Of a stretch of 64,000 bases of DNA, positions 1 to 64,000 are shown one piece after another. The stretch spans positions 9,158,001 to 9,222,000 of the forward strand of contig NC_068562.1 of NCBI RefSeq assembly GCF_022201045.2, read 5' to 3'. A program made the position numbers and the translations under genes. The stretch comes from Citrus sinensis (Eukaryota; Streptophyta; Magnoliopsida; Sapindales; Rutaceae). Within the stretch, counting starts at the first letter, position 1. Every line of letters starts with the position of its first letter. The notes below the pieces were generated by a model, which worked only from the letters and a program-made list of their open reading frames with translations, was not told where the DNA came from and searched no databases.

Positions 1-1789
1 TTGAACAAGAGATAACGATATACAAACCACTGGAAAGAAGAGAGAATGAGTTAATATAAATGTCAAAGATGAGAACCGTGTACATATTAACATCAACAAA
101 AGGTAATTAATGCTTCAAAAGCTTTCTTTTATTTTCTTCTCCCATTCACAACAACCATGCCATATAATTATTTCAATAACACTTACTGTAGAAAACAATA
201 TCCCGATCAGTTCTAGTGCATTTGGGATAATTGGCAGCTTGTCAATAGCCTGTTCATATCAACAAGGATAAAAACTGTCAATCTACTGTTTGTTAGGCTG
301 AAAGCAAATGACCACAATCATGTGAATATGTGTAGCAAAACTAAGTTGAAAGACATCCACCCGAAAAAAATTTAACCAGTGAAAATGGTCCAATCAGATA
401 GTTGAATGATCTATAAAATGTTGTTGACCAAATGAAATAAGATTTTAATCTGATAACTAATAAATTGTTACATGAGAAAAGAAATGGGCATACTTTTAGT
501 GGCTTGTTCAGTTCAAGTCTGGTCAAATGGATATTACTTCAAAAAAATTTTGACTCCGTCACTAACATATTCACTTTTCCATAACAATAGTGAGTAAGAA
601 TTATGCATATTAGTCAAACATAAGAAGTAGCACTTACAGTAATCAGATTTACCGACGCCCATAGAGCCACTATACCTGCAAATCCCAATCCAATAAGACC
701 TAGCCGATCTTCGGAGCTATCCCACTATTTCAAGCAAATCAAAACCCATTCAGGGAGGAAAAAATGTGATCTCTATCCGAACAAAAGCAAACTTCACTTG
801 ATCACAAAGGTGATATAACAGTCTTAGAGAGGTACTCACAACATTTTGAACAGACTTAAAAACAGTAAGAGAGGTTGAAGACTCGGAACTTTCCCCAGAG
901 GCCTTCGCAACAATTGCAAGACAGTTTTGCTTCTCTGTGATATGATAAAATATGAACCGACAATGAAAAGAAATCAGCCAAAGCATAGAATGGAACACCG
1001 AATTGAACCTATAAAATAAATGATCTTGCTACAACATTGGCAAAAGCAAGGACAGGGTTTGCAAGCGTAGCATTACACTCTCAGAAATTAATTCCCACCT
1101 TTGAATTGTCTATCTTCAATACCTATCTTCAATACCTATTGATGCCTAAATTTGGAAGAGAGAACCATCAACCAAGTTCCAAGAGAATCTATTTGCAGAT
1201 TTTACATTGAAAAATACTTGATTGCAGTTCTGTCTGGCTTTATATTGACTTTTCAAACATAAAGAAGTTTCAAACTAACTTATAGTCCCAGCACAATCAA
1301 ACCGGATTGTCACCATTAAACCTATAGGTAACCAGTTTCAAACTAGCTTTTAGTCCCAGCACAATCAAACCAAATTGTCACCATTAAACCTATAAATAAT
1401 CACCCAAATTCCCATTATCATGCTTTTTAAAGGAAAAAAAATACTGAACGTAACCCTCAATTTGAAATTAAGAACCTCAATGCTTTATCCAGACTTGCTT
1501 GTGAACAAGTTTCCGCTTGAAGCTTAAAATCCTTACCAACTGTTAATTAACCTTAAATTTCAACTGTACCAAGATCCATTTCCTTACAAGTATTAGCATA
1601 TTAGTATCACTTTCAAGTTTTAACATACACACATTACAGAAAGATCAAACAAATTGACAAAAGACTAGATTAATTAAGTTTACCATTAAGAGGAGAAAGT
1701 GGGAGCTTTGGAAGAGTTATGAATAGGGATAGCTTTTGTCTTCCTTGAACCAACAAAGGTGAAGGCAAGCATGCAGTTATGGAAGCCAT
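1..1789 (-). CDS. CURT1D: CURT1D-like thylakoid curvature protein (3' end outside window)
   Basis: Plastid membrane protein of the CURVATURE THYLAKOID 1 (CAAD domain) family, which bends thylakoid membranes at grana margins. Exons read on the minus strand: 1684-1789, 840-934, 638-724, 187-249 and 1-29 (continues off the window). All have GT/AG borders and the phases agree. Exon 1 begins MASITACLPSPLL and looks like a plastid transit peptide. Exon 3 encodes WDSSEDRLGLIGLGFAGIVA plus the rest of the first membrane helix. Exon 4 encodes AIDKLPIIPNALELIGILFS. Exon 5 opens with WFVYRYLLF, the conserved CAAD end of the second helix. The order helix, AID-lPl-P-LEL-G, WFVYRYLLF is diagnostic of the family. 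CURT1D is the best fit among paralogues from memory, and that assignment is less certain than the family. The last helices lie beyond position 1. Confidence 0.87.
1266..1400. repeat. 68-bp tandem duplication in CURT1D intron 1
   Basis: Two adjacent copies with period 68 (1266-1333 and 1334-1400) share the core agtcccagcacaatcaaacc. They differ at a handful of sites. The repeat is intronic and has no coding content. Confidence 0.8.
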
Positions 1790-2796
1790 GAGTACCTGAA
1801 AAGAGAACAACAAATTACACCAAAAAAATATGACAGAAAACAAATTTGAAATAATAAATTAAAAAAGTCAAATTTTCGGTAATGGGTTATTATTTCCAAG
1901 CTCAAGGAGGTATCAAATATTCAAATGATACCATCAAAGAAAAATAAAATTAATAATAATAACAATGATAATTTTGAAGAGACAGAACTGGGTTTTACTC
2001 ACCTTGTAGTTGTGGAGGGGAGAGGAAGAGAAGAGTGTGTGTGTGTTTTTTATGCACCACAAAAATCGTTTATAGCTTATTGGGCTTTTGTGTTGGATGT
2101 GTCAACGAGAATATGAAAAATCAGCACTGAGCTAATTAATTATGGCACTCATTTCTTCTTTAATTCTTCTTTTTTAATGAAATATTATATTACAGTCTAT
2201 TTAATAATTAACATATTTCAACATTTTCCACTTGCTCAACTTCATGAGAAGGGTTTCTAGTCAATCTCTTATAACAGAGTTGATAGACGGATTAAATATT
2301 TTAATACTAGAATATTTAAAATTCACTTTAAAGGTGCCTTCTGATTGGACTCAAAATTTTTTTATCTTAATTATGGGCTTTCGCAGCTGTTGATTAGGCC
2401 CAGTTTGAATAATTAGGCCAGCTATTGATTTGGCCCATTAGGCCGAAGTGAGGTACTGCACTGCACTGCTACCAAAGTCATCCGAGGTCTCAGGAGATGA
2501 TTTCTTAATCTTTACATTCTTACTATCTTGTTTAATCAGATTATCTAAAAGAGCTTTTAAAAACAAATTGGATTCGATATGATTTTGTTGTTATTTAACA
2601 AGACTGTAATTAGTGGTAGATAATAAATTAAAAATTAGTGCTATTGTAACCACTGAGTTATATATATCTTTGTTTTAGAAATTTAACAAACTACTGAGTT
2701 AATAATCCTAAATTAATTCTGCTAGTTTTTAACTTCAATTGACATCATTTTCTCAATCAGTTTGATTAATAATTGAGATTTAAGACATATGACACG
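1790..2796. other. Upstream region of CURT1D, no gene seen
   Basis: This is the promoter side of the CURT1D-like gene. It has TGGGC/GGCCCA (site II-like) motifs at about 2396-2445, common upstream of plant housekeeping and plastid genes. The distance (about 600 bp from the start codon) makes a role uncertain. No coding frame here looks real. Confidence 0.5.
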
Positions 2797-3283
2797 TTAA
2801 TAATTGAGATTTAAGACATCAATTGACATCTCAGGGAAGAGTCAGCTTTGGAGGGGTGGTTAGAGACTCTGGAGGTGGTTTTATTGCAGCAAAGTGTCAG
2901 AATTTCCCTGGTCCTTTTCACCCTCGCGAGGCTGAAGCGTTGGTTGTCCGTGAAGCGCTTAGTTGGATAAAGCATATGCAGTTATCTAAAATTATTATTG
3001 AGATAGATTGTTTAAACGTGTATTCTGTTTTAATTTCTCAATCTGCTAGCTCTAATGGATTTGATTTAATTATTGCGGATTGTAAAGCTATAGCACAATT
3101 AATTGGAGAAGTGAGATTCTCTTTTGTACGTCGATCTGCGAACGTCGCTGCCCACAATGTAGCTAGGGTGGGGGGTTCTATATCAGGTCTTGAAGAGTGG
3201 AGGGATGTTCCACCTCTATGGTTATGTCATTTGTTGACTGACTCTCTTGTTTAATGAAATTCTCTTTCATAAAAAAAAAAAAA
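2797..3283 (+). mobile_element. 5'-truncated LINE (non-LTR retrotransposon), RNase H tail end
   Basis: An open frame at about 2831-3254 encodes an RNase H-like (RVT_3) domain: VSFGGVVRDSGGGFIAAKC, then REAEALVVREALSWI, IIIEIDCLNVYSVL and VRRSANVAAHNVAR. This is the domain at the C-terminus of plant L1-type LINE ORF2. A stop is followed by a short 3' tail and a 14-A run (about 3270-3283). The bases agacatatgacacgt flank the insertion on both sides (2783-2797 and 3284-3298), a target-site duplication of about 15 bp. The rest of ORF2 is missing, as expected for 5' truncation during reverse transcription. The open frame suggests a fairly recent insertion. A domesticated RNase H gene is unlikely given the poly(A) tail and duplication. 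Confidence 0.88.
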
Positions 3284-3510
3284 AGACATATGACACGTAA
3301 ACTAAATTCAAATCCCATAATAAGTTAAATTACATCATAACTAGTAATTAAGCTATATTAAACTCACCGCTAATGTTGACATTTTCTTTCATATAATTAA
3401 ATTCAAATTGTCTTTTCTTATTTATCCTTGAAACTTAATTGCATCTTATATTTACCTCATCCGAGGTCAATTTTCAAATACAAGATTTCGTAATACCATA
3501 CAATGTATCA

Positions 3511-3600
3511 AATTTTCAAGCTAATACGCGTTGTGTTAGTCATTTCAAAATAATACGTGTTGCGTTAGTCATTTCAAGATAATACGCGTTGCGTTAGTCA
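3511..3600. repeat. Three-copy ~29-bp tandem repeat
   Basis: Three direct copies of a unit close to atttcaagataatacgcgtt plus gcgttagtc lie back to back just upstream of the Mutator-like element. It contains no gene. Confidence 0.8.
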
Positions 3601-3624
3601 GAAAGTTTAGACTTATCTTTAATA

Positions 3625-5066
3625 AGGTTAATTTTTGCTACCCCCCATATGTTTTGACAAATATTATCGTGCACCCACTTGTTTCAACAATGATCACCGC
3701 GCACCCATTCTATTAAATTATGCCATTTAATTTAACTAGATAAGGGTAAAATAGACATTGCGTAATAAACAAATAAAAAATTAAGTCAAAGCTATTGCAT
3801 AGAAAAAAGAGAACAGTGAGAACTGAGAAGGAAGAGAACTACCTTGTCATTTCAAAAAAAAAAAAAAAAACAGCTTTATCTTTGCAAAATGTACTCTCTA
3901 AAAGCAAAAATTGAAGCAAAATGGAGGTTGCGTGTTGGAGACAATTTCGCGCCAATTTCTTGATCCGTTACCTACCACATGCTCGTTTTTCAAGAAGCTT
4001 GAGGATTACACAGCTCATTGTGTTGTGAAAGAGGGTGGGAGTGGGTTTTGCAGCTTCAGTCTGCACGCACTGAGGTGAGTTTTTTATGTTGTTCATATGG
4101 ATTTTTTTGTTGAAGAATTACTCTATACATGTTAGATTACATGCATGCAAGTGATATTTATGTGGGATTTTATGAGGTTGGTCATGAGTTTTCCCGGTTT
4201 TATGTGTTTCCTGTGTTGAAATTGTTCGGCCATGCTCTATTTGGTAATTAATGTCAATAATGTACAGAAATTGATTGCTTCCATCTTATGTCTCAATAAT
4301 TGATTCGTCATCTTCGTTTAGTGATGAATATTTAATTTTTTAAATGCCCAAGTAGTATTGATTACTTGACATGAGCATATACTTGTTCTGGATCTGCCTT
4401 TTTACTATTGTAGACATAGAAGCCATGGTTCTACATGCAGACTCCAGTGGATCCAAACTGTATTTATTAGATAATGCTCTCTAGGTCCATATCACTTTAT
4501 ATGAGCTGGACTTGCTCATATGCTATCGATGATGTTGTGAAATTTTAGGGACATTGAGATTATTGTGATGCATGCGTGATGCCTACTGCTGCAAACCTAA
4601 TTGGTAGTGCTGTTTGTGGCGCAAGATTGGAGCTTTTTGTTGTTGCCCATCCCTTACCAAGTTTTGTGCCTTTCTACTGGTCTCGCTCGCAAATCAAACT
4701 TTTCTTATGTGAATGGGGATGACACATTGACACATTAGGCTTATAAATTACTTTTTTTTTTCTATTTCATACTCTATCTGTATATTATAATTGAATTTTT
4801 GGCTATTATCCTTTGCCTGCAACCCCAGTTTTTCAGAGGATGTTTGCCAATTCAATGAGCACACTATCAGTGATTGATGCCATTTTTGTAACTTAATAAT
4901 TTGAAATTCAAATTGTGGACAAAATCGTCTTTCACCAAAATAATTGTCACAATCGTTAAATTAAACGGCAGAATTTAACGGAATGGGTGCACGGTAATTA
5001 TTGTTGAAACAAGTGGGTGCACGGTAATAATTGTCGAAACATACGGGGGGTGGCGAAAAATAACCC
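3625..5066. mobile_element. Mutator-like (MULE) DNA transposon, non-autonomous
   Basis: Terminal inverted repeats of about 112 bp lie at 3625-3736 and 4955-5066. Each contains ttgctacccccc/ttcgccacccccc and two copies of a cgtgcacccactt-type motif. A perfect 9-bp direct repeat, tctttaata, flanks the element (3616-3624 and 5067-5075). Long inverted repeats with a 9-bp target duplication are the MULE signature. The 1.4-kb body has no transposase frame, so this copy depends on an autonomous relative. The two repeats match at roughly 85 percent by eye, so the insertion is not very young. Confidence 0.88.
3932..4074 (+). pseudogene. Exon-like fragment captured inside the MULE
   Basis: Inside the element one frame stays open from 3932 to an exon-like end at 4074. 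It reads LETISRQFLDPLPTTCSFFK then KLEDYTAHCVVKEGGSGFC and SFSLHAL, followed by a good donor (ctgag|gtgagt). Composition and codon use look genic, unlike the AT-rich surroundings, and the bases after the donor look like an intron. This fits a Pack-MULE that copied part of a host gene. I do not recognise the parent. A chance open frame is possible, but the donor at its end makes that less likely. Confidence 0.5.
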
Positions 5067-5075
5067 TCTTTAATA

Positions 5076-8000
5076 TACTGTTGAGTTACTCGATCTAATC
5101 TAACACGGAATAAGATGATGCTAATTTTTTATTACTTTAAAAGTATATGTATATATAATGGCTTGTGACTTTCATTATTTTAGTTTGTTTAGTGTCATTT
5201 TTATATATATCCACTTTCAAATTGCCTGTATAAGATAGTAAATTTCCAAAGTACAGCCTTTTCATTTCTCCATAAAATATTTTTCCTTTTGAATATTGAT
5301 CACTTCTTCTTTCACTAAACCGAATTGCCCGTACGAAAGAAGTAGCTGCTGCTTATTTATTGCAATTTAATTAATTTATGTAAGGTGTATACCAATTTAC
5401 TTGTAACGACCCAATTGGCATTTCTTCTTAATTAATGCGTGAATGTGATGGAATGATAGATCATGAATTTTATGTGTTAGTTGAAGGCTGGTAGTTGTTT
5501 GTTTGTTTTTTTTTTGTTTTTATATATATATAATAACACGCTCTTTCTTCTTTCTTGCTATTTATTCAAATTAATTGTAAAAAAATTTAAAAATAAAAGT
5601 AAAATTTTTATGTCCAACCAATTTATTTTATAATTTTTATGAAAAAGAGGGTTGGGGTTCAATATTGATAAGTTTTATAATATAAATTTTTAAATATTTG
5701 TGCTATTGTTGTTGTTATTATTATTGTACGCGCTATCTTAATATGATTGGATTTAATTAAACTTGGTTGAAGTGAACCACATTTTTTTTTTCACTTTGAT
5801 TCAAATAAAAATGAGAAATATTTTTTTTTCTTATCGATTTAGCTAAAAGTATCGTACAAATATTTACAAAATTCAAGTGTTTGAAAGTTTAAAACAAAAG
5901 ACAAATAGCCCATTTCCTCAATAAGTTTGTATAAATTTATTCATACATCTTCCTTCTAACTTAGAAAATAACAGAGAAACTTTAAAATAGTGTTATTAAT
6001 AATATACAACTTGTTTGATAGAGTAATGGTTTGCTTTCAGATATTAGCTACCTATAATCATTTTACTTTCTAAAATCACTCGTTTATATGAAAACTTTTC
6101 GTATATTGCTTGGTAATTGGAACATGTATATATATACTGACAAAAAAAAAAGAGTCAAGTTTACATGCCTGTATTTATTTTATCGGGAAAATGATTTTTG
6201 AACAAAAACAAGACAAAACTTACAATGGACTTTGTCATCATTATATATATATATATATATATTTCGATTGTTTAAACATCCGATGTTAAATTTTCAGCTT
6301 TGGCCTATCATTTACCTCTTAGAAATATTGCATGCAGCTGCCTGCCTCCAATATTTTGGTTTTAGCCAACCGGGAAACGGCAGTCCTTGTGTGTCAATTA
6401 ATTATACTTTTTCTTATAATTAAATTATTTCTTCGCGTCGCGGACGGTTCACAGTTCAATATTGTAAATAATTGTTCCAATCCAAATCTCATTTAAAACA
6501 AACTTTTAAATGATTTTTCCTGTAGATGATTATTGATTTACCTAAATGGATTTGAATTGTCCCAATAATAAATTCATTTCATAATCATCAACTTTCAATA
6601 TCTCTTACTTGATACCTAATCTCTTAATTAATGGAAATCTTGAAGTTTGTAAAATGTTAAAAGCCATGAAGAGACAGAGAGAGAGAGAGATTCCGACTTT
6701 CTTTTCCTTTAACAAGTTTCAATTACTACGATCTACGAACAGACAGAGAGAGGTGGCAAATTATTTTATTCCATATTCTGAAAGTTACAGGACCTCCATG
6801 CAAAGCAAATGGGGTTTACAGTATTGATGAATGAGTGGCGTGAAAAATGTACATTAAAAAAAAAAAAAAAAATTCTTCAGCATTTATTATTACATTTTCC
6901 TTGTAAACCTACTCAATTTTTGCATGCCTTGGAATTATTTTCTTCTTTTGGGTTGCGTATATTTTTTTTTCCCCCCATCTGTCTTCCTAAACTACCATGT
7001 CCAGTACGGTATATATAATATGGTTTCTTATCTACTCTTCAACATCTAACTTTCTCTCAAAGTTGGATAGATTTAATTTAACTATTCGAATTCACCAGGC
7101 CGCCAGCTAGCTAGCAATTAGCATGCAACCCCTCCAATCAATTCTATCATTTTCATAGGTTTCATTTTTCATGCTTCATTTCAGTGATGCCAAAATTAAT
7201 AACAGACTGTCATTGATCTGTACTCCTCAGTTTTTATGTCATAGCATCCTTATTTGACTTGATTAATTATATTAATAAACACCGATATACCATAAAGAGT
7301 CGATATTTTTTCTTTTTTTCAATTTGTTATGAATGTGATATTTGGATGGCGTATCATGTCGTGTCACGCTATGTTTCAGAACTTGTAGATTAACTTGGAG
7401 AACGAATTCTAATTATTATACGTCGTCTTTCTTCTAGTCCTAATAGGTCGATGAAAATTACAATTTTAGAAGGTATTAATTTATGTTTATGCGTACGAGT
7501 TCTTACTTTTGTTACCAGTAATGGAAGGTAATATCAGTGATGAACACAGCTGCACAATAAGTGCTAATTTGTTTTTCTCGATCAGATTACCTTTGCTGAA
7601 ACTTATTTTAAACTGCCATTTATTTATTTACCTATTTGTTATCACTGTAGACTCCGATTTCATGAAATTGTGATTAGTAATTATTATTCGAAACAAATAT
7701 ATATATATATATTTAATAAAATCTTAATTATACATTAACTTTAAATAAATGCGTCCCACAAAATGCTTAGAAAATAAGCTAGCACAACTTAAATCTAGCA
7801 CTATATTCAAATTCTACGGACTCCCAAAATGGATATCTTTGGTCATTAATTTCTTTAATTGTTTTGTCAACTTTCAATGAAGACCAGATTTAGGAAAGCG
7901 GCCAATTGTTCTTGCTGGCCCCTCTCTTTTTTCTCCTTTTATTTGTAAGCTTTTCTTCTTTCTTTTGTAGCCTTTCTAATGCATCATCATTCTATGTTTT

Positions 8001-11000
8001 CTTTTCCCCGATTAAATTTATCAAAAAATTTCCCAACTTTTCTAACCTTCCCCACCATGAAATGCCATTTTCTTCTCTTTTCTTCTCTTTCCATCTCATA
8101 TTTATTAAAACTTGCTTCATAAGAAACCTCTAAAGTACGTAATTAATGACTTGAAAATAAAGAAAGCAAGATACCCTCTTGCCTGGTAATTGCTTGTAAC
8201 TAAGATTTCTTATGTTAATTTCTCGTTTGTCTATGAACCAAAACGGTTGCATAAAATGTTGATAAAAGAAAAGATAAAGTAGAGATAGAGATAATGAGTA
8301 TGAGAAGAATTCGAAAAGCAACCTCAAATCAATAAATTCATCTCTCTCTCTCTCTCTCTTTTTTTTTTTTTTTTTCCCTTCTGGTTTGTGATTCCTTCAT
8401 ATATTATCACAAAACCATGTGATTGCTTCATATTATCTACCGTTCCCAACTACCATTTATATAGAAATCAACATTTGAAATGTGAAAAACAAAAACAATG
8501 ATTCATACAATGTTTGAAGTGCAGATGCCATTAATTATAACTTAGATGCCACCAAAACTTTAAATGTGGATAGAGATGGCTCAAATGGTATCATTGTACA
8601 TATTTATAAATTTCTTCCTTCATCCTGTTTTGAGCATTAGTAGTAATCAATAAATCTTATTATATATATGAATTAAGATCCTGTCTTATTATAAATTTTT
8701 TATTCGAGTAATATATGTTAATGTTTAGTACTTTAGTTGTTAATAAATTAGAATATAATAACAATAAATCCTCAAAAAAAAATAAGAAAATTAGAGAAAA
8801 AAAATTAGCTACTGATTTTTTTTTTTCATTTCACCATTAATTTTCAAGAACCGATACAACATTCAATTAAAAATTAATAACTAAGAAACTAAAGATTTGC
8901 TAATTAGTTTATAATACAAGTTTGGTTGCCATATATTTGATGCAACTGTTGAGGAATAAAATATAATGAAAATAATGATGTTATTTTCTTAGAAGTCTAA
9001 AGATTACAGGATTAAAGAATTGACCGATCATTGTTGGATAGACAGTGGAGGAAAAAAACGTTTTTTTATGGGAAAGTTTGGATGCAAATTCATTAATTGC
9101 ATTCACTTCATTCAAACCTTTAAATGATATAAAGACACCAAGCAATTTAATAGTAATAAAACAACTGCAGCCAGCGTAGCCCTTACAGTCACATATTACC
9201 ATGTGGCCTCCTCACACATTATCTATAACGTTGACTAATTGGCTCATTCTTATGTGGCTTGGCTAAGCCAAGTCATTTATCCAATTAGTTTTTTTTCCCC
9301 CTTCTTTTGTTAATTTTTTTTCTTTAATATCCATTGTAATTTGGGCAATTGCTTAAATTTTGTTAGTGATATAATTTTAGTAAATACTAATGTCTAATAC
9401 GATAAGTGAGGTCGTGTTGATTTCGATGATTTTGAGTCTTGACTCACACAAATCTAAAACATATTTAAGATCTAAATGCAATGTACGTGTTAATATTTAA
9501 CATATATTTACATATATCTAACCCATGAAATATATTAAAAAGTAAAAATTTACGAATTCATTATTTGTACAAGATGAGTTTTATTTTTTTTTGGGTACAT
9601 ATGTCAAAAATGTTTTACTCTTGTTAAGGTAGAATGTTATATAAAAATATAATTAATTCAAGAGAATCTATTTAAGTTGATGGAAAATTAACAGCAAACA
9701 AATGTGGTATGAGTCTTAGATATATATATATATATGTGTTCTCGAAAATTTGAAAAAATATTAACTATATGGTAATCGAAAGAGCTTTATTGGAATTTCT
9801 CATCATTTTAAAAAAATTAAGATTGTTATATCATAAAATAAAGTGATGCACATGTTGAATTTCATCATTTTGATAAATTCTTTTAGTTAAATTTCATCAT
9901 TTTGATCGATTCTTTTAGTAATCAATAAAGGCAAGAAAAATCGATACATGAATATTGTGATTTTGATTGATTCATTTTATCACTTATTAAAAGGTAGAAT
10001 TTTTAACATTTTAGAGTTTTAGTATATATTAACATCCAATTGCAATGAAATTGCTTAAGAAAATATTAAGACCATTAGGTGTGAATATTACAGTAACGAG
10101 GAAAAATAGTTCAACTTTCAGAATATCTTTTGAGTAAAAAAATTTGGACCAAAGCTACGTTTTAGATTAATTAATAAACATGGTGATTTAAAGCTATAAA
10201 GTCAAAGAAAATCGAGTTCCTATGGCTGCTGCTACATGTTATAATTCTTGGGCATGAAAGTCATGAAAGCTTGCACTTTCTTTAATACCCCAAAGCCGCC
10301 CCTATCAATGCTAGGTTGTCCCCCTAAAACCAAATATAGCTTAATAATAATGACTCTTCATGTTGTATCACATGTTGTACGCCAAATTATTATTAAAAAA
10401 AAAAAATCTTAAAAGTAATTTAATTTAAGGGAGATTATCAACTTTTTCTTATTATTAAATTTTATGTTTTACTATTTATCTTCTAAAATCCCATAATAAT
10501 TAATTATTTATTTGACATAATATTTTAATAAGAAAAAGGTGATTTATTTTGTGACTGCCTAAGAATGATATTTCAAAAGAATAAGGGAGATAACAAGATA
10601 TTTATTATAGAAAATTAGAAATTGTAAAAGAATAAGATGTAGATGTAATAAAAAAATATTTGCTAATTCTTTAAATTTAAACTAAGAACATAAGGTAGAT
10701 ATCTTTTGGTAGCTTTTTTGCTGAGGAAATTGTATCCGCAAATAGATTTTTATGTTGTACAATTAGTTAAACTAAAAAATATTAACTTCACCACCTCACA
10801 TTCACCAACTATTATCAATTAACCAAATCTTTATTCAACTAAAATGCGATTTCGCTACGAAAAGTTTTGAGGAAATTAATTAAGGAAGGTTTTGATAAAA
10901 ATGCAAAACTAATGTAAACCAAATCTTGGCCAGACTATGATAATTAAGAAATCATGACCACATATTATCATCTACAGCCAACACATACACTTTCTTGAAA

Positions 11001-11340
11001 CCATCCTTAATCGACTGACATTAAACTTTACCTCCAAACTATTACATGGTTATAAGTACGATTATTTAGGTTTTCAGTGGCAGTAGATCATATCAATACA
11101 TTGCTAATTATTTTCTTTTTTCTTTTTCTTTTTTTTTTAAAAAGAAAGAAAACAAATACAGAGTAGTATGTAGTAGTGTTTGAAGTGAAATGACTTGATC
11201 GAGCCGCGAAGCCTAGCTAGCAACAAAAGCCATCATATCATTCACCAATGAAAATAAACAAACTGAAAATACCGTTGGAAAACAAGAATCAACTGCTTCA
11301 AAAGTTAGTTGAGTCCTCACATTTCCACTCAGAATATCTA
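5076..11340. other. Long AT-rich spacer upstream of GLABRA2-like gene
   Basis: No convincing gene in 6.3 kb. It holds short microsatellites: (TA)n at about 6240-6262, 7698-7714 and 9720-9736, and (TC)n followed by poly-T at about 8340-8375. A 33-bp imperfect tandem repeat lies at about 9857-9920. A 58-bp imperfect palindrome lies at about 9233-9290. One exact L1-box sequence, taaatgca, is at 9473-9480. The open frames here are low-complexity or lysine/phenylalanine-rich products of AT-rich DNA. Confidence 0.6.
9473..9480 (+). promoter_or_regulatory. Possible L1 box (HD-ZIP IV binding site)
   Basis: The 8-mer taaatgca matches the L1 box TAAATG(C/T)A bound by HD-ZIP IV proteins. It lies about 2.2 kb upstream of an HD-ZIP IV gene, which could allow self-regulation. 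One 8-mer in 6 kb of AT-rich DNA is expected by chance, so support is weak. Confidence 0.2.
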
Positions 11341-11409
11341 CCAGTCAACTCCCAACAGCCTTTTTTTCTTTTTAATTTTTCTCAATAGAAAGAAAAAAAT
11401 AAGCAAACA

Positions 11410-11410
<1 letters not shown>

Positions 11411-11459
<49 letters not shown>

Positions 11460-11460
11460 A
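11411..11460. repeat. Compound (TC)n(AC)n microsatellite
   Basis: A run of about 16 TC units passes directly into about 9 AC units, roughly 200 bp before the GL2 start codon, followed by further CT-rich sequence to 11580. This is likely promoter or 5' UTR, where CT-rich tracts are common in plants. It should be length-variable between alleles. Confidence 0.85.
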
Positions 11461-11657
11461 TTTCTTTTCTTTTAGTGTGTTCTTAGACTTCATTTTAGTT
11501 TTGTTTTTATATCCTTAAATCAAAGCATACCCCACATCTCCTTCTTTCTTTCTCTCTCTCCCTCTCTCTATCTCTCTTCAATTTCATCACCATTTTTGCT
11601 CCTTAAAACAACCATTTCAGCAACCCCTTCAAGAGAATTACAGAATTTCTCATTGCC

Positions 11658-14600
11658 ATGGGCGTCGTCGACATGTCTAACAACCCACCCACTTCTCGCA
11701 CCAAAGACTTCTTTGCCTCTCCTGCTCTCTCCCTAAGCCTTGTAACTCCGAATACCCTAATTAATCTAATTATTATTATTTCTTTTTTCCTGTTATTTGC
11801 TTTCTGCTATCTCTTTTTTTCTTCACTTGATGGGGGTTTGTTTTGTTATTGATGAATTATTGATTATTAATTTTCTTAGGCTGGAATATTCCGGGGCGCA
11901 GGCGCCAGCGCCGCTGCGAATAATGAAGTGGAGGAAGGATATGAAGGCAGTGGAGGAGCCGGAGGAGGATCAAAAAGAGAAGAGACAACGGTGGAGATTA
12001 GTAGCGAAAACTCTGGCCACACAAGATCAAGATCAGATGCCGACTTTGATGGAGGCGGTGATGGTGATGATGATGATGGTGATGGTGATGGTGATGGTGA
12101 TAGCAAGAACAAGAAGAAGAAAAGAAAGAAGTACCATCGTCACACAGCCGAGCAGATTAGAGAAATGGAGGCGTACGTGTATCTAGCTTTTAATTTTCAA
12201 TTCTTTTACGTACCTTGTTAAAAACGACTTGTTTATAATTTGCATGAAATTCATGTAAACTTTAATGTTAGTGACATGGTTAATGAAAAAGAAACAAGAT
12301 TATAAAGTTAAAGCTAAGAACTCAAGATTGCGCGATCTTACTTTATCATATATCTTTCTTTTTACTATGTTTTGTGCGTAAATGGTATAGAAAACAAACG
12401 TGGATGTAAAGCAATATCGTCTTTTTATGACTTTCAAGTGATGTATATTCAACTTGCATGCATTAATTAATTTGTTTAACACCATCATCATGCTTTGGAT
12501 CTTGTTAATTATTATATACTAAACAAACTTTTGTTTCTCATTAACTGCTTGTGAATCGAAGTAACAAGAATGCTCAAATATCGCAGGCTTTTTAAAGAGT
12601 CACCACATCCGGATGAGAAACAAAGGCAGCAATTGAGCAAGCAATTAGGCCTTGCCCCTAGGCAAGTCAAGTTTTGGTTCCAAAATCGTCGAACACAAAT
12701 CAAGGTAATTAATTTAATATTTTTAATCATAAGCTTGTGAGCGCTATTCCTTGCAAATTAATAGTTAACTGTGTACAATGGAATTAAACAAATTAACTGC
12801 ATCACAGACAATTCAAGAGCGCCATGAAAATTCATTATTGAAATCAGAAATAGAGAAACTCCGAGAAGAGAACAAAGCCATGAGAGAGGCCATTAATAAA
12901 GCTTGTTGCCCTAATTGTGGCATGGCCACAACCAGCAGAGACACTTCCATGACAACTGAAGAACAACAATTACGAATCGAAAATGCTAGGCTCAAAGCCG
13001 AGGTAAAATATATGAATACATAAAGTTATGGCGCTATTAACCCATTGTCACACGACTCACATCGTTTATTAAAATTATATGAACGTGTGTGTATATGTAT
13101 AGGTAGAAAAGCTAAGAGCGGCTGTGGGGAAATGCCCGCCAGGGGCAACATCAACAAGCTCATGTTCAGCTGGAAATGATCAAGAAAACAGAAGCTCTTT
13201 AGATTTTTACACTGGGATTTTCGGGATCGATAAATCCAGAATCATGGAGCTTGTTAATCAAGGAATGGAGGAGTTAAAGAAGATGGCTACTGCCGGTGGT
13301 CCCCTTTGGATTCGAAGTTTGGAGACTGGTAGAGAAATTCTTAATTATGATGAGTATGTTAAAGAATTTTCTGCTGAGAATTCAAGCAATGGGAAGTCTA
13401 ACAGATCCATTGAAGCCTCAAGAGACGCTGGAGTTGTGTTTGTTGATCTTCCTAAGCTTGTTCAAAGTTTCATGGATGTGGTAAGAATCCCCTAGTACTT
13501 TCATTGTCCCACACGTTCACATGATAATGTAATAAAATTTTGTCACGTGCGAATTTAAATTAGCAATTTTTTTTTTTTTATGTGGTGATGTTAATAAATC
13601 TTGTTTGGATTCTGTAGAATCAATGGAAGGCAATGTTTCCATGCTTAATTTCGAAGGCAGCAACAGTTGATGTAATTTGCGGCGGTGAAGGTCCTAATAG
13701 AAATGGTGCAGTGCAATTGGTGAGTTGATTACGAGTTAAAGAGTGTTATATTTTTTATTCTTATTTTTAATGATATCAGAATCCATAGGTTACTGTGAGA
13801 GAATCTCATAAAAGAAGAAGAGTCGCTTTCCTACTTTCAGGAGAACTACAGCAGTATTTTTCAGAAAGCACTTTCAGAAAGCATGAATATGAGATAAAGT
13901 GGGGGCATTCCTCTAATTTTTACTGAAAGCACTTTAGAAAATAACTTTTTTATTCAATTCAAGTATTTAAAAGTATTTACTGAAAGTAAAAGTACATATT
14001 CTGAGGAATGTTAAAAAAAAAAAGGAAAGAAAAAGAAAAACCACTTTTCAAAATGAATGTCGAAATTGATACAGATAATTTAAAGTACACATTTTACATT
14101 CGTACGCGTTGTATTTGCTGCTAGCAGATGTTTGCGGAGCTTCAAATGCTTACCCCTATGGTGCCAACAAGAGAAGTTTATTTTGTTCGGTATTGCAAGC
14201 AGCTAAGCGCTGAACAATGGGCAATTGTCGATGTCTCAATCGACAAGGTTGAAGAAAACATCGATGCATCTCTTGCTAAGTGCAGAAAGCGGCCGTCTGG
14301 TTGCATCGTTGAAGATAAATCAAATGGCCATTGCAAGGTATTGCAATTTGCATATTGTCACATTGTATTCCTAGAGCTTCAACAGGACTGTGGAATCATA
14401 TGAAATGAACCATAAAATTGCTTATGATGATTGAATTTTGGTCAGGCATTTGGAAAATAACTCAAAAATGAAAGGAAAAAAAATTGCAGAGGCGAAATTA
14501 TTGGAGCCGTGCATACAATTTTGTGTTGTAAAATCAAGATTGTGACAGTGGTTTAATAATAATCTTCAGGTGACCTGGGTAGAGCACCTGGAATGCCAGA

Positions 14601-15791
14601 AAGGTACAGTGCACACCATGTATCGCAGTATTGTTAACAGTGGTTTAGCTTTTGGTGCAAGGCATTGGATGACAACATTGCAGCTCCAATGTGAACGCCT
14701 TGTCTTCTTCATGGCCACAAATGTTCCTACAAAGGATTCTAGTGGTAAGCGAGAATTTTTCTTCATATTTTGCATTGACATATTTTCTCTTAATAACAAG
14801 ATAGAAACGACACCTGTGCTTTGATTGATAACATTAGGCGTTGCAACACTGGCTGGTAGAAAAAGCATTCTGAAGTTGGCGCAGAGGATGACGTGGAGCT
14901 TTTGTCGTGCTATCGGTGCCTCTAGCTATCACGTATGGAATAAGGTCACAAGCAAAACAGGAGAGGACATAAGGGTTTCTTCTAGGAAGAACTTGAATGA
15001 TCCTGGAGAACCCCTTGGAGTGATTTTGTGTGCAGTTTCTTCTGTGTGGTTGCCTGTATCTCCTAATGTCCTATTTGATTTCCTAAGAGACGAAGCTCAT
15101 CGAAATGAGGTATAATCATCATCAATTTACTATAGCACTAAGGTAGACAATCTAACTATAGTTTAATGTTTATAAATGATAATATTTTGGTAATTTTTGC
15201 TGGGTTAATCATAGTGGGATATCATGTCAAATGGAGGTCCCGTACAGACAATTGCAAACTTGGCTAAAGGGCAAGACCGAGGCAATGCAGTAAATATTCA
15301 GGTTGAGCTAAATATTTCCAGCAGAAAGAAATACAAACTTAAATCATATCATTTCTCTACTTATTCATATTTATCTCTGGTTCTAACCTAAACTGAGTTC
15401 TCAATTTCAGACAATGAAATCAAAAGAGAACAGCATGTGGTTGCTGCAAGATAGTTACACAAATGCTTATGAATCCATGGTGGTCTATGCTCCAGTAGAT
15501 ATTACCGGTATGCAGTCTGTGATTACCGGATGTGACTCAAGCAACATTGCCATATTGCCATCCGGGTTCTCAATCTTGCCCGACGGACTCGAGTCAAGAC
15601 CACTAGTAATCACATCTAGGCAAGAGGAGAAGATCACAGAAGGAGGATCTTTGCTTAGTATAGCATTCCAAATCCTAACTAATAACTCTCCTGCAGCAAA
15701 GCTGACCATGGAATCTGTGGACTCTGTTAACACACTTATATCATGCACATTGCGAAATATTAAGACAAGCTTGCAATGTGAAGATGCTTGA
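11658..15791 (+). CDS. GL2: GLABRA2-type HD-ZIP IV transcription factor
   Basis: Nuclear factor controlling epidermal fate (trichomes, root hairs, seed-coat mucilage). Exons: 11658-11741, 11880-12172, 12587-12704, 12808-13002, 13103-13480, 13618-13719, 14128-14337, 14570-14744, 14838-15109, 15215-15301, 15411-15791. All phases agree, giving 764 residues, near the family norm. N-terminal [16 protein letters not shown] and [14 protein letters not shown] are GL2-specific. The homeodomain is at about 108-167 ([14 protein letters not shown]). A leucine zipper-loop-zipper with CPNCG in the loop follows (to about 240). The START domain covers about 273-505, then the HD-SAD region to the end, with [16 protein letters not shown] and [12 protein letters not shown]. 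An acidic Gly-Asp run sits just before the homeodomain. Met1 is preferred over the in-frame Met6 because it follows the CT-rich leader and matches relatives. No lesion seen. Confidence 0.95.
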
Positions 15792-17591
15792 TTGCTAAAC
15801 TCTATAAACTAGGTAAAAAAACACATTAGTTTTAAAACTCATAGGCATTCAAATTAATTTTTACTAGTTCTAGTAGATCAGATGTTATTATGCGAGCTTG
15901 TTTTCATTTGTTTGTTGATTAGAATGGAAGGCTGGTATGTTCAGGAGAATTTGTAATTGCCAATTTGGAGAGAAGAGTTTGAGATAGATGTGGTTCAAAA
16001 CCTTGTATAACTCTAGGAAAGTGAAATATCATTGTGTATAGAATTGCCATATCCATAAGTGCTATAAAAAACAGAGAACATAGAATCAAATAGTACTGGA
16101 AAGAAGCGCATCAAAATCATAAAGGCTATCCATAATATATTGTGTGAATACAAGATATAGCTCCAGAATCAAATCTAACTATATCACCATGCTAGTGGTG
16201 TTTCAGGTAGATTCATGGTGAAGTAGCTGTCTCACCTCATCATGTCACTTCCCAAAAATGGTGTTATCTAACTTCAAAGCTCAATGGATAGTAAGCAAAG
16301 AAACAAATTATACAGCACAGAGACATCAGAATCCTAAATGAGAGTTGACATTATGTTGACATTTATGTTGACTTTCTCATCCACTAATCAACCATCACAA
16401 GGAAGCTTTGCTAAAACTAGGCATGATGCTACAACGATGAGCACCATCCAGTCTTTATCTTTATGTTAAAAATAATATCTTAAGAATCACTATCTAATCT
16501 ATTCACTTTCCCTTTGTTATCAATAATTCTAGCAGTTTATACTGAAATGCTGAATAAAAATCAGAATCATCCTGAACCTTAGGCATGTTTTTCAAGACTT
16601 CTAGATTCCCCATCTCAATTAAACACTTCTGTGTTCTATAATGTGGAATTTGTTTGTAATGATATCATATTATAGGCAAAACCTCAACCAGTTAATTACA
16701 GCAGGAGCCAATCAAAAGAAAAGTCTTGCATTCCAAAGGCCATCAACTACATATTATTGCAACTAAAAGTACACATCTTAGGTACACTTCTCAAGTCAGG
16801 ACAACATCAATAGGAGTTTAATCCATAAGCATCATGGATGACTAAGTTTGAAAATAAGTTTCCTGGTATTATTAACGGATGGCTAAGTTTACAAGTAAGT
16901 TTCGTGGTATCATTAATGCATGCTCAAGGAAAAAGTATTTATCAGCCAGCAATCTAAATTTCGTGCAATGACCATGGCAATTGCCAAATCTGAACAATGA
17001 CACACAGCTTTTAGCAGAGATCTAATTCTAAGAAATTCATACACATTGCAAAACCAAGCAAACAACACTTCAATTCTACCAAAGCTAACTCCCATTTTTA
17101 CCACCAATCAGAGAAATTCATTCCATAGCTATGTTGAAGCAATAGAATATATTTAAAAATGTAAAACATCATTTCAACCACCATTTGATACTTTCAGCCA
17201 CAACATATTCACTTTTTCTTTTCTTTTCTTTTTCTGATAGATGATAGTGAAAACCTTACAACCCACACCATTTCAAAGCAACATGTCTATGCATTGACAT
17301 TCAAAAATTACCACAAAAACTCAACATCAAACACTATTAGCATATTCAATTTAACAATCCACCATCCAAAGACCTCAAACTAAGCCAGCTGAACCCTCAT
17401 TTGCTTAAAAATTGACGAAAAACCCAATTCAAAGAAAGTTCAAACAAACACAAATAACCACAATTTAATCAAATTCACACCCATCAAGTTAAAATAAACA
17501 CATTTCATACTTCATAGCCATCAAATAAAAATTAACATCTTAACCAGTATTAAAGCATTACAAAATCACAAGAAATGAACAACAAAAGCAG
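15792..17591. other. GL2 to RPS17 spacer
   Basis: The 3' UTRs of two convergent genes plus 1.2 kb of AT-rich sequence. I found no further gene, terminal repeats or RNA gene here. Confidence 0.5.
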
Positions 17592-18065
17592 CTAAGCCTC
17601 CAGTTGTTGCTCACTCTCTAAAGGGATCCCAAGCTCATTATTACCGGCATTACTACTCTCACCAGCCGCTTTCTTGCTCGCATTCCTTGGGGGCATGGCC
17701 ACAGCAATAAAAGATTTAGTCTTGCTAATGGGCCTGGACTTTTCAAGCTGAACAAGGTCACCAACTTGGAATTGATTCTCAGGGTCATGAGCTTGATACT
17801 TCTTCTTCTTTCTGATTCTTCTTTTGTACTTTGGATGTGGGTCTAAACGCACAACTTCAACAGCAACTGTCTTGTCGCTTGATGCACAAACAACTCTGCC
17901 CTGCATTTTTTTCATGGCCTTGATTTGAGGAAACGAAGCATAGGGGAGATTTTGCGGAGTGGAAGTGGGTTTTGAGAGGCGAGTAAGAGGAGTGGAGCCA
18001 TTGAGGAAGCGAGATTTGGGAGATGAGAGTTTCAGAGAGTGAAGTGATGAGGTGATGACGGACAT
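17592..18065 (-). CDS. RPS17: Plastid 30S ribosomal protein S17, nuclear-encoded
   Basis: Intronless 157-residue protein. Residues 1-50 (MSVITSSLHSLKLSSPKSRF, rich in Ser/Pro and lacking acids) form a plastid transit peptide. The S17 fold (OB-fold that binds 16S rRNA early in assembly) covers about 54-130, with QGRVVCASSDKTVAVEV, a basic KYKRRIRKKKKYQAHDPEN stretch, and the family signature VGDLVQLEKSRPISKTKSF. The C-terminal tail is acidic and Ser/Ala-rich, as in plant plastid S17. The start is the first Met in the frame. It sits about 2 kb from the GL2 3' end and transcribes toward it. A tggg cc motif about 480 bp upstream resembles the site II elements of ribosomal protein promoters. Confidence 0.95.
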   Translation of the reverse strand: MSVITSSLHSLKLSSPKSRFLNGSTPLTRLSKPTSTPQNLPYASFPQIKAMKKMQGRVVCASSDKTVAVEVVRLDPHPKYKRRIRKKKKYQAHDPENQFQVGDLVQLEKSRPISKTKSFIAVAMPPRNASKKAAGESSNAGNNELGIPLESEQQLEA

Positions 18066-19914
18066 CGTGGGCTTTGAAGATAAGAATGAAAGATAATTCA
18101 GAGAAACTGATTTTGTTGCTCTTGCAATTGCATTTTTTTTTTTTTTGTTTCTTTTCTTTAATTGAATGGAGTTTTAACAGTCCTAAAAAATCCTTATCAC
18201 ACCCTTTTAAATTCAATTTCCTAAAATATTCTATTTTAATCTATAAAATATTAATTCATAAATTGAAATCACTTGTCTTATCTTTAAATTTCATCCTAAA
18301 AAAAAAACTAATATACAATAGGGTGGATGTAAGAAATTTTTAAAAGAATAATTTATTTAATTTTTAATAAAATTTTCAATTAAAATGAAAAAAAGAAAAT
18401 TTATTTTTAGTTATTTATGTAGTTTTAATTGAGGAGGGATTTGATAAGAAATTTAGAAGGGGGTGTGGAAAGGCCTACACTTATTTTCTCATTTAAAAGT
18501 GCTTCCAATTTCTGTTCTTTCAGTTCATTTTGTAGATTGGGCCACATTTAATTTTGGGCCTAGACCGGCTTGGCCGACTTGGACGAAAGCTATGGTGTGA
18601 TGTAACATATTTTCATTTTCTTTCGTAGAAATTTTCATTTTTATTTTATGCTAACAAAAAAATTTAAATCTTAAATGTGTATTTATCTTAATTTGTACAA
18701 TATATAGAGATATTACACTATACGATTAATGGAAAGTCTGAATTTATATATTTATAGTACATTACAAGAGCCTATCAAACATACCTAAAAATTTAGGTTA
18801 ATTAAAGGCAAGACTTCTAACTCTAAACTTCCACACTAATACTTAAAAAGATATATTTATCCTTACACATATTTTTCAGAGAACCTTTTTTTTTTTAAAA
18901 CCCTCATATGGGGGACTCAAACCCACCACTCAGCAAAGGCTTTAGTGGCCTTAAACATGCATGCTGATTGTTCATATAAATGGAGAAAGAAAAAGACAAG
19001 AAAAAAAAAAGATTAAAGTGAGAATTATCTTTTTTTCAATGTATTAAACCATTTGGTATCCGAAAATCATATTAGCTTTCGACTAATCTAGATTCGAGTC
19101 AAGTAGGACCACTAGCATGGCAAACCTCTCCCAACAAGTATTTAATGCAGTTGCATTCCCAAATCTCAAATTGAGAATGTTGGTTAAGTTATAACAATTT
19201 TATACCAGTTGATGTACGCACTTATTGGTTAAAGTGGAAATTATCTATTATAAGCTTAAATTTTGCTCTTAAAACATTCACATCACATAGCATGGATTAG
19301 CGCATCACAAAACAATCTTCAACATTCAAAGAGTTGGCCAAATTCAGCAACCTCTTCCTTTCATAAATGCTTTTTCATTCAAAACAATAAAATCGCCAGA
19401 TAACCCATACCCACACACAGTGAAATTTTGATATAGAAGGAAAGACATCATAGGCTTCTTTGTTCCCATAAAATCTTGTCTAAATTATTTTGGAGGTGGG
19501 AATTAAATTTGTCTGACTCCAAAAGTACCCCACACTTAAATGCTTGAATGATATTCAAAATCATTTTCCACTTTTAGTGTCCTAATTATTATAATGATGG
19601 GGATTTGTTTGTTTTCTTGTTTTATAGACTCTAAGTTAGTCTTTTTTTTTTTTTTGCATCAAATGCTACATAAAAAAGCTTTTAACAGTTTCAATTACTC
19701 AGAAGAAGAAACAAAAATTTACTAGCCAACAACGTTTTCCAATTTTCCGATGCAACATTCCCACCAACATTCAACTTCACGCTCATTAAATGTCATTAGA
19801 TTCCTGAACTATGAAACAAGTCCATTATTTAAATGAACTTGGCATTCCCATGTGATAAAAATTTACTTAAAAAACAAAAATTTTCTCCTTATAATTCTTT
19901 GTGATTTTTGAAAA
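18066..19914. other. RPS17 to peroxidase spacer
   Basis: Divergent promoter region of 1.85 kb. The S17 leader has a pyrimidine-rich run. Around 18900-19130 there is sequence resembling dispersed repeats (gggactcaaaccc, a decayed B-box-like motif), but I could not define ends. No gene seen. Confidence 0.4.
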
Positions 19915-21327
19915 ATGAAAATGGGATTAAGAGAATTGACAATGGTGTTGATTTTGTGGGGTTCTTGCTGCTTGTTTGCAGGTGGAAATGGGGTACTTGT
20001 GCTTCACTTTTATAAAAAGAGTTGCCCTAGTGCAGAAATGCCAGTAAAAGAGGAGATGAAAAGAAATATGCTGAGTGATATTTCTTCTGCTGCTGCCATT
20101 CTTAGACTGGATTTTCATGATTGTCAAGTCGATGTAAATTTTTTTTTTCTTGTCTCACAAGTAATATATTTATATGATCTTTGGTTTCCAAGCTTTGCTT
20201 ATGTTTGTTACATTTTACTACAGGGTTGTGATGGATCAATTCTTCTCGGAAACTCAAACGGGATTACAACAGAAACATTATCGGACAAGAATTTCGGAAT
20301 CCGGAAGGTTGATATTATCAATGAGATAAAGAGTTCCCTTGAAACAATTTGTCCTGAAACAGTTTCTTGTGCTGATTTTATCCAGTTAGCTGCAAGGGAT
20401 GCTGTATACCTGGTGAGCTACATCAGTTTCTTGAAAGACAAGGAAACTTTGAAAAAAATTCTATGAACTTATATTTGTACTCAAGAAACTTTTTTGTTTC
20501 CACTTTCCAGTCTGGAGGGCCATACATAGAGGTTTTAACTGGAAGAAGAGATGCCGTTTCGGGAAAGAAGGAGAGAGCCGATAATCAGCTTCCGACTTAC
20601 GATATTTCTGTCAGCGAATTCACTGGGTTTTCCTTCAGAAGAACATTAGTTTGGAAGATGGAGTTGCACTCATGGGTACACAACTTGTACTAAAAATAAA
20701 ATTCACCTTTCTTCCAAATGCTAATAATGTGTGCATTTTAAAAAAAATTTATTTCCCCTTTTCGCAATACGTTGTACATTGGATTGTTGGTCCAGATTTT
20801 AAAAGATGCAGAGGTTTATGAGAGAGACTGACAATAAACATGCAGTATGGAGCCAAATTGGAAGATGGCATGGCCATCGGATATGTTATGTTAATATGTT
20901 ACATTTTTCTAACTCTTGTTATGTGTTTCCAGGATCTCACACTCTAGGCGTAAGCCATTGCCGGAACTTCCAAAACAGGCTGTGGCCGATAAAGGATGAT
21001 ACATTGTCACTAGCATTTTCAGGAATGCTGGAGATGATTTGCAGCAATCCTACGTTATCTGATATATCATTTGCCCAAAATGATGCTACTACTTTATATT
21101 TTGATAATCAATACTTCATTGACATTCAAAGTGGAAGAGGGTTACTGAAGATTGATTCTGAGATTGCCAAAGATCCCAGAACACAGCCTTATGTGACTGC
21201 ATTTGGACAGAACACACAACACTTCTTTGATAGGTTCTCATCTGGGTTTTTGAAGCTGTCAAATTACAAGGTTTTAGTAGGAGGAAAGGGAGAGATTAGG
21301 AGAGATTGCAGATTTATTAACAGTTAG
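19915..21327 (+). pseudogene. Class III peroxidase with one frameshift
   Basis: Secreted haem peroxidase of the plant class III family (H2O2-dependent oxidation of phenolics in the cell wall). Exons: 19915-20133, 20224-20412, 20511-20675, 20933-21327. The N-terminus is a signal peptide (LTMVLILWGSCCLFAGGNG). Present are the distal histidine motif RLDFHDC, the calcium-site GCDGSILL, VSCADFIQLAARDAV, SGGPYIEVLTGRRDAV and the proximal histidine in GSHTLGVSHC. The end is KGEIRRDCRFINS. Exon 3 is 165 nt where the flanking phases need 166. Near 20630 (gggttttcc) the frame slips: the expected continuation FLQKNISLEDGVALM is there in the next frame. So one base appears missing. Everything else is intact, so this is either a very young pseudogene or an assembly error in a T-run. 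Confidence 0.85.
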
Positions 21328-21814
21328 AAACTTACCTAGTTGCCTTGGCTGAACACTTCATGTTGTGTATTGAAAGTCTTGTATTTGTCAATTATTGTGA
21401 TTAGCCACTTCGGTATTTCTCTTCACTATTTTTCTCACATTTCACATTATTTATATAAATATTCGTATTTTAAATAATGAATCCACATCTTAATTAATTA
21501 ATGATCAATATAATTGAAAATGGATAAACCTTGAATACTAAAGATATACTCTGACTTATTGTCATTTTGTTTTGAATGTAAGTATTAGCAATATCACTTT
21601 AATCCAATATCTTAAGTCCAGCTCAATACATTTAACCAGACCAGCTCAAAAGATCGTCTAAAAGTCTAAAAGGTTTCTTTTATTTTTATTGTTATTTTAC
21701 TATTCTCGCTAGTGATTTTACTTTTCTCCTGAGACATTTTATATATCCAAGTGGGACATTTCAGAAAACGTCACTGAACCGCAACAATTTGTTAGAATAT
21801 CGAAGAAGGATAGG

Positions 21815-21892
21815 CTTATCCAGCTCTCGTCCACATGTCACCGCCTAAATGGGATTCCATATCTCTCAAAACAAAACCCGGTTCGCCACGTG
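21815..21892 (+). promoter_or_regulatory. Light-response motifs upstream of psaH
   Basis: An I-box core in reverse (cttatcc, 21815-21821) and a perfect G-box CACGTG (21887-21892) lie 120-200 bp before the PsaH start codon. This pairing is typical of light-regulated photosynthesis promoters. The inference is from motif and position only. Confidence 0.5.
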
Positions 21893-22013
21893 TCCCGCTG
21901 ACATCCATGCAGAAGTTCAAAAAACCAAATATGCATACAACATTACAGTCACTCTCCGGCTAACTTAATCAGCTTCAAGTAAGCAAGTCAAGAATTTACA
22001 ACAAACCAAGGCC

Positions 22014-23127
22014 ATGGCATCTCTTGCAACCATAGCTGCTGTGCAACCAGTCACCATCAAAGGCCTTGGAGGCAGCTCTCTTGCTGGAACTAAGCTCACC
22101 GTCAAGCCAACTCGCCAGAATTTGAGACCCAAAAGCTTCAAGTATATATTTTTCTTAATGAATTGCCTTCAAGCTTTGCTTATGTAGTTAAATTGTTAGT
22201 TATATATGCTCAATTTGGTATGACGCAGGGCTGGTGCTGTAGTGGCTAAGTATGGTGATAAGAGTGTGTACTTTGATTTGGAGGATTTGGGCAACACTAC
22301 GGGCCAGTGGGACTTGTACGGATCAGATGCTCCTTCACCGTACAACTCTCTTCAGGTTTGTTTAATAACAAAATCAATTGCATATTGCCATTGTGTTGAC
22401 AAAAACTCGAATGATAGTGTGTTGAATAAACAAATATTCGAGTAGCTGAAAATTTTCTACGTTCTTGCAATAAATATGAGCTATGATATACTATAAGTTC
22501 AACAATATCTATCCTGTGAACTTCATTGGATCATTGAGCATACATAAAAATCATTGAATCATTCATAAATAATTGAAAACATTGCGATTGCTTTCATTGA
22601 GAGTCGAACTCAAGACCTCCCGCTTACTAAACGGGTGCTCTGAGCTATGAAAGCTTTGTTCCACTATTTTTAGTATGAACATTCAATAGTAATAGAAGCA
22701 GAAAAATAGTATGACGTTACGATTTCAGCATACATCCATGTACCAGAAAAATGAAAAACGAAAAAGAGCTAAGTTTGTAAAGGAATGCACAATGTCTCTG
22801 TATACCAGTTATCCATGAGTTAGTTAATCTCAAGTTAAGTCTTGCAAGATTCATCTCTTTGCCGTAAAATTTAGTTGTGTCCTACGATGTAGAACTTTTA
22901 TAATGTTGAAGGGTAACTTATAGTATATGTATACATTGAAATTGCAGAGCAAGTTCTTTGAGACATTTGCAGCTCCATTCACCAAGAGAGGATTATTGCT
23001 CAAGTTCTTGATATTGGGAGGAGGTTCAACCCTTGCTTACTTCAGTGCTACAGCTAGTGGTGACATTCTCCCAATCAAGAAGGGCCCTCAACTTCCACCA
23101 AAGCTCGGACCACGTGGCAAGATCTAA
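22014..23127 (+). CDS. PSAH: Photosystem I reaction centre subunit VI (PsaH)
   Basis: Small thylakoid membrane subunit of photosystem I that docks phosphorylated LHCII during state transitions. Exons 22014-22141, 22229-22355 and 22948-23127 give 144 residues, the usual length. Exon 1 is the transit peptide ([20 protein letters not shown]). The mature part starts near [20 protein letters not shown] and continues [39 protein letters not shown], the membrane segment [16 protein letters not shown] and the basic/proline tail [16 protein letters not shown]. It is complete, with consensus splice sites. Intron 2 (592 bp) carries a tRNA relic on the other strand. Confidence 0.96.
22589..22654 (-). tRNA. 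tRNA-Thr(AGU) lacking its D-arm, likely pseudogene
   Basis: Read on the minus strand: acceptor GCTTTCA pairs perfectly with TGAAAGC and is followed by discriminator A. The anticodon stem CCCGT/GCGGG encloses loop TTAGTAA (anticodon AGT). The T-arm TTGAG-TTCGACT-CTCAA is perfect and holds the B box. Between acceptor and anticodon arms only TAGCTCAGAGCA remains: about 8 nt that normally form the D-loop are absent, taking most of the A box. Total 66 nt against the usual 74. A TTTT run begins about 10 nt downstream, as for a Pol III terminator. It lies antisense in PsaH intron 2. Loss of the A box and D-arm argues against normal transcription. Confidence 0.85.
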
Positions 23128-23861
23128 ATTAGTTTTCAATCCTCCTATTTTTAACTTTTCATTGTATGTATCTTCTTGTTATTGTAAACCTGTAGGTTTG
23201 TCCAACATCCTACTTAAGACTTCCTTTGTTATTAATGCCAATATATTTGCTTCAATTGAAAATTCATGCGCATGACTACTTGAGTATCAAACTTTGTTGT
23301 TTAGTTATGATTTATTCCCGCTATCATGTAATTACAGATGTTTCCTACATCCGAGTTTACCCTTGCTGGACTTAGATGGTTTCTGAGCTTCCGATTTTGG
23401 CGATAATTTCAATAGCTTACTATTTAGATTTGATGAATTGGTGCCTTGGACGCCTTGAGCCATAGCAATATTGGCATGATTATAATAATATAATGAAAAA
23501 AAAGAATGTCAACTCTTAAACGCAATCACAATTTGTTGCAAAATGCCATTAAAAAATCACATTTCAGTAGCTATGAACTAGAAAGCAATTACTTGTAATG
23601 ACAGAAATCAAATCTGGAATGCTTGAAACACGGTGAATTTACTCGTTTTTCCCTATTTACAAAAGTAAGGAAGATTGTGAGAAAAGAGACAATTAATCAC
23701 ACAACTAAAAGGACTCTGCGTATTTATGTGCATATGGAAATTTACATTCGCAGGTCTGGCTTTCTCTCTTTGTTTTGTGTTTTCTTTTATATTAGCCCCT
23801 CTTTTTCTGGTTTCCGTTTGTCTGTTTTTTGATATTTTGCCTTCTTCCCTACAGTTGTTAC
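23128..23861. other. PsaH / RopGEF convergent 3' region
   Basis: 3' UTRs of two converging genes. No other gene seen. Frames at 23623-23941 are AT-rich noise antisense to the RopGEF tail. Confidence 0.6.
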
Positions 23862-26030
23862 TTAATGCCGGGCAGTGGGGCTTCGTAGACCGCCTAAGCT
23901 TTCTAGGTAAGAAACCCTCTTGCTGGTCACAATGTGAGTAAGTTTTGGACCTTTTGGTGTTGTAAACTTTTCGTCATCTTTCACTGGTTCATCAGCAACC
24001 TCTTCTGGTTCCTTCTTCCCTTCATTCTCAGCTTGATCTGAACCTAAACCCCAACCCATAAAATCCAGTAGTGTCATTCCCTCCACTGAGCTCGGCCTTT
24101 CTGTCTCATCCAAGGGAGTAATTAACCTGTCTGTTGCTGAAAAAGAGGTACACCTCAAAGAATTTCTCATCAGTGCTGCTTGTGATGGATTTTGAGTGGC
24201 AAAATCAGCATAGAGTACATCTTCAATTCGCGACAGGACTGTGAAGGCCAAACTTTCAAGTATTCTTGAATAACTTTCCAGAACCGCCTGCCCAATATCC
24301 TGTTAAAGCCGGGAACAAATCGTTAAATAAGTCCTTAGAACATCACATAATGTATAGCCAATTACTAAAAAGGAAACAAACATATTTACCTTGTTGAATT
24401 GGATTTTGCTGATGTCTAGAGAAGATTGAGGGATTCCAGGGTACCATTGTTTGAGAATGAGTAAGATGGTCTCTGCTCTCTCTTCAAACTGTTCTCTCTT
24501 CTCCAAGCTTACAGCTGAACCCCAAGCTGATTTTCCGTCTTTTTGGTTCATCTTTCTCCTCCAGATCACTATGGAAGCCTCAATTCTGTTCTTTAGGTCC
24601 AAGATTTTGTGCTCTGATGATAAGTCCATTGTCGATAGGAACTGGTCAGGATTAAAGTATTCAACAGTTATACTCCTGTAGATTGCGTCCCCAAGGCTTG
24701 CCCTCCCATTCTAGCAAACAACCATAAAAAACAGTGAGGAAATTGGTCACAGACAAGAATTTGTAAGCAACAGTTTAATTAGGCTTCTTCTTACCTTGGG
24801 CAAAGTTTCTATGTAATTCTCTGGGATCTCCATTTCGGAAAGAACTTGAGCATTTATAGCCATGGCTGCTTTAAGCACTTGGTTTACACAATCCTTCTGG
24901 TACTGCAGGAATTTTCTTGCCATGTCAGACAGACCATTTGGGGGAACTTTAGGCGTAGGCAGCCACCATTTCTCATCACTTCTCTTGGTGTTTCCTTTTT
25001 CTGAGTCAGGTGCATCTTTTGAAACATAATAGAACTCGGATTGGTCCTTAAAATTTTCTAGACACTCCTATATATCAGAGGGGGGGAAAAAAGACATCGT
25101 TAAAGGACATTTTTCTTTTGTGATATCCATTGAACAACAGTCAATTGTATGCAGAAATCAACAATCTGAATGAGAAATGACTATACTTACAACAAGCATT
25201 GCATCAAGCTTCCGCAATGCAGGGATATTCATGTGAAGATCAGTTCTTTGTCGCGTCACCATGATCTTTTCAATCAAACAAACACGAACCTCTCTGTGAA
25301 AATTTGATTCCAGAGAAAAGGAAACAAAGAAATTTTACAAACCAGAGACAGATTAATTAATTGTTACCTCCATATTTGTTCCATCCTTGGATTTCTGCTG
25401 AGAAGGAACAAATTCAACAATGTGATCAGTCACAGATAAAAGCCAATCAATTTCTTTTCTCCATCTTGCCTTTGTCTCAGCTGACATTGGCTCTAAACGC
25501 GCTTGCTCACTGAATACAGAAGCTGCAAGATTTGTAATGGCATTTGACAGTGCCAAAGCAGATGAAACTCCCTTTCCTCCACCAGACATGTCTTCTCCCA
25601 AAAGCAGTTTCGCAAATCTTTCCTTCATTTGTTCCATATCTGTTCAAAGTCACACTCACACAGGTAACACGTTACAAAGATTTTTCATGTCACATTTACA
25701 TAACACAGTGATCATGATCTAATTATTTTAATTACCCTGTTGTAGTCTTTCATGGGTTTGTGCCGTGGCATCATCCTTGGTCAGCGGAGACCTAGGAATC
25801 ATGTTTCGACCAAAAGCACTTCCAATTTGCTGCTTCTCCATGGGGTGATCACTTCTAGGCCCCTGACTTCTATACGTGGGTGGCGCCTCATCAAAAGATG
25901 CTGCATCACCTAATTTACCCGCACTCTCGATGCTCAAACTCTTTGCATGCCTTCCTGTATCATGCAGCCCTTTGAAATGAAACAACCTTGACCTATAATT
26001 CTCTTGTTCTAGCTCCAATGCACGAACCAT
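23862..26030 (-). CDS. ROP guanine nucleotide exchange factor (PRONE domain)
   Basis: Activates plant ROP/RAC GTPases at the plasma membrane by GDP release, setting polar growth. Exons (minus): 25736-26030, 25368-25639, 25191-25265, 24795-25067, 24390-24710, 23862-24299. Phases agree, giving 557 residues. N-terminal variable region 1-98 starts MVRALELEQENYRSRLFHFK. The PRONE domain covers about 99-450, with MKERFAKLLLGEDMSGGGKG, SSALALSNAITNLAASVF, VTRQRTDLHMNIPALRKLDA, DEKWWLPTPKVPP and MDLSSEHKILDLKNRIEASI. The tail ends SKRVSYLESLGGLRSPTARH, a C-terminus I associate with the pollen-type RopGEF8/9/12/13 group, whose tails are autoinhibitory and bound by receptor kinases. The subgroup assignment is from memory. 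The N-terminus resembles RopGEF11-type as well. No lesion seen. Confidence 0.93.
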
Positions 26031-27116
26031 TTTCGATGTTTTCTTCTTTTGTTGTTACCCACACCAAAAGGGTTCCGCACAAACGAACAAGAAACAACAC
26101 CAATGGCAGCTAATTAATGCATGCAAATAATGTTGCAAATTACACTCTGTTATTAATGGAACAAATGAAAGAGAGAAAAAAAAAAAGAAAGAAAGAAAGG
26201 GGGAGAAGATCGGCTTGCAAATGATTTTTCAGAAATGTGTTTTTTGGTTAATGATGTAGTGATTTTGACAAATTTTGAGAAGTTTTTTGTTTTAGTTTTT
26301 TTTTTCTTTTGTGTGCGAGTGTGCGCGTTAAGGGAACGTGGGGTGCATGTTCTACGATATGAGTTGGGTTAAGGAGAATAAACAAAGAAAAAAGGGCAAA
26401 AGTGGAAATATGGTTTCTGTTTTTTATTCCAAAAATGGGGATGTAATACTCAAACCCCCCCCCCTTGTTTGTAATTTCTCAATCGATGATATATTTTCTC
26501 ATTTATTCAAATAGGTCCACAGTTTTTCTTAAATTACCAAATTACCCTTTTACAATATTGATTTTGGCCATCTCAAATTTTTGGCATTTGCTTGATATTA
26601 GAGGGTATTTCAGTCATTTGGATAAGGTTAGCAATTCGTTTGACATAATTGAATATCCTGTGTCCTTATTTGATAAACCAAGAAAATACAGGAACTATGA
26701 TGTTATTTTACCATTTGAAAATTTGAGAATGCGATAAATGGACGGTGGTAGTTTGATTTGGAAAGTCAAAGCAGCAAAAATCCAGGATGGACAGGGAAGC
26801 AATATCATGACTTACTGACTTTCTACCATTTTTCTTTCATATTAACCCATTCTATCTATGGGAGAAGTTAGAATATTGGTTAGTAAGCCGGCTCTTGAAT
26901 CTTGATATAGGGAACATAATTTTTGTGGGAAACAAAATCTAAAATTTAGGTTTTCTAAATTTAATGGTTAAAATTATGATCAATATTTTTATTTTGGGGA
27001 TCATATATAGTCGTTGACATAGATTAATATTTGTCTTATAAATAATTTTTCATAGACAGTTCAATATGATCATGAAAAAAATTTCGATTCATTTATCTCG
27101 TATTTTAATATAATAA
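26031..27116. other. RopGEF promoter and spacer
   Basis: Holds a GAAA-rich microsatellite at about 26166-26200 and an 11-C run ending at 26464. No gene seen. Confidence 0.5.
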
Positions 27117-27315
27117 ATTTAGAGCTTTTCTTGGATCAGGTCTTATATTAAGAGATTTTGTAGTGGTATTATTTACTAACCCAATTTATTCTGTCTTTTT
27201 CTTAAGATTAGTTTTTATTTGTATGTCATTATTCTATATTCTATTAGATTCTCATTTTATAGCTGCCGCGCAACTCCTTATTTACGTGGGAGCTGTAAAT
27301 GTTTTAACCATATTT
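27117..27315 (+). pseudogene. ndhG: Plastid ndhG fragment in the nucleus (NUPT)
   Basis: Conceptual translation of about 27122-27315 gives [40 protein letters not shown] and [20 protein letters not shown]. This follows plastid NdhG (NDH complex subunit 6), whose sequence I recall as [20 protein letters not shown]...[19 protein letters not shown]. Nucleotide match is high in runs such as cgcaactccttatttacgtg. Only about a third of the gene is present, with no start and unrelated sequence on both sides, so it is a decayed nuclear insert of plastid DNA rather than a gene. A mitochondrial route is possible. Confidence 0.85.
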
Positions 27316-27847
27316 ACTTCTCTGTGTATGTCATTAGGGCGTCGATCATGAATGAGGCTGGTAATTCCACCAACACCAAGTACTAGTTACAAGTAAATTC
27401 CGTTTCTCAGTTGACTCAAGGACTTTGTAAAGGAATTGCCTCAGCCCTATTGATTTTGAATACCAACGCCTTAATGAGTAGCTTAATTCTCTGTTGTAAT
27501 TGTTTGACATTATGCTTGCAAGTTGCTAGTTACAAATATTTTGACAAAGTGAGAGATTCCAATTTACCATTCAAATAAAGCCATAATTATATTCGGAATT
27601 GAAGTGTAAGATCTTGCACCCTATGGTGCCCTATAAACCTTTCGCAACTACTATTCCGAGCAGATAGTTCGAGTTTTGGAAGGAAATATGCCACTAGAGA
27701 CCTGAATGGAGGAATAACACAAAATACATAAATAAAGAATCAATGAAACAAAATAAGTCAAATGCAGAAGAAAATCAAATACAAAGCTCGAACAATTTTG
27801 ACACTTTGAAATCCACCTAATGATGTAGCGATCTTCATTATCTTCAG

Positions 27848-28108
27848 TTAGCGAGCTTTAGAGACGCACAAAAACTTCAAATCCCAACAGTGAGAAAAGG
27901 CCAAATCTTCCGGTGAAGGGCAGTCACCAGTAAGCTTTTGGACTTTCGTTTCACTTATACAGACTTTGCGCAGACTTAGTTTTTTCAAAGATTGTGAACT
28001 TATGGATGTATCTGAGGGCTGCTTCAAATCCACTTTACAAAAACGGACCTTCAAAACAGTTACCGATTGAGCAGAAAAAGATTGTCGGAGGTCAAGTGTA
28101 GGTTGCAT
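27848..28108 (-). pseudogene. F-box/LRR protein fragment
   Basis: An 86-residue frame reads VTVLKVRFCKVDLKQPSD, SSQSLKKLSLRKVCISETKV, TGDCPSPEDLAFSHCWDLKF. The spacing SLKKLSLRKV...L..CPxxEDLxxxxCxxLK is typical of the leucine-rich repeats of plant F-box/LRR (FBD-type) proteins, which select substrates for SCF ubiquitin ligases. No F-box or FBD domain was found nearby. An ag acceptor-like site sits just before the frame, but an in-frame stop separates it from the Met. It is best read as an orphan exon of a dead family member. Confidence 0.6.
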
Positions 28109-29399
28109 TTCTCAATCCTGTCTGTTAAAACAACCAATGCCATCAATTTTAAGCCACAAAATATAAATTTATTGCCACGTTGGGCAAACTCCTTTTTCAG
28201 CTAAAATCAAGTTTGCCCGATCTCATCTCTTTTTCAGCTAAAGTTGGATATCAATGAGGGTCCATTGATGGACCTATCAATGTTATCATTACCCTTACAC
28301 TTGAGAAAGCACGATTAGTCAAGCTCAAGCATACCATTTCTCTATATATTTTTTTAATTAAGTATCAATTTAATTCATATATTTTAAAAGTTGTCTCAAA
28401 ACATTTTTACCGTTAAATATGTCATGCTTTTATCTTTTTTTTTTTTTACTATTACAACAATAATAACTTGCTAGAATCTTGAGAAAATTAATTAATATAA
28501 AAGTAAATTAGTAAGTTGATCAATAATTATCAATATAAAAGAACTAGTATTTTTCCATCTCCTATAACAGTCTTTTTGATACTTATTTATAAATTAATTA
28601 ATACCAATCAACTTAAAATTCCAGGTAATATCTTGCAGTCTTACTAAAAATTGTCTATAAAAAATTTTAATTACCAAACTAACCCTAATAATAATAATAA
28701 ATTTATTTTAAATTTAGTGTTCAATAATAGAAAATTTATTTAATCTTTAATTTAATAAATTAACCTTTTTTTGTTAATGTCATTAAGCATAATAAGCATA
28801 TTGTTGCCAATGTATTATTATAAACGTATAGAAAAATAAGGACAAGAATATTATACATTTAATTGTAGTAGTATCTCTAGACATTTTTCAAAATATAAAG
28901 AATTATACAATATTTTTAGGATCTTGAGTTAATAAGTTTCTAAAAAAAAACTTTTTGGGTATCAGAAAACGACGCCGTAGTGCTTGTACAGTAAGAGAGT
29001 ATGCGTGGGAATATCGCTTTCTTCCGCTCGGAGCACAGAAAGCACCACCGTCCATCAACCAATCCAAAAATCTCCAAAAATATAGGACACAAAGAGAACG
29101 GAACATGTTAAATTTGGTAATAAATTGAGTCCCTGAAGTATTTCAATTTTTCAAGGAATGCCACAATTTTAAAATTTGTATCAAAAGGATCCACATTTAC
29201 CAAAGTTAAATGGGTAAAGAGTTGAGTTAGGGTCCTATTTGATGCAAAATAAAAAAACTATGCTCTTAATTAGGAAATCATAAAAAAAAAAAGGCAACAC
29301 AACGCTTCAATTGATTATCACCATCCTTTAAGAGAATCCAACAAAACCCATTAACCTTGAGGAAAATCCAACGTGGGTTCATTTTGTGATTTCAGTTGA
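28109..29399. other. Spacer before HPR2 array
   Basis: AT-rich, with one more GC-rich island at about 28970-29060 containing aaaacgacgccgtag. A 67-residue minus-strand frame there matches nothing I know. The last 100 bp is the leader of the first HPR2 gene. Confidence 0.45.
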
Positions 29400-32146
29400 A
29401 TGGAGTCAATCGGTGTCTTGATGGCCTGTCCCATGAACACGTACTTAGAGCAGGAACTCGAGAGAAGATTCAATCTTTTCAAGTTCTGGACGGTTTCAGA
29501 CAAAACCCAGTTCCTAAAAGCACAACAAAACAACATACGTGCGGTTGTCGGGAACGCGACGGCCGGTGCTGACGCTGAACTGATTGATGCTTTACCTAAG
29601 CTTGAGATTGTATCGAGTTTTAGTGTGGGATTGGACAAGGTTGACGTGGCCAAGTGCAAAGAAAAGGGCGTTAGAGTTACTAACACCCCTGATGTGTTGA
29701 CTGATGACGTGGCCGATTTGGCCATTGGGTTGATGTTGGCTGTGTTGAGGAGGTTGTGTGAGAGCGATAGGTATGTCAGAAGTGGGAAGTGGAAGAAGGG
29801 GGATTATAAGCTGACCACTAAGGTTCGTGTATATTTTGTTCACTGATTGTAAAAATATGTGGTTGTTGTTGTTGTTTTGTGTATGTATATATATATATTT
29901 TGGGTGCCTGCGTGTTGGATTTCCATGAATTGGTGGTTGAAATTGCCTGACTATTGGTCTAACAATTTGTGTCTCTTTGATGCTGCTGGATGAAAAAACA
30001 TTTATCACTCACCGTTTAAAATTTCTGCAGTCTGAAAGTTAGTACCATAAATTTTGTGTGTTAGATTGTGTACCTATGTAGATTTTGACTAAATAGCTTG
30101 ACAAAATTTGTTTGGAAGACTTGCAAATTTGAGACGATGGTGGTGTTTATATCGTGATGAGATAGTGGTGTTGATTTCAGTTTTTAAGCACTAATTTGTA
30201 TCAGAATGTTTTGCTTAGTTGTTTCTCTTATTTTTTCCCCTTCTTTAGAGTTGATTTGTGTGATTTATGTTGTATTTTCGGTGAAGGGTTGGTTTTTCAT
30301 TAAGTGATGTTATCCTTTAAGATGGAGTTCTTCTATTCTCATACTCCACTTGTACACTCAAATGGTTTACTCGTTTGCAGAGGGTACAAAACCTCAGTGG
30401 TGGATCTGACACTGGGCTCTACCATTGTGTGTGATTAACATTTTGGGTATAGCCATGGACTGTGAGAATACTAATGTATATGGTACTTGAGAAATAGCTT
30501 GAGACTTTAATTGTTATACCCAGAAAAGTGAAAGAACTTAATGGGATTTCCTTGGGTACTAATTGAGAAAGTTTCCGTTTTATATTGTTTATGGGTTCTG
30601 TTTTTTTGAATGTTACTGATGTTAAGGCTTTATTTGAAACATTGCACGTACTTTTGTTTTGAGGATCCATGTATTTTATGTTATGCATGTGAAAGCAGCT
30701 CTAGGGAAGGGGAATTGTCTTATGGATGTACTTGAGGGTTTAGACTTGCCATGCGTAGTACAGACCTACTGATTGTTTTTTATTTTTGATTGGGTATCTG
30801 AATTGAGGGTGATATTTGCCGAATGAGTATTACTCTGGCTACTAAGCAGCTGGTGTTGGAAAGTTTAGATATGTTTGTTTTGAGTTAAGCTAGGACTAAG
30901 ACATGGAGTTAAGATTTGTATGAATTTGATTGTTATAGCTACAGGGAAACCGAGAAAAAGCGTGTTTCTTATGATTATGGGAGTTATTAGAATTTTTTCG
31001 GCCATTGTTTTATATGTACTTTTACCTTGACCATTACAGGACTTTGCACTTCATGTGTGCAAGGCTGTCTTTGCTCCAATTAACTTCTATCAGCTTCCTG
31101 ATTTGATGAATTAAGAGGTCAACTCATGTTCAGCGAGAGCAGTTTTGCTTGTCAACTATGTGATAAACTTGGTGCTTAATAAATCTTCATTGTCATGCTG
31201 GACTGTAGCGCCGTCGCCCCCCCCTCCCCCCCCCTCCCACCCCACACCATAAAAAATAGATCATGTATTGCCTTGTCTTCATTTCCTTTCCCCTTGAGAA
31301 ATCCCTCCTCTCTGCCATATCAATGAAAGCCTAATTGTTTTCATGAATGTATGAATAAAGACAATATTCAGTGCGTAATTAGGTTCTCATCTTTTTATTT
31401 TTATTACTTCATATCAGTTTATCTGCTGAATACCTAGTATGATTAAGAGCACTGGGGGGAGTTTCATATCTGCATGTTATTTGGCCTTTAATTGTTTTGT
31501 GATTTGTGATGCTTTTCTGAATACGTCAGATTTCTCTGGATTAATGACCACCACCTATGAGTTCTGTGTCATTGTTTTGCCTCTTGAATTTCATTAATAG
31601 CAATTTATTGTTTTTTATTTCTTTTAGTTCACTGGAAAAACAGTTGGCATTATTGGGCTAGGAAGAATTGGCATGGCAGTTGCTAAGAGAGCTGAAGCAT
31701 TTAGCTGCCCAATCAACTACTACTCTAGAACAGAGAAACCAAATTTGAAATACAAATACTACCCTAGTGTAGTTGAGTTGGCCTCCAACTGTCACATTCT
31801 GGTCGTTGCATGCCCACTAACGGAAGAGACCCGCCATATCATTAATCGTGAAGTCATTGATGCTTTGGGACCAAAAGGTGTTCTCATCAACATTGGGAGG
31901 GGTCCTCACGTGGATGAACGTGAACTGTTGTCTGCACTGGTTGAAGGCCGTTTAGGCGGAGCTGGGCTCGATGTGTTTGAAAATGAGCCTCATGTACCTG
32001 AGGAGCTCTTTGGTCTAGAAAATGTGGTCCTTATGCCACATGTAGGAAGTGGCACAGTGGAAACCCGCAAAACCATGGCTGACCTTGTACTTGGGAATTT
32101 GGAAGCTCATTTTCTGAACAAACCGCTGCTTACTCCAGTAGTTTGA
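29400..32146 (+). CDS. HPR2: Hydroxypyruvate/hydroxyphenylpyruvate reductase, copy A
   Basis: D-isomer-specific 2-hydroxyacid dehydrogenase. HPR2 reduces hydroxypyruvate or glyoxylate in the cytosol (photorespiratory bypass), and relatives reduce 4-hydroxyphenylpyruvate. Exons 29400-29822 and 31628-32146 give 313 residues, the standard length. N-terminal [20 protein letters not shown] and [23 protein letters not shown](P) loop GLGRIG at 151-156; SRTEK after strand beta-2, favouring NADPH. Catalytic Arg232 (INIGRG), Glu261 (FENEP) and His279 (MPHVG) are all present and fall at the positions I recall for characterised HPPR. It ends LLTPVV. It is the first of four tandem copies with the same intron position; this intron is the longest (1.8 kb) and holds an extreme C-tract. 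No lesion seen. Confidence 0.93.
31214..31243. repeat. C-rich tract, G-quadruplex potential on minus strand
   Basis: Within HPR2-A intron 1 runs of C8, C9, C3 and C4 are separated by single bases. The minus strand thus has four G-runs of at least 3 with one-base loops, a classic G4 pattern in otherwise AT-rich DNA. Confidence 0.7.
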
Positions 32147-32884
32147 TTGTTTCATGAAAGATGCAAGTTTAAGACCGATTGAAGGCTCCATCCTGCTGCT
32201 GCTACTTAAGTATGTTTTATCTAAAGAACATTGTTTTAAGGCCCTGGTACAATTTGTCCCGAAGCCTTAGCCAATTACTTTAAGATCTTCAGCAACATGT
32301 TTTAATTAAATTCTTAAATTGCAGCAGTTGCATATGATGTTGATTTGACATCACGGATACTTCTAAAATGATTGATGTTAGTTGTACTATTGAACTAAGT
32401 AGTTGTGAGTAGAATTAGTTAAATATTATTTATTAAAAAAAGTTAAATATTTGATAAAATTTATTGTGGCATGAAATAATTTTAGTAAAAATTATTTTTA
32501 AAAAAAATTTCAAACACTAAAATTAATTTTAACTTTTTAAAAACACTTTTAACCTCATAAAACTAATCTCAAATGGACACAAAATAAGCTCAGAATCTAA
32601 CCTTAATGGTCAGGAGGTATGGTTAATCCGGAGATAAAAGGATGGAAAAAAACAACTCAAGGATATGCAGTCGTGATTAGTGAAGATATACACTAAGCTA
32701 AAAAAGTAGTAATCTTATCTACCAACTTTTTCTTGTTTCGGAGTGTGAATTTTAAAGAACTATAGGGTTAAATCAACCTTCTTTCCTCTCCAAAAATATT
32801 GATTTGCAACAATCAGCAGAGAAGATGTTTACACATCAACTACCAATCTACCAAAACAATAAAGTGAAAAATTGAAGGAACAAA

Positions 32885-34021
32885 ATGGATTCTAAAGGTG
32901 TTCTTATGACCTCTCCCATGAACACATACCTTGAAGAAAAACTCAAGAAGCACTTCAAGCTCTTCAAGTTATGGACCTTTGAGGACAAAAGAAAGTTTTT
33001 CAATGATTATAACGACTTCATCCGAGCTGTGGCATGCAACAGCGGTCGGTGCAGATGCAGAACTGATAGATTCATTGCCTAAACTGGAGATTGTGGCTAC
33101 TTGCAGCGCGGGGTTGGACAAGATTGATTTGGTTAAGTGCAAGGAGAAGGGAATTCAGGTCACCAACACCCCTGATGTGTTGACAGATGATGTAGCTGAT
33201 GCAGCCATTGGGTTGATGCTTGCAGTGTTGAGAAGGTTGCGAGTGTGACTGGTTTGTGAGGAGTGAAGATGGAGAAATGGGATATAAGTTGACTACTAAG
33301 GTGTGTGGCCTTCTTTCTTGATTAATTACCTGTCTTTGGGTACATTTTCTCCTGGGTTTGCAATTCAAATGTACAGATGGTAAATGCTGAGAGTGTGTGT
33401 GTATATATATATACACTTCTTATCAGATTAGATTCAAACTCCAAGACAACCATAACAATGTAATTGTTATATAATTGTTATATAACAGCCTGCTCTTCTT
33501 TTACTTTCTTTTAGATTTCTGGAAGATCAGTAGGCATCATTGGTTTAGGAAGAATAGGCATGGCAGTTGCAAAGAGAGCTGAAGCATTTGGCTGCTTCAT
33601 CAGTTACCGTTCCGGAGCAGAAATACCAAACACCAAATACAAGTCTTCTTGAACTGGCTTCAAACTGCAAAATCTGGTTGTTTCTTGTCCCTTAAACGAT
33701 GAAACTTACCAAATCATCGACCCCTTAATCATCAATGCACTGGGTCCAAAGGGTTTTCTCATCAACATCGGAAGAGGAGCTCTTGTCGATGAATCTGAAT
33801 TGGTCTCTGCATTGCTTGAAGAAGGACTAGCTGGTGCTGGACTTGATGTATTTGAACATGAGCCACAAGTACCTGAGGAGCTTTTTGGCCTCGAAAATGT
33901 AGTGCTTTTGCCTCATGCAGCAAGCGGCACTGAGGAAAGTCGCAAAGCCACGGCTGATATTGTGATTGAGAACTTGGAGGCATGCTTTCTGAATAAACCA
34001 TTGTTGACTCCTGTAGTATGA
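32885..34021 (+). pseudogene. HPR2-like pseudogene, copy B
   Basis: Second member of the array. Exon 1 (32885-33300) and exon 2 (33515-34021) keep the family splice sites and much of the protein: [92 protein letters not shown]. The frame breaks near 33040 (before GADAELID), near 33235 (around RRL.CECDW) and again near 33640-33680, where a stop follows KYKSS and a second shift restores [10 protein letters not shown]. At least three or four independent lesions mean it cannot make a normal enzyme. The catalytic Arg, Glu and His codons survive, so decay is recent relative to duplication. Confidence 0.9.
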
Positions 34022-34340
34022 TTGCAACTTTTGGAGTGCATTCGGGAATATATTTGGAGCAAGCACTTCTTAAATAAAGCTGTATGAATTGATATTGTTA
34101 ATTGAACACTCCAGTACAAAACCCTCATTCCCCTCTCCTCTTGCAGATTGTCTTATCTGCAAATTTGCTAGTTACTGTGACTTATTTTCTCCTATTTTTG
34201 CCGCTAAGAGATAAATGAAACTTTCACAACAAGACAAGCAAACCATGCAGAATAATACAAAACAAGAGACACATGTCCTCTTCCACCGCTTAAAACTCCT
34301 CTGAGAATCAGCTTCAATCTTCACTCTCACAAAAGCAATA

Positions 34341-34523
34341 ACATCAGTGTCCTTATGGTCTGCCCATTATCAAATTATCTTGAACAAGAAATCGAAAAAA
34401 GCTTCAAGGTGTCCTTATGGACAACAACATGGACAACAACAGCAACAACATCATTGTCCTTATGGTCTGCCCAGTATCAAATTATCTTGAACAAGAAATT
34501 GAAAAAAGCTTCAAGGTGTTCAA
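34341..34523. repeat. 106-bp tandem duplication over the start of HPR2 copy C
   Basis: The segment tccttatggtctgccca...cgaaaaaagcttcaaggtgt occurs at about 34350-34414 and again at 34456-34520 (period 106). The first copy lies upstream in another frame relative to the intact one. A short acaacaacatgg repeat sits between them. Confidence 0.85.
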
Positions 34524-35681
34524 GTTATGGCACTTTGAAGACAAGGAACAGTTCATCAACACTCATAAAGATTCCATTCAAGCTGTCGTTGGTAGTGCTG
34601 CAGCTGGGGCAGATGCAGAACTGATTGAATCCTTACCTAAACTAGAGATTGTGGCGACTTGCAGTGTAGGTTTGGACAAAATTGACTTGGCTAGGTGTAA
34701 AGAGAAGGGTATTAGAGTTGCTAACACTCCTGATGTGTTGACTGATGATGTAGCAGACTTAGCCATCGGGTTGATATTGGCTGTGTTGAGGAGGATTTGT
34801 GAGAGTGATAGATATGTCAGAAGTGGGGAGTGGAAGAAGGGAGAGTTCAAGTTGACTACTAAGGTTTTTAGTTTCTGTTTCTTTATTAGCATTTGAAATA
34901 TATCATTGAAGGTTGAGTGTGTCTCATTTTATTTGTTAACATGAATGAGTGAATTTCAGAAAAAATTTAACTGCCGATCTGTATAAGTGTTTGTGCTAAG
35001 TCAAATATTGTAATCTCGTTGTGCAGCTTTTTTCCAACTTTGAATAAGCTTCTATGAAGCTCTAGTACACATAGTTCTCTAATTGGGGTTCTTGTCATCC
35101 GTTCCAATTTGCTTCCTATCTATTTTTTACACTAATTCTTTCTTTTGCCTGCATATGATCAGTTCACTGGAAAATCAGTTGGCATTCTTGGGATGGGCAG
35201 AATAGGCACGGCAATTGCCAAGAGAGCAGAAGCATTTGACTGCATTATCGGCTACAACTCCAGAACTGAGAAACCAAACTTAAACTACAAATACTATCCA
35301 AACCTCATTGACTTGGCTTCAAACTGCCAGATCCTGGTTGTTGCATGTTCCTTAACAGAAGAAACTCAACACATCGTAAATCGACAAGTCATTAATGCAT
35401 TAGGCCCAAAAGGTGTGCTTATCAACATTGGCAGAGGCCTTCTGGTTGATGAACATGAGCTGGTGTCTGCATTGCTTCAAGGAAGATTAGGTGGCGCTGG
35501 ACTTGATGTGTTTGAACATGAGCCTGATGTGCCTGAAGAGCTTATTGGCCTTGAAAATGTAGTGCTGTTGCCTCATGTAGCCAGTGCAACAGTAGAAACT
35601 CGCAAGGCCATGGCTGATCTTGTTGTTGGAAACTTGCAGGCTCACTTTGGGAAGAAACCATTATTAACGCCGGTGGTTTGA
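34417..35681 (+). CDS. HPR2: Hydroxypyruvate/hydroxyphenylpyruvate reductase, copy C
   Basis: Exons 34417-34863 and 35163-35681; 321 residues. Same activity family as copy A. The nucleotide loop reads GMGRIG rather than [31 protein letters not shown] and LPHVASAT carry the catalytic Arg, Glu and His. The intron is short (299 bp). The N-terminus is odd: a 106-bp tandem duplication of the start region places [20 protein letters not shown] before the conserved [19 protein letters not shown]. The usual family start (M.SIGVLM.CP) is gone; translation may begin at 34417, 34429 or the Met in VLMVCP (34462). I give the longest form. Otherwise intact. It differs from A and D in substrate-loop residues, so substrate preference may differ. 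Confidence 0.88.
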
Positions 35682-36409
35682 TAATATTACATGAAACATC
35701 CTGCAAGCTTAATCTTGTTATCATTTTATGCTTTCATGAACTTTAATGATTTATATTATTGAATGTGTCATTATCAAATTGAGTAGGCGACTGCATAGGC
35801 TTTCTTTCTTCAATCAAATGTGAATCATTAAAAATAATAGGTCTTAACAAGGGAAAATTTTAGAAGATCTTAGAATTTTTCCAAAAGACATTATACGTTT
35901 AGGCATAGCCATCTGTTATTGGGTTATTTATGGAACAGCCGAAATGGTTGGTAAACCATAAGCATTGACTTATAAGAATTCAATGCTTATCCCGTTAAAT
36001 TTTTGAGTGCTCTCGTTAAATTTTTATCTATGTGTTATGTGTACCTCTCAATTAATTATGTAAGAGTAAATAAATGTACGATAAGAATTCAATAAATGAG
36101 AGAATATACTTAAAGAAACAATAATTTTTACTTATTTTGTAACTAAGATTTAAGAAACCTTTTAAATCTTATCCCGCAACTTTTACTTGCCTGTACTTAT
36201 TATAATACTCATTATAATAGACAGTGCCAAAATCTCATCCTAAATGTTTTTTTAATTCTCACAAGGGGTATTTAACTGTCACAATTCAAGCATGTGCACA
36301 ACTAATTGTATTTACACCTAAGGTTAAGGATCTGTCTGTAATTTTCCCTCCATTTTGCCTTCACGACTCCTATTTCAAGGGAAATTCAAACGGAAAAATC
36401 ACTGGAAAA

Positions 36410-38117
36410 ATGGAGAAAATAGGTGTTCTTATGACGACTCCAATGTCAAATTACCTCGAACAAGAACTCGCAGCCCGCTTCACTCTCTTTAAACTCTGGA
36501 CTCAATCTTGCAAAAACAAATTTTTCCAAGAGAATTCAAGTGCCATCAGAGCTGTGGTAGGTGACACAAAATGTGGGGCTGATGCAGAGCTGATAGATTC
36601 ACTTCCCACCTTGGAGATAGTGGCAAGTTACAGTGTGGGATTGGACAAGATTGACTTGGACAAGTGTAAAGACAAGGCTGTTAGAGTTACTAACACTCCT
36701 GATGTGTTGACTGATGACGTGGCAGACTTGGCTGTTGGATTGGTTTTGGCTGTTCTGAGAAGGGTTTGTGAGTTTGATGAGTTTGTTAAGTCTGGCAAGT
36801 GGAAAAATGGTCACTTCGAATTGGGTTCTAAGGTTTGTCATCTGGGTTCTTTTGTTTTTGAGCTTTGGTTTGTATTTAGTGACAGTTTATGAGAATGAAT
36901 TAGGAAAGTTTTCATTTTCATTGGATTTGATTTTGATATCATTCCTAACTAGGTACAATTTGCTTCTGGTTCATGAATTTGTCTTTTCTGCATGCAAATT
37001 TCGATTGATAGTGTGATAGTTCTGGATTGATTTGATTTGTATAGTACGGCACAATGCTACTGTATCTTCTTCTTTGTATTGTTCTGTGTTTTATTTTGTA
37101 ACAAACTGTTTAATCACTGGATTTAGGAAGTTGAACTGTTTTTCATCTTAGTTTGGGGTTGAGTACCATTGAAGATCAAGTTTATGAATCTCCATTTTGC
37201 ATATATTAGATCATAAATACGTAGGTCTTCTAAGTCTCAGGAGAGCCCAGTGCGCCGATAAGCATAGATTATGAATGAGATGGAAAGCGATTTATTGCCA
37301 ATCCAAACAGTTTCAAGATAGATTCAGCGAAGAGACAAGTTGAATTGATTTGTGGTGCCTTTTCAGGTGATTTTAGCAATATTGGAGTAAATATGGTGGA
37401 GGGAGAATGACATCTCTCCATAGTTCATAGTTGATTACCTTAGCTTGGGTAGGGAGATTTCAATTGTAGGTATAAAGGGCATGCTAAATATATCTGGATT
37501 GTTGATGTGTTTCATGAATTTACTATTTTCTCATTTAATATTTCCATCTGTTTTTGCTTCTGAAATTTAATTACCTTATCTGTTGTTTTCTCCTTCAGTT
37601 CAGTGGTAAATCTGTCGGCATTGTTGGGCTGGGCAGGATTGGAACAGCAATTGCAAAGAGAGTAGAAGCTTTTGGTTGCCCAATTAGTTATCACTCCAGG
37701 TCGGAGAAATCACATGCAAATTATAAATACTACACAAACATTATTGACTTAGCCTCCAATTGTCAAATCCTCATTGTGGCTTGCTCTCTAACAGAGGAAA
37801 CTCACCACATTGTCAATCGCAAAGTCATTGATGCATTAGGTCCCAGTGGCATTCTCATCAACATTGGACGAGGTGCACATATAGATGAACCGGAGCTGGT
37901 ATCTGCATTGCTTGAAGGAAGATTGGCTGGAGCTGGGCTCGATGTATATGAAAATGAGCCTGAAGTTCCTGAACAAATGCTAGGCCTTAATAATGTAGTC
38001 CTCTTGCCACATGTGGGAAGTGATACAGAGGAAACCAGCAAGGCAATGGCGGACCTTGTAATCGAAAACTTGGTGGCACATTTTAGTAACAAGCCCTTGT
38101 TGACTCCAGTCATATGA
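36410..38117 (+). CDS. HPR2: Hydroxypyruvate/hydroxyphenylpyruvate reductase, copy D
   Basis: Exons 36410-36832 and 37599-38117; 313 residues. The start is set at [20 protein letters not shown], the family start, not at an upstream in-frame Met (36224). The loop is [36 protein letters not shown] and LPHVGSDT hold the catalytic Arg, Glu and His. It ends LLTPVI. Distinctive changes are [18 protein letters not shown] near the N-terminus and [20 protein letters not shown] at the end of exon 1. It is the last array member, 730 bp after copy C's stop. No lesion seen. Confidence 0.92.
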
Positions 38118-38965
38118 TTTTGTGAAGAAGGCAAGTGAAATTGGAGTATTGATTTTTCAAATTAAAGAGATCAATATTCTGCTAACCAAATTGTATGGAC
38201 TGTTGAGATTTTGATCAGTATTCTTTGAACAATTTCCATGAGTCCTGAAAAGTTGATTTTATTCTTAATCATAGCTGGTAGTTAGCATGTCATAATGACT
38301 TGAGCATCCCTGTAAGGAATATGAACATGGATTTTGGAATAGCACCAAATTAGTTATTTTAACATTTTTTTTTCCTCCCCTTGATTTATACTCTTCATTT
38401 GATTCCCCCCATCTTAAATTAGCATTAGTCTCTGTTGGTTCCCTGGCTTTCATTCATATGGTATAATTTGTTGGATTTGCCAAACATGATTGGTCAGGAA
38501 TGATCTTGCGCCTTTAAATGCCTCAACCCAATTTAAGGGATATGAATGCAGTGGGGTAAGTGTCCAAGGTTATATTAAGAAATATACGACATCCTTTCCT
38601 AATTAGCGTTAACAGTTTCAATATTATTAATAGTTTTTAATAATTCATTCCACATTATCTTTTCATTTCATTAGAGCTCTTAATCTTAAACCACCCATGA
38701 AGTCAATGAAGTGATGAAGATGGTGCAAATGAGAATATATTGAAACAGAAGTGGACAAACAGGACCAATTAAGCTATCGTCTTCTTTACACAAGATAGGC
38801 ATTTTTTTACATTCCCGGTTACAAGGCTCTAAATCGCATAGGAAAATACCAAAAAAACAAACAGAAAAACGACAACCCATGCGCCCCATGCCCTTGTGTC
38901 TCCCTCTTGTAGTGTTCACTTGTTCTCTTCCAAGAACTTCTGCCTACAAACAAATGGACTTGGCA

Positions 38966-39366
38966 TCAATGACTGGTGGGAGGAGGAGAAGAAGAACCTT
39001 TGAAGATGAGAAACTTGAGAGTCTCCAATTGAAAATAAATGAATGTCCCCTCAGTATGTGTAAAGAAACAACCGAAATTTGATCCCACCACACATTGCCA
39101 CCCTCCCCCATATCTTTTGTCAAACTCCTGCCAAATTCCATAAACATAAAACATTCGGCTCCAAAGTAAACAAGAAACAAGAGAATAAAATCATTTCTTG
39201 GAGTGTTGAGAGAAGGGAAAGGCAGTACCTTTTTTATGTGGGCAGCAATGGATTTGCAATCAAAAACATCATAAACATCAAGAGCTTGAGAAGCAGAAGC
39301 CATGGCATACAACTGCATCTTCACTGGCATATCTGTATCTTCAATCAAAGCTTTGCCTTCCAGCAT
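38966..39366 (-). CDS. Dynein light chain LC8-type
   Basis: Small dimeric hub protein. Plants lack dynein motors, so LC8 proteins here bind other partners (nuclear pore, mRNA or autophagy factors in known cases). Exons (minus) 39229-39366 and 38966-39127; 99 residues. It reads MLEGKALIEDTDMPVKMQLY, ASQALDVYDVFDCKSIAAHI, EFDKRYGGGWQCVVGSNFGC, FFTHTEGTFIYFQLETLKFL, then a short extra tail ending PPPTSH. The start MLEGK is the family start. An in-frame Met 30 nt upstream (39396) lies next to a likely intron border (tttttag) and is not preferred. Orientation is opposite to the HPR2 array. Confidence 0.93.
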
Positions 39367-39396
39367 CTCCTCTTGAACTCTAAAAAACAAAACCAA

Positions 39397-41005
39397 AACT
39401 TAGTTTGATATATGTAGATATATGAACTAAGTTGGTTCGTATCTTCAGAGAACCCAGAAAAGAGTTAAAACTCTCAATCTCGTGTGCTGAAAAAAGCAAA
39501 GACTTCAAACCCCAGAAGCCTCTTTATAGTCCGAATATAAGTGGTGACTTGAGTCATACAAATGAGCCAGTAGCACATACATCATTTTTTTCTGACTTTT
39601 TCAATTTAATATTTAGCTGCTTTTACTTTTTTGTGTTTCTTTTTTTTTTTTTCTCTTGAAACCTCTTTGCTTGAGTTATCAGTTATGCCCTTATGGGGGT
39701 AATGGGGATAGATAAAGATGGTAAAAGATAAAGACGAATGATGAGGAGGAGCTCCAAATATGTCGGGGCCTGTAGTTCATTGCTTTCTTTAACCGAATCA
39801 TTGTGAGGATATCATTTTTTATTTCTTAAGATTATCCTTTTATAGGGAAAAGTGACAAAACAGTAACAAAAATATTTTTCTTTTGACGAGATTTGAAACT
39901 TGGATTTCCAATCAGTGAGATTTAAACCATCCATTTTGAAGGAAAAAAAAAAGAATTATCCAGCTAAATATGATTTTTTTTGCTCATTGGGCCAAAAACA
40001 AAAATGAAGAAAACCTTTTTTGCTTTGGTAGACTCATTGTCTGATATTGTAATTCTTGTCATTTGGGGGATAAATTTAAATAAATTAGATATTTTGCCAT
40101 TTTGCTTTTTGCTTTTTGTGAAGCATCAGCATCATGCTTTTCGCATTCGTTGAACTTTGCTTTTTAACAAAAAAATCTCTTTTGAGATTTTTTTTTTTCA
40201 ATCTTAAAGCCAAAATATCAACGAGATTTCATGAAAATGATATGATCATCACTTTTATCGCACTGTTTAAAATACGAAATACTACAAGACAAAAGGCTCT
40301 AACCAGATATATGAAATGTTAGAATCCCGGCATTGTGATTAATTTCCTTCACAAACATAACCGACAATATATTTCCTAGAAATAAAACTGCAATTGTAAC
40401 TACATAAATGTACACAGAACACTAGAACAAGGCAAAATTATTCTGATTTGGTCAGAACACAATGGGGTTTCAATCTTAATCTTGAAGACATAATCCAAGC
40501 AACCAAGTAAAAAGTGGCAGTTACTTTAACCTAAGGTCACCAAATTGTTAAAATGAATCCCAGATTTCTTGGTGGAGTGTATAAATTATGTGATTTGAAT
40601 TTCTAATCACCTCCTGATGAATAAAAAATTAAAGTTTGGTGATTATTGGAAAAGAATGTATAAGTAACTAAGTCTTAACTAAATATACTATTTAAAAGGT
40701 AGTTTACGAGGATTGACAAAATCCAAATTAATATTTTAGCCTCTACGATTCGAATTCGAAATCGAGTTACTATCTAAATAAAACTATTTAAAAGCTAATC
40801 AGGTAAAATCTTTCACTGCAAATATATATTGTTATAAATACACATAGGCTGCATGATGTCCAAATTCTTATCATAATGACCAAGACTCATTTTGTCCTAC
40901 ATTTAATGCAACATTGATACATGAGATATACTATCGAATTTTTCTTTTAGCCCGGCCAGAATTAAATTCCCTGTTACGTCCGCGTCCCGATGTTTGAGTT
41001 CATGT
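39397..41005. other. Spacer upstream of LC8 gene
   Basis: 5' leader and promoter of the LC8 gene, then AT-rich sequence with poly-T runs. No gene seen. Confidence 0.5.
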
Positions 41006-42302
41006 AAGGATGGTAATGGGCACCGCCGGCGCACCATCACAAAATTTATGTAACACCCTAGACGAATCTCATATCAACAAAGCACGGGAGAAATGTTGGG
41101 TTTATAAGGGGTGGTTCACACCTTAATTGACAAGACATGTTTTGGGGTGTATGAGCGGGTCGTAAACAAAACCGTACGGGTTTTGTTAAGGCCCAAAGCT
41201 GACAATATCTTGTTATGTCTGGGTTTGGTCATAACAGATGGTATTAGAGTGGCTCTGCGTGTCCTTTTGAGCGATGGTGGGGTAAACCTCAGGGAGGACG
41301 CTCAGTCCTTAAGGGGAGTGTATGTAACACTCTATACGAATCCCACATTGGCAAAGCACAGAAGAGATGCTGAATTTAAAAGAATCCACATCTTAATTGA
41401 CAAGACGCGTTTTGGAGTGTATGGGCACAAAAAAATAAAATGGTGTGGCCCAAAGCGGATAATATCTTGTCAAGTATGGATTGGGTCATGATAATTTAAA
41501 TTACCAAACTTGCACCCATTGCGGGTTTTAATTTTTTAAGAAAACCACCTGTTGTGGTTTTGATAATAACCAAACCCGCAATAGTATTCAATGGATTTTT
41601 TGCGGGTTTTTACATTTAAAATCATAAATATTCAATATGTAAATTTATATCAATAAGCTAAAATTTCATATAACACACTCAATTCTAAATTTAATCAATA
41701 TAAATAAAAAATTAAAATTTCAACATCAATTCAATACAAATTCTCAAATTTAAGTAAGAAATATATAAATCCATAAAAAGAATCACAGATGCCATCAAAA
41801 ACTCATGGGTGTGCGGTTGCGGCTCACAGGTGAAAGGGAAATGGGTGTGTGTGGCTGCTCCTCGTGGGTGAAAGGGAAATGGGTGTGTGGCTGTTGCTCA
41901 TGGGTTAAAGGAAAATAGTTTGGATAGCTAGGTTTTGCAGCAGCTGCTCGCAGATGAAAAGAAAATAGTGTGGGCTTATTTTAAGTTAAGTTATGAGTTA
42001 CAACTTGCACACACCACACTTAACGTGTTTGCACTTTACATTTATTTAATTTATATATTTTTAGATTTAATTATTTTTTAATTAAAATTACATTAAAAAT
42101 ATTTGGGAAAAAAAGTTACAAGTTTGGTGGATATCCATGTAGGTATCTATAAGATATTTAGTTAATATCAAACCCATCCATAATGTCGTGTGGGTTTCAA
42201 TTTCTAATATCGAACTCGCCAACAATCCGTAAAATTATCGGCAGCGGACGGATTTTGGAAGGAGGGGATTTGGGTGGATTTGTGGGTACCATTGCCATCC
42301 CT
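41006..42302. mobile_element. hAT-like non-autonomous DNA element, carrying a nested TRIM
   Basis: The left end aaggatggtaatgggcacc (41006-41024) and the reverse complement of the right end, agggatggcaatggtaccc (to 42302), form imperfect inverted repeats of the (C/T)AGGGATG type seen in plant hAT elements. The interior has the usual gcgggtttt and gggtttcaa motifs and no coding frame. A clean 8-bp target duplication is not visible. The 445-bp TRIM at 41049-41493 sits inside it, so the hAT-like element is the older of the two. Confidence 0.6.
41049..41493 (+). mobile_element. TRIM (miniature LTR element), fossil
   Basis: Direct terminal repeats begin tgtaacac (41049-41236 and 41333-41493; 188 and 161 bp). 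The 5' repeat is followed after two bases by tggtattagag (41239), matching the usual primer site for initiator tRNA-Met. A purine run aaggggag (41321) precedes the 3' repeat. A perfect 5-bp target duplication, attta, flanks the unit (41044-41048 and 41494-41498). There is no coding capacity, as expected for a TRIM. The two repeats have clearly diverged, so it is old. Confidence 0.85.
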
Positions 42303-44220
42303 CACTTCCATGTCAACTTTTAAAGAATACATCTATCTAAAGTTTTCTAAAAAATTAAGTCAATATACAAATATTAAAAATAGGGAGGATCTATTGTTAA
42401 ATTACAATATGATGGCGTTGCAATCGAAATTCTTAATTCCAGAAGTCTAGGTGCATACAAATGTACAATGATAGCATAACATAGGTGCTTATTGAGAATA
42501 ATTCGAAATTTAACCCATTAAAAAGGGGAAATCTACTATCATATTACAATATTATTAAGGGAGAAATTTTTCTCAATTTTGGCATCTTAGTTGACTTTGA
42601 TAGTACAAGTTATTATTATTTCCTAATAGCTATTTACTGGGAAAAATAAACTCTAAACAATGATTTGTTTATATATCCATCTAGTGTGGGAAAATCAAAT
42701 TCTTAGGAATAAATATATTAAATATTTTTCATTAACGGTGTAAGATACGATAATCTTAACCATATGGAGTGTTAATTACTCATTGGCATGGTGGTTGGTA
42801 TCATAAAAATTCAAAAGTACTTTTTATTTGATTGTGGGAGTAAAATTTCTTTTAATTTTAGAATAAGCCCTTCTATTTATTTATTTTTAGTGGATTTTGC
42901 ATTGTAATGTAATATTAAAAAAACAAAAAACAAAATTAATTTCAATCCAAAGTTTTCTACAGACAAGGCATTAATTCAAAGCAAATTACTACCATCTTTT
43001 TAGACCATTATAAAAGAGTGAGAGAGGCGTGCCTCGAGTTATAGGGAGCACACTCTTAACTGGTGAAGTTGTGTAGTCCCCATCAACATGGTTAGTCAAT
43101 CTGAAGAAATTCACCAAACAATATTCATAAATTAAATTTGTCAGTTCCCACGAAAAGGAATGGGAAAAATGGTCCATATACTGAAATTTAAAAAATAAAA
43201 ATAAATAAATTTAATTAGTACAGGAAGAGAAATTATTAATAGATTTGTCTAGCTGCCTCTTAAATGGACCAACATATGGTCCACTTCTCCTGTCTTTCCA
43301 CCATCTCTGTTTGTCTTCTTCAACCAGAGCTCCATTTAATTGAACCCCACAAAACCTACTTTGAAATGTTTGTTTGTGTGCATTTCCTTTTTCTTTTTCT
43401 CTAGTTCTTGGTGTACATGCCTTTTCTCGTTATTCTAATTTGCAATTGTAAGTTAAGAGTTATAATATTAAATTATTTAGTAAATATTAATTATTATGAT
43501 TTAAAAATTAATTTAATTTAAAAATTATATTGACTACACGTTATTAGCAGTACCTAACACCTTAATATCAAATAAAATTTATATCGATTTTTTGGGTGAT
43601 TAGCAAAACATAAAAAGAAAAGATACTTGTGAATTTTGAATTTATGATATTGAGTATTAATTTACATTGTTTCGGAAATTACATGAAAATATTCATTTAT
43701 TCAATATACCTTACATTTAAAAGGGCTACATCTTGAAGCAAGATAAATATATAGGCAATTATATATCAACTGATCAACTTGAAACTTGCTAAATCTGTCA
43801 AGAAATGCTTTCATGAATCCAGAAATATGACAACGATGTCATAAGGAAAATCCAAAAATACATGTATAATTCTGGTGGTTCAAGGTTCTTTGAGAACAAG
43901 TTTCAACTGTTCTCCAATTAGTGATGGAAGATAATGATATTTATACCCACTTGCTAATAATAATTAATAAAAATACTATAGGGTTGGTTGTCATTTGGCA
44001 TAATTATTCACAAGAATTCGACAATGATTTGAAAAAAAAAAATAGAGAACCAAATAACAATTCTAAGGTAGGTAGTGTTTTCAAAACTCCACTAGTACCA
44101 AACAAGCAATACAAATATATCATTTTAATATTTCCTAAAATACTTTAAAATATCAAAATTACCTTATCATAAAAAAGAATTTCAAATAGTTTCTTGATGC
44201 TTACTGGAGAAATATTTTCA

Positions 44221-44251
<31 letters not shown>

Positions 44252-45467
44252 GTCCGTATTATAACTACTTTTATATAGTAACTTTTAAGTAACTTTTTTT
44301 AACCAATTATATATATATGTAAAAGGCTAAACAAATTAATTCAAACTTTGCTTACTCTTTTTTTTTTTTTTTTTATAACAAATAAAAATACAAGCACACA
44401 CCCGTATAAATTATAATAGTGCTTACGTGACAAAAGTTGAACCGAATTTAAATCACGTTCTTAGTTCTTACGCTGCCGACACTTGATCCCAAACCTAAGG
44501 TCTGGGTTTAGGCTCGAGTCGAGCGCAAGCCCACAACTACTTTTCGGGAAATATTATTTACACCCGATTCTTTTGATGTTCTCTCACTATGGTACTAAAT
44601 TTACACTTATAACAAATAGGTCCTCGATCCATAATGAAATGATAACATTTCCCTCAGATATTGAATTTCTGCTGTAATATTTTAGGAGTATGTACTTAAC
44701 ACTGAATACATTTAGACCTATCTAAAAGAAATTAATCAAATCATTAATATATGAAATACTCATAAATATTAAGATTTGAGTTTTAAAATTTAGTTTCACT
44801 TATCAACCTAAATTTTGAGTCAAAATTTTACTTAAATTTAGTGAAATAACTTAAAACATATCTAAATTTAGCTCAAAATAAACTACAACATTTCAAGCAT
44901 GATATAATAGAATTACTTCAAACTAAGATCATTTAACTAGGCATTTGACTGGATGACAGTAGTAAAGAAAATAATAGTTTGGGACCTGTTTGTCATATAT
45001 GGATAAACGATATTGTTATTTAAGAATCTAAGAAAAATACGGATACTGATGTTATTTCCCCCGATTTCTGTGAACTCCATTTTTGTTGCTCTACAAAAGC
45101 TTAACATGCATTGTTTTTATCCCATTGTCCTTGACAACAAAACAACCTCACTGAATGTCTCTCACACTCTGTTTTCCTACAACAGAGGAAACAGAGCAAG
45201 CAAAATTCCGTTTGTGCTTCCATCTTTTTCATTCTTCTTCACTTGAAATTGAACTACTATAAGTCGGAAAACAGTATTCACTCACTCCTCGCTACTGAAC
45301 ACACCCTATTGAGCTCTGTTTTCAAGTCCTTGTTGGTCTCTTTCAAGTAAAAAGTTTACAGAAGTTTGACCTTCAGCTCAGGAGTTCACTCAAAAGTGTA
45401 GGATTCAGTCAACTGCGTAGCATAATTTGTTCAGCTTTTGGCATTTGCCGCACAAATTTCAACAAAA
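42303..45467. other. AT-rich spacer and LEA_2 promoter
   Basis: 3.2 kb with a (TG)n(TA)n microsatellite at about 44222-44250. I see no gene. The last 250 bp, more balanced in composition, is the leader of the LEA_2 gene. Confidence 0.5.
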
Positions 45468-46971
45468 ATGATGCTATCAGCAAAATCTGAGTCTGACATC
45501 ACAAGCTTGGCACCATCATCACCCTCAAGGTCACCAAAACGTCCTGTGTACTATGTGCAAAGCCCTTCAAGGGATTCTCAGGATGGGGACAAGTCATCCT
45601 CATTGCAACCAAGCCCCATGGAGTCGCCTTCACATCCGTCTTTCGGCAGGCACTCCAGAAACTCTTCTGCCAGCAGGTTTTCAGGCATTTTCCGGTCGTC
45701 TTCTGGGAGGAAAGGGACGAGAAAAAGGAACGATAAAGGGTGGCCTGAGTGTAATGTGATATTGGAAGAAGGAAAATATGATGAGTTTGAAGATAAGGGC
45801 TTTGTAAGAAGGTTTCAGGCCTTTATTGCTCTTTTCAGTTTTGTGCTTTTGTTTACTGTTTTTTGCTTGATTATTTGGGGTGCCAGCAGGCCTTTCAAGG
45901 CAGAGATTACTGTCAAGGTATGCTAATTTAGTTCCTTAATTTCTCTTGTTTTTGGTATCTAATTTTGTTTTTTTGTTATATTTAACTCAGGTTAGTTTAA
46001 CTCATAAAACCTTCTAGGTGATTTTTTCTAGTCATGCTATGCTCACAAAAACAAAAATTAAAAATAAATAACTTTGGTGGGTGAAAAGTTGAAGCATGAG
46101 TAATCAAGGAATGATTTTTAGTACAGAAGGAATTTTAATTCTGTTTGGTTTTATGCAGTTAGAATGCGCAAGGCTAATAAACGGATTTTGCAGTGGAATA
46201 ATCTCAAAATTTTAGAATGAAGCTGCCATTGTGTTTTGTAACTAAAATGAGGCAATTGGATTAGCTAAGAGATGAGATCGTAACAAAAGCTTATGGCTGT
46301 AATCAAATTTTAGGTTCACAGCATATGCATTCTGAATTTTTTCTGGCTGCCTAAAGGACATGTGATCTTTGCAGAGCTTATCAATGCACAACTTTTATGT
46401 CGGTGAGGGTTCAGACTCCACTGGAGTTCCAACAAAGATGCTAACAATGAATGGCTCATTGAAGATAAGCGTGTACAACCCTGCTACAATATTTGGCATT
46501 CATGTCAGCTCCACGCCTATCGATGTCGTCTACTCAGAGATTGTTATTGCAACTGGGCAGGTGAGAACTCTGGTCTCAAACATGTCAACAACAACGAAAA
46601 ATGTTAGTTTTTTCGGTCGTATTAAACTTCTCAATGCTAACAAGCAAAAGCCCTAATCATCTTGCAACGCTGCAACTTGTGATGACTTGCAGTTGAAGAA
46701 ATATTATCAGCCAAGGAAAAGTCACCGAACTGTGTCGGTGAACTTGCAAAGTAACAAGGTTCCACTCTATGGGGCAGGATCAGGTTTAACAATTTCTCCA
46801 ACCGGAGGTGAAGTTCCTTCGACACTGAAGTTTGGAATCCGATCAAGAGGAGAAGTTGTGGGAAAGCTGGTGAAGACAACACACAAGAAGCAAATCACCT
46901 GCCCTTTAGTCATAGACATTCTCAGCACTAAGCCCATCAAGTTCAAGAAGAATGCATGCACATATGACTGA
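45468..46971 (+). CDS. LEA_2 (NDR1/HIN1-like) membrane protein, parent copy
   Basis: Plant protein of the LEA hydroxyproline-rich/LEA_2 family. Exons 45468-45917, 46375-46560, 46693-46971; 304 residues. The cytosolic Ser/Pro/Arg-rich region 1-115 holds the signature SPKRPVYYVQSPSRDSQDG and SHPSFGRHSRNSSASRFSG. One membrane helix is at about 117-138 (IALFSFVLLFTVFCLIIWGA). The LEA_2 beta-sandwich covers about 160-285, with GVPTKMLTMNGSLKISVYNP, ATIFGIHVSSTPIDVVYSEI, KKYYQPRKSHRTVSVNLQSN and GKLVKTTHKKQITCPLVIDI. Two adjacent Mets begin the frame; the first is used. Molecular role is unknown; relatives link membrane and wall in stress. Its exons 2-3 are duplicated in the chimeric gene downstream. 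Confidence 0.92.
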
Positions 46972-49900
46972 TCAGACCGAATGTTGGTTGATGAAGTGTT
47001 GAGTTGTGTATAAGTTGCTCATGTTTTTCCTGTTATTGTATTTTCTGGATTGCGGCCTGGGTTTCTTCCACTTCATAAGGAAAAATGAGATGTATTCATA
47101 GTCCTTTTAAGGTTCACGCAAGCAATATGCAAAGCTATGTTGCACGTACGATATGTTTAGTCTTTTGAAAGGATCATGGAAGTGAAATAATGTTTGCCAA
47201 GAATGTAAATCAACAGAGGAGATTGTGTATAATTCTATGCTTGTTGCTTAGCTCCATCTTTCTTGCCGCTGCATTCCAAACCCAATGAGGTTCCGTGTGA
47301 GCATTAAATCTTAAAGTAAGCTTTTAAATAAGTCAAAATATTTTATTGTCTCTTCCCATATAAAATTGTGTTTCATATGGTAACTCGGGCTTACTAAGAC
47401 AAGGAGGCTAGCAAAAATGGAAATATAGTAAACATTAACATTCTATGAAAAAAATAAATTAATTTAATAAAAGTCATGAAAATTTAATCTCAATAAAATT
47501 ATACCACACTATCTTCTTTAATTGGTAAAATCGGATATTTGACCCAAAAAAATAAAAAATAAAAAAAAATAAAAAGCGAAAGTTTTGGATCATTGGAATT
47601 AGTATTTCTTTTGGAAAAAAAATAAATATAAATAAAACAAGAATAAAAAAGAGGACCAAAGGGGTGCACGTCCATAACTTTAGTAGTTTCTTTGACTGTC
47701 GACAGCTCCCCTTGTATCTTCATTTCGCATTGTTTTAGTTAAAAATCTTTTCACGCAAAACCCTCACAAGTCCAGATCTCTTATTGAATCTCACTGCATA
47801 TTCTCAAGTACCCAGAAATCAAAATCACTCGGTTTCCATGTTTCCCGCAAAACCCACTTCAAGATTCATCCTTTTCACCCTCTCTCTCCTTCTACTCATC
47901 TCATTCTTCACCACCACCACCATTGCAATTGCCTCTGATCTTGACACTGTCAAGGCAGAGATTACTGTCAAGGTATGCTAATTTAGTTCCTTAATTTCTC
48001 TTGTTTTTGGTATCTAATTTTGTTTTTTTGTTATATTTAACTCAGGTTAGTTTAACTCATAAAACCTTCTAGGTGATTTTTTCTAGTCATGCTATGCTCA
48101 CAAAAACAAAAATTAAAAATAAATAACTTTGGTGGGTGAAAAGTTGAAGCATGAGTAATCAAGGAATGATTTTAATACAGAAGGAATTTTAATTCTGTTT
48201 GGTTTTATGTAGTTAAAATGCGCAAGGCTAATAAACGGATTTTGTAGTGGAATAATCTCAAAATTCTATAATGAAGCTGCCACTGTGTTTTGTAGCTAAA
48301 ATGAGGCAATTGGATTGGCTAAGAGATGAGATTAATTGTAACAAAAGCTCATGTCTGTAATCAAATTTTAGGTTCATATCATATGCATTCTGAATTTTTT
48401 CTGGCTGCCTAAAGGACATTTGATCTTTGCAGAGCTTATCAATGCACAACTTCTATGTCGGTGAGGGTTCAGACTCCACTGGAGTTCCAACAAAGATGCT
48501 AACAATGAATGGCTCATTGAAGATAAGCGTGTACAACCCTGCTACAATATTTGGCATTCATGTCAGCTCCACGCCTATCGATGTCGTCTACTCAGAGATT
48601 GTTATTGCAACTGGGCAGGTGAGAACTCTGGTCTCAAACATGTCAACAACAACGAAAAATGTTAGTTTTTTCGGTCGTATTAAACTTCTCAATGCTAACA
48701 AGCAAAAGCCCTAATCATCTTGCAACGCTGCAACTTGTGATGACTTGCAGTTGAAGAAATATTATCAGCCAAGGAAAAGTCACCGAACTGTGTCGGTGAA
48801 CTTGCAAGGTAACAAGGTTCCACTCTACGGGGCAGGATCAGGTTTGACAATTACTCCAACCGGAGGTGAAGTTCCGTCGACACTGAAGTTTGGAATCCGA
48901 TCAAGAGGAGAAGCTGTGGGAAAGCTGGTGAAGACAACACACAAGAAGCAAATTACCTGCCCTTTAGTCATCGACATTCTCAGCACTAAGCCCATCAAGT
49001 TCAAGAAGAATGCATGCACATATGACTGATCAGACCGAATGTTGGTTGATGAAGTGTTGAGTTTTGTATAAGTTGCTCATGTTTTTCCTGTTATTGTATT
49101 TTCTGGATTGCGGCCTGGGTTTCTTCCACTTCATAAGGAAAAATGAGATGTATTCATAGTCCTTTTAAGGTTCACGCAAGCAATATGCAAAGCTATGTTG
49201 CACGTACGATATGTTTAGTCTTTTGAAAGGATCATGGAAGTGAAATAATGTTTGCCAAGAATGTAAATCAACAGAGGAGATTGTGTATAATTCTATGCTT
49301 GTTGCTTAGAGTCCATCTTTCTTGCTGCTGCATTCCAAACCCAATGAGGTTCCGTGTGTGCATTAAATCTTAAAGTAAGCGTTTAAATAAGTCAACTAAA
49401 TATTTTATTGTCTCTTCTCATATAAAATTGTGTTTCATATGGTAACTCGGGCTTACTAAGACAAGCAGGCTAGCAAAAATGGAAATATAGTAAACATTAA
49501 CATTCTATGGCAAAAATAAATTAATTTAATAAAAGTCATGAAAATTTAATCTCAATAAAATTATACCACACTATCTTCTTTAATTGGTAAAATCGGATAT
49601 TTGACCCAAAAAAATAAAAAATAAAAAAAAATAAAAAGCGAAAGTTTTGGATCATTGGAATTAGTATTTCTTTTGGAAAAAAAATAAATATAAATAAAAC
49701 AAGAATAAAAAAGAGGACCAAAGGGGTGCACGTCCATAACTTTAGTAGTTTCTTTGACTGTCGACAGCTCCCCTTGTATCTTCATTTCGCATTGTTTTAG
49801 TTAAAAATCTTTTCACGCAAAACCCTCACAAGTCCAGATCTCTTATTGAATCTCACTGCATATTCTCAAGTACCCAGAAATCAAAATCACTCGGTTTCCA

Positions 49901-50011
49901 TGTTTCCCGCAAAACCCACTTCAAGATTCATCCTTTTCACCCTCTCTCTCCTTCTACTCATCTCATTCTTCACCACCACCACCATTGCCATTGCCTCTGA
50001 TCTTGACACTG
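45895..50011. repeat. 2.06-kb direct tandem duplication joining two genes
   Basis: Copy 1 is 45895-47949 and copy 2 is 47950-50011. Each runs from tcaaggcagagattactgtc in LEA_2 exon 1, through LEA_2 introns, exons 2-3, 3' UTR and the PDI promoter, to the gatcttgacactg of PDI exon 1. The central junction reads gacactg|tcaaggcag with no more than one or two bases of shared sequence, suggesting end joining rather than recombination between repeats. By eye LEA_2 intron 1 differs at about 3 percent between copies while the last 450 bp (PDI promoter and leader) is almost identical. Confidence 0.93.
47838..49029 (+). CDS. Chimeric gene: PDI signal peptide fused to LEA_2 domain
   Basis: Exons 47838-47972, 48433-48618, 48751-49029; 199 residues. 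Exon 1 codes for residues 1-37 of the downstream PDI-like protein ([37 protein letters not shown]) and passes in frame into VKAEITVK, the last residues of LEA_2 exon 1. Exons 2-3 are the LEA_2 domain to the natural stop. Donor gtatgc, donor gtgaga and both acceptors are intact. The promoter is a copy of the PDI promoter. Compared with the parent LEA_2 protein, it loses the 115-residue cytosolic region and membrane helix and gains a cleavable-looking signal peptide, so the predicted product is a secreted or luminal LEA_2 domain. Against the parent, exon 2 has one silent change and exon 3 has three replacements (S to G, S to T, V to A) and five silent ones. Expression is unproven. Confidence 0.8.
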
Positions 50012-53000
50012 AAAATGGTAATGATAACGATGACGTGGATAATGAACTTGATGAGTTACTAGCAATTGATCAAGAAGAGCAAGAACATGAACAAGATTCT
50101 CAAGTGGATGATGCGGACTCGAAATTCTCTGAGGCACAGGTGCTGTCAAGGGCACAGAGGATAGTTGTTGAGTTGAACACAGAGAATTGGAAAAAGGTTA
50201 CTGAAGGGAATGAGTTTGTTCTGGTTCTTGGATATGCCCCTTGGTGTCCAAGGAGTGCTGAGCTCATGCCTCAGTTTGCTGAGGCTGCTACTTTGCTTAA
50301 GGAATTGAAATGTCCTATTTTGATGGCTAAGCTTGACGCTGATAGATACCCCAAGGCTGCTGCTGCACTTGAGATCAAAGGGTTCCCTACTTTGCTCTTT
50401 TTCGTCAATGGCACCGCTCAGGCTTACACCGGTGGATTTTCTGCGTAAGTTCTGCTTATTGATTTTTTTTTGTTCTATTTTGTTGTCCGTTTATAACTTC
50501 TTTTTTCCTACAAATGTTGTCTAGGGCCTTAAATAACATAAAGATGTAATTTTTGGGTTGTTTTCTTTGTGAATTTATGCTTAATTGTCTAAATTTGAGC
50601 AGCACCTTTACTTGACCAAAGTATACGTGCCCTCCTTTTTTGTATGATTGTAATAGTTTGATTTTAGAAATAAGTGGGTAGTGCTACTAAAACCTTAATA
50701 TGTGTGTTAACTTGTTAAATGGGTTGTGCGGAATCAGGCAAGATATTGTGGTATGGGCTAGGAAAAAGACTGGTGCTCCTGTTATGAGAACAAACACTGT
50801 GAATGAGGCAGAAGAATTTCTCAAGAAGTACCAAACTTTTGTTCTCGGCATGTTTAAGAAATTTGAGGTATGTGGCTTTGGATTATTTTTTGTGTTTGCT
50901 CATAGTATTCGTGAAATTCTAGATCCTGATTTGGAATCAGACTACTACTTTTGTACAAGTTCTTTTTGCTAATGCTGTTTTTAATCCAAAGGGTGTCTGT
51001 ACTTGGTTTCAGAGGAAAATCATGCAGAATAAAATGATTGCATCCAATTAATTTTAATATGTTGCTCAGATGAATACAGTTACGAATCATAGAGATGGAA
51101 TTTATTTTGATTAATGAAGCTGGGTCATTGCCTAGCTTCTCGACAGGTATCCCCTAATTTAGCTAAATTGATATTTTCTGCTTCTAAGTTTAGGGTGTTG
51201 ATGATAAAGACGGTACACCCTGTGGATGGTAACACAACAAAGCTAATATTATTTGGTGTATTCTAACATTCTGGTCAAACTTGGCTTGTTTCAAGTGATG
51301 CAGACCCAGATTTAAGTAATTCTTACTGGCAAAACTGGTTGGACCAAGAATTGGCTGCTTTGCTTTTATAATTGTATATGAAGTCAAATGTAGCAATTGA
51401 ACATTTTTGAAAGCACTCTGCGAATTGAAATTTGTCTAGATGTGAAGTCTCTCTCTCTTTTTTTCTCTGTTGCTTAGGTAATATGTTTTGGATTACCAAT
51501 TGTTTGGTTGATCATGCGGTTCAGATTCCTTCAAGTGGTAGACTAGTAGTGAGCTTGTCATTCTGAATAATATCTTGCCCACTTTTGAAGTGATAATGTA
51601 GCCAAACAAAAAAAAATGTGATAGTGATATGAGCATTATCTCACATCCTATAACAATTTCATGGTCAGTTTATATAGTTTAGGAACTTCATGGCTACTTT
51701 CTCATCTTTCAGCTTGTCATACAAATTGTTTTGTGTCGCTAATGTTTTAAAATAAATAGTCAAGATCGTTTTAAATAAGATATGTTTCAGCTGCATTTGC
51801 TTATGTACTGGTGTTCATTTTACATGACACACAAATATTCTCAGGGATCCGATTATGAAGAATTTGTAAAAACAGCAGCTGCAGATAATGAAATCCAGTT
51901 TGTTGAAACAAGCAACTTTGAGGTTGCCAAAGTCCTGTACCCTGATATCAAATCTACCGACCACTTCCTTGGAATTGTTAAAAGTGAGCCAGATAGATAC
52001 ACTGGATATGGTGAGTTGGTGATTTTACAATAATATTTCTGTTGTTGGCATATTGGTTTGCCCTGAAATACTTTTTGATTGGTTACTACTTTCGCATCTT
52101 GTTAAAACTTATGCTTTGTTAGCAAATGCTTCAAGGGAGTGGCTGTTTTTATTGCATTTACCAAATGTGGTCAGCTTGTTAACTAAGAAATTTCATCAGT
52201 ATCATATCTTATATAATATTGTTAATTTGAAACCAAACTTTGAAAAATTTTTAGACAACATAAATTTAAAATTCATTCAACCTTAGTTGTTTTCTTGTTT
52301 CCATACAGTATGAGCAAGAATTTCCTGAGTTAATGAAAAATAAATTTGTTTGGTTTTGCAGAAGAGACCTTCATAATGGACAAAATATTGCAGTTTTTGA
52401 ACTACAACAAGTTTCCATTAGTTACCAAACTGACTGATATAAATTCTGCCAGTGTTCACTCCAGCCCTATCAAACTTCAGGTTGCAATAATTCCAACTTA
52501 TTATTTTTCGTTTAAGCTTTTATCTTGTTTTATTTCTTTACACAAATATTATTCTTTGGACCTTTTCCCAAATAAGATTATGAGTTAAACAAGGAATTAA
52601 ACTGCTTAATGGAGAGGGAGCTTCAACATTACAGCACTCATAATTCTGTGGAAAGATAATTCACCATTTTTGCCTTTTGTTAGTCCCGTCTGTAACAACT
52701 TAAGTTGATTTCTTGCCTTGCCAAGATTGTGTTGATCATAAGCTATACTTGCATTGATCATTAACTGTACTTGCATGCTAACGAGGTAAAGCTTGTGATC
52801 CAGGTTTATGTCTTTGCAAAAGCTGATGATTTAAAGAGTCTTCTTGAGCCACTTGAAGATATAGCAAGAAATTTCAAGGGAAAGGTATTTAGTTTTAGAA
52901 TTGTTGAAGCTACTAAAGAAAACCATAATCTTTTGCAATTATATTCTGATAATGTTATTATCTTGGTGCAGATCATGTTTACAGCAGTAGATATCGCAGA

Positions 53001-54672
53001 TGAAGACCTGGCGAAGCCATTTTTAACTTTATTTGGGCTTGAAGAATCAAAGAACACTGTGGTTAGATTTCAATATTGACTATTAGCTGTCTTTTGAGTA
53101 TCCTTTAACTGAAGCTGTAAACTGATAGCTTCTTGTCTGTCTGATAGGTGACTGCCTTTGATAACAAAGCCATTTCAAAGTTTTTGTTGGAGTCAGATCT
53201 CACGCCAAGCAACATAGAAGTAAATTTCTCATCTGTTTGGTGTGTACTTTTCTGAAACATCTACATAGGCTAATTACTTTGTCTGAAATGATATTTTTAG
53301 GAGTTTTGCTCAAGGCTTCTGCATGGTACTCTGACGCCTTACTTGAAATCACAGCCAATACCAGATAACGTGAGTGCGATATTTCTTACTCGTTGGATGA
53401 GCACTTGGGATCCTGTTTGTATTATCTAAATTTATATTTTATTTTTCAATCTCGGATTTCAAAAAATGTTCAACCTGACATCTTTTTCAATTCTTTAATT
53501 TTTTTTCATTTAAAATGTCAAATTTATTGATGAGTGTCAAACTTGCAGACAAACGCAAACGTGCAGATTGTTGTGGGAAAGACATTTGACGACTTGGTTT
53601 TGAACAGTCACAAGGATGTTCTTCTAGAGGTTTGCATATGTTCTTTCTGTCTGCATATAGCTCTTTTTTATGTTTAAATGGTGATAAGATCTTGTTTAAG
53701 CTATTCGATAATCATACTCATTATACTGTATTTAGGTGTGCCTATTGAACAGAAGATGAAATCATTCAAGTGCACCATTTGTCATTGTTCTAATATATGT
53801 AAAGTATTGTGTTGTTTGATAAACCTCAAAACATGATCCAATGACTGGTCAGAGTGCTGAAGCATGCATGCCACAATCTCCATAAAAGTGGAATCATAAG
53901 TAATAGAGGATATTGCTTCTCCTTTATCTTGTTGAACAATGGATCTCATTTGTCTGCATTAGTACTCTTGCTTTGATGCATGTAATCGGACTTCTGATCT
54001 GTTGGAATTTTATGCACTTTGGTGAAATACCTTGTTTCAATCGATGCAAAATAGGTATATACACCATGGTGTGTCAGATGTGAGACAACTAGCAAGCAAA
54101 TCGAAAAGCTGGCTAAGCACTTCAAGGGTTTGGACAATCTAGTCATTGCAAAGATAGATGCTTCTGCAAATGAGCATCCAAAACTGCAGGTGTGTGTTTC
54201 AGAAACTTAGTCCCCAGAATCTTCTTGCAATTTTGTTATACATTTCAGAATATTTACAAAAGAGAAAAGAAAAAGGATATGTTTCTGACAATATTTAGTT
54301 TTTAGAAATTGGAGCTCAATTGAGAAACGTTTTAGACCTCATTATAGTTCATAAAGAATGATGATAGCTTATGAATTGTCGTTATATGTCATTGCAGGTT
54401 GAAGAGTACCCAACACTTCTATTCTACCCAGCTGGTGATAAAGCAAATCCGGTAATTGTCTAATAATATATGCCTATTCATTTATTTTGTCTAATATGTA
54501 CTCTTATCTTTCTAATGTAAGACTTTCATTTTCTGGACAGATCAAAGTTTCAGCAAGGTCCAGCTCAAAGAACATAGCAGCATTTATCAAGGAACAATTG
54601 AAAGAAAAAGATCAATCCCCAAAAGATGAACAATTGAAAGAAAAGGATCAAGCTCCCAAAGATGAATTATAG
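49900..54672 (+). CDS. PDIL1-5: Protein disulfide isomerase-like, PDIL1-5/1-6 type
   Basis: ER-lumen thioredoxin-fold protein. Exons: 49900-50444, 50738-50867, 51845-52010, 52362-52480, 52804-52884, 52972-53061, 53148-53219, 53301-53369, 53549-53629, 54055-54189, 54398-54451, 54541-54672; all phases agree; 557 residues. Signal peptide 1-33, acidic linker 34-75, domain a with active site WCPRS at 115-119 (second Cys replaced by Ser), then redox-silent b and b' regions ([40 protein letters not shown]), domain a' with WCVRC at 456-460, and C-terminal KDEL for ER retention. The one-Cys first site matches what I recall of the PDIL1-5/1-6 subgroup (WCARS), so it is ancestral. The last exon carries a duplicated LKEKDQ(S/A)PKDE unit. 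Its promoter and first 37 codons were duplicated to make the chimeric gene. Confidence 0.93.
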
Positions 54673-55179
54673 ATCTTATAGTGATTTGGAATATTGAAAC
54701 TTTTAACAGAAAAAGGAAAAAGGAAAAAAAAAGAGAAAAAAAGAAAGGCAAACCAAGCAGAAGGAGATGAAGCAGGGAAACAATGTGAATCAGTTTATTA
54801 GTATATTATTAGTAAAAATCCTGGAAGATCTGTTTTCAAAATTCAAATGCTTCCGGTACTTTGAATCTGCTTGCATTATTAGGTATCCAATTCTTAGAGA
54901 TACGAGTTATAACTACTGCCAGCAGTGATGCTGAATAAAAACAAATTCGGATTTTCTTTACTTTAATAGTAGGATTTTGGCTCCCTTGTAACCTCATTTA
55001 TATGTATACTCTTTGAGCTATATTGCTTAGCATTAAAGAAAACAGAAAGAAAATACTATTTCATTACGTTTCTTGACTGCATCTGTACTTGATGAAGTTG
55101 GAATCTCTATTTGATTGTTGTGAAGTTGTATACTTATGGTCAGTGCAACTGGATTCTGGAAACATTCCAGGACTAAAGT
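54673..55179. other. PDIL 3' UTR and spacer
   Basis: A purine-rich AAAAAG stretch follows the PDIL stop (54708-54770), then AT-rich sequence. No gene seen. Confidence 0.5.
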
Positions 55180-55475
55180 TCATATAAAAAATATCGACAA
55201 ATCATTTTGCTCAATCTTTTCAATCATGTTTGCCATGCCTACCCCACCTGTTTGATAAGAAAGAAGAGTTCATTGATAAAAAAACGTGAGCAATTTCCAT
55301 TTTCAGTCTCTGAAAGGCCTTGGAAACAATCTTGTCGTGTGATCCCAGTTTTATGAAAGAAAATGCAGTGAAGACAGACCCCAAGTTTTTACATACCTAG
55401 TGATTCTCCGCTAACTAAGATCAATGAAGATAATTCGAAAAGCTCTTCCTAATATATCAAATGACCGGCCTTATA
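55180..55475 (-). pseudogene. TauE/SafE-type membrane protein remnant 1
   Basis: A terminal exon at 55180-55247 with a good acceptor encodes (G)GVGMANMIEKIEQNDLSIFF. To its right, ending at donor ctag|gtatgt (55397), is a decayed piece of the preceding exon: LGRAFRIIFIDLS in one frame, then VSGESLG in another, matching the family stretch GRASLIIFxLxFTIFVSAxxLG. No earlier exon could be traced. It is thus a broken 3' piece of a TauE/SafE (sulfite exporter-like) gene, related to the copy 1.7 kb to the right. Confidence 0.7.
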
Positions 55476-56901
55476 TATGGGTAGGTAGTCTTAATCATGT
55501 TTACTTTCAGAATATTATGTAAAATATATATATGATTTTACGATATTATGCATGAACAGAAGTTTCAGAATATTATGTACAAAAATACATATGATTTTAG
55601 GATCTCACTGGTCATTCTTTCTTGTCAACATTGGTGGCTCATGACGGTTATGGCAATAAGCCAAGCCTTGGTATGGCCTACCGCAGTGACGGCGAGGCTA
55701 ATTAAGGGTTAATGCTCTTTCAGTTTCTAGGACTTGAGCCAAATGCTTGGTTGGTCCTCATATTTTTTAGAATTACTCAGACTATATGTGCTCTTATATA
55801 TGTCTCCGCTAAAATTTATGCTTTCTTTACTTATACGTTATTGACTACGATAATACTCTTAGTTAAAAAATAAAAAAGGAAAAATATTGATATTGAGTAA
55901 TTTGTTTTAATAAATACTGTCTTAATTGCAAAAATATAGTTTTTGCATTTGAAAATTACTTTTTCAATTCCAAAAAATATCAAAATTTAAATTTTCTCTA
56001 ATTTTCAGCTGCAACAACATATCAAATTTATCTAAAGAAGAAATTAATTAACTACCCAAGGCACTGCAAATTCTCAGTATAGAGTTCACGGAAGTGACCT
56101 TTGATCTGAGTGAGTCTATGTAACCTTTGAGTCTCTTGGTATCTTTCTTGAGATAATTAAAAGCAGTTTTTCACGCTTGGATTATTAATTACCAGGGGAT
56201 TGAATTCAAGATAAATCGTTCTTGATTAAAGTCGTTCATCAATATTTGTAATATGATTCCTTTTTCCTTTAAATAGATAACAAATCAACAAATAAATACA
56301 TGTAAAATTTCCTTGTTCCATCATTATGTAACTTGCCATAGCAAGTAAGATCTGAATACAAGATTGCAGATTGAAATGATGTAAACAACTTATTTCTTAA
56401 GTTTTAACAAAAATGGTGTTTATGAATTTCTTAAAAAAAATACTTATTTGATAAGTTTTTTTTTTTCATTGTCACAGTAGTTTTTAAAAATAGGTAAGAA
56501 ATTACTTTTTATATGCAGTTTATTAAACGAACCACCACACATTTTTAAAGTTCCTATTATAACCTTAATATTTCAACAAAAAATAATTGTGTTTTACATT
56601 TTCACAAACTCTAATATACTAATAAAAGACAATTTAAAATTATATCTATTTTGATAATTATATTATAAAACAACACTTTCGTAATAAAATTTACCAAAAG
56701 AATATACTCTTCTTTTCAAATTCATAGCAAACGCAATAATATAATTTACCAAATACTGAATTGCTTTTTTAATTGGTAGCTTATTTCATCTACGAAAAAA
56801 TAGCTTATTTCATCTACAAAGAAAAAATAGCTTATTTCATCAACTACTACAATCCCAAACCCCCATAAATGTTGTTAGTAACTTCAATTTGTAACCTTAA
56901 T
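55476..56901. other. Spacer between two TauE/SafE pieces
   Basis: AT-rich with no gene recognised. A small direct repeat (agcttatttcatctac) occurs at about 56778-56840, and a repeat of cagaatattatgta at about 55508 and 55567. Confidence 0.45.
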
Positions 56902-57377
56902 TTATGTATATGAACAAATGCTGTCGAATCCCATGTACTCCTTGTGTTCAATCCTTTTTATCACTTTTGCTAAGCCTACACCACCTGTTTTTTTAAAAAG
57001 CAAAATCATTCGGCAGTTTAAATGTTCATAATAGAAATTTCATAATCCATTGCTAGAAATTGCAATAAGTGCATGAATTATGAGCAGCATACCTAGTGTT
57101 AATGCACTCACAAAGATTGTGAAGGACAGAGTGAAAATGATTATAGAAGCTCTGGCGAATATATTGATTAACTTTCGTACCACATATTGTCCTACAATTG
57201 CAGCAATGGTCGCCACGGCAAAGAAGTAGATAGCTGTGAAATCACTCAAAAATGATCAATAAATAATCCAAATTTGAAGCTTTGCCATAAGAATTTTACA
57301 CTAAATTGATACTTGGGTAATAAGCTACCGTAAGGTACTGGAAAACCCTTCAAAAGGTAATACTCTACAATGGATAT
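56902..57377 (-). pseudogene. TauE/SafE-type membrane protein, 3' exons cut by a Ty3 element
   Basis: Polytopic membrane protein of the TauE/SafE family (putative anion or sulfur-oxyanion transport). Three exons remain (minus): a partial one 57329-57377 (VEYYLLKGFPVPY), then 57093-57233 (AIYFFAVATIAAIVGQYVVR, KLINIFARASIIIFTLSFTI, FVSALTLG), then 56902-56984 (GVGLAKVIKRIEHKEYMGFD, SICSYT, stop). Splice sites and phases are good. The first listed exon is interrupted at about 57378 by the retroelement, in opposite orientation. The upstream part, if it survives, is beyond the window. Without the insertion this copy would look functional at its 3' end, so it was probably broken by the insertion. 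Confidence 0.8.
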
Positions 57378-58188
57378 TGTTTGGGAGAGATACTGTTTGG
57401 GAGAAATACGTCGACGAGACCAGGAATGACGAGCAGATATGACGAGCAGATATCTGATGGCAGAGTCCTGCGAACCGGTGTGTTCCGTAAAAGCCTGGTG
57501 CGCGGAGGAACAGGAGCAGAAATATCCTGCTCGTCCACGATGTTGTCATCCGCGAGGCCAATTCCCTATAAGAGGTATACGGCCATTCCGGCTAGAGGTC
57601 GATAGGCGAGGAGACCCGGTCGACGGCAGTTGGCAAGACATGCTCTCCAGCCCGAGAATCTAGGCACGACAGCCATGCTTTCCCCTGAACCGTGGCGTAA
57701 CACGCAAGGTCTCACAGGACCACGACAGCCACGCTTTCCCCTGAACCGTGGCGTAACACGCAAGATCTCACAGAACCACGACAGCCACGCTTTCCCTTGA
57801 ACCATGGCGTAACACGCAAGATCCCCTGTTTGCCCATAACGCAGCAGTCAGAGCCCCAGACTGTCTCGAAAAAAGCGGAAAACTGGGATTCAGAGGAAGC
57901 CTATAAAAAGGTAGCCAACGAAGGTAAAAGGGTTAGCAATTTTGATTCTAAAAGAGAGAAAACAATCTAAGAGCCATAAGATTTGTGGCAAGCGTTCCCC
58001 GAACCTTCATATCTGACTTGAGCGTCGGAGGGTTTGCGCCGGGAAAACAACCGGCGTACTCTGACTTGTCTGTGTGCGCAGGAACCTCCGAGGAAGAAGC
58101 CTTACGCGGAGACCTCCTGGTCGTGGTGAAGTTGATCGAGCAGAGATCCTGGTCGTAGGCCGAGGAGAACCAGAATCTCGCATCAACA
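57378..58188 (+). repeat. 5' LTR of the Ty3/Gypsy element
   Basis: About 810 bp, starting near tgtttgggag and ending catcaaca just before the primer site. A TATA-like ctataaaaag at 57901-57910 is well placed to set the transcript start near 57930. It contains three copies of a 56-bp repeat. The right end is secure from the primer site; the left end is inferred. Confidence 0.75.
57665..57824. repeat. Three 56-bp tandem repeats within the LTR
   Basis: Units start at 57665, 57721 and 57777, each beginning cacgacagcca(t/c)gctttcc and continuing cgtggcgtaacacgcaag. They lie in the promoter half (U3) of the LTR, where repeats often act as enhancers. They are nearly identical, pointing to recent expansion. 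Confidence 0.9.
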
Positions 58189-58265
58189 TTTTGGCGCCGT
58201 CTGTGGGGACCAGAGCAAAAAGCTTCTGTTGATAGCAAGAAGAGGGGTGAAGCAAGTGAAAAGCA

Positions 58266-60090
58266 ATGGAGACAGGAGGAAGTAGTGCACAAGGAGGCGA
58301 TAGGAGGCTTCACGACCCCGTGGCGCTGAGGGAGATAGTCAGTGAAGCACGGGAAAAAGTCATGTTCGACCGGATGGAACGGATGGAAAAACAGATGGAG
58401 ACCTTGACAACCATCCTGTATGAGCTGCGGAGGGAGCGAAGGGTAACCCAAGAGGGAAGGGTGAGAGGCGGAGGAGTGGCACAGGGTCCCGATAGTGCGA
58501 GGAGAAGTCAAACCACCGGGGGATATGGTGGTGAGAGAAGTAACGTGCCTCTGCGGGGAGAATTCCATAGAGAAAGAGAGCAGTCCCCGGCAAGACAGAT
58601 TTCGGACGAGGCCGACGGGGTGGTGAATGCGGAGGAAACAGAGTTGAGGCAACACTTGCATGATGTAGAGCAAGAGCGGGATCAAGTTGTTGCACGTGAC
58701 CCTGGTCGTGCAGGGCAGCTGGAGGAGGAAGTGCGCAGACTAGCGCAGGTAATTGACGACATGCAAGGAAGGAACAGGGCCCCTGGTTGGAGGATAATGC
58801 TGGACGGAGAATCACCGCTCGCAGCAGAGATCATGAGGGCGGTTATTCCGAGAGATTTCCGCCTCCCAGACCTCAGATACTCGGGAAGAACTGACCCGCT
58901 GGTGCACATAGAGCGCTTCAACGACATAACTGGGGTACAAGGATTATCTCAATCCCAAAGGTGCAGGGTGTTCCCATTATCCCTTGAGGGACGTGCACGA
59001 GAATGGTACAGGAAACTTCCTCGGGGCAGCGTTAAAACCTTCGAGCAGATGTGCTAGGAATTCGCCGAGCAGTTTAGTGGGGCAATGGCACCAGAGGATG
59101 ACATGATGGAGCTGAAAAGCATGAAACAGGGGGAGCAAGAAACCCTTCGGGAATTCATCAAGAGGTTTCATCGGGCTGTCCTCGATTTGGGAGCCTTCAA
59201 CCACCCTCAGGCGTTAAGGGGGTTGAAAGACGGGGTGAAGATAGGAAGGCTGTGGTACAATTTGAGAAGCCCAACCATTCAAACGTACGCAGCCGCATAC
59301 GAGCAGGCTAAAAGAGACATCGAGATTGAAGAGGAGAAGGCTGCACGGATTAAGACAGACCAGTTAGAAGGGTCGGGGAGGAAAGAGAAGAAAGCATTAC
59401 CGGGGAATGGACCGATTAGGAGGAGGGACCACCAGGCCTCCGGTAGTGGAGCAGGAGGTCGGGTAACTGCTTACCAGCCTCATCAGAGGCCATCACAGTA
59501 TCAGCGCAGCAGGGCGCAACCTCCTCGTTCCCCAGCTAGGGAGCCTTGGAGAAGGCATGATTCGACATCTGCTGGTCTTCATCGATATTCCCACGGTAGC
59601 AGAGCGAGCAGACCAGAAGTGCTTCCACCGCCCCCGACTCAGAGCGGGGCAAACAGAGAAAGAGCAGTGCACCTGATCGACCAGGACCAGGACTATGGGC
59701 GGTACACTTCCTTGAAGATGTCCCTGGATGAGGTGTACGAGGCCATAAAGGATCGAGGGCTGCTGCACCTCCCCACACCAATAACAAAGCTACCCAACAG
59801 GAGGGATAGAGGACGTTATTGTAAGTTCCATGGCACCCATGGCCATACCACAGCAGAGTGTAGAGATCTCAAGACACAGGTCGAAGATCTGGTGAGAAAT
59901 TGGTACCTGGACGAGTTTGTGGATGGGACTTTCCTGACGGTGGCCACAGCAGGTGAAGGAGAGCAGAGTGATAGAGACCTGAGGCGCGAGCAGCCCGCAG
60001 TAAGGGTGATAGCTGGGGGCCCAACATTGGCCGGAGATTCCAACAGATCCATAAAAAATTATGCTAGGTACGCCATGACCAGTAAATAGA
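58266..60090 (+). other. gag region of the Ty3/Gypsy element
   Basis: Codes for a coiled, charged N-terminal part, then a capsid-like region (DPLVHIERFNDITGVQGLSQ, ARE WYRKLPRGS, LREFIKRFHRAV) and a zinc-knuckle-like motif CKFHGTHGHTTAEC near 59820-59862, as in Tat elements. Treated as a fossil; interruptions are not itemised. Confidence 0.85.
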
Positions 60091-60134
60091 TACTCTTCAA
60101 CACCCCAACAGCCAAACGAGCAAGGGTCAGGCAA

Positions 60135-63100
60135 GTGCCAATCATGTGGACGGATGAGGATGAGAAAGGGGTTCTATACCCCCACGAGGATGCTTTAGTC
60201 ATCAAGGCTACTGTTGCCAGCAAGAAATTTGACCGGATATTGATTGATACAGGGAGCTCAGTTGATGTGTTATTCAAGTCAACCCTGGAAGAGATGGGAA
60301 TAGCCGACCGGAAGTTGGAATACACCAACACCTCCTTGAAGGGGTTCGGAGGAGGGAAGCTGGTCCCGCTGGGCGTGGTCGAACTGCCTATCATAATTGG
60401 GAGTTCCCCGACAGAAAGGACAATAATGCTGGACTTTGTCGTAGTGGATGAGGAAGGTCCTTACCAAATAATCCTAGGTCGGCCATTTTTAAGGATGAGC
60501 AAAGCGGTGTTGTCCAACCATTATCTGGCTCTGAAGTACCGGGTGAATGGGGTAGTAGGAGTGGTACGAGGAGACCAGAGGATCGCGAGAAGCTGCTACT
60601 CCTCGGCAGCAAGGGAAGCAATGCAGATAACATCCCTCGATACCCGAGTGGAAAACAAGAACGGCAGACAAGAACCTGTAGAGGATCTGGAAACCGTAAG
60701 CCTGGGGCCAGAGAACCCGGGAAAGACGATCAGAATCGGGTCGAGACTTAAGGGAGAGCGAAAGCAGGAGTTGGTGAAATGCTTACAGGCTCATGCTGAT
60801 GTGTTTGCTTGGACACATGAAGACATGCCAGGGATTGACCCTGAGGTAGCATGTCATAAGTTGGCAATAAAGAAAGGTGCTCGGGCAGTAAGGCAGAAGA
60901 GGAGGTGCTTCAACCAGGAGAGGTATGAGGCTATAAATGGCGAGGTGGAGAAGCTCCTGGGAGCAGGGTTCATTCGGGAAGTCAGTTACCCTGAGTGGAT
61001 ATCGAATGTAGTGTTGGTAAAGAAGGCAAACGGCAAGTGGAGGATGTGTGTGGATTTCACAGACCTCAATAAGGCGTGCCCGAAAGACAGCTTCCCTTTG
61101 CCCAAGATCGATCAGTTAGTAGACTCAACGGCTGGGCACGGTCTGCTTAGCTTCATGGACGCGTTCTCGGGATACAACCAGATCCCCATGCACGAGCAGG
61201 ATGAGGAGAGCACGGCTTTCATCACTAACCAAGGTTTGTTCTGTTACAGGGTAATGCCATTCGGTCTCAAAAATGCTGGGGCCACCTATCAAAGGCTGGT
61301 GAACAAAGTCTTTAAGCCGTTGATTGGGAGAACCATGGAGGTGTACGTGGATGACATGATCACCAAGTCCAAAATCCCGGAGGAACATGTCAGACACCTC
61401 GAGGAGACATTCGAGCTTTTGAGGAAGTATAAGATGAAGCTCAACCCGGAGAAGTGTGCTTTTGGGGTCGAGTCAGGGAAATTCCTTGGATTCATGGTGA
61501 GCCATAGGGGGATTGAAGCGAATCCCGAGAAAATCCAGGCGGTTGTGCAGATGAAGTCTCCTCGAAACCTGAAGGAGATGCAGAGCCTCACGGGGAGGTT
61601 GGCGGCGTTGAGCAGATTCATATCCAAGGCTACAGATAAGTGTCAGCCATTCTTTCAAGTGATAAGGAGGGGAAAGAAAACAGAATGGACCCCAGAATGC
61701 GAGGAAGCCTTCCAGAACTTGAAACAATACTTGCAACAAGCTCCGCTGCTGTCCACACCGAGGGAGGGGGACAAGTTATATCTGTATTTGGCGGTATCGG
61801 ATCGGGCCGCCAGTTCTGTTCTGGTGAGAGAGGAAGAAGGAGTTCAGTATCCGATATACTACACCAGCAAGGCCCTCATCGACGCTGAGACCAGATACCC
61901 ACTGTTGGAGAAATGGGCACTTGCCCTTGTGGTTGCTGCTCGGAAGTTGAGGCCATATTTTCAAGCATTCCCAGTCTCGGTAATAACAAACCAGCCATTG
62001 CGTCAAACTCTGCACAAGCCAGATGCCTCTGGTCGGCTCGTCAAGTGGGCTGTAGAGCTGAGCGAGTTCGACATAGACTATAAACCCCGCGCAGCGATAA
62101 AGGCCCAAGCAATGGCCGATTTCGTAGCTGAGTTCACAGAGCCCGAAGTATGCTTAGATCAACAAGATGCAGTTATAGGCAGTGACGAAACTCAAGTATG
62201 GCAGATGTCTGTGGATGGGTCGTCAGGGGAGCGGGGTTCAGGAGCAGGGATTGTCTTGGAAGGCCCAGAGGGGGAGGAGATCTCTTATGCTGTAAAATTG
62301 GAATTTGCAGCCACAAATAACCAGGCAGAGTATGAAGCCTTGATAGCAGGTCTGGAATTGGCTCAGGCCGTGAAGGCAGACAGAGTTAAGATCAGAACTA
62401 ATTCCCAGCTGGTGGCGAATCATGTCAATGAAAGATTCCAACCAAGAGAGGAGAAGATGAAGCAGTACCTGAAGATAGTCAAGCAGATGATGGGGAAATT
62501 CGAGGCAGTGGAGGTGATACAAATCCCCAGGGAGCAGAATAGTCGAGCAGACATTTTGGCTAGGATGGCAGCAGTAGCCGACCCAAAAATGCCAAAGTCG
62601 GTCCCTCTGGAGGTGAAGTCCGGCCCAAGTATCGAGCAGAATTTGGGGGTGCTGCGGATAGAACAAAAATGCTCGTGGAGGGACCCGATAGTTTCATACC
62701 TTAGAGACGGGGCATTACCACCAGATAAGCTGCGAGCTCGGAAGATTAGAGCCCAGGCCTCGAGATACACGATGATTGATGGGGTATTGTATCGGCGAGG
62801 ATACACACTACCGTTCCTTCGGTGTTTGGATGAGGACGACGCGGATTACGTACTGAGAGAAGTACATGAAGGAATTTGCGGAAATCATTCTGGCGGGAGG
62901 TCCCTGGCCCACAAGGTTCTAAGGCAGGGATATTTCTGGCCGACAATGCACCGGGATGCGCAAGAGAAGACCAGGAGTTGTGTAAGCTGCCAGAGTTTTG
63001 TAAATTTCTCTAACCAGCCCCCATAGAAGCTCACCTCTATGGCCTCCCCTTGGCCATTTGCTCGATGGGGAATTGATCTGATCGGCCCATTGCCAAAGGG

Positions 63101-63911
63101 ACGAGGAGCAGCAACACATGCAATAGTTGCTATAGATTACTTCACGAAGTGGATAGAGGTAGAGGCCCTTAGCAGGATCACAGAGAAGAAAACAACAGAC
63201 TTCGTGTGGAGAAACCTGGTCTGTCGATACGGGATCCCTTATGCCTTGGTAACGGATAATGGCAGGCAGTTCGATAATCACAGCTTCAGGGATTTCTGCC
63301 AGAACCTCGGGATAGAGCTGAAGTATTGCTCGCCTGCTCACCCTCAATCGAATGGACAAGTAGAAGCAGCCAACAAGACCATCAAGAGGCTTTTGAAAAC
63401 CAGGCTCGGAGCAAAAAAGGGTGCGTGGGTTGACGAGCTGCCAGGTGTGCTATGGGCATACAGAACAACCCACAAAACCGCAACTGGGGAGACACCTTTC
63501 GCTTTGGCTTTCGGACATAAAGCGGTCGTGCCGGCTGAGATAGGAACGACCACACACCGGACAAATCATTTCAATGAGCAGGAGAACGACGAGCAGATAT
63601 GTTTGAATCTTAATCTGCTAACGGAGAGGAGGGAGCAAGCAGCCAAGCGATCAGGCATTTACCAACAGAGGGTTGCTCGGTATTACAACCAGAAGGTGAA
63701 CATACGGCAATTCAGGGTCGGAGACTGGGTACTGAGAAGAGTGAATCAGAGCACCAAAGATTCGACTCAAGGAGTGCTGGGACCGAATTGGGAAGGGCCA
63801 TATAGAGTCAAGCAGATAGCGGGACCCGGAGCTTACAAGCTGGTTCGCGCAGACGGCCACGAGGTGAAACGCCCATGGAACGCAGCACACCTCCGGAAAT
63901 ACTTCCAGTAA
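60135..63911 (+). other. pol region of the Ty3/Gypsy element (PR-RT-RH-aRH-INT)
   Basis: Protease motif ILIDTGSSVDVLF near 60240; reverse transcriptase from about 60900 with KKANGKWRMCVDFTDLNKA and YVDDM near 61345; RNase H about 61740-62110; second, archaeal-type RNase H starting MSVDGSSGERGSGAG near 62205 to LARMAA near 62570; integrase zinc finger (H...H...CVSC) about 62860-62990; and catalytic core with IDLIGPLPKGRG, VTDNGRQFDN and HPQSNGQVEAANKTIKRLL. The domain order supports Ty3/Gypsy Tat lineage. No chromodomain seen after the integrase. Confidence 0.9.
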
Positions 63912-64000
63912 GATTTGTACACATGTGAAAGCTATTTTCGCTCATGTTCATTACCGTTTATCTTTCACCCTTATTGTCAAAGGAAGTTCATGTAAAATCA

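What the first reader, a model, noticed from the sequence alone, without database searches (positions are those of the whole stretch)
47838..49029. New chimeric gene: PDI promoter and signal peptide joined in frame to a LEA_2 domain
A tandem duplication with breakpoints in two different exons produced a third gene between two intact parents. The join keeps the reading frame (GAC ACT GTC AAG GCA), all splice sites survive, and a whole promoter came with it. The product exchanges a cytosolic tail and membrane anchor for an ER signal peptide, moving a LEA_2 domain from membrane-bound to probably secreted, under a PDI-gene promoter.
Basis: partly seen in the sequence, partly recalled or inferred. 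Interest (0 to 1): 0.88.

Follow-up and report, generated by a model that had tools for sequence, protein, structure and literature searches.

The report
Secreted chimera: PDI leader plus LEA_2
In what looks like a plant genome, a 2-kb stretch spanning the end of one gene and the start of its neighbour was copied in tandem, creating an intact new gene that joins the export signal of an endoplasmic-reticulum enzyme to the outer half of a protein resembling cellulose-synthase companions; it is a clean example of a known way of making new genes, and no evidence yet shows that it is expressed.

Summary
Confirmed at the stated coordinates. Window 45895-47949 is repeated head to tail as 47950-50011 (97.9% identical). 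The join fuses codons 1-37 of a KDEL-ending protein disulfide isomerase (PDI), in frame, to the ectodomain codons of a LEA_2 gene. Both introns, the stop codon and the whole intergenic region upstream of the PDI gene are kept. Product: 199 aa.

I refine the reading. The LEA_2 parent looks like a COMPANION OF CELLULOSE SYNTHASE (CC) protein: 22 of 26 residues match an AT1G45688 peptide, and the CC1 microtubule-binding motif RPVYYVQS is exact. On CC1 topology the LEA_2 domain already lies outside the cell. The chimera therefore does not move it across a membrane. It cuts it loose from its anchor and microtubule-binding tail.

The copies differ in patches: long near-identical tracts beside blocks up to 6% different. 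This suggests gene conversion, so the event is probably older than the mean divergence implies. dN/dS of about 0.16 hints at, but does not prove, selection on the chimera.

No expression data or relative genome could be reached, so expression, secretion and function are inferred. Chimeric genes by tandem duplication are a known kind, though one study found very little evidence of them among rice fusion genes.

The parts
45468..46971 (+). Parent 1: LEA_2 gene, CC-like, 304 aa; exons 45468-45917, 46375-46560, 46693-46971
   Evidence: Gene model; Pfam LEA_2 E 1.6e-06; RPVYYVQS 8/8 and 22/26 to an AT1G45688 peptide
45895..47949 (+). Left copy of the duplicated unit
47950..50011 (+). Right copy of the duplicated unit
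46972..47837 (+). Intergenic region upstream of the chimera: parent 1 3' flank plus the presumed PDI promoter
   Evidence: promoter function inferred
47838..49029 (+). Chimeric gene, 199 aa; exons 47838-47972, 48433-48618, 48751-49029
   Evidence: Pfam LEA_2 E 2.2e-06
47838..47948 (+). PDI-derived codons 1-37, including the presumed signal peptide (likely cleavage after A32, TIAIA before SD)
   Evidence: Identical residues to the PDI parent; hydropathy peak residues 10-24; cleavage site judged by eye, no predictor run
47949..47950 (+). New junction, GACACTG|TCAAGGCAG
49030..49899 (+). Second copy of the intergenic region, now upstream of the intact PDI gene
49900..54672 (+). Parent 2: protein disulfide isomerase gene, 12 exons, 557 aa, ends KDEL
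   Evidence: TIGR01130 ER_PDI_fam 351.1 bits, cut-off 344.25; PDB PDI matches, best E 9.9e-67

Best explanation
A single head-to-tail duplication of about 2,055 bp joined the first 37 codons of a PDI gene to the ectodomain exons of the LEA_2 (CC-like) gene just upstream. Shown: an open chimeric reading frame with usable splice sites between two intact parents. Inferred: the copied PDI upstream region drives it; the PDI signal peptide takes the product into the ER and is removed; with no membrane anchor and no KDEL the LEA_2 ectodomain is secreted to the cell wall as a soluble protein. There it may bind whatever the parent's ectodomain binds, without the parent's link to microtubules. Patches of near-identity suggest that gene conversion with one or both parents has gone on since the duplication.
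For: Duplication, junction, frame and splice sites. LEA_2 domain kept: (E 2.2e-06 against 1.6e-06 in the parent). Residues 1-37 identical to the PDI parent, whose product is an ER-type PDI ending in KDEL. The chimera's only hydrophobic segment (windows of mean 1.6 or more) is the leader, 15-residue peak 2.71 from residue 10 and 19-residue peak 2.08; the parent's anchor has a 19-residue peak of 2.93. Differences in the 160 shared codons: 3 nonsynonymous, 6 synonymous, dN/dS 0.16; P 0.007-0.017 if all nine arose without constraint. Patchiness: the four longest substitution-free runs sum to 1302 bp, reached in 0 of 200,000 shuffles; in non-coding sites alone P 6e-05 of 100,000 shuffles.
Against: No transcript, protein or population data were available. 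If about half of the nine coding changes fell on a constrained parent and the chimera drifted, the same counts have P 0.036-0.112, so selection on the chimera is not established. No outgroup to say which copy changed. Substitutions are as dense in coding as in non-coding sequence (10 of 601 against 24 of 1454). Absence of coding indels is weak (4 indel events in all; 29% of the unit is coding, my arithmetic). Patchy identity could also come from merged haplotypes, and the top-four statistic was chosen after seeing the pattern.
Confidence: 0.6

Rival explanations
1. A real duplication, but the chimera is an inert by-product: transcribed or not, it does nothing and is kept intact by its youth and by gene conversion from the parents.
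For: Mean divergence only 1.7%; long substitution-free tracts suggest conversion; coding and non-coding parts diverge equally; [quoted passage not shown]
Against: Open frame and splice sites intact although one block differs by 6%; low dN/dS, with the reservations above.
Confidence: 0.27
2. Assembly artefact: two alleles of one locus laid end to end, so the chimera does not exist.
For: The copies differ by a level and in a patchy way that alleles could also show. No reads or second assembly could be checked.
Against: No N in 64 kb; the unit is only 2 kb, starts and ends inside exons, and the join is in frame (6.6% of the uniformly placed breakpoint pairs counted are in frame within coding sequence).
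Confidence: 0.08
3. The PDI leader is not cleaved in the new context and serves as a signal anchor, so the product is a short type II membrane protein.
For: The leader is hydrophobic enough for a 19-residue peak of 2.08.
Against: All residues up to five past the likely cleavage site (SDLDT) are those of the PDI parent; the polar TTTT stretch and A-I-A before S suit cleavage (by eye, established signal-peptide rules, recalled).
Confidence: 0.08

Closest known systems
Chimeric genes formed by tandem duplication in Drosophila yakuba (PMC5460883; passages)
   Same: Duplication that does not respect gene boundaries makes a chimera from the 5' part of one gene and the 3' part of another; 76 chimeras among 1116 tandem duplications, 24 of 76 with raised expression.
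   Different: Those were found in a population sample with RNA-seq; here one locus without expression data, but with an identifiable change of protein targeting.
Fusion genes in Oryza (PMC9199173; passages)
   Same: New plant genes from parts of two parents, both still present (their Type I).
   Different: That study reports very little evidence of fusion by tandem duplication; 2 of 35 Type I cases had the parents in the same region.
COMPANION OF CELLULOSE SYNTHASE 1 (CC1), Arabidopsis (PMC6382854; passages)
   Same: The parent has the exact first microtubule-binding motif, a single hydrophobic anchor and a C-terminal domain; the chimera keeps the part that is apoplastic in CC1.
   Different: The chimera lacks the microtubule-binding tail and the anchor, so it cannot act on microtubules as CC1 does.
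Relocalised duplicates in Arabidopsis (PMC4202327; abstract and section list)
   Same: Duplicate products sent to a new place in the cell: 19 of 128 pairs with GFP data.
   Different: The abstract speaks of sequence mutations that likely relocated two products; here a whole leader was taken from another gene.

Membership tests
Chimeric gene formed by tandem duplication | Adjacent head-to-tail copies with breakpoints inside two genes | tested here: met
Chimeric gene formed by tandem duplication | Both parental genes intact on either side | tested here: met
   by hand-made gene models
Chimeric gene formed by tandem duplication | Open reading frame across the junction | tested here: met
Chimeric gene formed by tandem duplication | Chimeric transcript | not testable with these tools
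   No RNA data
Chimeric gene formed by tandem duplication | Absent from outgroup species | not testable with these tools
   No genome held for the window; scans of the viral and the bacterial/archaeal collections found no relative; no plant collection is on hand
LEA_2 (PF03168), chimera | Pfam score above the gathering cut-off | tested here: met
   28.5 bits, cut-off 25.4
CC family, parent 45468-46971 | First microtubule-binding motif RPVYYVQS | tested here: met
   8 of 8 at residue 25
CC family, parent 45468-46971 | Motifs 2 to 4 of CC1 | tested here: inconclusive
   Ungapped best matches: motif 4 5 of 8 at residue 91, in the tail; motif 2 4 of 10 at 163 and motif 3 4 of 8 at 175, both outside the tail, hence not recognised
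CC family, parent 45468-46971 | N-terminal tail, one anchor, C-terminal domain | tested here: met
   One hydropathy peak (19 residues from 118) and LEA_2 at 180-269; orientation in the membrane not tested
CC family, parent 45468-46971 | Association with cellulose synthase | not testable with these tools
   Needs experiment
CC family, chimera | Microtubule-binding tail and membrane anchor | tested here: not met
   Both replaced by the PDI leader
Secreted protein, chimera | Cleavable signal peptide, no anchor, no ER-retention signal | tested here: inconclusive
   Leader shared with the PDI parent, no second hydrophobic segment, ends CTYD not KDEL; no signal-peptide predictor was run

The most novel reading that the evidence does not exclude
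The chimera is a working soluble decoy of a cellulose-synthase companion: a free CC-type ectodomain, made under PDI control, that competes in the cell wall with the membrane-tethered parent and so loosens the coupling between microtubules and cellulose synthesis, with its sequence kept in step by gene conversion from its neighbours.
Probability: 0.1. Interest if true: 0.75.

Novelty: new member of a known kind. Interest (0 to 1): 0.4.

Why it matters
It is a very readable case of a new gene made in one step, with both parents still in place, in which a protein loses its anchor and gains an export signal. If expressed, it would be a natural version of a CC-type ectodomain without its tail, and so a way to ask what that ectodomain does; the passages I read describe the function of the tail but give none for the outer domain.

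Tried and rejected
Relatives: the window's own genome could not be searched because none is held. Scans of viral contigs and of bacterial and archaeal genomes with the LEA_2 parent found 0 relatives among 4 and 52 pattern matches. So the event could not be dated against an outgroup, nor changes assigned to one copy. A PDB sequence search with the chimera found 0 matches up to E 10, and NCBIfam 0 up to E 0.01. No structure was predicted: the chimera is a spliced protein and I took the stated rule of that tool not to cover it, so I did not send it. A weak Pfam match of the LEA_2 parent to Claudin_2 (13.8 bits, cut-off 29.1) was set aside.

Junction mechanism: the join can be read as blunt, or as two template switches, because ACTGTCAAGG at the junction also ends LEA_2 exon 1 (45909) and TCAAGG occurs at both 45895 and 45913. 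I could not tell these apart and do not claim either.

Chance of the layout: over 2,505,825 uniformly placed breakpoint pairs, 499,220 fall in coding sequence on both sides, 166,406 are in frame, and 5,364 also keep the leader and drop the anchor. The last class was defined after seeing the data, so it is descriptive only.

Constraint as the sole cause of the patchy identity was rejected: the long runs include introns and intergenic sequence, and the pattern holds in non-coding sites alone.

Ages use substitution rates recalled from memory (7e-9 and 2.5e-9 per site per year), so they are rough: 1.2-3.3 My from the mean, 3.7-10.5 My from dS, 4.6-12.9 My from the most different block.

Full report
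What is there. I take the window for plant nuclear DNA because it holds intron-bearing genes with plant-type families (LEA_2 with a CC-type tail, a PDF2-like C-terminal domain); no whole genome is held for it. A unit of 2055 bp, 45895-47949, is followed at once by a second copy, 47950-50011. BLAST of 45468-50300 against the window shows the pair at 97.87% over 2066 columns and no further copy at E up to 1e-5. The left end of the unit lies in exon 1 of a LEA_2 gene, 23 bases before its donor site. The right end lies in exon 1 of a PDI gene, at base 112 of its coding sequence. The result, left to right, is an intact LEA_2 gene, the chimera and an intact PDI gene.

The chimera. Both introns keep GT and AG, and the stop is that of the parent. 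Residues 1-37 equal the PDI product. Codon 38 straddles the junction. Of residues 38-199, 158 of 162 equal the LEA_2 parent from its residue 143 on. The four differences are the straddling residue (F to V) and S/G, S/T and V/A in exon 3. Pfam finds LEA_2 in the chimera at 28.5 bits and in the parent at 28.9, cut-off 25.4.

The parents. My PDI model has 12 exons and 557 codons and ends KDEL. It matches TIGR01130 ER_PDI_fam at 351.1 bits, cut-off 344.25, and PDB disulfide isomerases, best E 9.9e-67. The LEA_2 parent has 304 aa, one strong hydrophobic segment (19-residue window from residue 118, mean 2.93) and LEA_2 at 180-269. Its N-terminal tail holds RPVYYVQS, exactly the first of four microtubule-binding regions mapped by NMR in CC1 (PMC6382854, passages). 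It also matches 22 of 26 residues of a peptide listed for AT1G45688 (PMC3433687, passage; comparison). That AT1G45688 is CC1 is my recollection; the two quoted peptides agree over the motif. Motif 4 matches 5 of 8; motifs 2 and 3 were not recognised in the tail. I therefore call the parent CC-like.

What the fusion changes. [quoted passage not shown] If the parent is arranged alike, its LEA_2 domain already lies outside. The chimera drops the tail and the anchor and starts with the PDI leader: two positive residues, a hydrophobic stretch of about 15 residues, then TTTTIAIA before SD (by eye). It has no second hydrophobic segment and no KDEL. Secretion as a soluble protein is the natural inference, but no predictor or experiment was run.

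Regulation. The whole intergenic stretch was copied: 866 bp before the chimera, 870 bp before the PDI gene. The 388 bases just before the chimera's start codon show no difference from those before the PDI start codon. Both copies also have the same kind of neighbour upstream, the 3' end of a LEA_2 coding sequence. Expression like that of the PDI gene is likely but not shown.

Patchy divergence. The 34 substitutions are not spread evenly. Substitution-free runs of 477, 354, 245 and 226 bp (the last holds a one-base indel) alternate with dense blocks, such as 15 in 46121-46362. The longest run has P 0.004 and the sum of the four longest was reached in 0 of 200,000 shuffles. In non-coding sites alone the longest run has P 0.014 and the sum 6e-05. 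I chose the top-four statistic after seeing the pattern. Gene conversion after the duplication is the simplest reading; merged haplotypes would also give patches. If conversion is right, the dense blocks date the event better than the mean.

Selection. Over 160 shared codons there are 6 synonymous and 3 nonsynonymous differences: dS 0.052, dN 0.0084, ratio 0.16. If all nine had arisen freely, 3 or fewer nonsynonymous has P 0.007-0.017, depending on the transition bias. If half fell on a parent with ratio 0.1-0.3 and the chimera was free, P is 0.036-0.112. Overall substitution density is the same in coding (10 of 601) and non-coding (24 of 1454) sequence. This leans towards constraint on the chimera but does not settle it.

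Place among known things. Chimeras by tandem duplication are described in flies: 76 among 1116 tandem duplications in D. yakuba, 24 of the 76 with raised expression (PMC5460883, passages). In four Oryza genomes 310 fusion genes were found, but with very little evidence of the tandem route; 2 of 35 Type I cases had both parents in the same region (PMC9199173, passages). Relocalised duplicates are known in Arabidopsis, 19 of 128 pairs with GFP data (PMC4202327, abstract). My paper searches listed no report recognisable as this gene: chimeric genes with tandem duplication (all 15, 2, 6 and 6 papers listed), chimeric genes in rice or Arabidopsis (15 of 74 listed), secreted LEA_2 (1 paper), the CC apoplastic domain (2 papers) and relocalisation (15 of 514 listed). 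They cover only the held open-access library, and I saw listings plus parts of six papers.

Verdict. It is a new member of a known kind, with an attractive functional twist that rests on inference.

Noticed in passing
window 54592-54666: A 36-base repeat (2.1 copies) at the end of the PDI gene duplicates the tail, so the protein reads [16 protein letters not shown], a KDE motif followed by the final KDEL.
   Followed up: partly
window 29400-38117, + strand: A row of 2-hydroxyacid dehydrogenase genes or gene pieces. Three ORFs (29400, 34417, 35145) were scanned with Pfam and all three match; ORFs at 31673, 36224 and 37554 look alike by eye and were not scanned.
   Followed up: partly
window 19915-21327, + strand: Peroxidase-like gene in two ORFs, both matching Pfam peroxidase, covering profile 1-92 and 146-237 of 237; the middle was not looked for.
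   Followed up: partly
window 60135-63026, + strand (neighbouring ORFs 58266-63911): Retrotransposon polyprotein with reverse transcriptase, RNase H and integrase zinc-binding matches; the neighbouring ORFs were not scanned.
   Followed up: partly
window 13124-15791, + strand: Gene with a START match just above its cut-off (22.2 bits, cut-off 22) and a PDF2-like C-terminal match (175.6 bits), as in plant HD-ZIP IV proteins (name recalled).
   Followed up: partly
window 17592-18065, - strand: Ribosomal protein S17 ORF with an N-terminal extension, perhaps plastid-targeted (Pfam match at residues 56-121).
   Followed up: no
window 22589-22654, - strand: tRNA-Thr (AGT), found by both Rfam and ARAGORN.
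   Followed up: yes
window 45909-45918, 47946-47955 and 47964-47973: The decamer ACTGTCAAGG at the new junction also ends LEA_2 exon 1 in both copies; these are its only 3 places on the + strand of the window. It may be a trace of template switching.
   Followed up: partly
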